DNA of 64,000 nt from Dioscorea cayenensis subsp. rotundata (Eukaryota > Streptophyta > Magnoliopsida > Dioscoreales > Dioscoreaceae), in contig NC_052495.1 in assembly GCF_009730915.1 (NCBI RefSeq), positions 124,001-188,000 on the forward strand, read 5' to 3'. Numbering within the stretch: position 1 is the stretch's first letter; each line of letters begins with the position of its first letter. The notes beneath the pieces were generated by a model that was given only the letters and a program-made list of their open reading frames with translations, was not told where the DNA came from and did no database searches. The translations under genes were made by a program, and so were the position numbers. Shown here piece after piece: positions 1 through 64,000 of the stretch.

Positions 1-133
1 TAGGCAACTAGTAAACGTGTAAGACTAAAATCTTTTATTATTTCTTTGTTTCTTCCTCACTTTTCTAATTCATAATTATTATAATCCCCTAAGTCAAATC
101 ATCATCATTTGTATATGTTGTCCAACCACCTTA

Positions 134-189
<56 letters not shown>
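134..189. repeat. (TAA)n microsatellite
   Basis: About 18 perfect AAT/TAA units in a row. Likely length-polymorphic between individuals. Confidence 0.95.
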
Positions 190-191
<2 letters not shown>

Positions 192-3100
192 CTATCCTTT
201 GTGTTTGGGTGTATCTATCACCAATTTGTATGAATCATTTAGTCAAATGTTGTTTTTTTTCAACATCAACGACCAGGCTGTTTAAAAAAATGGGGTGTGC
301 ACAAGCTTCATCAGACTAAGTAAAGTAAGATTTATATATATGTGGGCGTTGTGATTATCCGCACACAATCATTATTCACATTATTAGAAATATATCAACA
401 TTTGTAATTTTAATTTTATCACTTGTTAAAAGTTTTAACATAAATCCGGATATTAATACATTATTTGGTCATTTGTGCCAATGGTCGAAAGTTTGATTTC
501 CTTCTAATACATGAGGTGTAATAAAATGTATGTGTGATTTCTTGTCCGCGTAATTTTTTTCATCTACGTAATTAAAAAAAATGATCTCTCAAAAATACAG
601 TGTAAAAAATTACTTATTATTTGCAAGCTCATATAAAAACTAAAAAATTTACAAGTTAAAATAAAATTCCCCAAAATAATATTAAAAAAAATTGATGCCG
701 ACTTCACGATAGTCCCACTTAATAATATAAAAAAAAACCCTTCAAATTATAAAAGATCACTTTTTTTTGGGTGAGTTATATGAGTTCATGTGTGTATATA
801 TATATATAACAATTCCCTTTTACTTTTCTTTTTATCTCTATTTTTTATTTTTGGAAATTTTTCTTTATAGCCCCATGTTATCAACTTTTAATATTTTTCC
901 CTTGACAGTAAAGCTTGAGTGGGAGGTAAACTACTAATTTTACAAAATTACAATTAATTTAGTTTAAAATTTGAAATTATCTAAAGTTAAAAATTGTTTG
1001 GTAATTTAAAAAATACAAATATATATATATATTTATAAAAAAAAAGTATTCCAGAACTTCCAGGAAATATCTTTGAATCCCCAGCAAGTAACAGTAGTAA
1101 CCACACGTGTAGGACTAAAACCGTAAATAAGCCTCACTTTCTGTCCTAAAAGAACTCATCGAAAACACGTGCCGATCTATTCCAACTCCTTTCGGTGGGT
1201 TTGGTCTGGTGGTGGGCCATAATGATTTGTGGGCCCATCAACCCATTATTGGGCCCACTTTTGGTACACGTGCTAACGGGCCACTTTAGATGTGGAAGCA
1301 TGGGCCCACCAAACCCACTTTGAATGGTCCTCAGCCCAAACATGACCCTTTATAATTGGTCCCCTAAAAATCTTAATAGTTATGGATGGTTCTTATTTAA
1401 AGAATATTAATAATTGTCCCTAATCTTTCCTACCATTCAATCCTTTGTTCTTTACCTTCCATTATATATATATATATATATATATTCACATCTCTTAATT
1501 ATTTTCCAAAAAAGTCATTAATGTCTCAATATATATATATATATATATTTTGTTAATTATGCGAATATTTAGCATTCTTTTGAATATTCAATTTGATATG
1601 ACATTTTATTCGGTGTTATCTACTGGTTTTGAATGAATCATTTTAAAATTTTATTATTAGCAATTTAACATGAGAGGCATTAAAACAAGTTGAGAGACTA
1701 TTTAAGTAAATGTAAGTCTTTATCAATCAAGTTAAATCTTTTATCATATTGGGTAATCATATGTACCATATAGGTTATCAAAACTTTTTGTTGTTATCTT
1801 CTTATCATTTGACTATTTTTTGTGCTAATGTTTGCATCCACTAAAGTTACCATTAGAGTTTTTATAACCCTTTTTAAGCACATGCAAAAACTAAAGATTG
1901 ATTTTTTTAGGGTTTAGTGGAATTACTTTTTCCACAGTAAAATGCATGTAACTTTTTTGAGAAGGTGTTCAAAGAATGCATTTTTGTTACTATATTTTCC
2001 TTGGCCTTTGGATATGGAGCTTCCCATCTTTTGGGAGAAAATTTTTGGAGTACTAAAATCAAATGCACAACTTATTCAGGGACTTGTCCAAAATTTTATT
2101 TAAAAAACACCATAAATTATCTGAAAAATATATATTTATATTAAAAAAAAAAGAATAATTAAAGTGTCAAACATTTCAGCATGGTGACAATGAAAATGGA
2201 CCTTTTGACTAATGTTGATCTAGTTATGTTCCAAAAAAACACTATTTTTTCTATTTTTTTTCTTAAAAAACAGTGTCCTATATTATTAAAAAACTTTTTT
2301 TAAAGGATGCTTTAACAACTACGGCATTCCAAAAAAAAAAAAGAATTTTTAAAAGTTAAATTTACATATAAATCCTTGAAAGTTTTCACATTCATCTATT
2401 TTATCTGTTTTTATAGCGGAACATAAGGGTATTTATGTAATTACAAATTTATAAGGATATATGCATGAAAAAGGAACACTGTTCTTTGTGAACATATCCA
2501 TACGAGATAAGATGCTTTCAAGTTTCAACAAAGAAGAAGCTAACTAAGAATATCATACAACTAAGGCAAATCTTGTAAGCCAAATAGCTCTAGGACCATT
2601 TCTACTATTATATTATATTATATATATGCTACTTGGTATTTGTTTATTATTGTCTTTTAATTAGAATCAAAGTGTAAAAACTTTTGATTTTGGACTATCT
2701 AATTATATTTTAAATATATATATATATATAGCATATATAAAGATAAGGTGATTATATTAAGTATATAATAATCATGGAGACATCATATTGTTTACCATTT
2801 TTGTTCAATATAAAGAGCTAGAAAAGAGTGTAACAAATACGATAGAAAGTGATTGTATGTTTAAAGCCTTTTATAATGTGCAAAGTAAAAGAAAATGAAA
2901 TCGATTTTTGTTAATTATTTAGTTTTTTTATTAATTTATATAAAAATGAAAATCTCAATGTTTTGTTTGGACATTTATCCTTTAAACTTTCTATAAAAAC
3001 AAATGTAGATATTGACATTTAAGACTGTTAATTCATCTGAAGTTTACTGCTAATTTCTTTTTTTTTTTTGGATAAATGTTAATTTACTTTTAACGTATTA

Positions 3101-3741
3101 CTTTTCTTTTGTATATTTCAACATTTTAACCTTCTTTAAATCCAAATGATTCTAGATGATTGAAAAACCTCAACAAAAAGTATGATAAACCATATGCATG
3201 CTTTACTATAAACTAAGTGTTAATATATAAATTTTCAACTTAAGCAACATCAAATGAGACATGTTGTTAGACATGCAAACCAAACTAGGGTTTCTCACTT
3301 GTAGACCAAATCAACTAGGGTTTATATATATATCTATATATATATATGAGGATTGAATGAATTGAATCAAATTGTCAAGTTGTTTGACAATGCAATGAAA
3401 ACCAAGGGCCCTTCTTTGCAGAGTTGTCCTTGTTGCTCCCTAGAATCCAAATCCTTTGAATAAACAACATGTCACTATTGATCATTGGAATCAAAACTCT
3501 ACAAAAAAGAAAGAATTTACTTGCCATACTTGCTTGACTTCTGCCAAGAAAAACAAATGCTTGTCTGTAACCGAAACCGATAATTTCAGACAAAATTAAT
3601 ATTACTTTTTGAACGATGTGGACGTTATCGTCATCATCTTTGTGGACTTTACTCATTTCAGATACCCTATAAATTTTTAAAACACACAACTATTCTTTAT
3701 TTAATTAAGTTTTAGAAGTATTAATTTTAAGACAAATGCAT

Positions 3742-3743
<2 letters not shown>

Positions 3744-3778
<35 letters not shown>
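3744..3778. repeat. (TA)n microsatellite
   Basis: A pure AT dinucleotide run of about 17 units; a second run lies at about 3862-3885. The 71-aa open frame spanning both (3741-3956) is translated dinucleotide repeat (YIYIYI) and is not a gene. Confidence 0.95.
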
Positions 3779-3781
<3 letters not shown>

Positions 3782-4295
3782 TTGCAAAGATCATGAGTAT
3801 TGTTTAATTGAAGACAAATTCCAAAAGAGTTTGATGAGAGCTATCCACTTGTTTTTATTCATATATATATATATATATATATATTGTTTGGTGCAACAGG
3901 ACAGAATGGCAGTCAACCATATTTATGAAACAATCAACAAATATAGATGTTTGTGATCAAATAATTGAGTTATAAAGGGTCCTCTTCCCAATTATATATC
4001 TTTTGGGAAAGAGAGAAAGAGAAGGGATATTTAACTCCTCCTTCATTTCATTCTTAAAAGAGTATGATATATATGGTTAAATAAAAATGTTTAAAGTTTA
4101 TTTGATTTTATCATGCATGTTCAAAAGCCAACTTTTTTTTGGGTTTCGAATATGGATATGCCGTATTAGATAGATGATAGGGTATTGATAAAATAATTGT
4201 TTTTGTTTTATATAAAATTAATATATAATTAATTATATGGTGTTTTACCAGTTATTTACAATTTGCAGCATGACATTGGATAAGCAGCTTTGTAT

Positions 4296-4356
4296 AGCCC
4301 AACCCTTGGAACATACTACAGCCCCAGGTGGCGAAGAGCCGACATCGAGGTGCCAA
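4296..4356 (-). pseudogene. Plastid 23S rRNA fragment (nuclear plastid insertion)
   Basis: Read on the minus strand, this ~60-bp segment has the universally conserved large-subunit rRNA segment around GGCACCTCGATGTCGGCTC followed by CCTGGGGCTGTAGTA and CCAAGGGTTGGGCT. These belong to domain V near the peptidyl-transferase centre. The variants CTCTTCGCCACC and GTATGTTCCAAGGG match the chloroplast form as I remember it rather than the cytosolic or mitochondrial form. Only a tiny piece is present, with AT-rich DNA on both sides, so it cannot be a working rRNA. It is best read as a short NUPT. Confidence 0.8.
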
Positions 4357-6334
4357 GATAATTTTTTTCTAGATAAATTATGATTTTATAAAATTAAAAC
4401 AATAGATGGCCAACTTTTTTTTTTTTATAAAATATATGTATATATATATATTTATATAATTAATTTAATAGTTATAGTGCGTGCATGGCTTTAATTGTAA
4501 CCTTTCTTTTTTTGCATGGAAACCTAATTAAGGCACTCAGAAGGCAATACATAGAATGGTTCTTGAATATAAACTTTGTTCATGATACCAAGGTTTTAGT
4601 GCCATCCATTGTGCTCTCTCTTTTATAGCATGATGATGATGATGATGATGATAATGGCGAAGCCATCTAAACCATCAATCAATTACAAAAGAGAAAGTTT
4701 TGTGAGTTGGTGCTACACTTAACCCAAATTCATTGGCCATCTTCAAAGATAACTCATGTTCAAGCTTGACCATAAATAATATTCTCCTAGTCTTTCTCAT
4801 TATGATCATCTATCTTAGTATTCTATTTCTCTAGTATAATACTCTATAGTATAAGTTAGCTAAAAACTATTTTTTATTGTAGCTTTTATTTAGCAAAATT
4901 AATAAATAATTTGACGTTTAATTTCGACGGTCGATTTTTAGTTATTTTAAAGAGTCCATTAACAAGTTAATAAGTGGATGGTATTGACTTATAAAGATTA
5001 ATTTAATGTTTTTATTATATCAGTTAGCATAATTTTAACACAGAATTAAAAAAAGGTTTTTTTATTTTAATTTAAAGAAAAATAATTCAATTGATGAAAA
5101 TTGGCGGATTTATCAAGCATGGGAATTTCTATTTATGGAAATAAACAATATTAATTTTGTTCATTTAATTGATAATTTATTTTTTTATATATTAAAAAAT
5201 GGAGTTTTAAATGCAGAGACATATAAATATATGGTCATAACTCACACAGCAATAATTGAATCAATTTAGAAACAAGAAATCATTGCTCACATTAATTAAT
5301 ATAGCTCAGTATGTGGACAATTCTATTCAATAAATCATTTTCATTTAAATAATTATTGAGGCTTTTTCCTAATAAATTATACAATGATTTTTCTTAAATA
5401 TTTCCCCCCAAAAAAAAAAATCATAATTTCATAATTATATATATAATTTATGATATATAGTTTTCTATTTCTTTGTTAAAATGGTAATATTATTTAAAAA
5501 GCACTCAAGAGATGCTTGTACCTTTTTTTCCTTAATAACAATGATATTATTCTCTCTTGGTTTGATGACTTTGAATTTATTTTCTTTCAAAATCGAAAAA
5601 ATAAAATTTTAAGATATTGATAGACCAATAAATAAACCCAATAATAATGAGATTAATATAAACTCTTAATTATTTAGAGAACAAGAAAAAGAAGCTACAA
5701 CTCCACTCAGTCCTTTTCATACACATCCTTAAAATAAATAAATAAATAAATAATATTAATTAATTGTATTAATTCGCAATAAAGATGGCATAAATCAACG
5801 TGTGGAATAATGTACCGTGAGTGAATATTTAAAATTTATTCTCTCCAATAATAGTTAGCCTATTCAAATAATTGTTGGCCTTTTTTTTAACGTTTTTGTT
5901 ATGCTATATATTCTTTTGTTTGTCACATTTTGATATTTGTTAACATGTTTTAATTTATTTATGTTATTGATTCTAGACTGGTTGGAATGTCGGGATACGC
6001 CATCTTTAATTTATTCTTAAATTTTATTTTAATTTAATAAAAAAAATAATTATCTAGAGTTGGTCCAAATGATATAGTTTTAAGGGTTCTTAGTGCTCCA
6101 CTCCGACTGATCACTCCTGAAAAGTAGTCTACCAAAAAATTAGAAAATATTATATATATTTTTTTATCTTATCAAAGCCAACAAATACAAAAGGAATACC
6201 AAAACCAATGATCTTTTAGCCTATTGATATTAGGTTCCATGCATAAAGTGTTTATGTCTTTACAGAAGAGGCTTGGTGCTAATAACATGGATTACTGTCT
6301 CCTAATATCACTCACTTTGAATACAAAAATACTA
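4357..6334. other. Intergenic, no gene seen
   Basis: AT-rich sequence with a short (GAT)n run at about 4629-4651 and an AAAT run near 5730-5750. No conserved open frame or structured element was recognised. Confidence 0.55.
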
Positions 6335-6608
6335 CTCTCTCCGTTCCTTTTTATCTGTCGTGATTAACCGAATCTCACATACCAAGAAACTTAATTATTT
6401 TACAAAGTTTTATAAAAATAAGTTATTTTTTCCAAAATTACTCCTGATTTATATCTTCAAATTTTTTTTAATATTTAATTCCAAGAAGGGAATTGAATAT
6501 AATGTTAAAAGTAATTTTGGAAAAAAAATAATAAATGCTTCTTGATGTTAGAATATGACAGATAAAAAAAAACATGGATTTGTGACAAATAAAAAAGAAT
6601 GGAGGGAG
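6335..6608. mobile_element. Stowaway-like MITE (Tc1/mariner type)
   Basis: A 274-bp element with terminal inverted repeats: the left end reads CTCTCTCCGTTCCTTTTTA and the right end reads AAAGAATGGAGGGAG. This is the CTCCCTCCGTTCC-type terminus known from plant Stowaway elements. It is flanked by TA on both sides (6333-6334 and 6609-6610), the expected mariner target duplication. Internal sequence is also self-complementary (CAAAATTACTC near 6435 against AGTAATTTTGG near 6510). It has no coding capacity; the 61-aa frame inside it is spurious. Confidence 0.9.
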
Positions 6609-7333
6609 TACCAAAGTAAACAACTTCTTAGTTTATTAATATTATGTCCCCTATGTAGAATGTTTGTGTCTTTACTGAAAATATAAATTTAAACTTTAGT
6701 TCACACATAATGACAGCAGAGAAGAGTTGCTTGTCCTGACGTAATTTATCTATTTTCGTCTAATTAAAAAAAAAAAAAGAAAGTTAAACACCAAAATTTA
6801 GGAAGTCGTGTTTCTCATGGTCAATTATATTTTAATGTCTTATGTGTTTACTTATAATACAAACACATAAATTTCACCTTAAAAATAAAAAACGAGAAAA
6901 AAAAAGAAGGGATAACATAATCCGTGTGAATATCCATCCCAATCACTGAAATCCAACAAGAAGCCAAACAAGGCACTCCCTCCACCCCATTTCCCTGATT
7001 TCCAAATCCGTTTCCTTTCCGCGTAACCCCCACATCTTCACTAATTAATCTTTTTTTTTTTTTCATCTCTTTAACTACATAATAATATTAATATATAAAA
7101 TCAAATTCATAGTGTTCCAAAGTTGACTAACATTATTAAGATATCCCAAAAAGGCACTCACATTGACCATCACAAACAATCCCAACTTCTCCCTCTACTC
7201 TATATATATCACCCAACCACTCCCCCTTTCCTTCCATCCCCTCATTAACCTCTTCATCTCATTCCACTACTCATAATACTCTTCATTCATTCAAACTTCT
7301 TTCTTTCTTCTTTCATACACACACAAAACAAAC
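6609..7333. other. Upstream region of the amino acid permease gene
   Basis: AT-rich promoter region. The last ~170 bp are pyrimidine-rich (CTTCCATCCCCTC, CTTTCTTTCTTC), typical of a plant 5' leader. No separate gene is seen. Confidence 0.5.
7199..7210 (+). promoter_or_regulatory. TATA box of the amino acid permease gene
   Basis: CTATATATATC lies about 125 bp upstream of the ATG at 7334 and is followed by a C/T-rich leader. This fits a plant core promoter with a ~95-nt 5' UTR. Position is inferred from sequence only. Confidence 0.55.
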
Positions 7334-9246
7334 ATGGGTGTGGATGTTGGACCTGTGTTCAACTCTTCAATGAATGTTGAAACCTTAGAACATGGTCACT
7401 CTCTCCATACTTCTTCTTCTATGTTCTTTGATGATGATGGCAAACCAAAGAGATCAGGTATATTCACACATACATATACACAAATATATATATTTGCACT
7501 TACTTATATTTTCATTCTGTATTTACTAACAAGTTTGATTTTGTATTTTTAGGCAATGTATGGACAGCAAGTGCACATATTATCACGGCGGTGATCGGTT
7601 CCGGTGTATTGTCACTGGCGTGGGCGATAGCGCAGCTCGGTTGGGTTGCCGGACCGGCCGTGATGTTTTTATTCAGTTTTGTTATATATTACACTTCTAC
7701 ACTCCTCTCCGACTGCTACCGCTCCGGTGACCCTGTCACCGGAAAGCGGAACTATACATACATGGATGCTGTTAGAGCTAATCTTGGTATGTTTTCATTT
7801 TTTTTTTAATTCTTTTGGTTCCTCCTTGTTCAATAAATATATAGTTTCAATTAATTAATTATGTGTTTATATGTATAGGTGGTATCAAGGTGAAGATTTG
7901 TGGATGGATTCAATACATCAATCTTTTTGGTGTTGCAATTGGATACACTATTGCTGCTTCTATTAGTATGATGTAAGTGAATTGAAATATGTGTGTATAT
8001 ATATATGTATAGACATGTGCATGATGGTTTTAATTTGGATGATACAGGGCAATTGAGAAATCAAATTGTTTCCATAAAAATGGAGATGATAGTCCTTGCC
8101 ATACTTCAAGCAACATGTACATGATAATCTTCGGTGTGACTGAGATAATTTTCTCGCAAATTCCCGACTTCGATCAGATTTCCTGGCTGTCGATGGTCGC
8201 CGCGGTTATGTCTTTTACTTACTCCTCCATCGGTCTTGGTCTTGGAATTTCGCAAGTTGTTTGTAAGTTCATAACTCTTTTTTAAGTAGTAGTAGTACTA
8301 GGATGAGTGATTTCCTGAGAGATTCTAATACTCGAACTCCTTTTCCTTCAGCTAATGGAGGCTTTAAGGGTAGCGCAACCGGAGTGAGCATTGGTTCAGT
8401 CACTGAGATGCAAAAGATTTGGCGAAGTCTCCAAGCTTTCGGTGACATTGCCTTCGCGTACTCCTACTCAATCATTCTCATCGAAATTCAGGTAGCTTTT
8501 TAATTTTAAAATCTTCTTCTCTTAACTTAAAGTTTTTAGGTTGAATCGAGCTCAAATAATATTAAAACTTCATGTAAAATATCATGTAGGACACAATCAG
8601 AGCGCCGCCACCCTCTGAGGCAAAGGTGATGAAAAGAGCAACACTACTGAGTGTGGCTGTGACAACCTTCTTCTACCTTCTTTGCGGTTGCATGGGCTAT
8701 GCTGCTTTCGGAGACGCCTCCAAAGGCAACCTTCTCACTGGCTTCGGCTTCTACAACCCTTATTGGCTCCTTGACATTGCCAACGCCGCCGTCGTTGTCC
8801 ATCTTGTCGGAGCTTACCAAGTCTATTGCCAACCTCTTTTCGCCTTCATCGAATCATGGGCAATCAAACAGTTCCCCAACTCCGACTTCATCACACGAGA
8901 AATTTCGGTGTCTTACTGGCCCTCTAAAACTTACAAGCTCAACGTCTTCCGCTTAGTTTGGCGTACAGCTTTCGTCATTCTTACTACCATAATTTCCATG
9001 CTCTTGCCTTTCTTTAACGACGTCGTCGGACTTCTCGGTGCCCTCAGCTTTTGGCCACTCACCGTATATTTTCCGATAGAGATGTACATTGTTCAAAAGA
9101 AGGTTCCTAGATGGAGCACAAAATGGGTGTGTCTACAAATGCTAAGCTTAGCTTGCCTTATGATTTCCATCTCCTCCGCCACCGGCTCGATCGCCGGAGT
9201 TGTCGGAGACCTTGGGGTCTACAAGCCCTTCAAATCAAACAACTAA
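7334..9246 (+). CDS. AAP: Amino acid permease (AAP family, AAAP superfamily)
   Basis: Six coding exons joined at canonical GT-AG sites: 7334-7457, 7553-7786, 7879-7972, 8048-8262, 8352-8491 and 8590-9246. They encode 487 aa, normal for plant AAPs (about 470-490). The acidic/hydrophilic N-terminus is followed from residue ~42 by the family signature NVWTASAHIITAVIGSGVLS, then GNL-type AAP motifs including RNYTYMDAVRANLGG, SQIPDF, DTIRAPPPSE and the C-terminal LTVYFPIEMY. About ten to eleven hydrophobic segments are visible. The product should be a proton-coupled amino acid importer of the plasma membrane. The exon pattern and absence of any lesion suggest a functional gene. The exact AAP paralogue (AAP2/3/4/6-like) was not resolved. 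No neighbour is functionally linked. Confidence 0.93.
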
Positions 9247-10261
9247 TCATTGTATCATTGCATGCAATGTTAGCCAATTAGCTCCTACTTCATGCCACCG
9301 TAGCATACCAAAGAAGACTTACAATCATGCATGTGTGTACTACTATAATTACCACTACTACTTACGTACTGAGTTTTTGTTTTACCAACTTTGATTTCTT
9401 TGCTTGTAATTCCTTGAAGCAAATGGAAATTATTAGTCAAAAGAGCAAAAAGAAGATGTGAAATTGTTGTGCTTGGAATTGGAATGAAGATCTAGAAAAA
9501 GAGAGATTCTGTGCACAAACTTTGAAATTTTTGGTATCTTTGTTGGAGTTAAGAAATTAAAGAGTGGTGGTGGGTTGGTGGTTTTTATCTTCCACACATG
9601 TTTCAATCAGAAAAACACTTTTAATGGAACCTTTGAAGTATGACCTCCCATTTGTTGCTCCTTTTCTTCGGTGAATTTTTTAATTAGTTTGATCATAACT
9701 TTCAAAGATTAATTTATTAAATAATTGAGTTGAGCTTGAGTTGAGGATGAATATGTTCACATGCTTTGTGTGTTACTAGGATTGGAATATGAGATGCTTG
9801 TTTAGGATAAGTTCAGTGATGAAGAGATGACAATGAAATTTGATAAGATTCTTTGTTGATGTTCCAAAAGCTAAAGATGATTTGTAATACTTAGAATGCT
9901 CTTCTAAATTTTTCTTGAAACTTAAAAGAAATTCACCTAAGATATTGATATATATATAAAGTCCGCATCGGCCCATGATCAAGAACACATGGTTCATCAT
10001 AAAACATGGCCCAGAATCCAGCTCTACCAACGCATTGAATTATATAAAATGTACAAATTCACAAGAACAGGATCAATCCAATCAATTCATTAATGAAACA
10101 TATACATCTTTGATTTACTGTATTTTGATCACATATAACACTAGAACATCTGTAAACAAAGAAACACAGAGATTGCTTTATTGAAACACAATACATTCAA
10201 CCTTAGGACATCAAACTTACAGAAACAGAATCACTAAACAGACATGCTTTCTTTGAAAAGG
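9247..10261. other. Convergent 3' region between AAP and WEB genes
   Basis: Contains the 3' UTR of the permease and that of the minus-strand WEB-family gene. No recognisable coding or repeat element; small open frames at 9776-10030 and 9975-10184 lack any conserved feature. Confidence 0.5.
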
Positions 10262-10993
10262 TTAGCTCAGGCCGGAAAATGGATAGTTATACAGAGAATG
10301 ATAATGCTCATTGAACACCTTTTTCCGGGAGAACATATCGCTGATGAGCGGAATAATAGGCTTCTTCTTCTTTGCCTTTGCCAACTTCTTCGTCTTCTTT
10401 TTATGATCAAAGTTGCCATCCAACTCTCCGAGTCTTAGTACATGAGCTAGAGAAGGCAAATACTCGTAACTTGGTTCCAATTCCATGCTTCTCTCTTCTT
10501 CCCATATATCACTCTCGGTTTTTACTTCACTGGTATCTATACTTGTCTTTGCGGCATTCGCTGCACCCACTGCTTCAATCTCTGCAATCTTAGCCATGTT
10601 CTTGTGGATCTCGGCATTGAGAGATGCAACAGTCACCTCCCTTTCGGACTCCCTCTCCTTCAGCAACATCAACTCCCGCTTTGTTTCTTCCAATTCAGCT
10701 TCCAACTTCTTCAAAGAGTTGAGGATCACGTGATCATCCTCTTGATCTTGCTGCAATTGTGACGACGGAGATGAATAAGAGGGCAGAGAGGAAAATGAAG
10801 ATCGAGTAGGCCTCGGAGTTATCTCATGACTGATACTCTTGTTGATCTTCTGAGAGTATGCAGTATCACAAGATATAATGCGTTCGCCAAATATAGCAAC
10901 AGCCTCTTTCACTGAGCGGAATGGTCGGGCGGTGTCGACCTCTGCCCGCTCTGAAACCATTCTTGAAAGAGCAGAAGATGGCTGAGCTTCCAT
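10262..10993 (-). CDS. WEB-family coiled-coil protein (DUF827 type, short)
   Basis: One uninterrupted frame of 243 aa. Residues 27-38 (SVKEAVAIFGER) are the signature near the N-terminus of WEB/PMI2-type proteins. Residues ~80-150 form a predicted coiled coil (LNSLKKLEAELEETKRELML with regular leucine/charged heptads). The C-terminus is lysine-rich (HKKKTKKLAKAKKKK, residues 198-211). WEB1 and PMI2 act in chloroplast movement, but this short class (like Arabidopsis At1g75720/At2g40480 as I recall) has no settled role, so no function is claimed. The leader just upstream contains ...CATGAG|TAGCTGCC before the ATG, which could be a splice acceptor of a 5' UTR intron. A first exon would then lie further right (up to ~14 kb), unproven. 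Confidence 0.8.
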   Translation of the reverse strand: MEAQPSSALSRMVSERAEVDTARPFRSVKEAVAIFGERIISCDTAYSQKINKSISHEITPRPTRSSFSSLPSYSSPSSQLQQDQEDDHVILNSLKKLEAELEETKRELMLLKERESEREVTVASLNAEIHKNMAKIAEIEAVGAANAAKTSIDTSEVKTESDIWEEERSMELEPSYEYLPSLAHVLRLGELDGNFDHKKKTKKLAKAKKKKPIIPLISDMFSRKKVFNEHYHSLYNYPFSGLS

Positions 10994-13900
10994 GGCAGCT
11001 ACTCATGAGAAATAATAGTGGAATGCTAGGTACAATGACAGTGACAGATATTTGATATGATAAGAGTTTGGTTTCTTTGCTTCTACTTCAGTGACAAATA
11101 CCAGTTAAATACTGCCCTGGTTTGAAGCAAAAGTAAGTTTGAAATGGCAAGAAGGGGACATTCAACCTAAAAGATATTCAAATCTCAACCATATCAAATT
11201 AGAGTTTATAAAGAGGGAAATGCTATTAAAAAAATAAACAAGTATTTAACATTGTAAAACTAGTGGATATGCATTTCTTAGGCTTCAAAATCACAGGTTC
11301 CTGAATTCAAGAAAAGAAAGAAATGAGAAGGAAACAAGTGGATGACATTTGAGAGCTGCACTGTAACTGAATGAAACTTCAAGGACTCAAATATGTGATA
11401 TCATCAGAAAGTAGGTAAGGAGAAAGATTTTATATTCTCCTGAAACTCTTCAGGCTTTACTTTGAGGAATAACCACCATCAAATCGAAATAATTGCACAG
11501 TGATCTTTTCTATATATATATATATATATTAACTTATCATGAAACTTTATGATATCAAAATTTCAGATTGCTGGTGAAAAAGAATGAAGTTTGTCAGTGG
11601 AAATTGAATAAAACAACAAAATAAGTTTTGAGTACACTGCCACAAACACCAAAAATTTCATACAAGTCATAATGTATGATAGAAGAGTTCTAAGAAACAT
11701 ACCTTAATATAAAATAAAATCCATACTCGTGTAAGCAAATTGCTAACAATATATGCATACGAAACTAGGCATTTGTTCTGCTCTAGCTTGCTATCCACTT
11801 ATTCTTGATGATACCAATGAAATTTGTAGCATGCTTCAAGGATTTCATCTACAATGATATCTTTTTGAGAATCATACAGTCCAAATGGAAGAAAGATTGC
11901 ACCCGCCAGTGTCACTCAGCATTTCACATTGTGAATTATGTATGCACAACTACAAAATATTTTTTTTTTTAAATTCAAAATATTACATTAGTAGATGTTT
12001 GAGCATTTAAGTATGGAATTATCTACGTCTTACTCCAGTCAGCATAATCAAAAACAGTAAATTTTAGGTGAGGGTTTCTTTGACAAAAAATCTATTGTTG
12101 GCCTTGGTCTTTCATCAGCATGAGACAAGACGGTCAAGGTCAGTAAGACACCATTCACGCATATTTACACTATTACTTGATTTGCAAGAACAAATATATA
12201 TATATATATATATATAAACTGCTCCAAAATGCAGCAATATCATTTACTTGTCACTCAAAGTAATTTTCAAGATTCCAAATGTTTCACATCATTACTCATT
12301 AGCAAGCAAGTGATGGAAGAAAAAAAAAATTAAACATTTTTCCTGAAACTCTTGAGGTTTACTTTGAAGAATAACCAGCATCAAGTTGAAATATATTATA
12401 TAAGTTTACTCACCATCAAACTTTATGATGTCAAAATCTAAAACTGAAGGTGATAAATAATGAAATATAACCACAAAAATATTAAGTCTTGGATACACTA
12501 TCACAGACAGCAAATTTATCTTAGCTTAGTACTGAATGACATAATCGTTCTGAAATGCACCACATAATATTGAATGATGTCAAAATCTAAAATTGCCAGT
12601 GATAAATAATGAAATATAACCACAAATAATAAGCCTTACATATGCTATCATCAACACCAAACTTTTCTTAGCTTAATACTGAATGAGAAAAAGTTCTAAA
12701 ATACATACCATAATATCGAATGATGTCAAAATTTAAAATTGCCAGTGGTAAATAATGAAATAAAAACCACAAAATAATAAGCCTTGCATACACTATCGCA
12801 AGCACCAATCTTTTCTTATCTTAGTAATGAATGATATAACAGTTCTAAAATGCACCCCATAATATATTGAATGATGTCAGAATTTAAAATTTCTGGGGAT
12901 AAAAAATGAAATAAAAACCACAAATAATACGTCTTGAATACACTATCACAGACACCAAACTTTTCTTAGCTTAGCACTGAATGATTAAGAGTTCTAAAAT
13001 ACATACCATAATATTGAATGATGCCAAAATTTAAAATTTCTGGTGATAAATAATGAAATAAAAACCACTATTTATAAGTCTCGCATATATTATCACAGAC
13101 ACAAAGCTTTTCTGAGCTTAATACTGAATGATATAAGAGTTCTAAAATACATACCATGACATTGAATCAGAAGAGCACCCATGTAAGACAATTACCAACA
13201 GTTGATCTAGGCATTCCTTCACTGATTTGCTTCCTCATTCTAGATTGCCGCAAGTCCTGCATTTGCTTTCGGTTCACTAATTTATAATGGCTTGATATCT
13301 GCTTGTAGGTCCTGATTATGCAGATGAGGTTTGAGGTGACATAATGATATTTGAAGGTTACAATAATATCCTTTAGAGAATCCTAATGGAAGGTAGACAA
13401 TACACAACAGTAACCGAGAGTGGAGAAGCTTATCAACTCCTTGATCTTCATTTCTAATTCAGTCTATACATGAAAGAATCCTAATGCCATACAAATTAAC
13501 CTGAGAAATCAGTGTGTATGTGTAGTGAAATGCAGCTACCGAAGGCACACATTAAGCAAGGGAAAAACACTTCCTCAAAGACTACTCATGTTAATTTTAA
13601 TAACATCAAAAGAAAAGAAAAGAAAAAAGGAACTGTCTTTCCCACTTCAATTAGCTAAAAAATTCACATCAATCACTCAAGTTTCAGGAAAAAAAAAAAA
13701 ATCAGCAGGCCTTTAGGTTTCCACATCCATCAAATCCTCAATAAACACTAAAATCAACCAATCAAGATGATACACAAGACTCATACACCCAGATAATCAA
13801 CAAAAGCTCAAAGCTCAATGAATTTTCAAGCAAATAACTGAAATGGGGTCTGCAACATAGATTTAAGACCAAAGACAGAGGAATCACCAAACAATCTATG

Positions 13901-14462
13901 CAGCAGAAGTACCAATCCAGAGAAACAAAGCAGAAACTTGAACAAATGGGTCAAATTCCCACCTTAAGAGCCAAACCCTACGCAGCGCGCCATTGCAACC
14001 AAGCATTCAAGCTCTCTCTCACAAACACCCGATATCAAACAAACCACTTTTCAGCACTACTTCTGCAAATAGTTTTTCTCTCAGGGTTATGGCCACAAAA
14101 AATCCCTTATATTTTTTCCCAGGGATATTTTTACAATTTTTTTTTTTAAAAAAAAAAAACCACAAAACCACACAAAAATAAAAAATAAAAACAATTTCCT
14201 TAATTAATTATTGTATATATAAAATAATTGAGGACTATTCCGAAATTTAATTTATCATTATTTTGTAGTACTCTTTATTTACGGAAAAGTCCAAAAACAA
14301 ACAAAAGAAATCCAAATTAGTCCTTTCCTCGTTTCAAGCCTTCTTCGTAACTATCGCCCGCCTTCGATGCTCTCGATGCTCCCAAACTTCACCAAATAAC
14401 CGTCTTTCTTCTTCTCCTCCGCTCCCAAACCCTCGCCCTTCTCTCCTCCTCGATCCCCATCA
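10994..14462. other. Region between divergent WEB and plastid E2 genes
   Basis: No protein-coding gene was recognised in 3.5 kb. It probably includes the WEB gene's 5' leader and possibly a leader intron, and the E2 promoter at its right end (GC-richer from ~14330, with CTCCTCC-type leader sequence). Its middle holds the ~147-bp tandem array listed separately. A poly-T/poly-A junction lies at 14130-14160. Confidence 0.5.
12421..13164. repeat. Tandem array of ~147-bp repeats, five copies
   Basis: Five diverged head-to-tail units begin near 12421, 12572, 12718, 12869 and 13017. Each opens with (A/T)ATGATGTCAAAATTTAAAA and contains GATAAATAATGAAATA, ACACTATCACAGACACC, TTTTCTTAGCTTA and AGTTCTAAAATACATACC in that order. 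A more degraded related unit occurs around 11548-11712. Unit length varies from 146 to 151 bp by eye. No coding capacity. Confidence 0.88.
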
Positions 14463-17125
14463 ATGGCGGCATCACTCCAGCTCGGCACCGCCTTCGTCCC
14501 CACCTCCACCTCCTACCTTCGCCGCCGCTCCCCCTCCGTTGCCACTCCCCCTCGCCGTGCCTCCCCCCGTGTCTCCGCTAAGATCCGTGAGATCTTCATG
14601 CCGGCTCTCAGCTCTACCATGACTGAAGGAAAGATCGTGTCTTGGGTCAAGGCCGAGGGTGACCAGCTCTCCAAAGGCGACAGTGTTGTCGTTGTTGAGT
14701 CTGATAAGGCTGACATGGATGTGGAGACCTTCTATGATGGATACCTCGCTGCCATCATTGTTGATGAGGGTTCCTCCGCTCCGGTTGGGTCCGCCATCGC
14801 ATTGCTTGCTGAGACGGTTGAGGAGATCGCTCTTGCTAAGTCTCAGGCTTCGTCTTCATCGCCTTCTGCTCCGGCTCCGGCCTCTCCCCCTCCTCCTCCT
14901 CCTGAAGCTGTTCCGGAAACCCTAGCTTCGCCTCCGCCACCGAAATCAGCTCCGGTTTCGGCTTCTTCTACGCATCCGGCATCGGAAAGTGGCCAGCGGA
15001 TTGTGGCAACGCCTTATGCGAGGAAACTCGCCAAGGATCTAAAGGTGGAGCTTGGATCGGTGGTTGGGACTGGGCCAATGGGACGGGTTGTCGCCAAGGA
15101 CGTCGAAGCTGCTGCTGCTGCTTCTCCGGTTTTGAGCACTCCGGTGAAATCCGTCTCTGATTCAGCTCCTGTGAAGACTCCGGCTATTGAATTGGGGAGT
15201 GTTGTGCCATTCACTACAATGCAGAAGGCAGTGAGCCGGAACATGGTTGAAACCCTCTCCGTTCCAACATTCCGGGTTGGGTACACCATCACCACTGATG
15301 CACTTGATAATCTTTACAAGAAAGTGAGATGCTTTCCCTCTTCCCTTTCGTTTTCTTGTGATTTTGAGTAGAAAGTAGCAAAATTTGCAAGATTTCTGAT
15401 TGATTTGTGATGTGAGGATAGATAAAATCAAAAGGAGTGACTATGACTGCATTGTTAGCAAAGGCCACAGCCATGGCTTTGACAAAGCACCCTGTGGTCA
15501 ATTCATGCTGTAGAGATGGTAAGAGCTTCACTTATAATAGCAGCATAAACATTGCTGTTGCAGTTGCCATGGATGGAGGATTGATCACTCCAGTCCTTCA
15601 GGATGCTGACAAGGTTTGATTTTCTTTGTGTCATCTACTCTCTTTTCTGTTTAGTGTCCAATTAAATTGGTGTTGCTTTGTAGTTGGATATTTACTCATT
15701 GTCGAGGAAATGGAAGGAGTTGGTTGATAAGGCTCGGGCTAAGCAATTGCAAACTCATGAGTACAGCTTGGGTAATCAAAAAATGTCAAATGTCTTTTTA
15801 ATTATGATATGGAAGTGGTTATATCTTTCTTGCAGTTGATTGCCTTTCTTCAGTTCGTAGTTGATTTTCACACTGATAAATATTGTTTAGCACGTGACTT
15901 TGCTGCATTGTTTTTTTTTTTCATCGGATCTCAAAGATTGCTTTCCAAAACATACTTATGTTTTACTAATTGCTTTGACATTTCTACATGGGCTCTCACT
16001 TCCATTCAAGTAGAGCTTATTGCTACCTTCCTAAATAGTCTAATAATATGAGCTGGAGTTTCATCAGAATTATATCTTTTTTTTACTTTTGAATCATGTT
16101 GAAGTGCTTAAGAAGCAGTGATGATTAGGGCAATAGATTTATGTGCACTAGGTTCCTCCTAGAATCCCTTTCAACTAAGCCAGACCTAACCTAAAAACCA
16201 GGAAATGTAATAATTTGAAACACCAAAGTATAACCAATTTTTTATGCATATGACAACTTGGTTAGGTACAACTTCTATTCCTTCCTAAAATTAGCTAAAC
16301 ATGTCTTCACCCACTTTCAACAGCTCATTGTTATTGTTATTGCAACAAATAAAAAAATCATGCAATCAACATCCTTTGCTGACCAAATATCACCCTTCCA
16401 TCAGGATGGGGCTTGCTGTAATTTTGGGAGGGTTACTACACAGGAATATCATGTTGTATTGAACATTGATCCTTAGAGGGATAAACAAGTAGGCCAAATA
16501 GCTATGAGATAAAACACTGGAAGAATGTGCAGAAAAAGCACTAGATATCCAACCATGTTTGGATTGGAGAGGAGCCATTCCATTTAAACCATGTTTCATT
16601 TAGAACTGTTAAAAAAGTGGTAATATTGTTCACCATCTTGCATTCTGTTTTGCGTAGTATGTCACATAATTTACTTCACAGGCACGTTTACTCTATCAAA
16701 CCTTGGGATGTTTGGTGTTGACCGGTTCGATGCAATTTTGCCTACTGGAACTGTAAGTTAACTTCACCACAATAATCTCAACTATGATATTCCAAGACAA
16801 TCGTCTGTAAACTATGGCAAGCCTTCCATGAGACAAGATTTTAACGATGAACCTCACCTCAGGGAGCAATCATGGCCGTCGGTGCATCCCAACCAACTGT
16901 TGTTGCCACCAAGGATGGTCGGATTGGTATGAAGAATCAGATGCAGGTATCATCTTTTGCCCATTCAATCATTTGTTTCGAACTTCTAAGTTTCACACAA
17001 TCGACCGTGAATCTTTTCAGGTGAATATCACTGCTGATCATCGTGTTATTTACGGAGCTGATCTTGCAGCCTTCTTGCAAACCCTTGCAAAAATCATTGA
17101 GGATCCCAAAGATCTAACTTTCTAA
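14463..17125 (+). CDS. EMB3003: Plastid pyruvate dehydrogenase E2 (dihydrolipoyl acetyltransferase)
   Basis: Six exons (14463-15323, 15422-15613, 15684-15771, 16682-16752, 16863-16946, 17021-17125) encode ~466 aa. Residues 1-39 are rich in Ser/Arg/Pro, a plausible chloroplast transit peptide, with the mature protein starting near AKIREIFMPALSSTMTEGKI. A single lipoyl domain follows, with the lipoylated lysine K82 in ESDKADMDVE. An Ala/Pro-rich linker leads to the E1/E3-binding domain (RIVATPYARKLAKDLKVEL, GTGPMGRVVAKDVE), then the acetyltransferase domain. The active-site region reads TADHRVIYGAD: the His is kept, but the Asp of the usual HRxxDG is Tyr, as in plant plastid E2s. The start of the mature region and the ending IIEDPKDLTF resemble Arabidopsis At1g34430 (EMB3003) more than LTA2. 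It makes acetyl-CoA for fatty acid synthesis in the stroma. No lesions seen. Confidence 0.93.
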
Positions 17126-17714
17126 TTGCTTCTACAACACCAGTAATTCTTCAAACTCTTAATCTGCCTGCCTTCATGAGATTTTGATGTTGTTGTGCCT
17201 AAAGAAATTAGGTTTTTTTCAGTAGAAAATTTGTGTTTGTTGTAACTCCAGTTAGTCACCTGTTTCATGTCAGGCTTAACAACTTGTAGGATATGCAGGC
17301 TCTGTTGTTTTCTCTTCCTGTTTTATCTCTTCTCTGATTCTTTGTTTTGGAGAATGTTTTTGTTGTGGCCTTCTTCTGCCAATAAATTTGAACAAGAGAA
17401 CCTTGTTAATTATAAATTAAAGGATTGATTTTTTATTTTATTTTATTCTTCTTTTGTATTTTTTGCCAACAGTCTTCTTTAAGAAATGAATGAGTTTAAG
17501 ATGTTTGGTTAAACTTTATCATATATGCTTACACACACACACATAGTCATAACTAAGGACACCAATAACACAGCTTAATGCATCTTTACACAACAAAATA
17601 AATCAGATATTTGTTTTAACACCATAATTAAGGCCTAAAACAAAACCCACCAATACACACTGATTCATCTTTATTAATGAAAACAAACATGTATTATTTT
17701 TTACTCCTTTAAAT
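17126..17714. other. Convergent 3' UTRs of E2 and UPF0496 genes
   Basis: T-rich 3' untranslated sequence of the plus-strand E2 gene, a (CA)n run at 17531-17541, and the 3' end of the minus-strand gene. No other feature seen. Confidence 0.55.
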
Positions 17715-18779
17715 TCAAAGACCCTTATCCTTCAAAACTCCCAACATCTCATTCCTTCCTCTAATCACCACATTAAACACTTCATCCACAACAGCATCAA
17801 ACATTTCTACACTTTCACTAAGCTCAGCAGACTTGCTCCTCAGCAACTCAATGCCACTCTGAAACCTCTCCTTATCCTCAACAACCCCTTGCACCACCTG
17901 TTCTTTCAGCTCTCCGACAACCTTATCGACCTTTTCATGTTCAACCAAAACAAGCCTCGAACCGTTCTCCGATGATGACAACGATAGAGAACTCTTCTCC
18001 CGGAAACGGGCTACTAATGCCTCGAGCATTTCCATAAACAACTTCAGTTCCGGGAACTTCCTACCAAACGCACAATCACCTTCCATATTAATTGAAACCG
18101 GCGATACGATCGCCGATACTAATAACAATGATAAAATTACCATTACACTCTTTGCAGCAAATATGATCATAGAAACACTCTTATCATGCTTTTTACTGCA
18201 TCCTTTTAATGGCATCATCAAACTACAAACCTTCGTCTTTTCATGCTGCAACACAGTCTTCCTCTTCTGCTGTTGCTGCTGCTGCAATGTTTCTAACCCC
18301 TTACATTCAATGATCTTGTTCAGTGTTACCATGCAAGAAGAAAGATCATCGTCTTCCTCGTATCGACTCAAGCTTTCAATAGCAAAACTGACTGTCATTC
18401 GATACCTATGAGTTGCGGAGATTGCAGACTTCATTGAATTGCAGAGATCTAGCAAGGTTATGGTTGCATCCATGTAATGATTAAACCAGTCTTGTTCCAC
18501 TTCACAAAAGATAGGAAGATCAAACCTTTTGAGGAAGGATAGAAGATCAAGCTGCAACTTCTTTAAAACATTCATGGCTTCAATGGACCAGTGAAGGGAC
18601 ACTGAACTCTCAGCCAAGGACTTCTCTAGTTTTTTAAGGCATTCTATAAGAGAAGAACGAAAGGTGGCAGCTTCTTCAGAGAATGGGCATTGAGAACTTG
18701 GAGACTTGAGCTTGTATAAAAAAGGATGCATGCATGGAAGGGCTGATCTTCCTCTTCTTCTTCCCATGAAGAAGAACAT
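17715..18779 (-). CDS. UPF0496 / BPS1-like protein
   Basis: An intronless frame of 354 aa. It begins MFFFMGRRRGRS; the second Met (residue 5) is an equally plausible start. Features are a conserved-looking N-terminal helical part (FRSSLIECLKKLEKSLAE, then DLLSFLKRFDLPIFCEVEQDW), a polyQ tract at residues 166-171, one strong hydrophobic segment at ~202-227 (SMIIFAAKSVMVILSLLLVS), and a C-terminal helical part. This layout fits the plant UPF0496 protein 4 / BYPASS1-like group. BYPASS1 limits a root-derived mobile signal in Arabidopsis, but a shared function for this copy is inference. The single-exon structure is normal for the family. Upstream lies a duplicated 80-bp block. Confidence 0.75.
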   Translation of the reverse strand: MFFFMGRRRGRSALPCMHPFLYKLKSPSSQCPFSEEAATFRSSLIECLKKLEKSLAESSVSLHWSIEAMNVLKKLQLDLLSFLKRFDLPIFCEVEQDWFNHYMDATITLLDLCNSMKSAISATHRYRMTVSFAIESLSRYEEDDDLSSCMVTLNKIIECKGLETLQQQQQQKRKTVLQHEKTKVCSLMMPLKGCSKKHDKSVSMIIFAAKSVMVILSLLLVSAIVSPVSINMEGDCAFGRKFPELKLFMEMLEALVARFREKSSLSLSSSENGSRLVLVEHEKVDKVVGELKEQVVQGVVEDKERFQSGIELLRSKSAELSESVEMFDAVVDEVFNVVIRGRNEMLGVLKDKGL

Positions 18780-18944
18780 TCACAAGAATCAAAAACTCTA
18801 AATTTTCTTTTGTTTTGAAGGATATGTTAAGGGAATGGCATCATGCTTAGAGATGGATGAAATGCTTGAATACTTTGATATGTTAGCTTCCTTTCCATGT
18901 TTCTATAAAAGAAGAGATGTGAAGAAGAGAAAATGGATGGAAAT

Positions 18945-19104
18945 GAATGTTTAATTTGCATCATGAAGAATACGTGGTAATGAAGAACTCATTGGTGAAG
19001 TAGCTGGAAAGATTAAGAGTCACGGAATGTTTAATTTGCATCATGAAGAATACGTGGTAATGAAGAACTCATTGGTGAAGTTGAAGGAAAGAATAAGAGT
19101 CACG
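18945..19104. repeat. 80-bp tandem duplication upstream of the UPF0496 gene
   Basis: Two adjacent units (18945-19024 and 19025-19104) both contain GAATGTTTAATTTGCATCAT, GAAGAATACGTGGTAATGAA and AAGAGTCACG. They differ at only a few positions, so the duplication is recent. It sits ~170-325 bp upstream of the minus-strand UPF0496 start and could double any promoter element (for example TACGTGG, an ABRE-like core). Confidence 0.9.
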
Positions 19105-19520
19105 CAATGGACAACCTCTATTATTCAAGTCCGTCCATGAAAAGTGGCCATTTTTTAACTTCTACAAATATATATATATATATGATAATAAAAAAATTAA
19201 TGTAGTTTATACCAAAATTTCCCATCAACTGGCTAAAGATAATACCAAGTTTGAAGGATTGTGCTCTATTGGTAGTCGGGTCCCCATTAGAAATCTTCAC
19301 AAGTGGTGAGAATACGAATCATGGTGAGGGCACATTTCTGGGAGTGTGAGTAGTGGTTGTGTATGGATGATCCCAGCGCCCATATATGCGCAGACCCCGT
19401 CCCCACTTGCTCTGTCGATGCTTGTGCACGCCCCTGCTTTTTTTAGCAGCTTAGCCGCTCATCTTGACAAAAAAAAAATTGAAAGATTACATGGTCGATT
19501 ATAATATATTCATATAAATT

Positions 19521-20474
19521 TTAATAGTCAGTCAATCTACAAACAATAGATCTACAAATATATATATTTAACATAATCTGAGTCGTCTTTAGAATTTATG
19601 ATATTTAGTTTAATTAATATTGATTAAAAATAAAAAGAAAAAAGAAAAGAAAAGGGGAGGAAAGAAGGGTCAATTGTCCATGTACTTGTTTGAGAATGGC
19701 AAGAAGAGTATATTGCTCTTGCTTGTAATCCAACATTATGAATGTGAAGGAGCATGACATAAAAAAAAATAAAAATAAAAAAAATAAAAAAAATCCTTAA
19801 ATTGAAGTGAGAAATGCTTGGGGATGAAGAGTTGTTAGGTGAAACAAAATGTCAACATGTATGATTTTTTTAAAGTAAACGAACTTAAAAGAGTTAGACC
19901 GGCCAATGCAACCAATTTCGGCACAAATTTCTTCAATTCCGTCTTCTTGATTAAAAACCGAAAATAAATGTACTAGATATTGATGTATCCCTTCTTCAAT
20001 ATGGTCCCAACAACATCAAGCAATTTTTTTTAAATAATACACTCTATTTATATCTCAATCATACATTGAAAAATAATCGGAGCTCGACCTCAACCTCGAT
20101 CAACCTCCCGCAAAGGCGTCAAACACTCAACCCTGAACCATTTGCAGCATTGGCAACAACAACAACAAGCATACTGTTGTGCTTTAAGCAAACCATATGC
20201 TCTATTCTTAATTTGTTGTGCTTTAAACTACAGTAACTAGTGTACTTTTCTATTTGCATGTTCTTCAAGTGAGTGACGTTTGTTGCCTATTTGTCAATAA
20301 TAATAATAACAACAAGCATACTGTTCACCGATGATAAAAATCTGTTTTACTTTAGTGCATGTGAAGGCAAAAGTTCATACAAGAGAGATTTGCAAAGTCC
20401 ACAAACATTAAGTTTGAAATCAACAAAATCATCACAACTTTTATGTAATGATGAGAAAAGTGTGCAAAGGTATC
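19521..20474. repeat. Copy of the SDA1 downstream flank (segment D, upstream copy)
   Basis: Matches 47802-48885 with indels. Shared landmarks in the same order are TTAATAGTCAGTCAAT, ACATAATCTGAGTC, GTACTTGTTTGAGAATGGCA, GAAGGAGCATGACAT, GAGTTAGACCG, ACTGTTCACC and finally GATGAGAAAAGTGTGCAAAG. In the parent locus this segment lies downstream of SDA1. Here it lies immediately upstream of the SDA1 pseudogene, with the join at about 20475-20478. Confidence 0.88.
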
Positions 20475-21661
20475 CTCACCCTTGCTCATTCCACTGATCC
20501 TGTGGTCGCGAAAGACCTTGGTGATTTTGCCATGTTCCTTGCCCACGTCTACCCCTTGTACCCTTCCCACCTCGCTGATTTCCTTGTGAGCTTATTGATT
20601 TGCTTCGTTCTGATACTGGTTCGCTGCCTTTGTCTCTTCGGTGTCTTGTGCAGGCTCTCATTCTTCTCGTCAATAGAAAGGTATGTTTCTTGGGTGAATA
20701 GAAAATATGAGCTTTCTTTTGAATTACCTTTGTTTGTTTTGGTAGAACGGAGATTTTTTTAATAGTTTTTATTTTTTATTCAAGGTTTTCGTATTGTGTT
20801 TATTTGTTGTGGGATTTAGCAATTGGTGTTTTATAGTTGGAAATTTGCTTTGATGTGTGTAGATTAAGTGGAATAGTTGTGAATTAGGATTGAGATGGTT
20901 AATTTTGTTTTGGGAGTTTTAGACTTTAAGATTTGAAATAAATCAGAAGTTTGTTGCTTGCTATGAAAAATTTGGTTGGTAATTATTTTTATGAGTTCTA
21001 TCTAAATTTTTGAAGAGCCTTTGTTATTTGTCTGTTAATTGTGGCTTTAATTCTTCTTTTAGTTGTACCTGAGTGTTGTATTTACTGACTTGTAAAATTG
21101 TTGAAAGAATGTGGAAACTATTGAATTAAATTATGTGGCCACCATTTGCATCCTTTAGTAGTTGTTGGTTTTTCCCCCATACAAGAGTTTTTTAGATCCG
21201 TAAAAAGTAGAGAATGTGTTGTTCCTTAATTAATGCCATTGTGTTCTATATTTTAAAAATGTATATATGTTTCAGCATTTCATGAAAATGAGGGTAGGCA
21301 AAATTTTAGAGTTCTTAAGTATTATAAATGTCTTGCGTTTCATTTCACCTTGATAAGTAATCAAACTTTCTACACTTGTTTATAACCCTATTGACTCACT
21401 TTTTGATTCTTATGAACATTTGTTTGTTGATGATTATGATAATTGCTGAACTGAGTAAGATGAAATGAGGATATTGTCTTGGGCCTATAGATTTCAATTT
21501 GGTGTTATGTGAAAAAATAGGTGTGCCATGCCGTTAAGAGAGATAAATAAAAATGTTTTTTAATTAATTATGTGCTAAATATCATGGAGCTCTTGCTTGG
21601 AGTGACACCTTGTTTCTTGTTTTGATATTTGTTCCAAAAAATTTTCATGTGTGCTCAATTG

Positions 21662-22008
21662 TGTTAATACAGGGACCCCTAACTTCTTCATAACTCGAGT
21701 TACAAGGAAGGTTTGGTAGGGATATATAAGGCTAGGGAGATTGGCTCTCACAGACGATGTGGAACTATGGACCTGAGCCACTATGTCCCTAACACTCCCT
21801 AAGCCCACAGCGGATATGAGACCCAAGATCCTAGTCACGGCCGATCATAACCATACAGCTCTGATACCATGTTAATACAGGGACCCACCACCCTAACTTC
21901 TGCATAACTTGAGTTATAGAGAAGGTTTGGCAGGGACATATAAGGCTAGGGAGATTGGCTCTCACAAGCGATGTGGGACTATGGACCTGAGCCACTACAT
22001 CCCTAACA
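21662..22008 (-). mobile_element. TRIM retroelement (miniature LTR element), copy 1
   Basis: A 347-bp element in reverse orientation within the pseudogene's first intron. Two terminal repeats (21662-21794 and 21870-22008) each begin TGTTA and end AACA when read on either strand. Read on the minus strand, the first repeat is followed at once by TGGTATCAGAGC (complement of 21858-21869), the primer-binding site for initiator Met tRNA. A purine-rich tract (GGGCTTAGGGAG) precedes the second. The target duplication AATTG is present at 21657-21661 and 22009-22013; the parent SDA1 intron has a single AATTG (near 40006). No coding capacity, so it moved with help from another element. Confidence 0.93.
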
Positions 22009-22238
22009 AATTGATTGTTATTCTCAAGTTTATTAATTCATATTACAATTGGCAGGTTAACATTGAATCAAACTTGTTAATTTTGGATATCATTTTGTTA
22101 TATATTTTTAAAAAACTCTAATACGCTTTTTAACTGTTTGCCTCCAATTTTGTCTGTTTTTATATTCATGCAGTTAGTTGGTATTGAAGAAACTCTTGAA
22201 CTGTTATGGACCTTCAAATTCTTGGTGATCGAACTATG

Positions 22239-22750
22239 CGGAAATTGGCTTTTGCCCATGTTGTTCATAGCATCCGAAGAATGAAGCAGAAACATAAAAA
22301 TGAAGCCAACAATCGGAAACTGCAAAACATCTTATTTTTTATGCTACAGGTCTCCAGTGTTATGAGTATTTCATTATAGTCCCTTTTGTATTAGATTTTA
22401 AGATTTAGGAGCAGTGCATCTTCTTTGTGTCTCTAATTTTGCTTATTCCTGATTTGGGGCCCTTTTGTATTAGATTTTAAGATTTAGGAGCAGTGCATCT
22501 TCTTTGTGTCTCTAATTTTGCTTATTCCTGATTTGGGGGCGGAAATTGGCTTTTGTCCATGTTGTTCATAGCATCCGAAGAATGAAGCAGAAACATAAAA
22601 CTGAAGCCAACAATCGGAAACTGCAAAACATCTTATTTTTGATGCTACTGTGTCTCCAAAGTGTTATGAGTATTTCATTATAGTCCCGTTTGTATTAGAT
22701 TTTAAGATTTAGGAGCAGTGCATCTTCTTTGTGTCTCTAATTTTGCTTAT
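22239..22750 (+). repeat. Local duplication of pseudogene exon 2 and following intron
   Basis: The block with the second half of exon 2 (GCGGAAATTGGCTTTTG, 22239-22349) recurs at 22539-22650. The intron sequence beginning near CCCTTTTGTATTAGATTTTA appears three times (from about 22381, 22460 and 22686). The parent gene has each only once (40228-40450). This is a post-duplication tandem event that further breaks the pseudogene. Confidence 0.88.
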
Positions 22751-25700
22751 TCCCCGTGGGGGGTTTATTGGCATATATTTATCAACTCACCGTGCCACCC
22801 ATTGATAGTTTGATTAATCTCTGAAAGTTTTTTATTTTTTAGAAGGAGGATGAAGCAAGGGCTAAAAGGGCTCTTGTTGTTCTTTCTGATCTTCACCGAT
22901 GCAGGGTGTGGTTTGATGATCGGACATCCAATGCCATTTGCACTGCATGTTTTCACTCATCGTCTAGGTTTTTATTGTGTCTAGTTTTGCATGTCAATTA
23001 ACTGTGGTTTTGTACTCATTCAAGTTTCTGTAATCAGGATTTTGATATCTGCTCTTTCATTCTTATGAACAAGTTGAAGAAGAAGAGGATGACAGTGATA
23101 ATTCCAGAAGTGAGGATGACACAACTAATCAAAATGCCCAGATTATTCTTAGTAGAGAAGCTGTTTACAAGGTCTTAAAATTCTATTCCTCTTATTTTTT
23201 TTTAATAAACAATTGCATCACCGGACATTTCATGTATATTTTTCGTTGAATTCCTGTGTCTCTGCATTATAGCCCAATGTGTGGAAAAGTTTCATAAGTC
23301 TGATCTTCTTTCTTGTGAAAATTCCATTTGCTAAAATTGCTTAAGGGCATTCTTGTGTGAAGATGGCAGGTGTTTGTTCTTACTAAAATGACCATCTATC
23401 ATTTAGCTTGCATCCAAGATATATTAACTAGAGGAGTAGTGCTAATTTTGCTTTGATCAGAAGATGTGAAATTTCTTCAAAGGCTTATTTTGACTGAATA
23501 GGAACTATAATATTTTAATCCATTTTGGCAACTAATAGCTTGGGATCAAGTTTTTTTGGGCAGTAAGAAAATCATGGTTCATGCTTGATAAATGGATGAG
23601 GCTTGCTCATCTGGAATCCAAAATCATTGTACTTAAAGGACCTTGAAAATGGATTATTTGTTGGATATGTTAGCATGTAAAATACATTTTTCAGGAAGAT
23701 CAAAGGTACAACGATGCTGGAAATGTAAAAAGATGTAAAAATTCTGAGGGAAAAATGTGATTGTAAATGTGGAAATGTTTTATTTTTGTTTTGGCCTTCA
23801 ATGGGAATTGTAGGCAAGGATAATCCATGACAGTCATGTCTTGTGAGTTTGGATAAAAAAAGGAATCACGCGTATGTTACCAGGTTCAAATAGGTTAAAT
23901 ATGGTTAACAGTACCAACATGTATATAGTATTTTTATTTCTGGATCATATATTGAATAAATTATCCTTTAATATATTTTAATGCAGATGTATATGCTTAG
24001 AATTCTTGCATGCGTGATTGCTCTCTTATTCAAGGTTTTTTGAAGATTGTGGCATTATGTTTTTGTAGACATCTTGGCAGTTATCACTTGGTAACTGCCT
24101 ATGGAATTTTGCCTTGACAACAAGAGGTTAAACCATGAAGTTCTTTCTCTGGAATTTCTGTTGAAGATGGTGTGCGAATTAAAAAAAAATTAATTACTGC
24201 ATTTTTTAGGGTGCCCTTTTTTTTTTCTTCCAAGACATGAGTTTTTCTATTGTACCCCTTATCTACTTTATGACTGAAATTCAAGCACATCGCAAAGGCA
24301 CTACTTCCAGCAAGAAAAAGAAGAAGGCGAAGTTGCAGCGTGTTGCTCGTAACATGAAAAAGTAGCAACGCATTTCATCAGAGAATAACAATTCAAATTA
24401 GTATTCACCACTTGCTCATCTATAGGATGCACAAGTTAGTGGATTATTATATTTGAATTCTTAGCTTTGATTCAGCTTGCTGATTGGCCATATAAATGTT
24501 AATTTTCTTCTAGGGTTTTGTAGAGAAATTGTTCTCTCGTCTTCAGAAATGCAATGAACGGTTTGAGGTATTAGTCTTGATTTTATAAAATGATTTTTAA
24601 ATTGAAGATTAGTAAATGATGTGGCACTATACTCACTAATCAAATTGTTGACTACGTTGAAAATCACATCAAAAGTTTGTTTTGCTCTAGGAAGATATGG
24701 TTTATAAAAGCTCACTATTTTACTGCTTAATGAAATTCAAACTTAAGTATGAATGCCTTTTTTTTCTTCTTGTTTTGATACCTCCCTAAAAATTATTCTA
24801 CTGCAATTTCACACATGACTTTGAGATATTCAATAAGACTCCTTCGCTTAGTATTCTTTTTGAAGGTCTCTTAATCCTTTTTCAATTTGTTATTTATTTT
24901 TTTATGTATCACAAAGTTTAAGTTAATGGGGTTTGTGTAGTGTATAATGTTTGTTTGTGTATAGTGTGCGCATGAATGTCCTCCACTTAGTACCCTGAGT
25001 ATCGTAACAATCCTACGCTGAAAAATATTTTATATTATTTTCCTTCTCTGAAAGAGGAAGTTTTCATTTTTGTTAGAATCTGTGAATGTTGCTTATGTTC
25101 AAATATCAGTATTTCATTATGTGGTTTCATTTCGATATGGTGTAAAAGCAATAATGATTATCTATTGTATAGAACCCCAAAGAATTTGTGAGGCACAATA
25201 TACTTCAAGTCAATCCATAATTTTGGCATAAATAATTTTATGGAAGCATGTCAATTAGGAATTTATTTCATCAGTTATGAATCATGAAAGCCTGTTGATA
25301 TGGAAGCCTTTTACTATCTATAGTGACAGGACTTGCTAAAATCTTTTTGGCCAATAATACTCTTCACATTATGCTTTTGCAATACTGATATGTAATTTTA
25401 TGGAATTACCTATTGTTTTTTGCCTAATGCTTGATAAAAGAATATATGCATTTTGGTGTTTATGATTATATGTTAACATGTCTATCAGTGTTTGATTCAT
25501 TTACTTCAAAATTTTTATCAGGCCCTCGCTTTTTTTAAATATTCTTTCGAACAATTGAACTGTTGCATCAAGTTGTAGGATGTTTCTCCAATCAGTTGGT
25601 TAGCTCTCCTATTTGGACACATATGCTTCTATCAAAAGTCGGACTCATTTTTAGTTGTAATTTTTTTCATGTTTGATACAAATAGTCATTCTGCTTTCGA

Positions 25701-26150
25701 AGAAAATTTGTTTACATTTTAGGTTAAGATGATGATGTTTGAAAGTAATCGCTAGAACTGTGGGGATGCATCGATTAATCCTACTAAATTTCTACCCATT
25801 TCTTCAAAAATACATTAAGGTAGGGTAGGCTACCAATGGCCTTCTCAATTCTGGTTTATAAAGCTTCAGCTCATGATATTATTTATATTTTTCCGTGCTC
25901 ATCAACGTGATGTCACAACTCGCTTGCTGCAGCGAGTGCAGAGCTTTGCCATGATATGGTTTTCTTCAATCATCTTCTAATTTGGAATCTTTTTCATAAT
26001 AATGTACATATATTTGTAGTATTAATTTTTTTTTATGATTAGGTGCCTCCTGATGCGGTTGAACCATTGTTCAGACAAAAAGTAGATCAATTTGTTCATA
26101 ATCGTTCTCGTACAGAGGTCTTGCACAAAATCCACTAGCCCTGTTATGGT

Positions 26151-26502
26151 TGTTCGGGACGTAGTGGCTCCGGACCATAGTCACACATCGCCTGTAGGAG
26201 CCAATCTCTCTAGTCTTATATATCCTTACCCAACCTTCCCTATAACTCGAGTTATGGAGAAGTTAGGATGGTGGGTCCTTATATTAATATGGTATCAGAG
26301 CTATATGGTTGTGATTGGCCAGTTCTAGGATCTTAGGTCCCTCATCCGCTATGGGCGCGGGGGTGTTCGGGACGTAGTGGCTCAGGACCATAGTCCCACA
26401 TTGCCTGTGGGAGACAATCCCTTTGGTCTTATATACTCTTACCAAACCTTCCCTATAACTTGAGTTATGGAGAAGTTAGGGTGGTGGGTTCCTGTATTAA
26501 CA
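26151..26502 (+). mobile_element. TRIM retroelement, copy 2 (same family)
   Basis: A 352-bp element: 139-bp LTRs at 26151-26289 and 26364-26502, starting TGTTCGGGACG and ending ATTAACA (5' copy ATTAATA). The primer-binding site TGGTATCAGAGC (26290-26301) follows directly after the first LTR. A G-rich tract (GGGCGCGGGGG) precedes the second. Target duplication ATGGT at 26146-26150 and 26503-26507; the parent intron has one ATGGT at the equivalent place (near 43826). The two LTRs differ at roughly fifteen positions by eye, so the insertion is not very recent, or the element evolves fast. Internal region ~74 bp, non-coding. Confidence 0.94.
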
Positions 26503-26744
26503 ATGGTTGCTACCATTTGATTGTCAGTGGTTTTGAAATTTTATATGACATTAGTGCGCAAGTGATATTGTTTTTTTTCCTCTTTTCTCATGCAATTGCT
26601 GTTGGACTGAATGTTGTAAGGGAGATCTGCCTGCGAATGCCTTTGGTGTGTCTTCATTTTATATTCTAGCTTTATAGTTTGAATATCGCTATTGTGCACA
26701 TTGATTCGCATAACATGCATAATTTGTATCATGAGTACTTTATA

Positions 26745-27051
26745 GGTATAATACCCGAATTGGTCCCTCTACTTTTCTCTCTCTCTTCTCTTTTGGTCCC
26801 TCTACTCAGAAATGCGCCCCACTAATCCCTCTATTTTTGAAAATAACCCAATTTAGTCCATCTACCCTTAATTGTTTCTCATCTAGTCCCTCTACTCTTA
26901 AAAATACACCCAATAATTAACCTATTTTAGAGTAGAAGGGACTAAGTAGAACCATTTTCAAGAGTAGAGGGACTATTTGAGAGTATTTCAGAATAGAGAG
27001 ACCAAAAGGAAAGAGAGAGAAAAGTAGAGGGATCAATTCGAGTATTATACC
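26745..27051. mobile_element. Mutator-like MITE with 9-bp target duplication
   Basis: A 307-bp inverted-repeat element. Ends read GGTATAATACCCGAATTGGT and, at the right, AATTCGAGTATTATACC. The arms extend deep inward (GGTCCCTCTACTTTTCTC against GAGAAAAGTAGAGGGATC). The 9-bp sequence TACTTTATA occurs at 26736-26744 and 27052-27060, but once in the parent SDA1 intron (near 44056). A 9-bp duplication with long terminal repeats is typical of non-autonomous Mutator-superfamily elements. It inserted after the SDA1 duplication. Confidence 0.92.
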
Positions 27052-27589
27052 TACTTTATAACAATTTTAGGTTGTTACCTCATCTTTAATTGTCTTGAAG
27101 TGTATTACCTTGTTTTGGTTTTCTCTCTTTAGTAATCAAGTGTGAAATAGGGCATCGTGAAGGATGTGGTCAATGAAAAATTTGTCTGCAGGCAGAAAAA
27201 ATGTGTAAACATCAATGACATCATTTATTCTACGAACCTTCTGTTTCATATGATTTTTACTTTTCTGTCCTTTCAGTTAATGAATGAAGACCTTCTTCAA
27301 GATCTTGTCCAGTACAAGAAGTCGCATGAAAAAGCAATTTCAACCGCTTCTCGCTCCTTGATCATGCTATTCAGAGAGGCTTTATTGGCACATTTATAGT
27401 TCATTTATTACATGGAGATATTATGATCTTTATATGAAGAAAATGCTTTTTAATTGAATGCAGATCTGTCCTTCTCTATTGGTTAAAAAAGACAGGGGCC
27501 GGCCTACTAACCCAAAAGCAAAGCCAAAAGCATTTGGAGAAGTCAACACCAACAACTCCAATTCATCAACCCCTATTGGTTCTACTAGA

Positions 27590-29213
27590 TCGGCTCCATC
27601 ACTTCACGTGCTCCTCACTGCTCGATCACATCATCTTCAGCTGATTCAAATCATAATGAACAAGTGCAAAACCAAAATAATAGTGCCAGATTAGAGAACG
27701 TTCCCGTAATTACTGAAGCAGAAAATTTAAATGCAGGTTCGTTTCATATCTTCAATCTTAATCATAATTTATTATATTTGCCTTAATGTTCTTATTTTCT
27801 ACTAATATGTAGTTGATAGAAATGGGCAACAAAAAAAAAGAGGTCGAACTACTTTGAAAGACTTGTGGTCATTACCACCAGAAGAGAGGATTGTGGTGAG
27901 TGCAAATCATTTGGGACAACCAATTGGGCCCGAAGCACAACTACAGGCTGGATTTCTCGGCATGCTTGCTCGAATTGGTCAACAAATTGGCATCCATTAT
28001 CAGAGTTGGCATAAAGTGCCAAAAACATTAAAGGATGAATTGTTCAAATTTATTGAGGTAAACCCACATAATTGAATTGTTCAAATGTTATTTCTATAAA
28101 TATACAAACATCAAGGTACATTAATAAACAAAATTGTTTATAATGTCTTCAACTAATTACGATTTGCTCTTGAGATTTCAAAAGAGTATGTGCTCAAGTC
28201 TCTGGGGAAGAAATGGAGAGATTACAAGCATGATTTAAAAAAGCGTCATTTCAAACGAGAATATGGTTTGCAAGTGAACAAAGATAAACATCCAAATGCA
28301 ACCATTAGATGGCAATGGGAACAATTAGTCAATTATTGGTATTCAAATAAAGGAGAGGTATGAATATGTATTTTACTTATTTTACTAAAATTATCATATC
28401 TTTCTTATTTCTAAGTTACTATACATGTCATTATGTAGGATTCAAAAAGACTTGGGGTTGCTAGCAGAAAACAACAAAAATATACTCATACCTCTGGATC
28501 AAAAAGCTTTTCTAGAAAGGAAAAGGAAATGGTAAGCAAATATATATTACGAATGAAATTGTTAGTGTGAGTTAAAAATGTTGTGTTTTTTTTTACTTTC
28601 GTTTGCATTTTAATGATGTCTTCAAGTTTATCTCTTGATGTTTGTGATTCAAACAATTTTTTTGTTTAAACACTTGTAGGAGGTTCACATTGGAAGAAAA
28701 GTAGGGCGTCTCAAATTTTCTAAAGCAACTCATACCAAAAAGGATGGTTCTCACATGAATGTGGAAACTAAACAAATTATGGTCATAATTATGTCTTAAG
28801 TATTCCTTATTTCGTAATTTGGTGCGAAATATATGACTACCTTAAAATATTTTTTTCATTATATACAGGTTAAAGCAAATGAGAAGTTAGCTGAATGTGA
28901 AATAGTAGATGAGGATATGCAAATTGTTGAAACTGAAATTCTAACACAAGTTATTGGAAAAGAACGATGTGGGCAAGTAAGAGTGCTTGGATTGGGTCCA
29001 ACACTCAAAACTTATTATGGGGGTACGACTAGCAGAACTTCTACTACCTCAAGCGCCCAATCAAGTGAGTTTGTTGAGCGGTTTAATCAAATGGAACAAC
29101 AAATGCAACAATTGAAAGAGGAGCGAGAGCAAGAACGTGCACAACGTGAGGAAGAACGTGCACAAGAATGTGCTCGATATAATGCTCTTCTTGGGTTTTT
29201 ACAAACTCGATAA
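27590..29213 (+). CDS. Plant transposase-associated protein (Ptta/En/Spm, Transposase_24 type), partial
   Basis: Exons supported by GT-AG borders and protein continuity: ~27590-27736, ~27812-28057, ~28160-28357, ~28440-28532, ~28681-28790 and ~28870-29213. Recognisable stretches are GRTTLKDLWSLPPEERIVV, LGMLARIGQQIGIHYQSW, EYVLKSLGKKWRDYKHDLKK, WEQLVNYWYS and EVHIGRKVGRLKF. The C-terminus is a coiled coil (EQQMQQLKEEREQERAQREE) ending NALLGFLQTR before the TAA. These are hallmarks of the second ORF carried by plant CACTA elements, separate from the catalytic TNPD-type transposase. No start codon can be placed; the 5' part is lost at the junction with SDA1. The frame is open in each exon, so decay is limited. 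It is not in frame with the SDA1 exon it abuts. Confidence 0.75.
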
Positions 29214-29639
29214 CCTGGAGTTATTATCCCTGAGTTGACACAGCTGGCTCAACTTCTCAGTCACAGGTATATCGAAAGTGGCAATGTTACTATGTTTGTA
29301 TCTATTTGTTATAATTTTAAAAACATTATGGAATCTTTTCTTATTAATTTTTTTTTAATTGCAGAATCAGCCTTCTGGAGATGAGTAGTGGCATTCATCA
29401 AGCTATGGAGGATTTTTATTTATCTTTGTTTTCTTTTGTATTATTTGGAGGAACACAAGAATCACAAACCCAATTATGTGCTAATTAATATCGAAGACTT
29501 TTGTAACTTCTAATTGGTTTGAAATTATTAAATATCAACTATTGTGTTTTGGTGCATAGATAACTATGTGACTATTCTTATCTTGAATGTTAATTGCATT
29601 GTCTTTGTAGTACCATTGTTTTTTGTAAAAAAGCGCATA

Positions 29640-30301
29640 AATAAAAGTGCAGAATCGAGGAACTATATTCAAAATAAATTTAGCGGCGTTTCAACTCAAA
29701 ACGACGGGAAACACATCATTTTACTAGTGTTTATTCAGGAAAACGCCGTTATATAGTGGCATTTTATTACATAAACTCCGGTAAAAATAATTAACATTAT
29801 TTAGAAGATGGAAACGTTACTGGCATTTATCCTTAAAATGCCGGTAATATAGTGCCATTTCTTAAATAACGCCTCCGAATAGCGGCGATTATATAAATAA
29901 ACACCACTAACTTAGTGCCGTTTAACATTAAAAACGGCAGTAACTTAGTGGCATTTATTTATATAAACGCCGCTAATTTACATTTTTTAAAATTTACAAA
30001 CCACACTTTCGCACGGTGTTCATTCTAATGATCGCCACTATAATAGCGGCGTTTATTTTCAAAACGTCATTATTTTGATGCTCATTTATGTATACTTTGC
30101 TTCCAATTTTGCCGGTATTTTATAAATAAACGCCGCTAACATGACGGTGTTTATTTTGTAGAATGCCGCTAAAATACCGACGTTCTCTTTAGCGGCACTA
30201 CTCGCGGCGTTTATTATAAACACCGGCCATTAATTTAGGGCATTTATAAATGCCGTGAAAAGCCGATAACAATGCCACTGAAAGCCCCATATGGTGTAGT
30301 G
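29640..30301. repeat. CACTA subterminal repeats
   Basis: Many short direct and inverted copies of motifs such as AGCGGCGTTTAT, AACGCCGCTAA and TAGTGCCGTTT, about every 30-60 bp up to the terminus. Such arrays near CACTA ends are the binding sites of the element's TNPA-type protein. Confidence 0.85.
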
Positions 30302-30976
30302 TGGTTTCCATCTAATCATGTTGAATTAAGAGAAAATAAGTATCTTATCCAAAACTTCATTATTATCATGATAGAATTAAATGGGAAATGATGGAGAGAA
30401 TGAGGTACACCATTAAATCAATCTTTATTTGTGGGATTAAGGGAATCTATATATATTATATAACATTATTAGTCTTATCAATCAATCTCTTTAAACAATG
30501 AATCCTTGAAAAATCTCTCTCAATGCATATCAATTATATATATGGAAAACTAGTAAGCATACATAAAAAGAAGCTAAAGAATGAAAAGGACGCCACCTTG
30601 ATTAGCATCAGTGTCTTCTTGTGAGAATCTATCCTTGAAACAGAAAACTCTTTTTTCAGTGAAGGATAGATTTCTTTGAAGGTACTTCTTCAGTTGTTAT
30701 CTATCTATATATATCATATGTGTATACCTATTAATATTATTGCATTTAAGTATCTTTAGTGGTGTTCCCTTTAGGTCATATCAAATGGGGGCCTCTCCTC
30801 AAAACCCGGATTATTAAAATAAGCACTACATGTTATATTTTGCTCATTTACATTGTGCATTATGTCATTAATATTTTAATGATATAATATCAATTAAAAT
30901 TTTGGATCATGGCACCAAAAATAAATTACTGATTTTTTTCTGCTTAAAATAACAGAATGTATATGATGCACATCAC

Positions 30977-31007
<31 letters not shown>

Positions 31008-31202
31008 CGAATTAAGCCATTAAAACTTGTTTTAAAGGATCGCAAGTAAAATAAAAATATAATGAAAATCAAAATAAAAAGGGGAAGCCAAAATAGTTTA
31101 ATCTAATGGGGAGTTTATTTATTTATATAATTTATTGATAAAGAAGGCATGTCACGCATTCCGCATTCCGGGCTAGTGCAAGAAAAAATTAATTAGATTT
31201 TA

Positions 31203-31385
31203 GAAGTCATCTCATCTGTTTCAAGAATATTCTCTGGTCTTTCCCTATCATAATCTGACACGTGTCTTCAGATTAGTACTAACTACAACATAAACAAATA
31301 ACATCATAATATGAAGACACGTGTTAGGATGTGATAGGGAAGGACCAAAGAATACCTTGTTTCTAGAATCATGAGAGATCTCACC
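31203..31385. repeat. Inverted-repeat hairpin with CACGTG in each arm
   Basis: Left arm contains CTGGTCTTTCCCTATCATAA then TGACACGTGTCTTCA. Right arm contains TGAAGACACGTGTTAGGATG then TGATAGGGAAGGACCA. Arms are ~75 bp, imperfect, with a ~35-bp loop around 31278-31312. Possibly a small MITE; no target duplication identified. Confidence 0.75.
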
Positions 31386-31725
31386 GTGTGTGAGTTAAGG
31401 TTCAAACTTGTCTCATTAGCAAAAGACACAAACACCTTATATAAGCGACCCAATATCAATAGGCAAAGCAACTATTGGCATAACGAGTTTATAATAAATG
31501 TTTATTTTAGGTTTTCTAGTCCACTGGTTTCTCACCATAGATTTTAAACAAGTTTAGTGTGAGACTACTATAAAAGGGTAGACTGTATCAGCTGATAAAA
31601 AGATAAATCCTTTTCATGTTTGTTTAATTTTTGCACTCAAATCTTTATTATTTTCATCGAGTCTCTGTTATAATTATATTTGTCTTTTAACTTAGGATTA
31701 ACGGTATAAATATAGAAATTAATTA

Positions 31726-32466
31726 GTGTTTGGATGCAATTTTTAGAAAGTAATCATTATCCTGTGGGGGACACCATTAACCCCCATAGGGTAATGAACC
31801 ATTCCCCCCAACCATATTGGGGGAATGAACCATTTCCTCTACAAAATTACTATTATACCCTTATGAAACATGAAAATTACCATTACGCCCTTGTGCAATA
31901 CAAAATTACTATTATACCCTTGTTAAACATTAATTAATAATAATGAAATATATATTTATGATTTCATTATTTTATAAATAGTAATTATTTAAAATAAAGA
32001 TTGTTAGAAATTAATTAAAAATTCTAAGTACGGAATGTAAAAAAGTTATTTGAGATAATTACTAATTTAAAATTAATTAATAATAATAAATTAAATATTT
32101 ATGTTTTAATTATTTTAGAAATGATAATTATTTCAATTAAATATTATTTGAAATTAATTAAAAAAATTTAGTTATGGAATGAAATTAATTATTTAAAATT
32201 AATTTCTAATTAAACATTAATTAATAATAATAAAATAAATATTTGTGTTTGATTATTTTATAAATAATAATTACTTATAAAAAATATCATTTTTTATACA
32301 AGGGGTAAAAATGTAATCTTAGCATAACCCCACTTTTTTCTTTTCCCATTCTCAATGAATTATTTCTCCAACCAAACATTTTTTTTCATTACCATCTCCT
32401 ACCCATTCTTTTCCTCCCTCCTTCATGACTTTATTCCTCCTTATTCCATTACTGTCATCCAAACGT
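31726..32466. mobile_element. Possible AT-rich MITE with GTTTGGATG ends
   Basis: GTGTTTGGATG at 31726 and its inverse CATCCAAACG at 32456-32465 bracket an AT-rich segment. Inside are three related copies of TTAATTAATAATAATAAA-type sequence and matching CCCTTATG / AAGGGGTAAAAATG motifs near the ends. Terminal match is short and no target duplication was found, so the assignment to a hAT-type MITE is tentative. Confidence 0.4.
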
Positions 32467-32615
32467 TATCTTATGCTTTACTTTTGTTTATTATTATTTA
32501 TTATTATTTTAAATTTATTATAATAACTGTAAAAACCATTTTATTCACCCAATAATAACCCTTTATTTGTCTTATCAAATATCAGGGTAGCATAAAATGC
32601 TGAGTGGACACTATA

Positions 32616-33273
32616 AGGAGTTGTTTGGATGGGCTTATCTTAAACCCAGAAGTGATTTTTTATAAGTTAAGCACTTATTGGTTTTAAAAAACATGTTTGT
32701 TTGGGCTTTTGGGTAGAAGCAAAAGCTGTGAAAAAAGCTAAAAAGCTGAAATTCAGCTTTTTTTTCATAAGCTGGCCACCAGGTGCTTCTCAGAAAAGCA
32801 CTTCTGAGAAGCTATTTTTGGGGGTGTAAAATTACAAAATTAGGCTTGACAAATGAATAATTCCCTCATTATTTCTCTCTCTCAACATATATTAGATAAA
32901 TCTCATCCAAATTAATCGAATATATGTGAATATGTGGAATGGTTAGAGCTTGAGTGACATGCTAGTTTTTTTTTAATTTATATTTCATAAAGTGCAGCGA
33001 ATAACTGGAAAGTAATAACCATAAACTATTATAAATAACCAGAAACTGCAGCGAATAACCGGAAACTGCAGCCCATTTTAGTAATTTGTCATTTCCAAAA
33101 GTGATTTTACAATTCTACATCCAAACAACTTCACACATATAAAAGCACTTCTGCATTAACCTATCCAAACATAAAATATAGAAAAACATTTATACTAAAA
33201 GCATTTTTTTTAAAAGTACTTCTATAAAACTTAAAAAAAGCACTTATACTAAAAGCCAATCCAAACAAGGCCT
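32616..33273. mobile_element. Likely hAT-type MITE (TTGTTTGGAT ends)
   Basis: Left end AGGAGTTGTTTGGATGGGCT and right end AGCCAATCCAAACAAGGCCT are imperfect inverted repeats. Subterminal AAGTGCTTTT-like motifs occur in both orientations (AGCACTTCTGAGAAG near 32800; AAAAGCACTTCTGC near 33141). This 'TTTGGAT...AAAGCACTT' type is widespread in plant genomes. The 8-bp target duplication expected for hAT was not found. Confidence 0.55.
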
Positions 33274-34315
33274 AAGTTGATTCAACCACTCAGTTCATCG
33301 GCTGTGAATTCTGTTAAAATAATCTTTGGGTATGTTTTTTAGCCAGGTTTATTTTAACTAAATTTATCTTATATTTAAAAATTTATATATTTTTTAAAGT
33401 TATTATTGTCATTATTTTTAAAAGGCATCATCTATTTTTAAAATGATTGTTTTTGTATTTTATAACAATTTATTATAAAAAAAAATTAAAACCTATTTAG
33501 GCATAAAAAAAGCAATCTCATTCCACTTAAAACCATAATTCTGATCACAATTGAATTTTATGCGCACACATAACCATTCTTAAATTGAATTTAGTAGTAG
33601 TAATAATAATAACAATTATTATTTAACATTGTATAAAGAAAAAAAAAGTTCATATATAAATATAAAAGTTATATATTTATTTTTTACATATTATATATAT
33701 ATATATATAACAGCTAAAATAATATTTATATATATGAGAAAAAAATATTTTTTTTTATGTTTTAACGTTTTCTTCATTAAATTATTTATAAATTAAACCA
33801 AAAATAACTAATTAGTTAATTTGGTTTACAAAAATCTTGTTATTAATAACAATAACAATAACAACAACAATAATAATAATAATTTCAAAATAAATAAACT
33901 TAAAAATTAAAATCCAATAGGTGTCTAAAAAGCAATAAAAGTTGATTAAAAATTTCTTGGGTTGAAGAAAAAGACCCCAAGATGTTATTTTGTGCCACTG
34001 AATGAGCATTTGACTAGATAATTCAAATATCATTTTGGTGAATAAACTTACTTTGTGACCATTGTGATTAATTTAATGAAAAACCAAGTTGATCATAAAT
34101 CTTTTAATTTTATATTATAATTTATGGTAATTTGCATATACCATGTTACTGAGGATGGTAAAAAGTTGAGCATATATAAGTTTACTCAATGTTCGGGGAA
34201 AAACTATAAAATGCTGCATCATGATTCATGTGAGAAGACATAAAATTGAGATGGGAGAAAAGAAAATGTTGTTATTTTTACAAAATACATTAATTGTGAT
34301 GTTTATGTTATCTAG

Positions 34316-34353
<38 letters not shown>

Positions 34354-35415
34354 CACATTCAAAATTAATTTGATGCTATAATTAAAAGTTTGGCTTATTT
34401 TTAAATAATTTGAGTGGAACTCAGATATTCCATTTATATTTTTATTAGGCAACAAGGGCACTTTAGCGCACTTTATTTAAGAGATTGTCAAAAAGACATA
34501 CAAGTACGGAGGTGCACAAGTTACGGTGGCTTACGAACATCTTAAAAAAAATTTCCATGCTCTCCAACTTTGGAGGGGTGAAACCACTATTTCTCTAATA
34601 GGGGACCCGCATTCATGCCTGTGAACAGTATTGCCCCGAGGTGTATATTGGATGAACAGTATATGAACAGCGCCAAGTGAATGATTCAAATCCTTGCTTC
34701 CCCCTTAGTATTTTTGTATCATACGATTAGGCTATCCAATGGTTGACGATATTTCATTTATACACTATCATATATTATACTTCTAGTTTTATATTTTTTT
34801 AATATTTGATAGTTAGAATTTAGTATGATTAATGATGATTAGGATCAACTTAAGTTAAAGGTCTTTTTTATGGAAAATATGAAATTTAAATAGAAACATA
34901 TATTTATTTAATTATTCTTAATTTTTTTTTTTTAGATTTTCAATCTCTTGAATTGATATTGGAAAGTAATCCATTCAAGCTTGCGATGTATCCACCAACA
35001 TCACTTCAGTTCCCATCCCATCTGAGTCTGCCAAAAAAAAGTCCCCAAGCATTTCGGAAATTAAGAGATTAGTTGGTTAAGTACAATTTTGATCCTTAAA
35101 CCTTAATTAATTAACTTTTTTTTTATTATTTTTTATTGTAACAAAAAACTAGAGTTTGTTTATAACGATTGTTGAGTAAGTTTTAACTAAAGAAGTGGTT
35201 TTCTAATTATTAATTTAGAAATGATTATAATAGCCTCTACATTGATAATATTTAAATATCACTCACAATTTAGAGACAGCTACATTAGCAATATCTAAAC
35301 CCTACTCATACTTTTAGAGATAGTTATTATTGAATCTATATCTCAAGGGGGTAAATATTTTATTTTGGTAATATTATTTTATGTTTTTTAAATTTAGGAT
35401 TGTAAGTTCCATCAG

Positions 35416-36419
35416 TGTGGTTTGTGGGTTTTAGGGAACTCAAGCACTCATAGTTCTCACACAAACCATCAAAGAAGGTTCGCACAAACAAAACAAGAAG
35501 GAGACACACAAGATTGGTAACCCAGTTCGGCGTTCACTCGCCTACATCTGGGGGGTCAAGCCCGGAGATAAACAATCCACTAAAAGAGGTAAAAATACAT
35601 GAGTACAAACACTTGTCACTCACACTCTCAAACAATGAAAATCACTATCCTTTCTAGATTGTTTAGTACTCGCCCACTCTCCTACAAGAGTCACACCTAC
35701 AATCTATGAGCAAGGTAGCTTATATAGACGTCTCAACGTCCAAAATATAGCACATACCTCTTTTAGAATCTCCGCGGCTACTAATTTAAAAACCTTCCGA
35801 AATTAGCTGTTGCAACTCCTGTTATAACATAAGTTGCAACATGGCCCTAACTACTGATTTGACTGAGTTCTGGTTACGTTGCGGACGACCTCAAAACCCA
35901 TCAACCTCCCGGTCATGCTTAGTCCGAGTCGATGCAGCCAAATCTCCTGATCCCGACTGCCGGCAACTAACCTACCTCCTCAGTTCCTCATCACGCAGTC
36001 CCCTTGCAAGGGGTGCATGTCCTTGTGCATCTTCATGAAACTTGCCAAACTTCGTCTTCAATCTTCCAAGTTTGGTCTTCAAAGATTCTCCAAACTTGAT
36101 CATGAATAGATATTTCTTCAATTAAGCTCCACCATATTTAGTTTTCAATCAAATCACCTAAATATGGTCTTGATATGATCTTGTCTTCATGTTTCCAATA
36201 ATAATTCCACCAAGATCTTCAAGATAATATCCTCCATGTTATAGACTTACTAAAAATAATTCCACCAAGATCTCCAAGATGTTTAGCCTTGCAAGCTAAG
36301 TCTCCATGCCATGTCACCATGCTTTCCATGTCATCAATTATGCCTTGTCACCATGGTTGCCACGTCATCTTACCTTGGTGTCAAATCATGCCAATTTAAA
36401 TAGTGCGGTTACACTAACA
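35416..36419 (-). mobile_element. Probable solo LTR of a retrotransposon
   Basis: Read on the minus strand, a ~1-kb segment starts TGTTAGTGTAACCGC and ends ACAAACCACA (TG...CA). It has a TATA-like CTATATAAGC near 35722-35731. The stretch around 35519-35560 (GGTAACCCAGTTCGGCG, CCTACATCTGGGG on the plus strand) is a motif I associate with plant LTR or LTR-adjacent sequence. No primer-binding site or polyprotein flanks it. A matching 5-bp target duplication was not evident, so the borders may be inexact. Confidence 0.45.
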
Positions 36420-36670
36420 AGGATAACCAACATGGAAAGCACAAGAGACCTCAAACATAAACTTCATTATATAATATTTGAGATTTAAAGGGTATTTTGT
36501 TAATATTAACACAAACACATATCTTTCTCTACCTTCAATCAAAACACAAAAAGTTACTTAACTTTTTTTTTTATTTTACTTTTACCCCAAGCAAGATATA
36601 ACCTTTATCTACTCTTCTTTTACCTTACTTTATGAACCCTCGTTATATTCTATTCAAGCAAAGCCTTAAT
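36420..36670. other. Short spacer, nothing recognised
   Basis: AT-rich spacer between the LTR-like segment and the foldback element; no gene or element seen. Confidence 0.4.
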
Positions 36671-37716
36671 AGGTTTTTTTTTTCTTTTCAAAATAATATT
36701 TATTTTTTTAATTAATTATCGAAATACGCATTTCCGTAACTATTTACAGAAATGCGCATGTTTATTTTTTTAATAATTTTTTTTAAAAGTTATGGATCTC
36801 ACTCACTTTTTAATATTAAATTTTTAATTTTTTTAAATCCCGGGTCCCATTTTTTTTTAATATTAAACTTTTGTTTTTTAAAAACCACAATCCCCATTAA
36901 TATTTAAATTAAAAAAATTTACATTCAAACCCTTATATTTTCATAATATTTTCTTATAACTTGTTTTATCCCAGTTTTACTCTCTTATTTGTACTCTAAC
37001 TAATTTTAGTTTAACTATTAATAATTTAAATAATTTAATATTAAACATCTAAATATTTTAGCAGTCAAAATTTTAACATGTAAAAAATTAATCCTATAAA
37101 TAAATAAATCAGAATATATATTATCAAAAGATTCAATAGTAGAATATTTAAGTTATATTACGACATATGACTTGGACCAGTGGCATTCGGATAATTTAAA
37201 CGAGTGTGTCTTTCATTGCGATATAAATCACAACGTTGTGGCTAATCGCTTTTTCTTATATCCATCTCATCAAGACATAGACATAGATCATTATAGGGTT
37301 CTAATACCTCTCATTTGACATTGATTGAAACTCTTTATGGTATGCATTAAAAATTATTTCAAACATATAAATAGTAGAATATTAATATTAAACTAAAATT
37401 AGTTAAAGTAGAAATAAGAGAGTAGAAATGGAAATAAAACAAATTATAAAAAAATATTAAATATAAGGGTTTGAATGTAATTTTTTTTTTAATTTAAAAT
37501 ATTAATGGGTCCTCGGTTTTAAAAAACAAACGTTTAATATTAAAAAACAATGGGACCCGTGATTTTGAAAAATAAAAATAAAAACTTAATATTAAAAAGT
37601 AAGTGGGACTTATAACTTTTAAAAAAATATTAAAAAAATTAAATATACGTATTTCCATAAATACATATTTTGATAATTAATTAAAAAATAAATAATATTT
37701 TGAAAAAAAAAAACAC
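36671..37716. mobile_element. Long inverted-repeat (foldback) element
   Basis: Two arms of about 340-360 bp (36671-37030 and 37375-37716) are inverted copies. Left-arm landmarks CAAAATAATATTTATTTTTT, ATACGCATTTCCGTAA, CGGGTCCCATT, AACCCTTATATTT and TAACTAATTTTAGTTT recur inverted at the right (GTATTTCCATAA, AATGGGACCCGTG, ATATAAGGGTTTG, AACTAAAATTAGTTA). A ~340-bp non-repeated centre separates them. Long arms suggest a Mutator-like or Foldback non-autonomous element; no clear target duplication was found. No coding capacity. Confidence 0.8.
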
Positions 37717-37911
37717 ATTCGAGCTATTAAAACGGGCCTAATCCGTTTGACCGACGCGCCCCACCCGACATCAATAGCGGATTAGATTGGTTTTTTGTAG
37801 GCCCGTTTGGAAGTGAGCCCAAACGGATCACCCTGTTTGGGGTGGGGTGGGGCGGGCTAGCCCAGTTCTTTAATTTATTAAATTTTAAAAAAAAAATTAA
37901 TGAATTGAAAT

Positions 37912-38213
37912 TCAGTCGGCCAATCTCACCCTAGCTGATCCCTTCTTTGGACCCGTCTCCTTCTTTTTTCTGTTCCTCTCTTTCTTCTCTTGTGCTCGTC
38001 GCCTCGGACCGGCCGGCCGCCTCCGTCGCCGCCGCCGACGAGCTCTTGCTTTGGGCTTCCACCGACTTCCCGTTCGCGTTTCGCCTCTGTTCTCGCTGAG
38101 CTCCGACCGCAGTGAGCTGCGGTCGTGAATCTTATCCGAACTTGAGCGCTTAGTTGTCGAGTTGGATAAGGACGGTCGGATCCCTTCAACTTCCTGTTGA
38201 ATATCTCTCTGAG
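37912..38213 (+). promoter_or_regulatory. GC-rich island, possible 5' leader exon near SDA1
   Basis: Sharply GC-rich against its surroundings (CGGCCGGCCGCC, CCGCCGCCGACGAGC). It ends CTCTGAG|GTATGATTTGG, a good donor, and an acceptor-like TTGACAG lies at 38394-38400, ahead of SDA1's ATG at 38515. It could be a non-coding first exon of SDA1 or the leader of another transcript. The intervening piece contains upstream ATGs, which argues against a simple SDA1 leader. The minus-strand Arg-rich open frames here are by-products of base composition. Confidence 0.35.
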
Positions 38214-38501
38214 GTATGATTTGGCGTTCGTTGATTTGATTTCTATTCAATTGCGATTGGTATTGTGTTAGGGTTTTGGTTTTGCTGGTTTTGATTTATT
38301 TTGTGAATTTGGTGTTCGATCGTCTGGTTTGAGCTGATTTGGCTGTAATTGGGGTTCTTTTTTAATGTGAAATCTTTGGTTGTGAGGCCCGTATTGACAG
38401 GTCTAAACATAATGTAGGGGCATATTTACAAAAAATAATGAATAAATTTACATGATAAAACTTAAACAGGACGCGGGTTTCTCTTCTTCCTTGTGAATCT
38501 A

Positions 38502-38510
38502 AAACCCTAA
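38502..38510 (+). promoter_or_regulatory. Telo-box of SDA1
   Basis: AAACCCTAA, 5 bp upstream of the ATG. Telo-boxes near the transcription start are common in plant genes for ribosome biogenesis and translation, which fits the role of SDA1. The pseudogene copy lacks this region. Confidence 0.65.
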
Positions 38511-38514
38511 CACA

Positions 38515-41500
38515 ATGCCGGCGCCACCGTCGTCGGTGCAGCTTCTCACGCCCGAGACGCTGCTGGCTTCCGGCAAGGGTTCCGAGCGACTGAGCCTGCC
38601 GGCGCTGCAATCAAAGATGAAGTGCGACCCCGAAGGCTATGAATCCGAGCTTGTCCTTCTCCATCGCCACTTCGGCTCCTCTCTCCAGCTTTTCCGACAG
38701 CAATCGGCCCTTGCTCCTTCCACTGATCCCGCGGTCGTGAAAGACCTTGGTGATTTTGCTATGTTCCTTGCCCACGTCTCCCCCTTGTACCCTTCCCACC
38801 TCGCTGATTTCCCTGGTGAGCTTATTGATTTGCTTCGTTCTGATGCTGGTTCGCTGCCTTCGTCTCTTCGGTGTCATCTTGTGCAGGCTCTCATTCTTCT
38901 CGTCAATAGAAAGGTATGTTTCTTGGGTGAATAGAAAATATGAGCTTTCTTTCGAATTACCTTTGTTTTGGTAGAACGGAGTTTTTTTTAATAATTTTTA
39001 TTTTTTATTCAAGGTTTTTGTATTGTGTTTATTTGTTGTGGGATTTAGTAATTGGTGTTTTAAAGTTGGAAATTTGCTTTGATGTGTGTAGATTAAGTGG
39101 AATAGTTGTGAATTAGGATTGAGATGGTTAATTTTGTCTTGGGAGTTTTAGACTTTAACATTTGAAATAAATCATTAGTTTGTTGCTTGCTATGAAAAAT
39201 TTGGTTGGTAATTATTTTTATGAGTTCAATCTGAATTTTTGAAGAGTCTTTGTTATTTGTCTGTAAATTGTGGCTTTAATTCTTCTTTTAGTTGTACCCG
39301 AGTGTTGTATTTACTGACTTGTAAAATTGTTGAAGGAATGTGGAAACTATTGAAGTAAATTATGTGGCCACCATTTTCATCCTTTAGTAGTTGTTGGTTT
39401 TTTCCCCATGAGTGAGTGATAATAGTATCATCCAATGGTTATAATTCGGCTAATCATTCATTCGTAGCTATTAAGTAATATGGAAAGTTAATGATAGAAT
39501 GGGAATAAGGATTTGCACTTTGAGAAAATACAAGAGTTTTTGAGATCCGTAAAAGGTAGAGAATGTGTTGTTCCTGAATTAATGCCATTGTGTTCTATAT
39601 TTTAAGAATGTATATATGTTTCAGCATTTCATGAAAATGAGGGTAGGCAAAATTTTAGAGTTCTTAAGTAGGTTAAATGTTCTGCATTTCATTTCACCTT
39701 GATAAGTAATCAAACTTTCTACACTTGTTTATAACCTCATTGACTCACTTTCTGATTCTTATGAACATTTATTTGTTGATGATTATGATAATTGCTGAAC
39801 TGAGTAAGATGAAATGAGAATATTGTCTTGGCCCTATAGATTTCAATTTGGTGTTATGTGAAAAAATAGGCGTGCCATGCCGTTAAGATAAATAAAAATG
39901 TTTTTTCATTAATTATGTGCTAAATATCATGGAGCTCTTGCTTGGAGTGACACCTTGTTTCTTGTTTTGATATTTGTTCCAAAAATTTTTCATGTGTGCT
40001 CAATTGATTGTTGCTCTCAAGTTTATTAATTCATATTACAATTGGCAGGTTAACATTGAATCAAACTTATTAATTTTGGATATCATTTTGTTATATATTT
40101 CTGAAAAACTCTCATACGCTTTAACTGTTTGCCTCCAATTTTGTCTGTTTTTCTATTCACGCAGTTAGTTGGTATTGAAGAAACTCTTGAACTGTTTATG
40201 GACCTTCAAATTCTTGGTGATCGAACTATGCGGAAACTGGCTTTTGCCCATGTTGTTCATAGCATCCGAAGAATGAACCAGAAACATAAAAATGAAGCCA
40301 ACAATCGGAAACTGCAAAACATCTTATTTTTTATGCTACAGGTCTCCAGTGTTATGAGTATTTCATTACAGTCCCTTTTGTATCAGATTTTAAGATTCAG
40401 GAGCAGTGTATCTTCTTTGTGTCTCTAATTTTGCTTATTCCTAATTTTGGAGAGGCTTTATTCGCATATATTTATCAACTCACCGTGCCACCCATTGATA
40501 GCTTGATTAATCTCTAAAAGTTTTTGATTTTTTAGGAGGAGGATGAAGCAAGGGCTAAAAGGGCTCTTGTTGTTCTTTCTGATCTTCACCGACGCAGGGT
40601 GTGGTTTGATGATCGGACAGCTAATGCCATTTGCACCGCATGTTTTCACTCATCATCTAGGTATTTATTGTCTGTCCAGTTTTGCATGTCAATTAACTAT
40701 GGTTTTGTACTCATTCAAGTTTCTGTAATCAGGATTTTGATATCTGCTCTTTCATTCTTGCTTGGTTATGAACAAGTTGAAGAAGAAGAGGATGACAGTG
40801 ATAATTCCAGTAGTGAAGATGACACAACTAATCAAACTGCCCAGATTATTCTCAGTAGAGAAGCTGTTTACAAGGTCTTAAAATTCTATTCCTCTTACTA
40901 TTTAATAAACAATTGCATCACCGGACATTTCATGTATATTTTTCATTGAATTCCTGTGTCTCTGCATTATAGCCCCGTGTGTGGAAAAGTTTCATAAGTC
41001 TGATCTTCTTCCTTGTGAAAATTCCATTTGCTAAAATTGCTTAAGGGCATTCTTGTGTGAAGATGGCAGGTGTCTGTTCTTACTAAAATGACCATCTATC
41101 ATTTAGCTTGCATCCAAGATATATTAACTAGAGGAGTAGTGGTAATTTTGCTTTGATCAGAAGATGTGAAATTTCTTCACAGGCTTATTTTGATTGAATA
41201 GGAACTATAATATTTTAATCCATTCTGGCAACTAATAGCTTGGGATCAAGTTTTTTTGGGCGGTAAGAAAACCATGGTTCATGCTTGATAAATGGGTGAG
41301 GCTTGCTCATCTGGAATTCGAAATCATTGTACTTAAAGGACCTTGAAAATGGATTATTTGTTGGATATGTTAGCATGTAAAATATATTTTCAGGAAAAAA
41401 AATGAAAGGTATAACGATGCTGGAAATGTAAAAAGATGTAAAAATTTTGAGGAAAAAATGTGATTGTAAATGTGGAAATGTTTTATTTTGGCTTTGGCCT

Positions 41501-44500
41501 TCAATGGGAATTGTAGGCAAGGATAAACCATGACAATAATGTGTTGCGAGTTTGGATAAAAAAGGAATCACACGTATAGTGCCAGGTTCAAATAGGTTAA
41601 TAGTACCAACATGTATATAGTTTTTTATTTCTGGATCATATATTGAACAAATTATCCTTTAATATATTATAATGCAAATGTATATGCTTAGAATTCTTGT
41701 ATGCGTGATTGCTCTCTTATTCAAGGTTTTTTGAAGATTGTGGCATTATGTTTTTGTAGACATCTTGACAGTTAGCACTTGGTAACTGCCTATAGATTTT
41801 TGCCTTGACAACATGAGGTTAAACCATGAAGTTCTTTCTCTGGAATTTCTGTTGAAGATGGTGTGCGAATTAAAAAATTCATTACTGCATTTTTGAGGGT
41901 GCATTTTTTTTTTCTTCCAAGACATGAGTTTTTCTATTGTACCCCTTATCTATTTTCTGACTGAAATGCAGGCACATCGCAAAGGCACTACTTCCAGCAA
42001 GAAAAAGAAGAAGGCGAAGTTGCAGCGTGTTGCTCGCAGCATGAAAAAGCAGCAACGCATTTCATCAGAGAATAACAATTCAAATTGGTATTCTCCACTT
42101 GCTCATCTACAGGATGCACAGGTTAGTGGATTATTATATTTGAATTCTTAGCTTTGATTCAGCTTGCTGATTGGCCATATAAATGTTAATTTTCTTCTAG
42201 GGTTTTGTAGAGAAATTGTTCTCTCGTCTTCAGAAATGCAATGAACGGTTTGAGGTATTACTCTTGATTTTATAAAATGATTTTGAAATTGAAGGTTAGT
42301 AAATGATGTGGAACTGTACCTGCACTAATCAAATTGTTGACTATGTTGAAAATCACTTTGGAAGTTTGTTTTGCTCTAGGAAGATATGGTTTGTAAAAGC
42401 TCACTATTTTACTGCTCAATGCAATTCAAACTTAAGTATGAATGTCTTTTTTTTCTTCTTGTTTTTATACCTCCCTAAAAATTATTCTACTGCAATTTCA
42501 CATGACTTTGAGATATTCAATAAGACTCCTTCACTTAGTATTCCTTTTGAAGGTTTCTTAATCCTTTTACAATTTGTTATTTATTTTTTTTCTTGTATCA
42601 CAAAGTTTAAGTTAATGGGGTTTGTGTAGTGTATAATGTTTGTTTGTGTATAGTGTGTGCATGAATGTCCTTCACTTGGTGTCCTTAGTATCGTAACAGT
42701 CCTACGCTGCAAAATATTTTATATTCTTTTCCTTCTCTGAAAGAGGAAGTTTTCATTTTTGTTAGAATTTGTGAATGTTGCTTATGTTCAAGGATCAGTA
42801 TTTCATTATGTGGTTTCATTTCGATATGGTGTAAAAGCAATAATGATTATCTGATGTATAGAACCCCAAAGAATTTGTGAGGCACAATATACTTCAAGTC
42901 AATCCATAATTTTGGCATAAATAATTTTATGGAAGCATGTCAATTAGAAATTTATTTCATCAGTTATGAATCATGAAAGCCTGTTGATATAGAAGCCTTT
43001 TACTATCTATAGTGACAGGACTTGCTAAAATCTTTTTGGCCAATAATACTCTTCACATTATGCTTTTGCAATACTGATATGTAATTTTATGGAATTACCT
43101 ATTGTTTTTTGCCTAATGCTTAATAAAAGAAGATATGCATTTTGGTGTTTATGATTATATGTTAACATGTCTATCAGTGTTTGATTCATTTACTTCAAAA
43201 TTTTTATCAGGCCTGCTTTTTAAATATTCTTTCGAACAATTGAACTGTTGCATCAAGTTGTAGGATGTTTCTCCAATCAGTTGGTTAGCTCTCCTATTTG
43301 GACACATATGCTTCTATCAAAGCTGGACTCATTTTAGTTGCAATTTTTTCATGTTTGATACAAATAGTCATTCTGTTTCTGAAGAAAATTTGTTTACATT
43401 TTAGGTTAAGATGATGATGTTTGAAAGTAATCGCTAGAACTGTGGGGATGCATCGATTAATCCTACTAAATTTCTACCCATTTCTTCAAAAATACATTAA
43501 GGTAGGGTAGGCTACCAATGGCCTTCTCAATTCTGGTTTATAAAGCTTCAGTTCATGATATTATTTATATTTTCCAGGCTCATCAACGTGATGTCACAAC
43601 TCTGCTTGCTGCAGCAGTGCAGGCTTGCCATGATATGGTTTTCTTCAATCTTCTTCTAATTTGGAATCTTTTTCATAATAACGTACATATATTTGTAGTA
43701 TTAAATTTTTTTTATGATTAGGTGCCTCCTGATGCGGTTGAACCATTGTTCAGACAAATAGTAGATCAATTTGTTCATGATCGTTCTCGTTCAGAGGTCT
43801 TGCATGAAATCCACTAGCCCTATTATGGTTACTACCATTTGATTGCCAGTAGTTCTGAAATTTTATGACAGTAGTGCGCAAGTGATTTTGTTTTTTTTTT
43901 CCTCTTTATCAGGCAATTGCTGTTGGACTGAATGTTGTAAGGGAGATCTGCCTGCGAATGCCTTTGGTGTGTCTTCATTTTATACTCTAGCTTCATAGTT
44001 TGAATATCGCTATTGTGCACATTGATTCACATAACATGCATAATTTGTATCATGAGTACTTTATAATAATTTTAGGTTGTTACCTCATCTTTAATTGTCT
44101 TGAAGTGCAGTATCTTGTTTTGGTTTTCTTTCTTTAGTAATCAAGTGTGAAATAGGGCATCGTGAAGGATGTGGTCAATGAAAAATTTGTCTACAGACAG
44201 AAAAAATGTGTAAACATCAATGACATCATTTATTCTATGAACCTTCTGTTTCATATGATTTTTACTTTTCTGCCCTTTCAGTTAATGAATGAAGACCTTC
44301 TTCAAGATCTTGTCCTGTACAAGAAGTCGCATGAAAAAGCAATTTCAACCGCTGCTCGCTCCTTGATCATGCTATTCAGAGAGGTTTTATTGGCACATTT
44401 ATAGTTCATTTATTACATGGAGATATTATGATCTTTATATGAAGAAAATGCTTTTTAATTGAATGCAGATCTGTCCTTCTCTATTGGTTAAAAAAGACAG

Positions 44501-47310
44501 GGGCCGGCCTACTAACCCAAAAGCAAAGCCAAAAGCATTTGGAGAAGTCAACATAGAAACCAGTGTCCCTGGTCTTGAGTTGCTACAAAATGATGGTAAC
44601 TCGATGCCTGAAAGTTCAGATGATGAACTTAATAGTTATGATGATGAAGATGACCTGCCACAGTCAAATCTTGATTCTGGTCATGATAATGAGGCTTTCT
44701 ATGAGTCAAAAGAAGATAGTTGTAGGAGTGAAGATGATGAGGAAGACCAAGCTGCAGTTTCAGATGAAGAAGAAGATGATGATGACACAGATACCCTAGG
44801 GGACAGCTGTAAGGGTTTGGGACCACGAGGCTGTGACAACAGCCATGGTATTATTAGTGATGACAGTGACAGTGATGATGACATGGATGATGATGATTCT
44901 GATGAGGATGAGGATGATGAGGACACTGATGAAGAAGAATCAGCTCAAAAATCACTTGCAGAAACGGCAGACGTTGAGGAAGATGTTGAAGAAGCAGCAA
45001 ATGGCGAGGATGAGAATGACATGAAGAAGGCTAAAACACTGAAAAGGAAGTTTGTTGATTATGCTGGGAAACCAAATGAGACCAGTCTTCGGGCTTTGAA
45101 GAGATTGGCAGGATCCAACATGTCACCAATTCCTTCAGTAGATGACAAAGAAATTCTTTCTAATGAAGACTTTCAACGGATTAAAGAGTTAAAGGTATCA
45201 ATATTGGAAGTCATCTTCCTTAGCATACGGCATTTTAGTCTTAATTCATTGTTCTTATGTTTAGTTTTGGCTGTTTTATATTTGTAAGGGAACTGTTAAA
45301 TCATTCTCTTGTTTGAATGTATGTGGTTGTGCAATGTCTAACCTATCAAGTCAATCCTTTCAGGCGAAGAAAGAAGCAAAGCTTGCTTTGTCTCGACAAG
45401 GTCTTCTGCGGAAGGGGTCAGACCCAAAGCTATCTGCTCTCAAGCTTCCATCAGCTGAACAACTGAGTTTAAAGCGGGTGGATCCAGCTAAGCTTGAGGT
45501 GTGCTTTGTTTTCTTTCTGTATTTATTTCATGTTATGTTTTCATATTATTCAGCTCAATCGTCTGGTCATGAACTGTGGAAGCATATTTAGTGCATATAT
45601 GGCATTGTTAACCTGTCCTTACAGAAGGTGATGATGAAGAAAATAGTTGATATGTTCTATATTGGGTTGCATTTGGTGTTTAGAAAAATAATCTCTACGT
45701 CTGGTTTCTCTATGACCCTCCCGATGTTTTCTTCGGGACATTTATATGCCAATTTTTCAGAGCAGAAAGACTTCATGATATAGACATTTAGGGCAAACTC
45801 AGTGTTCCAGCCATTTTTCCACTTTTGCTCAGCCCTTCGTCAGGCCATTTGTTCTATCTGACTAAATTTCTAACTGCTTTTATTGCTAGTCATGTCGCCC
45901 TAAGTTGCTTTCCCTCAAAAGATCTGCAAGTAGTTTTATATTTTTATATCTTGGAGTAATTATGCTGTAGCATATAATCTTGTTTCTGTCTAGATTCATG
46001 TAAAAAGAAAACTTAGCAAGGAGGAGAGACTTGCATTAGTTAAAGCCGGAAGGGAAGATAGAGTGAAGTACCAGGCCCGAACTGCAACTAAGCAAAATAA
46101 GGTATGTTTTGTTCGTTTTGCTTCTTAATATTGATTTTAATTTGTTGTAGTTGGTTGTAGTTGTTCTCTTTGTTTATTTTGCTAATACACTTAGAATGCA
46201 GTTTTGCACAAGGAGTTTGGTTTAAGTTAAACTTCTGCATATATGTGTGTGTGTGTGTGTTCCAGAAGGCTTAAGTGATTGATACCTGTTGCTGATGATG
46301 TCAACCTGTTTTGCTAAAATGTATTCAAATAATAGAATAGAGGGAATATGTGAAAGAGAAAAATGATAAACAAGTGACTAAATTCCAAAGTATTTCCTTT
46401 CTTAATGTATCATAAGGAGAGGCATTTCTTTAGTGATTGCTACAGCATCAAAGTGCTCCATTGTTAAGATTCTTAATTTTTATACTTGCTGAACATGTAC
46501 CTTGAAATAAGAATGTGATGAATTTAGGTTTTAGTCATGTGTCATTTTCATATTTGTTTTATCAAAATATATTATCAGCTTCATTGATTGATTCTACAAA
46601 AATATTCAATTTGCAAATTTATCAGATAGGCCTTCCTTTGTTTCTATGGTTGGATAGAGTTTGAATATGGTTTATAAAAGAGGTCCAATGGATGGATGCT
46701 CAAAAAAATACGTTGTAATATTATGCAGGTTAGAACCACTTGGTTTCAATGGATATTGTCAATTTGGTTATCAACAACCATATGACCCATGTGCTGTCCT
46801 GCACTCATTAGTTTGAAACTAGTTCGAGAAAGTTTTTGAACTTATTAAACCATAAAATGTGGAGTAATTTTGCACCGTTTTAAAGTTTCCTGATATTTGA
46901 TATGTTAATTTAGAATAACAGTCTATGATGCTTGAGAATTGTTGAAACATTTGGGAAAATTATGAACAGTTGAATAATTCAATGACCCAAAAAGAAAAAT
47001 AAATCATGATCCGGTAGAAAACAGAAGAGGATCTATGCCGTAAAGTGTGTATAAGATTAGTATGCAAATGAATTACCTGAATAGTGTTCTATCATGACGA
47101 ATACAAGTATCTGTGTCTTTTGGTTGTGTTTCTGATCACCTTGTGAAACTTTGTTGGTAGACGGGTGGACTTAGCAATCGTCAGAAGGAACACAAAAAGG
47201 CGATGCCTCTCGCTGCCAAACGAGCAAAGGTTGCTCGTTCTCGCCATGAGAAGAGGAAGAAGCAAAATAGATCCGGCAAACAGTTCCGGGGAAAGAAAGC
47301 CTGGAAGTGA
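38515..47310 (+). CDS. SDA1: SDA1 homologue, 60S ribosome biogenesis factor
   Basis: Fourteen coding exons: 38515-38913, 40165-40341, 40536-40660, 40733-40874, 41972-42121, 42201-42254, 43405-43501, 43578-43637, 43722-43796, 43913-43966, 44282-44383, 44469-45194, 45364-45498, 45994-46101, plus 47161-47310 as the last (fifteen blocks in all). About 850 aa. Conserved SDA1 stretches include LADFPGELIDLL, LHRRRVWFDDRTANAICTAC, GFVEKLFSRLQKCNERFE, HQRDVTTLLAAAVQACHD and LVKKDRGRP. An Asp/Glu-rich region (exon at 44469-45194) and a Lys/Arg-rich C-terminus (KRKKQNRSGKQFRGKKAWK) follow. SDA1 acts in the nucleus/nucleolus in pre-60S maturation and export. Oddity: exon 43405-43501 is 97 nt, one more than the frame needs (a T or A run near 43420), which puts a TAG in frame. 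The same base is present in the pseudogene. Either a consensus error or a real defect. Confidence 0.9.
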
Positions 47311-49529
47311 GACAACTACAACAATGTTGTTTTCACCAAGTTTTGAAGAGGCTAATTTTGTTTTTCCTAAAATGTTTTTTTGCGTTGTTGTTTGAACCCA
47401 CATGGCTGTAATCCATATGTAATTTTTACTGTTGTTATTATTAGTGAATAGCATTATATTATGAAAGAATTACTACTCAATACGTGGATTGTTACAAACT
47501 AATGAAAGACAATGTTTTGATATGTCAAGATGAATTAGGTATACAAGCATGGAAATCTTAGAAGCATCCATAGTTTGTGGCTGATTTATTGTTAGACTGA
47601 TGGGGCAAATTTCCATTAATATTTTCAATTTGCTTTAGTTTCATTTTGCTGGTTGCCTTTGTGGTGTTCATGTGGGATTCTTTTGTCATGAGCCGAGTGA
47701 AATGCTACAGCTCGCTATATATAAAATCTTTTAGTTTACTCAAAACCTTTTATTTAAACACATACTTTTTTTTTTTTGAAAGAGGGAAGTTTTTCATAGA
47801 TTTAATAGTCAGTCAATTGACAAACAATAGATCTTTAAATTTATATTTTGACATAATCTGAGTCTTTTGTGCATTTTACTCAAGATTATTCGCCACCGAT
47901 ATTTTTATAGCTAGAAACTTTAATTATTTAAATAACAGTGTTAAACAATTAATTAAACAATTTAAAATTTATGATATTTGGTTTAATTAATATTGATTAA
48001 ATACTTTTAAAAAAAAAAGAAAAGGGAAAGAAAGAAGAGTCAATTGCCCATGTACTTGTTTGAGAATGGCAAGAAGAGTATTTTGCTCTTGTAATTCAAC
48101 ATTGTGAATGTGAAGGAGCATGACATGAAAAAAAAAACGGAAACCATAAATTGAAGTGAGAAATGCTTGGGGATGAAGAGTTGTTAGGTGAAACAAAATA
48201 TCAACATAAATGATTGCTTAAAGTAAAGGAACTTAAAAGAGTTAGACCGACCAATGCAACCAATTTCGGCACAAATTTCTTCAATTCATTCTTCTTGATT
48301 AAAAACCGAAAATAGTTGTACTAATATTGATGTATCCCTTCTATCAATGGTCCCAACAACATCAAGCATTTTTTTTAATAATACACACTCTATTTATATC
48401 TCAATCATGTATTGAAAAACAGTCGAATTTCGAAACATCAAATATTTTTTAAAATAATACATATTTTATTTATATCTCAATCATGCATAAAAAAATAGTC
48501 TACATCCTGCAAAAAAAATCAAACAGAACCACTTGCAACAATGACATCAACAAACGTATTGTATACTATATATTTTATTGTATTTTAAACCATAGTAATT
48601 ATATTGTTGTGCTTTAAGCAAATTGTATATTTTATTGTACTTTAAGCCACAGTGATTTGTGTACTTTTTTTTAAGTTGTATGTCCTTGAAGTTGGTGGAC
48701 TATTTATTTGTCAATAATAATAACAAGCATACTGTTCACCAGTGATGAAGATCTGTTTTACTTTAGAGCATGTGAAGACAAAAAAGTTCATACAAGAGAT
48801 CTACAAAGTCCACAAACATGAAGTCTGAAATCAACAAAATCATCACAACTTTTATGTAATGATGAGAAAAGTGTGCAAAGGTATCTGCTCTAATAACAAA
48901 AAATATCACGTTATCTATCAATTTGAGTTCACAAGGTAAAAGCTGAAGAACTACAACCAGGATGTAAAAACACTAAATAAGTAGCAAGAGAACTTTATTG
49001 ATATCTAATGGGAATACATGGACTAAAAAAAAATTTAAAAGATGTATCTAGCCAAGAGCCAAGAGCCAAGAGCCAAGTGCAAACCCCATGTCCTCTTATT
49101 CTGTTCGCCAACCATCGCTGAATGATTAATTAACAGAAAAAAAAAAGGTAAAAAAAGAAGAGAAAGTTAAACTCCTAATCCTTGCATCATCAACAAAAAC
49201 TAACTTATATATTTTGCAGAGAAACTTGAGAGAAACCAAAACACCAAATTAGAAGAAGGAATAACATAAATCTTAATCATCAATACTTCGCAAGCAAAGT
49301 GTGGGATTTCAGCAAAGATTGTGTGAAAAATATAAAGCACTAGTTTAATCTAGAACAAAATCTGAGTATGGATGATATATTTTTAACTAAAGCTTTCCAA
49401 ACAAGAGCCGTTAATCGATAAACCAATCACAGAAAAGTGTTGCCTCAGGTTTTGTAGGGGCCAAGAAAAGCACAAGCATAAACAAAGAAACAAGCATGAA
49501 CCAAAGATGAGTAAAGGACAACACCTTTA
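47311..49529. other. Region between SDA1 and PDI genes
   Basis: SDA1 3' UTR, then segment D (listed separately), then ~640 bp of AT-rich sequence leading to the 3' end of the minus-strand PDI gene. A triple AAGAGCC(A) run occurs near 49053-49077. No gene seen. Confidence 0.55.
47802..48885. repeat. Segment D, parental copy downstream of SDA1
   Basis: Counterpart of 19521-20474. It has a ~100-bp stretch (about 47866-47962) missing in the other copy, and its poly-A tracts differ in length. The match stops abruptly at GTGCAAAGGTATC (48885), which is the rearrangement breakpoint. Confidence 0.87.
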
Positions 49530-52500
49530 TTATAGTTCATCCTTTCCAGTGTTGGATTGGACTGGAGTGTCCTTGTCCGTGTCCCTGTTTTTCTGAATAA
49601 AATTAATGATGTCTCCGGCTGTCCTATCTCCGTCATACTGCACAATCTTGTTGCTGGCTGAGGAAAAGAAGACAGTTGGGTAACCCCGCACTTCAAACTC
49701 ATTTGGAACATCATTTGCAGTGGCATCCTGTTAAGGGTTGAAAATTAGAATAAATATTTAAGACATCAAAGAATCTATATATTCCCCACGGTCGGGGAGA
49801 ACAGCGTATTAGTGATTGAAAGATGTCATCACATGCTAATGGAAACACACTAATTCAGATATGAAGTGTAGACTGTACTCATCCACTCGACTCTCTTTCC
49901 AGAATATAATGAAAGGTACGTCCAAAACTTCAAATGACTAGTAATAAAATTCAATACTGAAAACAAAGCAGCACAGAGATTGAAAATTATCGTCTTTTCA
50001 TGCATCAAAGCAATGGAAAGGCTTAAAACTTGAGAGGATAATGAGAATTTGCAAAAATATGCTCATGTAACCTAAAAGAAAATAAGCTTGCTATTGAAAC
50101 AATAAAATGGAAATGAGGGACATGGAAGAGAAACTACCACTGTTACAATAGAATAAATAAAAAGCAGTCCATATGTAAACTTGAAGGGTAAAAAAAAAAG
50201 CATACCATCTTTGCAATGATCACATTAGCATCATTTTCAAATGAAACAGCCACTTCATCTAAGATAGGTGCTAGTTTCTTACAATGTCCGCACCATGGTG
50301 CATAAAATTCAAGGAGAACTGCAAAAGCAAATAGATTATTGTGACTTTCTTAAGAAAAAAAATAATAAAAAATAAAGAAAGAAGGGAGAAGAAGAATACA
50401 ATTCACTTGTGAATTAAAAAAAAAAAAGCGTCAACAATCACTTTACCATTCTTTCCTGAGTCGAAAACGACATCTTTAAGGTTGTCCGCCACAACAATCT
50501 TCACCGGCTCATCATTAACCTCAGGAATAGGCTCTGACTTTCTGAAGGGTGTCAAGTTACCATCCTGCAGAAATACCATCAGGTAGAATGAAATGACTGC
50601 TTCAAACTTATGACAACAAAAACTATACTTGACAATGATGGTACTTCAACATGGTCACAAGGATCATAAACCATAGCAATTATAGTTCAACGCCAAAGCA
50701 ACCTCTATAAGAACAACAATTAAACTCAGTACCTTGTACTCCTTCAACCAAGTTGCAATTTGATCAGGTTCCAAATGAACTTTCACAAATTTAACCCCAT
50801 TAATGTCTTGAATGACTATGAGGGGCGTCTGCTCTGCTTCAAGTCCAAAATACTGTCAACAAAAATAATTCTCACATTTTAAAAACCTACCAAATAAGGA
50901 ACTAATAATGTGCTTAAATAACCCTAAAGTAGATAACATTAAGAAGAAATAACCTGTAAGGCGCCTTGACTGGCATCAAGATCACCAACAAGAAAACTTA
51001 TACCCTTCCCTTTGTAGTGCTCAGCAATTTCTTGGTATTTGGACTTGAAAGAATCAATATTCTCAATGCTGAAGTTCAGAAAGAGCATAGCCTACAATGC
51101 CAGATACCAGGAGAAAGCATATCAAACAATGATGATATGCTAAAGACAGGGTTGCAGCATGAAAATATGAACACATCAAGAATGATCAAGAGAAAAAAAA
51201 TAATTAAGGATGCAACTTATATCTACCTAGCTTCAAAACTATAATATTGGGCACAAAACCGGAATCTATAAAACCAAATATGCAGCCAACTCACAAAAAT
51301 GTAGGGAAAGAGGATAAAAAATCAAGGGGCAGCAGGCAATTGAAGCTCAAATAATCAAGCTTGCAAAGGTTTTTTTTTTGCAGGGAAACCATTTGCATAA
51401 GATGTAAGAATTTTTATAAGCAATAAGCACCATATCTACATATATTTGTTAAATATATGCAGTACACAACATACCTCAACAAACAGTGAAGCATGAAATA
51501 TACGTGCGACAAATTATAAGAACATCTTATGATTACCTTATCTACAACTAAGAGTGAATGCCTTGTATGATAAACATTGAAGCCCCATTTTTAAGGGGAA
51601 AAAAGCACTGGTAATTAACAGGATAGCGTTCCTTACTTTGGCATGAGCATTGTTGAAGAATTTAGTTATGTATTGATGGTTGTTCGGATCCTTGTTAAAG
51701 GTAGTAACAATTGGCACACTGGAGCTCTCAATGAAGGTTTGAAAAGCATCAATATCAAAATCCTGCCAAAAATAACAGAGGAAAGTAGTACATCATCAGC
51801 CAAAGAGTCAAACGATTAATTTTCCTCATAGTGATGCAATGAACAAACACAAGAATGGCCCAGCTCATTGTGTACATTCACATACCATATATGCATGCAC
51901 CTTTACACCTAAGAGAAAATAAAATAAATAACTCTTTAATGGATGGAAGATGAAGATAGAAGCAACAACAAAGCTTTTCGCATGCACACCATGAAATCTG
52001 TCCCTTGTATCACTTGCATCCAAGAGCATGATCTTATACAATCAACTGAAACATTAATTATAGAAAATCAAGGATACCTGGGTATCAACAAAAAGTTCAT
52101 CAAAAGGCTTGAATAATCTAACTGTGGGCTTATATATGTTCAAATGCCCACGCGGAAGAAACTTGGCATCTGAAGTGTGACCAAAATCATAGTCAGAGCG
52201 CAACTTTTCTGCAACAGCCATGAAGTTCATGTACTCCTCGCCAGAATATTCAGGGAACACTCCCACCTATAATTCAATCAAACTCCAGTACTAGGTAAAG
52301 AGATCAAAGTTTAAATAATGTAACAATTCATAATTATCAAAATTTAAGCTTACAACAAAAACTTTCTTGACACCAATAAGATTGCTAGCATCCTCTGAAG
52401 ATTTAATTTCAGCAGATGCAGGACCAACTTGCTTCTTAAGATGTTCAACTATGCCATCAGCATCTCGAGGACCTTTATAATCCTGAATGTTCGTTCCTGC

Positions 52501-53832
52501 ATTCCTTAGGATCTTGAGCGTGGGGAAGCCCTTCACCTCATACTTAGTGGCAAGTTCCTTGTTTATTTCTTCATTAGCATCAACTTTAGCTAGAACAATT
52601 GGAGGATCATGCTTGCTCAATATGGTGGCAGCCTTCTCATACTGAATGCGAGAAGTTTCAAAATATCAGCAAGTCACTAGATTGCAATAATGATTGCATT
52701 TCACCAAAGCAAATTCAAATCCAAATGATTTACCTCAGGAGCAAGTCGCTTACAATGCCCACACCTGCCACAGGGACAAACCACCATGATATGAGAGCCA
52801 CAAACATATCATACAAAAAGCCTATTTAAGAGAATATACAGCTATGAAAAAAATTTTAAAAAGCCCTCAAATTATGGCAATATGCCAATAACTTAGCATA
52901 AAAAGAAGTAAACAGGAGAAAGTGAAAACATGTCAAATAATAACTGCTATGACCATATTTAGGGTCACAGTTGCGTTTTTTATTGGTACATGATGAAACA
53001 AAATAAAACATGCTAATATAATGTTAGATATCAGATCTAGATCTTCTAAACTTCAATCAGATAATAGCGCACGAATTGTCATGTTTCCTTTTAATCTATA
53101 CCACAGATAAGAGAACCTCAAAATGCACAAATGAACAGACCAGTGATGACCAAACCCTGATCAAGATTCAGTCCCTCTCCTTTGCAAACCTACTGCTATT
53201 GTAAAAATCTTTCAACTTCCAAGGGATCATAAAGCTTGGTGGAATTTTGTGTACAAACATAACAACGGAAAAACCACTCTATTCAAGTACGTAGAGCTCC
53301 AATTAAATTGAAACTAGGTCACAGCGCACAGATGCATCAAAACTCCATCTACAGAAAGTAACAAAACAAAAACTATATACTGCTACTGGGATCAAATCGC
53401 AGAACCCAAATCCATCAACTTCCAGATAATAAGACTAACAATTTTTTCCCACATAGAACAGAAATCGCCATAAACTTCTACTGCTAAGAACTCCTTATAA
53501 ATAAAAACACTATATCATAATTGCACAGATGCATCGAAACAGATAACAATCACCATGAAGCGAAGCAAAAATCCAAACTCTCAAAGCATTGAACACCAAT
53601 TCTCACCACGAAAACCAAAACAATCAAAAGAAACGAACAATTACCATGGAGCATAGAACTCGACGACAATGAAGGGGTGCTTTGCGATCGTCTCCGAGAA
53701 GTTCGCCACATCGAGGGTGAGCACCGACGACGGCTCCTCCGATCCACTCTCCTCCGCCAAAGCCGGCAGTACGCACGCGGCAACGGCCAACGCTACGATG
53801 GCGCAATGGATCCAAACCCTAGAGATCGCCAT
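49530..53832 (-). CDS. PDIL1: Protein disulfide isomerase, two-thioredoxin-domain, KDEL
   Basis: Ten exons on the minus strand: 53645-53832, 52734-52764, 52354-52641, 52078-52266, 51637-51762, 50954-51091, 50733-50852, 50447-50564, 50206-50318 and 49530-49727; 502 aa, all in frame. An N-terminal signal peptide (residues 1 to ~26, hydrophobic [16 protein letters not shown]) is followed by an a domain with active site WCGHC (Cys64/Cys67), b and b' domains, an a' domain with WCGHC (Cys409/Cys412), and the ER-retrieval tail KDEL. NFS at residue 44 is a potential N-glycosylation site. The family forms and isomerises disulfides in the ER lumen, important for secretory and storage proteins. Order and length fit plant PDIL1-1/1-2 (usually ~500-515 aa). 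Upstream a CCACGTGG palindrome may give stress or light control. Confidence 0.95.
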
Positions 53833-53879
53833 GAGAGTGCGAAGCTTATGGTGATTTTTCACTGAGACATCGAAGGTCT

Positions 53880-53920
53880 CTATATATATAGAATTTTCGA
53901 GAAGACGATGAGCCACGTGG
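53880..53920 (-). promoter_or_regulatory. PDI core promoter: TATA-like run and G-box
   Basis: Reading toward the PDI start, CCACGTGG (53913-53920, containing a CACGTG G-box) precedes a TATATATAGAG-type run (~53880-53890), about 50 bp before the ATG at 53832. CCACG is also the half-site of plant ER-stress elements bound by bZIP28/60, but the matching CCAAT half was not seen at the required spacing. A role in the unfolded protein response is speculation. Confidence 0.4.
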
Positions 53921-56052
53921 CGATTCGAAAATGCTAGGATCTTGAAGAAGGCTTCAAACAGGGGATTGATTATTAACGAATATAAAATTGACACGTTTCA
54001 CCGGATGATGTGTGAGTTGATAATTTGGGTGTTTGGTGTTTTGTCTGGGTACTTGATTTGCTATGAACGGAGATGTACTTGGGTCAATACGCAAATCCCA
54101 AGATTTCATTGCACTGTGATTAGGACTCAGAAAAAGGAACATTAGTGATGGATGTGCTGGAGGAGCTGAAGTGTTGATAAATTATTGGTAGTTCGTTTTT
54201 GTAGTCACTTTTTGGGTGTGCTAAGTTAGCATTCGTATGGAAATTTCAAATACGTACTTACTATTCAAAATTAGACGTCAGCGATTGAGATTCATTTTTT
54301 TGGGTTTTTAGAATTTTTAGATAATAATAAAAGAGATTATTGTGTAGATATTTTGAAATTTATGCGACGAATTATTTCAAATTTATTTTTAGATTAGGTT
54401 TATGTTGTAAATATATTAGAATTAAAACTTTAAATATTAATAAATTGATGTCATAATAGATTATTTTTAATATTTTAAATTTTTTATTGTTGAAGAAAAT
54501 CATTCAAAGAATGTTTTATAATTGTTTTTAGGGTTATTTATGCCATGCAGGTTGTGAATTTGATGTAATTGGTGGATAAAATAAATTAAGATTATTTTAA
54601 TATTAATAAATTAAATTACTGTTTAAAAAATTTGAGATTGTCAATAGATAGACAAATACAGATAGACAAACATGTACATGAGAATAGATTATTATCTTAC
54701 GATTAAAAACCTAAATAAAAATCTAAATAAAATATTACAATAATATTAAACATTTAATAATTATAATTATTTTACGATTTAATTTAAAAATAGAAATAGA
54801 TTATTTATTAATAGAACTTATCTTTCTTATTTAATTAATATTTTAAAATGGTAGAATACTATAGTTAGTCCCTCTAATATAGTCACTCTGTTCTCCCTCT
54901 AATATAATTTGTTTTTGGGAGGTCTCTATGAGGACTTACATTTTCATTGCCATTTCCATTTCCCATCTTCCTCCTTTGCTCCCGGCCCTTCGTCGTTTTT
55001 GTCTTTTTTTTCTCAAACTTGGATTTCACTTCGCTCCAATTGATTTGATCACCTGCTTTGTCAACCATTAGCGTTTAAGGTTAAACACAACATCGGTAAT
55101 GTGGCAACCGGGTTTGCATTTAACCTTAAACACTAATATTATCGTTGACAGCTTTCCAGGTGATCAAATCAAGCAGAGTAAAGGTGAAATCGAAGTTTGA
55201 GTCCATCTTTAAGAAGAAAAAAAAGACAAAGCCGACAAACGGCTAGGGGCAAAAGAGGAATGTGGAAATGGCAATGGACTAGCTATATTAGAGGGAGGAC
55301 AGACTGACTAATCTATATTATAGGGACTAACTATAGTATTCTACCATTTTAAAATATTAATTAAATAAGAAAGATAAGTTCTATTATCATGAAAAATAAA
55401 TAATCTATTTCTATTTTTAAATTAAATAGTAAGATAATTATAATTATTAAAAATTTTTAATATTATTGTAATATTTTATCTAGGTTTTTATGAGAACTTG
55501 ACACGTCATACTTTTTGTTTTTTTACTTATATGATGTCTAGTGAACTTTCAAAAATTTAGTAACTTTACTATAGTTTTGCATTTATTCTCACATGCCAAA
55601 TTTTTTATCTATCCTAGCCCCACTTTCCTTGGTTGAATGTTGTAGCTTATGATGTTGGGCCACTACCCTCTCTCGACGTGAATCAAAAATCTGGTGACAT
55701 GTCCTTTGACGACGTGCCACCATCAGCGTGGATTAATTAAATAAATTTTAATAATTGATATGTACTTCCAATCGCCAGCCAAAAAAAAAATAATAATAAC
55801 CGAAATCCTATGGATGACCTCCCGGTGAAAAAGAATTGATGTTCAGTGATTGAAAAAATACAAATTGAAATTAGGTGAGCAAAATAAAAATTGAGCATAG
55901 TACAAATGATCACTCAAAATTTTTACCCTATTGCACTAAATTCATTACTACTCAAATTAATTATAAATAAAATTATAGGCCTAGTGGGTCGGATCTTAAA
56001 CGGTTAAACCCGAATCCGCCTACCACTTCTGGAATCATCCTCGTCTTCCGCT
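53921..56052. other. Intergenic between divergent PDI and QQT1 genes
   Basis: AT-rich. Contains the large foldback described separately at 54700-55500. No other gene seen. Confidence 0.55.
54700..55500. mobile_element. Large foldback element with ~390-bp arms
   Basis: The two halves are near-complete inverted copies meeting around 55090-55110. Left landmarks TAATTATAATTATTTTACGA, AGAACTTATCTTTCTTATTT, GAATACTATAGTTAGTCCCT, GCCATTTCCATTTCCC and TTGATTTGATCACCTG recur inverted (AATAAGAAAGATAAGTTCT, GGGACTAACTATAGTATTC, AATGTGGAAATGGCAATG, AGGTGATCAAATCAA). The inner tips carry GTTTAAGGTTAAA / TTTAACCTTAAAC. The 'GGGACTAACTATAGTATT' repeats recall the GGTCCCTCTA termini of the Mutator-like MITE at 26745, though they are not the same. 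Ends and target duplication are uncertain. A transcript would form a long hairpin. Confidence 0.82.
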
Positions 56053-56071
56053 AAAACCCTAACCCTAAACC
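56053..56071 (+). promoter_or_regulatory. Telo-box motifs of QQT1
   Basis: AAACCCTAACCCTAAACC lies 17-35 bp upstream of the ATG, containing AAACCCTAA and a second overlapping telomere-like repeat. This resembles the telo-box of SDA1 in this window and fits growth-linked, essential genes. Confidence 0.65.
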
Positions 56072-56087
56072 TCGCAAGAAGCCGGAG

Positions 56088-58681
56088 ATGGTGTTCGGGC
56101 AAGTGGTGATCGGCCCTCCGGGCTCCGGCAAAACCACGTATTGCAATGGCATGTCCCAGTTCCTCAAGCTCATCGGCAGGTTCCATTCCCCCGATCCCCT
56201 TAACCTTTTCGCTTCTCTAATTTTTCCCATTTTATGATTAGGAGAAATTTTTCGTTTGCAGGAAGGTAGCAGTCGTCAATTTGGATCCTGCCAATGATGC
56301 CTTGCCGTATCCTTCGTTGGATTATGAGTGTTTGTTTGCATATTGAGATCAAATTGTTTGTTTTTAATGCAATCACTGGAACGGTGATGTTTTTCTTGAC
56401 AATTGAATATAGATATGAGTGTGCGGTTAATATCGAGGATCTTGTGAGACTCAGTGATGTTATGCTTGAGCATTCACTTGGTCCAAATGGAGGTTAATTT
56501 TTATTGATAATCTTTGTTTTTCCAATGGAAAGAGGAAATTTTCTTTTTTTCCCTGATTTTTTTTTTTTTTGGTTTTTTTAATGGGAATTAGGTCTTGTTT
56601 ATTGCATGGATTACTTGGAGAAGAACATTGACTGGTTGGAGTCTAAATTAAAGCCTCTGGTTAAAGGTAAGCACTAAAAGTTTCTTGCTTTTTCTTTGCA
56701 ATGCCAGTATTTGTAAGCTGTTCTTGTGCTCATGGGATGAGAGTTTATAGACTATGTTTTGAGCACAATGGTAACATTTCTGAATTTATATTTGAGATAG
56801 TTGCTTTATTGATAAATCATGCAGATCATTACCTTCTCTTTGATTTTCCTGGCCAAGTTGAACTTTTCTTTCTCCATTCTAATGCAAAGAATGTTATTTT
56901 TAAACTTATGAAGAAGATGAACCTTCGGGTATGATCTCTTTCTCATGTTTCTGAAATTTGATTCAATAGTTGTTGTTTGACTTCATTCTTTGGCATTTTC
57001 TTTTCTGTTGGAAAGTTAACTGTTGTTCACTTGGTTGACGCCCATCTATGTTGTGATCCTGGAAAATATGTGAGTGCATTGCTTCTTTCATTGTCAACCA
57101 TGTTGCATTTGGAGCTTCCTCACATTAATGTCCTCTCCAAGATTGATCTTGTTGAGAGCTATGGGAGACTAGGTATGTCCATACTGTGGTTGGTGAGATG
57201 CAATGTGATTTCTTCTTCTGTAGTTTGCCTACTTATGTGGATATTATCACTGGTTAATATGTTTTTATTTCCTGCAGCTTTCAATCTTGACTTTTACACA
57301 GATGTTCAAGATCTGTCTTATTTACAGTATCATCTCGATCAGGATCCACGCGAGAGAAATTCAGGTTCTCATCTCCCCTTTTAACCATATGCACTTGGAA
57401 CTATGAGTTCACAAAGGCCTTCTTGGGACTCTCTATTTATAGGATATTAAAAGCACACATTTTATTTATCAAAAACTATATCTTCTATCTGAGATACCAA
57501 GGACAAAATACCATCACTAATAAGTGTTTGTTTTTTTCTTGGATTTATATTTGTGCTATAAATAGAGGTTGATCAAAACAAAATAATAGCTTGTAAACCA
57601 TCAATAAAGTACTATTATGAAGGTCAGGGCCATATATTGATCTTAATCCCGACTATTATTGGTTTTGTGTGTGCATTTGTGTGATAATTGTTTTGTCATG
57701 ATGATTTGCAGGAAGCTTACAAAGGAGTTATGTGGTGTCATTGAAGATTATAGCCTTGTTAACTTTACCACTTTGGACATTCAAGTGAGTGTTCTTCTCC
57801 ATTACCATGAAATCTGATTTACAGTTTACAGTTTATCATAAGAACAAATGTTTTGCCTTCAGGATAAAGAAAGTGTTGGAAATCTTGTGAAGGTGATAGA
57901 TAAAAGCAACGGGTATATATTTTGCTGGGATAGAAGGAAGTGTTGTCGAGTTCAGCAAAATTGCAGCAGCTCCTCTTGACTGGGACTACTATAGATATCC
58001 TTTTTTTTACATGCATTTCATTATTCCTTTCTAGTTCTTTATTCCAATAACCTTTTGATTAATTTTCCTGCTTTAAAATTTTGTTTGGTTATGTAACATC
58101 TCTAAGGAATGTTCTGTTGCTTCCCTCTTCTAAGCAATCTTATTTCACATATATTATTACAGTTAAACATCTTAATTGAGAGTAAGATGTAGACATGAAC
58201 CTCGGGAGGGAAGTGGAATGTGAAGCTTTAGAACTTCTTCATTCACACTTGACAATGATCTGGTAGTAACCTTATATATTAAAGATTGTTGATTGTAGAT
58301 CAATTTGGTGGAGATGGTTTTGTTAGTACGGAAACTAGTGCTTGTGTTTCATGAATATCAATTAGATTGATGGTAGGGAAAAAAAAAAGAGGGCCATATA
58401 GCATAGAGTCAATGCTCCTATATGTTAGTGATGGATCAAGGTCGTTGCAAGTAGAAAATAGATAGTTCCTTCACTGTGGTTCAATGCATGATTGATTTTC
58501 ATGTAAACTTATCTACTAAATTTTAAGCCTGGCATAATGTGTGGCTTTGTGCTGTCTTCATCTTTGTATGGCTCCGACAAGTAGTTCTTCGGATTGATGA
58601 GTAAATAGTTTTCCCTAACAAGAAGTTCGCACGACAGCGGCTGTACAAGAGAAGTATATGAAGGACGATGATGATGACTAG
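56088..58681 (+). CDS. QQT1: GPN-loop GTPase 2 (QQT1/GPN2)
   Basis: Ten exons: 56088-56179, 56262-56306, 56413-56492, 56592-56666, 56825-56928, 57016-57172, 57278-57364, 57712-57784, 57863-57994 and 58633-58681; ~297 aa, the usual length. P-loop GPPGSGKT (residues 9-16), the family-defining GPN triplet (69-71), switch motif DFPGQ (104-108) and base-recognition SKID (173-176) are all present; the tail is acidic (MKDDDDD). GPN GTPases assist assembly and nuclear import of RNA polymerase II; Arabidopsis QQT1 is needed for early embryo divisions. Introns 2 and 9 are U12-type (listed separately). Odd: exon 57278-57364 lacks one base in an A run near 57358, and exon 57863-57994 has an extra T in TTTT near 57921. 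Correcting both restores the family sequence, so either consensus errors or real damage. Confidence 0.9.
56307..56412 (+). other. U12-type intron (GT-AG) in QQT1
   Basis: Starts GTATCCTTCG, close to the minor-spliceosome donor consensus GTATCCTTT, and ends ATAG. A branch-point match TTTTTCTTGAC (56390-56400) places the branch A 13 nt from the intron end, inside the 10-16 nt window typical of U12 introns. The flanking exons join in frame (DALP/YECAV). Confidence 0.85.
57995..58632 (+). other. U12-type AT-AC intron in QQT1
   Basis: Starts ATATCCTTTT, the exact AT-AC class minor-spliceosome donor, and ends GTTCGCAC. A branch site TTTTCCCTAAC ends at 58619, with its A 14 nt from the end of the intron. 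No GT-AG alternative joins the conserved protein: only AT-AC joins LDWDYY to [11 protein letters not shown]. 638 bp long. Confidence 0.9.
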
Positions 58682-59812
58682 TTTCGAGGATCACCAAGGT
58701 GGCTTTGTGTAAAATACATAAACCATTTCCATGTTGAAAGGTTTATTAATTTTGTCAAGAACACTTGTATAACTTTTCACAAATTTTGTAGAGACTGACT
58801 GTTTAGAAATCATTGGTGGTTCTTTTTTGTGGTCTGTTTTTCCGAGTGCGTTTGGTTAAGATCACTTCAAAAATTTCACTTATATCTTTTGTTAAATTTC
58901 TTTTTATTTTTGCGAGAATTCGATTATTCGACTGACACAACTGACGGTTGGTTGTAATGTTGAGAATTTAATGATGAAAAAATATCTGTTCATAAGGAAT
59001 GGTGAGGACATTAATTTTGACCGATGTGGCATCTATAGCTTATTTTTAATGGGTCCTCCTCTATGTTAAGCAACGGATTGAGAACTCGGCAAGTATAAAA
59101 TAGAATGTTTTTTTCGGAAGTGCAGGGCATGATTGATTTTTATGTAAAAATTGTTTATTATATTTCAGTCATGGCATTACGCTGTGCTTTGCATGCAGTT
59201 TATTGGATAAGTAAATTTTGTAGAAGATATAAAACCCTGCAATACTCATTGCAGGAGATGCAAAATCATTTCTTTGTGAAAAGGTTAATTGGTTTTTGCT
59301 ACTAACACCTGTGTAACTATTTCCATTTTTATCTTTTCTCTAACGTGGTAATTTGTGAATGGAATCATTAGGATGTCTTTAATTTAGCTCTTGGAAACAG
59401 AGTAGTTGTATATTGGGTCAAGAATTTTTTTACTAAAACAATATAATGTATACGTACAATTTTTTTCCACCCTATTTCATATTTTATTGATTATTTTCGA
59501 GGATTTCACATGTCTTCTACAAAAGAAGAAGATTGTGTATTAAATCCTGAAAAAAAAAATCATTTTTCTTTAAAAATAACAAATTGACAATAATGCCTTT
59601 CTACCATGACAAATTGATGGACATAAATAATATGAAAAATTTAATTTTCTAAAAAAAAAAAATTTTTTTTGAGTTGAATGTCTGTGCATATTACACTGAT
59701 GGCTTGTGTTCTATAGGGCCATATGGGTAATTTTTTATTTATTTTATATATGCCTCCCCCTTTTGCCTGCTGTGGAAGTGAACCATCCATGAGCCATCAT
59801 CATAAACCAAAT

Positions 59813-59850
<38 letters not shown>

Positions 59851-60082
59851 AATAACTCCTCACAGTACTTATATATATCCAACATAATTTGAAAACTAAC
59901 AACACTGAGAATTCTCTACTAATGATCACTATACAAACAACTGAACATGATAAACATCAGAAAAAGGTATACCAAAAAAAAACCACAATGAAGTTAACCC
60001 TCTTATTTCAACCAAGTCTGCCAGCCATATAACCAACCCCATGAATGTTATATTAACACACTGACAACACAACCATCCACAC
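58682..60082. other. Convergent intergenic region, QQT1 to TOL
   Basis: No gene recognised. It includes the QQT1 3' UTR, a weak, diverged resemblance between 58430-58830 and 59040-59400 (possible old duplication of the gene's 3' end), a poly-A/poly-T junction at 59653-59671, and an (AAC)n microsatellite at about 59813-59850. The last ~200 bp should hold the 3' UTR of the minus-strand gene. Confidence 0.5.
59813..59850. repeat. (AAC)n microsatellite
   Basis: Twelve or so perfect CAA/AAC units. The poly-Val open frame on the other strand (59744-59929) is its translation. Confidence 0.95.
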
Positions 60083-63000
60083 TCACCGCGTTCTCTGGCT
60101 ACTAGGCTTGGCTGGAGATGACGACTTAGCTTTCGCAAAATCCACGAGATCCTTAAACAGCATATCCTCCTGTTTGGTCTGTTTGGTTGGTGTCGATGAT
60201 GATTCCTGAACATCCAAACGACGTGGGACATGATGCCTGGCGATGTCGGTGTCTTCCTGGTAGAGAGCGAGGTTCTCGGCCTGTGCTAACAAGTCATTGT
60301 ATGGAGAGCTTGTGTTGCTGCCGGAGCTGGCTTGCTGCTGCTCGAAAAACTGCTGCCTTTGGTTGTACTTTGATGGTGGCGGTGGCAGTGAACCAGAAGG
60401 CTGGGTGTCCCATGGAGCCTTTGGAATGGGTTCTGGAACTGGTTTTGATGTTGGAATAGGTTCGTCATCAAATTGAGGAAGGGTTGGGTACAGTGATGGG
60501 GAGCTGGAAGGGGGCGGCGGAGATGCCATGGATAAAGCCGGTGGAGGAGGTGGCTCAGCGTGCTTTTCTGTGGGTTTTTCTGATCCGTAGGCATCGCCAC
60601 TGAGATAATCCACAGGGCCTGCGTCGATGCTGATAGGCTTCTTTGATGATGGAGGAGGAGGCAGGAGAGGGCTGATAGGTTTCTGCTCAGTGCTGGGTAC
60701 CGAAGACTTCCTAGTCAACCCTGATGAACTGTCTCTTGTCCTGTAATATAGCATCCCTTACGAAAGTGAGAACCAATAGTAACAATATACATTCATAAAA
60801 ATAAAAATTAATAAAAACATGCGCACGCACACCACCCCAACACAAACACCAACAACAACGACAACAACTTGAGAGAGGAAATACTGCCACACAATAACTC
60901 TTACTTTAGACATATATGAATCTGTAAGGCAAAAGATAGATCCATAAAAATGCTGTCACACAACCTAAAGAAGCATCAAAGAAACTGTGGCTATGCATTT
61001 AATGTTTTTAAAAGCTCAAGCATGGAAAAATCATAAAGAGAATGAAGTAAAGCTTAATTTGATCAAGAAAAAACTTATAAATCATGACCTGCGGGATAGC
61101 TGAGAAAAGTCATCTTCCAATTCATCTTCTTCATGGCTCACATTAACAAGAGGTGCAGCTGAAACTGGTGCAGATCCTATGGCAGAAGATCCCTTCGCTA
61201 GTTCATCATGACGCTCAAGCACACGCTGCAAATCATCATTCAGTGCCAGAGCCTGAAACAACAGCCCCTCGTCTCTGTCCCAACCAAGGAAAAGAGATGT
61301 CAGCATAATTTTAAAATATACTGAAAATGAATGTGCATTCATACCCTGTATTGTTCACAAGATGCATGACTTGTTTTTGATATGTGCGACACTGCTCAAC
61401 TAGGTCAACAATAATTTCTTGCTTCACACCCTGTGCATACAAAGCATCAATAAAATATTAAAACCCAATTTGAATTCAATGGTGCAGGATTGTCTATGAT
61501 TTACCTCTGCATTGTTAGGATCTAGAGCACTGAGCATCTCTGTCAAGACATCAACTATTCCTCGAGCATTTTGGATCTCATTCACACTGCCATAGAACAA
61601 TAGAGTTCAATCAACTTCTACCCTAACAAAGTAATGAAAAATTTATTTTCTTTTAACAAATAATACTCAGAACATGAATACTAATATCATTATCAACTAA
61701 AGATGAAGAAAAACGTTCACCAAGCCATGTGACTATGTGAGGTGATCATATGTTCAACTAATTTAAAGGAATAAAAAAATCTATTTCTTCAACTATCTAT
61801 AACAGACACTCGATAGACGAGTTTTAACTGGCTTGCATAGTTGCATGAAGGAAAGTGAATGGATAGTTAACTTAGAAACCAATAAAAAAAGTAGTTAGAT
61901 AGTACACCTGAAAACATTACTTTTAGAACTAAAAGCAAAATTAATTGGACAATATATATCATATCTTAGTTCTAATACAAACAAAAAAGACCAAAGATAT
62001 CTCCAGGCTCAGGTAGCATGCAGGCATGAAGCCTCCTATGAGGTTATAATGTATTGGCTTTGGTAAAAAAGATACCTAAGAGTAGAAACATCAGATTGCA
62101 GCGAAGCTTCTAGGGCAGCATCATGGTATGTTGAAGTGTTGTCAGCTGGATATGTAATAGGATGAGTTTGGGGTGGAGTAAATAATGGTGAAGTATTTTC
62201 TGCACGAGGTGGAAATTCTACTCCAGCAGCCTGACAGTAAAATAAATGAAAACTTTCATTCAATGTTAACAAGAAAAAATTTAAAAATAGTTCAGCACAA
62301 CAAGGAAAATATTTATACCCTTAGTTCACGATATGCAGCATGGTACTGGGGATATCTCCCTCCAGCTCCTCCAAAAGCTTCTTGCCAAGTGTCTATGAGA
62401 ATCAATATCTTCTCTCTCACATTTAGATCCGGCTGCAAAAGAAAGTTAAGCCAGGATAAGGTGCTAGAACCCAATATCAATATGTAAGACAGAATTAATA
62501 AAGTAAACCAAGAGAAGCAAAGCAAACCTTTTTCTTCACTACTTTAACCATTTCATGTAAAACATCACGTTCAACAATTTGCTGGTGCAAATGGTCTCCA
62601 CAATTTTTGCTTAACGTCTCTAAGACCTGGATTGGCAATTTTCAGGTCAATTAACTCACTATGAAGGAAGTTCTGGAATTTCAACACAGGATGAAGAAGA
62701 CCCTCAAAAACTTTTATAACATTCTATGCGTTAAAAAAGATCATGATGTTCCATTAGATAAAAACATAAGCCCTTCTCTTTTTCATCATGTAAAACATAA
62801 ACACAAGTCACAATTAAATTATGGAACATGGTGAAATGAAAAGGCGGCAGTCGTATATCAAATCAATCATTGGCAAAGTATTTGCCAATGCACAACCCTG
62901 CTACAAGATCCTTGCTCAACCACAGAATTTATAGATGTATGGATTCCGGAAAAGTCCCAATGCAATTTGTTAAATAAAGGCCTCAAAAAACTTGTTAAAA

Positions 63001-63180
63001 CAAGCAGCCCCCATGCTAGCTTCAACTAAGGAATTATTCTTTGCTACTGATAGATACCATCTATGAATTACAGTCAAAAGGGGGAAAAATTATATACTTA
63101 CAAAAAGAGTAAGAAGCTGTATTTTGGGATTTTTAGTTCCAAGGCGCTTCTTAAGCACCTTCATCACATCCTTTGTTTGC
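60083..63180 (-). CDS. TOL: TOM1-like VHS/GAT protein (TOL), 5' exon(s) outside window
   Basis: Eight exons on the minus strand: 63102-63180, 62528-62626, 62319-62432, 62076-62230, 61505-61586, 61345-61430, 61089-61274 and 60083-60740. They give the VHS domain from its middle on ([55 protein letters not shown]), a linker ([19 protein letters not shown]), the GAT domain ([40 protein letters not shown]) and a Pro-rich tail with poly-Pro runs and FFEQQQ. TOL proteins bind ubiquitinated cargo at the endosome and plasma membrane as the plant stand-in for ESCRT-0. The first VHS exon (with the usual SDMLIGPDWA-type start) was not found between 63181 and 64000 and should lie beyond the right edge. 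All borders are canonical and in frame. Paralogue (TOL6/9-like) not resolved. Confidence 0.9.
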
Positions 63181-64000
63181 CTGATCAGCAAAAATCAGAA
63201 TTAAATACTAGTATGATAGGAGACAGTGATATCCAAGGAAAGAAATTGGCTCTGTTAAGCAGTGTCAGTCTGAAATAAAAAAGAAAGAAAGAAAAGAAGC
63301 TGGGTATTTAGAAAATTCTCACACAGGATGAACAATGTAGCAAATCATTCTTGCTGGAATAATTAACTCCATTCATGATTTGTTAATAATTGTGAATTAA
63401 AATCACATGGAAATATAAAGGAAGCACATTTGAAAAATACAGCACACAAAGCCCAAAGTAAATGAGACATCACAGCATTAACTCTAATTTCCTGTCTCGT
63501 CGAGCATAAAAGTGACTGGTTCTGCGCCAAACAGGGCAAAACTAAACGACATAAGACCATAACATTGACAAAATCCACATGAGAAGATAAGTGTTCTACA
63601 TGAGAACAAAGAACAGCTACTAAGAATACCAAGACCAACTAAACGACATAAGATCATAACATCGACAAAATCCACATGAGAAGAGAAGTGTTCTACATGA
63701 GAACAAAGAACAATTACTAAGAAAGTAAGAATACCAAGACCAACTAAACGACATAAGACCATAACATCGACAAAATCCACATCCAGCCAGCAATAAGCAG
63801 ATGAAAAGAGCTATAGGATCAGTGTTCGCTAAACAACATTGGACCCATAACATTGACAAAAGCTGCATGCAGTCAGTTTAAGTAACAAGAAGATGAAAAG
63901 AAATAAGGGATATCACTGTTCACTAAACGACATTGGGCCATAACATCGACAAAATCCGCAAAAAGCCAGATCAAGTAATAAGCAGATGAAAAGAACTAAG
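63181..64000. other. 5' intron of the TOL gene (rest outside window)
   Basis: Begins right after the acceptor of the 63102-63180 exon on the minus strand and has no exon-like conservation. Its outer half is the minisatellite listed separately. Serine/Cys-rich minus-strand frames at 63363-63868 are translations of that repeat. Confidence 0.65.
63538..64000. repeat. ~100-bp minisatellite in the TOL intron
   Basis: At least two near-identical ~100-bp units start near 63540 and 63638, both with AACTAAACGACATAAGA, CATAACATCGACAAAATCC, AAGTGTTCTACATGAGAAC and AGAATACCAAGACC. A third partial unit starts near 63743. After that, the shorter motif CTAAACGACATTGG...CATAACATCGACAAAATCC with AAGCAGATGAAAAGA recurs in a ~105-bp period to the window edge. 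Some units are nearly identical, so the array probably varies in length. Confidence 0.88.

Follow-up and report, generated by a model that had tools for sequence, protein, structure and literature searches.

The truncated duplicate of SDA1 that lies upstream of its parent gene looks, from its sequence and arrangement, more like the product of local duplication followed by deletions than like a single reinserted circle of DNA. The duplicate consists of SDA1', a partial copy of the gene, preceded by D', a copy of the segment D that follows SDA1 in the parent. The two parts may well derive from more than one local step, in which an older copy of D was joined by a later duplication of SDA1 and the whole was then trimmed by deletions. 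We hold this reading tentatively, with a probability of roughly 0.45. The evidence comprises the order and orientation of the copies, the sequence of their junctions, the position of their outer ends and the unequal divergence of D and SDA1 across the window, the entire stretch of 64,000 nt that was analysed.

Arrangement of the duplicate and its parent

Self-BLAST of the window connects duplicate and parent through collinear blocks on the plus strand, and all copies are in direct orientation (Table 1). The parental SDA1 is intact, and its 818-aa product matches the Pfam families SDA1_HEAT (E = 6e-106), SDA1_dom and SDA1_C. In the parent SDA1 precedes D, whereas in the duplicate D' comes first and is followed by a 4-nt filler and then by SDA1'; the blocks bear out this swap of order without inversion, which had been proposed in the initial annotation. 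Three blocks relate D' to D: 19520–19584 with 47801–47864 (E = 6e-16), 19588–20087 with 47961–48433 (E = 6e-162) and 20171–20474 with 48601–48885 (E = 1e-74). Parent positions 47865–47960 are missing from D', and positions 48434–48600 find no alignment in it apart from a repeated stretch of the adjoining 67 bp. SDA1' corresponds to parent positions 38708–44553 and is covered by six blocks of 93.4–97.6% identity, with E = 0 in five of them and 2e-99 in the sixth. It ends within exon 11, not in exon 12 as first described. SDA1' and SDA1 are separated by ∼18 kb, and self-BLAST found no further SDA1 unit in the window.

Table 1. Features of the duplicate and parent loci (positions in the window)
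Feature	Position	Strand	Basis
D', copy of parent segment D	19521..20474	+	BLAST and alignments; homology ends at the SDA1' junction
Filler CTCA (4 nt) at the D'/SDA1' join	20475..20478	+	Junction compared with both parent flanks
SDA1', truncated SDA1 pseudogene, from the middle of exon 1 to that of exon 11	20479..27548	+	Self-BLAST; decayed coding features
TRIM-like element in SDA1'	21662..22009		Direct repeats AATTG by eye; empty site in parent
Second TRIM-like element, opposite orientation	26151..26502		Direct repeats ATGGT by eye; empty site in parent
MITE-like insertion, imperfect inverted halves	26745..27051		9-bp direct repeat TACTTTATA by eye; empty site in parent
Putative CACTA (En/Spm-like) transposon, right part	27549..30301	+	Transposase-like remnants; right terminus CACTACACCATATGGGGC
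Parent SDA1, 14 exons, intact, 818 aa	38515..47310	+	Pfam SDA1_HEAT, SDA1_dom and SDA1_C
Parent segment D	47802..48885	+	Self-BLAST; begins 491 bp past the SDA1 stop codon

SDA1' is a neutrally decaying pseudogene. It carries frame-changing indels and altered splice sites, its exon 5, read in the frame of the parent, has three stop codons, and its exon substitutions fall at codon positions 1, 2 and 3 in the numbers 11, 10 and 12. Local tandem duplications are present at 22238–22753. The three insertions listed in Table 1 are read as TRIM-like and MITE-like; 43 of 149 columns distinguish the two halves of the MITE-like insertion. A divergence that stays close to 4% along its length, together with private insertions, speaks for SDA1' as a true paralogue and against a collapsed haplotype. 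A haplotype duplication or an assembly collapse was set aside on these grounds and on that of the decayed exons.

Junctions and outer ends

At the internal junction homology to D stops at parent position 48885 and homology to exon 1 resumes at 38708, with four nucleotides in between (...CAAAGGTATC-CTCA-CCCTTGC...). The predicted join of 48885 to 38708 does exist, then, but with a filler, CTCA, that matches neither parent flank. Microhomology had been suggested as something to look for around 20470–20480; none is visible at the join when the junction is set beside the two parent flanks. A circle would leave the donor ends joined within the derivative, in the same orientation and in swapped order, as they are here. 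A breakpoint devoid of homology would likewise agree with a circle, and is readable at the closure junction only. The outer ends of the derivative tell differently: in a circle they should be neighbours in the donor, and here they map to parent positions 44553 and 47802 and stand 3,248 bp from each other, although a later deletion could have hidden the opening point. Searches with word size 7 and E 1e-3 found no match elsewhere in the window for parent positions 44554–47801 or for the SDA1 5' flank at 38000–38707. Three short flank matches of 74, 45 and 37 bp were taken as chance in AT-rich DNA.

On the right, exon 11 of SDA1' is fused at 27548/27549 to transposase-like sequence, which we read as part of a CACTA element. 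Its 18-base right terminus, CACTACACCATATGGGGC on the minus strand at 30284–30301, has one match in the 64 kb with up to three mismatches allowed. No left terminus was found in the window at the same tolerance, which would miss a more diverged or distant end. Pfam returned one sub-threshold Transposase_24 match (E = 0.026) in one of the three pieces scanned. SDA1' abuts transposase-like sequence for which only a right terminus was found, an indirect sign that its own right end may be the scar of a secondary deletion inside the element. Such a scar could conceal the true opening point of a circle, but it would also indicate that deletions have shaped the block.

Unequal divergence of D and SDA1

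D and D' differ at 69 of 812 aligned columns (8.5%) and the SDA1 introns at 180 of 4486 (4.0%), a difference with a Fisher p of 3e-7, or 0.003 for transversions alone. Transition/transversion ratios are nearly equal, at 1.76 for D and 1.77 for the introns, so that deamination alone does not explain the excess in D; an excess driven by methylation was set aside for the same reason. As D shows a twofold divergence at equal ratios, its copy looks older than SDA1'. An alignment artefact was also considered and set aside: the excess persists under six scoring schemes (D/SDA1 ratio 1.84–2.51), though its size depends on the alignment. When gap edges and low complexity are filtered out in five ways, the ratio is 1.96–2.91, with p < 0.002 in four; the strictest filter leaves 5 of 49 D columns different (p = 0.07). 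MAFFT gives 12.2% for D against 4.4% for SDA1, and the main-scheme figures were chosen over these as the lower. In a block bootstrap against introns only, the ratio is 2.1 (95% interval 1.47–2.89), and no intron stretch of the length of D exceeds 5.4% divergence. Windows of 100 columns with at least seven differences make up 8/8 of D and 9/57 of SDA1 in the MAFFT alignment, and 5/8 of D and 3/44 of the introns in the main scheme. Exon boundaries were rough and drawn by hand in the MAFFT, scoring-scheme, filter and run-length tests, and were corrected for the main numbers and the bootstrap.

The divergence of D is uneven. Its last 60 aligned columns at the junction contain no mismatch, its last 100 differ at 4%, and three of its eight 100-column windows lie within the ordinary intron range, with 2, 5 and 6 differences. 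Low-complexity stretches occur in D, which is AT-rich and may be mutating faster than the introns; an equal-age comparison of 8.5% with 4.0% has to be set beside the 60 identical junction columns and a possible local difference in rate. Substitution rates do appear to vary locally, since the LTR pairs of the two TRIM-like elements have diverged strongly (12/133 and 17/140 columns, 9% and 12%) though inserted after the split of the SDA1 copies. Their differences comprise 23 transitions and 6 transversions, and an excess of transitions is expected of methylated elements.

Within SDA1 the divergence is nearly even (dispersion 1.35, p = 0.04). The longest run between differences is 172 columns, compared with 144 expected and a 95th percentile of 198. 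No recent conversion patch is evident in SDA1', and recent patchy gene conversion was set aside for want of a surplus of long identical runs.

Origin of the duplicate

In the sequence of events that we favour, D' would be an older copy of D, and SDA1 would have been duplicated later, next to D' and in the same orientation. Recombination between D copies flanking the gene, converting D-SDA1-D into D-SDA1-D-SDA1-D, would be the most likely route; tandem duplication of a unit larger than 38708–48885 would be an alternative. One deletion would have joined D' to the middle of exon 1, leaving the 4-nt filler in the manner of end joining. A second would have joined exon 11 to the interior of the CACTA element, at the cost of the transposon's left part, the 3' half of SDA1' and whatever D lay in the middle. 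SDA1' would afterwards have decayed and acquired the two TRIM-like elements, the MITE-like element and the small tandem duplications. Direct orientation and proximity are expected of tandem duplication, and both are found, the copies lying ∼18 kb apart. A tandem origin had been discounted initially on the argument that the truncated copy should then lie downstream of the intact gene. The argument requires the duplicated unit to have been precisely 38708–48885. D-SDA1'-SDA1-D would also result from a larger unit, or from recombination between D copies on the two sides of the gene, if deletions came afterwards.

The favoured course requires at least three events, and the middle units that it demands did not turn up: neither a middle D nor further partial units between the copies were found in the window, and they may have been deleted.

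The single junction is compatible also with a circle or with a template switch. It is doubtful that the locus represents a fixed natural plant duplicate made through a circle, or through a backward template switch, and reinserted near its donor, its point of closure still legible to the base. One excised circle is unlikely. It would have closed 38708–48885, opened near 47801 and been reinserted ∼18 kb upstream, a deletion linked to the CACTA element then taking 44554–47801. Part of this proposal stands, namely the swapped order without inversion and the direct 48885/38708 join with its filler and without homology; the identity of the 60 D columns nearest the junction suits it too, and the absent right part is attributable to the deletion. 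What speaks against it is that D is about twice as diverged as the SDA1 introns and that its outer ends do not meet in the parent. Reinsertion so near the donor would have no special reason, and among the junctions of closure, opening and insertion the closure alone can be read.

Rather unlikely is one replicative repair event without a circle, by template switching (MMBIR/FoSTeS) or break repair, in which D was copied before a jump back to exon 1 of SDA1 left a patchwork insert. This would explain the order and the filler, place donor near acceptor and need no opening point, but the mismatch in divergence between D and SDA1 stands against it, no other switch was recognised, and for filler DNA a copy of ∼6 kb off a single template seems long.

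It is improbable that D is a dispersed repeat lying beside both SDA1 copies by chance, or that the block is a gene capture by the CACTA element. A CACTA-like remnant does touch the block, and D' is on its face older than SDA1'. In D, however, inspection by eye reveals no terminal inverted repeat, and nothing convincing emerged as a target-site duplication (a single 5-bp match over many trial offsets); at gathering cut-offs Rfam matches nothing in the window; and no third copy of D occurs in the 64 kb beyond three matches of 28–41 bp (word size 7, E 1e-3). Capture was set aside as the fragments were not seen to lie between two CACTA termini, no left one having been found in the window with three or fewer mismatches. 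Most improbable is one ancient permuted duplication in which gene conversion from the parent later homogenised the SDA1 portion, D alone keeping its true age. D and the TRIM LTR pairs do look older than the SDA1 introns, but SDA1 divergence is nearly even and long identical runs are not in surplus, so that a single conversion would need to span all of SDA1' and stop at its ends; the TRIM excess, too, is mostly transitions.

Comparison with known systems

Truncated tandem and proximal gene duplicates in plants are typically close to their parents and in direct orientation, with truncated ends, frameshifts, stop codons and transposon insertions. SDA1' resembles them in all these traits and differs in that the downstream segment D stands in front.

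In the human segmental duplications described as mediated by circular DNA (PMC7450558), order is likewise swapped without inversion and the donor ends are joined inside the derivative. The circle closures proposed there also lack homology and have few filler bases: the five resolved ones carry 0–1 nt inserted or 2 nt of microhomology, and the present one 4 nt. The human copies are non-tandem and their outer ends adjoin each other in the donor, whereas here 3,248 bp separate those ends, ∼18 kb lies between the copies and the two halves are unequally diverged. A circle route to gene duplication has been proposed for human, cattle and yeast cases (PMC7450558, PMC7188851), and a reinserted circle, if true, would make the present locus a plant example of it.

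Large tandem duplications described in Arabidopsis epigenetic mutants are local, have ends inside exons in some cases and, according to their authors, are not associated with eccDNA (PMC10462705). The present duplicate is similarly a local plant duplication with ends inside exons; the named Arabidopsis cases are 34–56 kb, recent and in tandem order, whereas this one is short, old and out of order.

As read here, the locus mostly counsels caution, swapped order being by itself no proof of a circle. Two cheap tests can be applied to any circle candidate: the divergence of its two halves, and whether its outer ends meet. Takahashi and Innan, in their account of eccDNA-mediated duplications, name tandem duplication with partial deletion as the typical false positive for the swapped-order signature, and of 52 regions with the eccDNA pattern three were strong candidates after dot-plot inspection (PMC7188851). 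The signature is common to their candidates and to the present block, which differs in its probable deletion scar at one end, and it is their false positive that resembles the arrangement favoured here.

Organization of the duplicated segment

The parent SDA1 gene (38515–47310) has an intact translation of 14 exons and 818 aa, with Pfam matches to SDA1_HEAT (E 6e-106), SDA1_dom (3e-9) and SDA1_C (5e-7). Upstream lie inverted repeat arms (36678–37023 and 37380–37713; 82% identical, ∼360 bp apart), possibly a transposon, and downstream, 491 bp past the stop codon, segment D begins. In the duplicate this order is swapped: D', the copy of D, stands ahead of SDA1', a truncated gene copy, and every matching piece lies on the plus strand. 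The arrangement, odd to the eye, is real, and self-comparison of the window bears out the initial annotation on this point; the end of the duplicate, placed there in exon 12, was off by one, SDA1' stopping in exon 11. The join reads ...CAAAGGTATC (D, 48885), CTCA, then CCCTTGC (exon 1, 38708).

Features of the duplicate and its right flank
Feature	Coordinates	Strand	Setting	Details
D'	19521–20474	+		three collinear pieces matching parent 47802–48885 (window self-comparison)
SDA1'	20479–27548	+		six collinear pieces matching parent 38708–44553 (window self-comparison)
TRIM-like element 1	21662–22009		inside SDA1'	direct repeats AATTG; site empty in parent
TRIM-like element 2	26151–26502		inside SDA1'	direct repeats ATGGT; site empty in parent
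MITE-like element	26745–27051		SDA1' alone; site empty in parent	imperfect inverted halves; 9-bp direct repeat TACTTTATA, by eye
CACTA-like element, left-truncated	27549–30301			right terminus 30284–30301; subterminal motifs repeated

Elsewhere, about five 147-bp units (82% matches) form a tandem array at 12425–13167, and repeats of 93–97 bp at 63540–64000 reach the window edge.

Decay and right boundary of the truncated copy

Judged by its sequence, SDA1' is under neutral decay, since its 33 exon substitutions are spread over codon positions 1, 2 and 3 (11/10/12) and its exons and splice sites are broken. Relative to the parent, 4, 1, 8 and 1 bases are missing from exons 1, 2, 4 and 7, exon 7 carries three single-base insertions, and three substitutions in exon 5 create stops in the parental frame; the acceptors of exons 5, 7 and 9 are lost and exon 10 has a GC donor. 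Introns have diverged more (180/4486 columns, 4.0%) than exons (33/1216, 2.7%), as expected where constraint acts on the parent alone. Tandem duplications of 215 bp (96% identity) and 79 bp (100%) surround exon 2 at 22238–22753; none was seen in the parent.

At 27548 SDA1' directly abuts sequence read as En/Spm transposase, which extends to 29213; Transposase_24 was matched in one of three pieces scanned, at an E of 0.026, under the curated cut-off, supporting this reading weakly. A scan of the whole window for another CACTA terminus, allowing up to three mismatches, gave none. As a simple transposon insertion would put a terminus at the junction, the boundary is most likely a deletion scar.

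Relative age of D and the SDA1 copy

A single insertion predicts equal divergence of D and the SDA1 introns. D and D', however, differ at 69 of 812 columns (8.5%) against 4.0% in introns (Fisher p 3e-7; transversions alone, p 0.003). The ratio spans 1.84–2.51 across six scoring schemes and 1.96–2.91 across five filters, the strictest of which retains 49 D columns (p 0.07); bootstrapping against introns only gives an interval of 1.47–2.89. Windows of 100 columns with at least 7 differences number 5/8 in D versus 3/44 in introns under the main alignment scheme, and 8/8 versus 9/57 in SDA1 under MAFFT. The introns include 16 windows whose AT content equals or exceeds that of D, and their mean divergence is 4.2% (rough exon limits). 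Transitions and transversions stand in the same ratio in D and in the introns, so the excess in D suggests a longer time or a faster rate, not deamination.

D is probably, though not certainly, older than the SDA1 copy. Against this speak the final 60 aligned D columns, which show no differences (4% in the final 100), and local rate variation, shown by the LTR pairs of the two TRIM-like elements: these members of one family, in opposite orientations, have pairs differing at 12/133 and 17/140 columns (9% and 12%, mostly transitions), above the 4% of the introns.

Routes to the swapped arrangement

Local duplication in several steps, followed by deletions, is tentatively favoured (probability roughly 0.45). 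Recombination between D copies flanking SDA1 would yield D-SDA1-D-SDA1-D; deletion across the middle, with the CACTA scar as its trace, and another at D'/exon 1 would leave D-SDA1'-SDA1-D. These three local events would account for both the older D and the upstream truncated copy; no remnant of a middle D was found in the window, and the scheme as a whole is inferred. The initial annotation had argued that a tandem origin puts the truncated copy downstream. This holds for a unit of exactly 38708–48885, whose start only the first copy retains, but not for a larger unit or for D copies on both sides of the gene.

A single circle, the initial annotation's reading, in which 38708–48885 was circularised, opened elsewhere and reinserted, is possible but unlikely: it fits poorly with the outer ends of the copy and probably also with the unequal divergence of D and the introns. 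Template switching is slightly less likely still; a repeat neighbourhood or capture is improbable, and an old permuted copy with conversion marginally more so.

By published criteria (PMC7450558), a circle-derived copy should contain a junction of the two donor ends, and its own outer ends should be neighbours in the donor; the order rule is given also in PMC7188851. The donor ends, 48885 and 38708, are joined at D'/SDA1' in the swapped order, but the outer ends, 44553 and 47802, lie 3,248 bp apart in the parent, and the stretch between them has no match elsewhere in the window (word size 7, E 1e-3). These 3.2 kb may have been lost at the putative scar, which could rescue a circle from its non-adjacent outer ends; the same scar would equally show that deletions have shaped the D'-SDA1' block.
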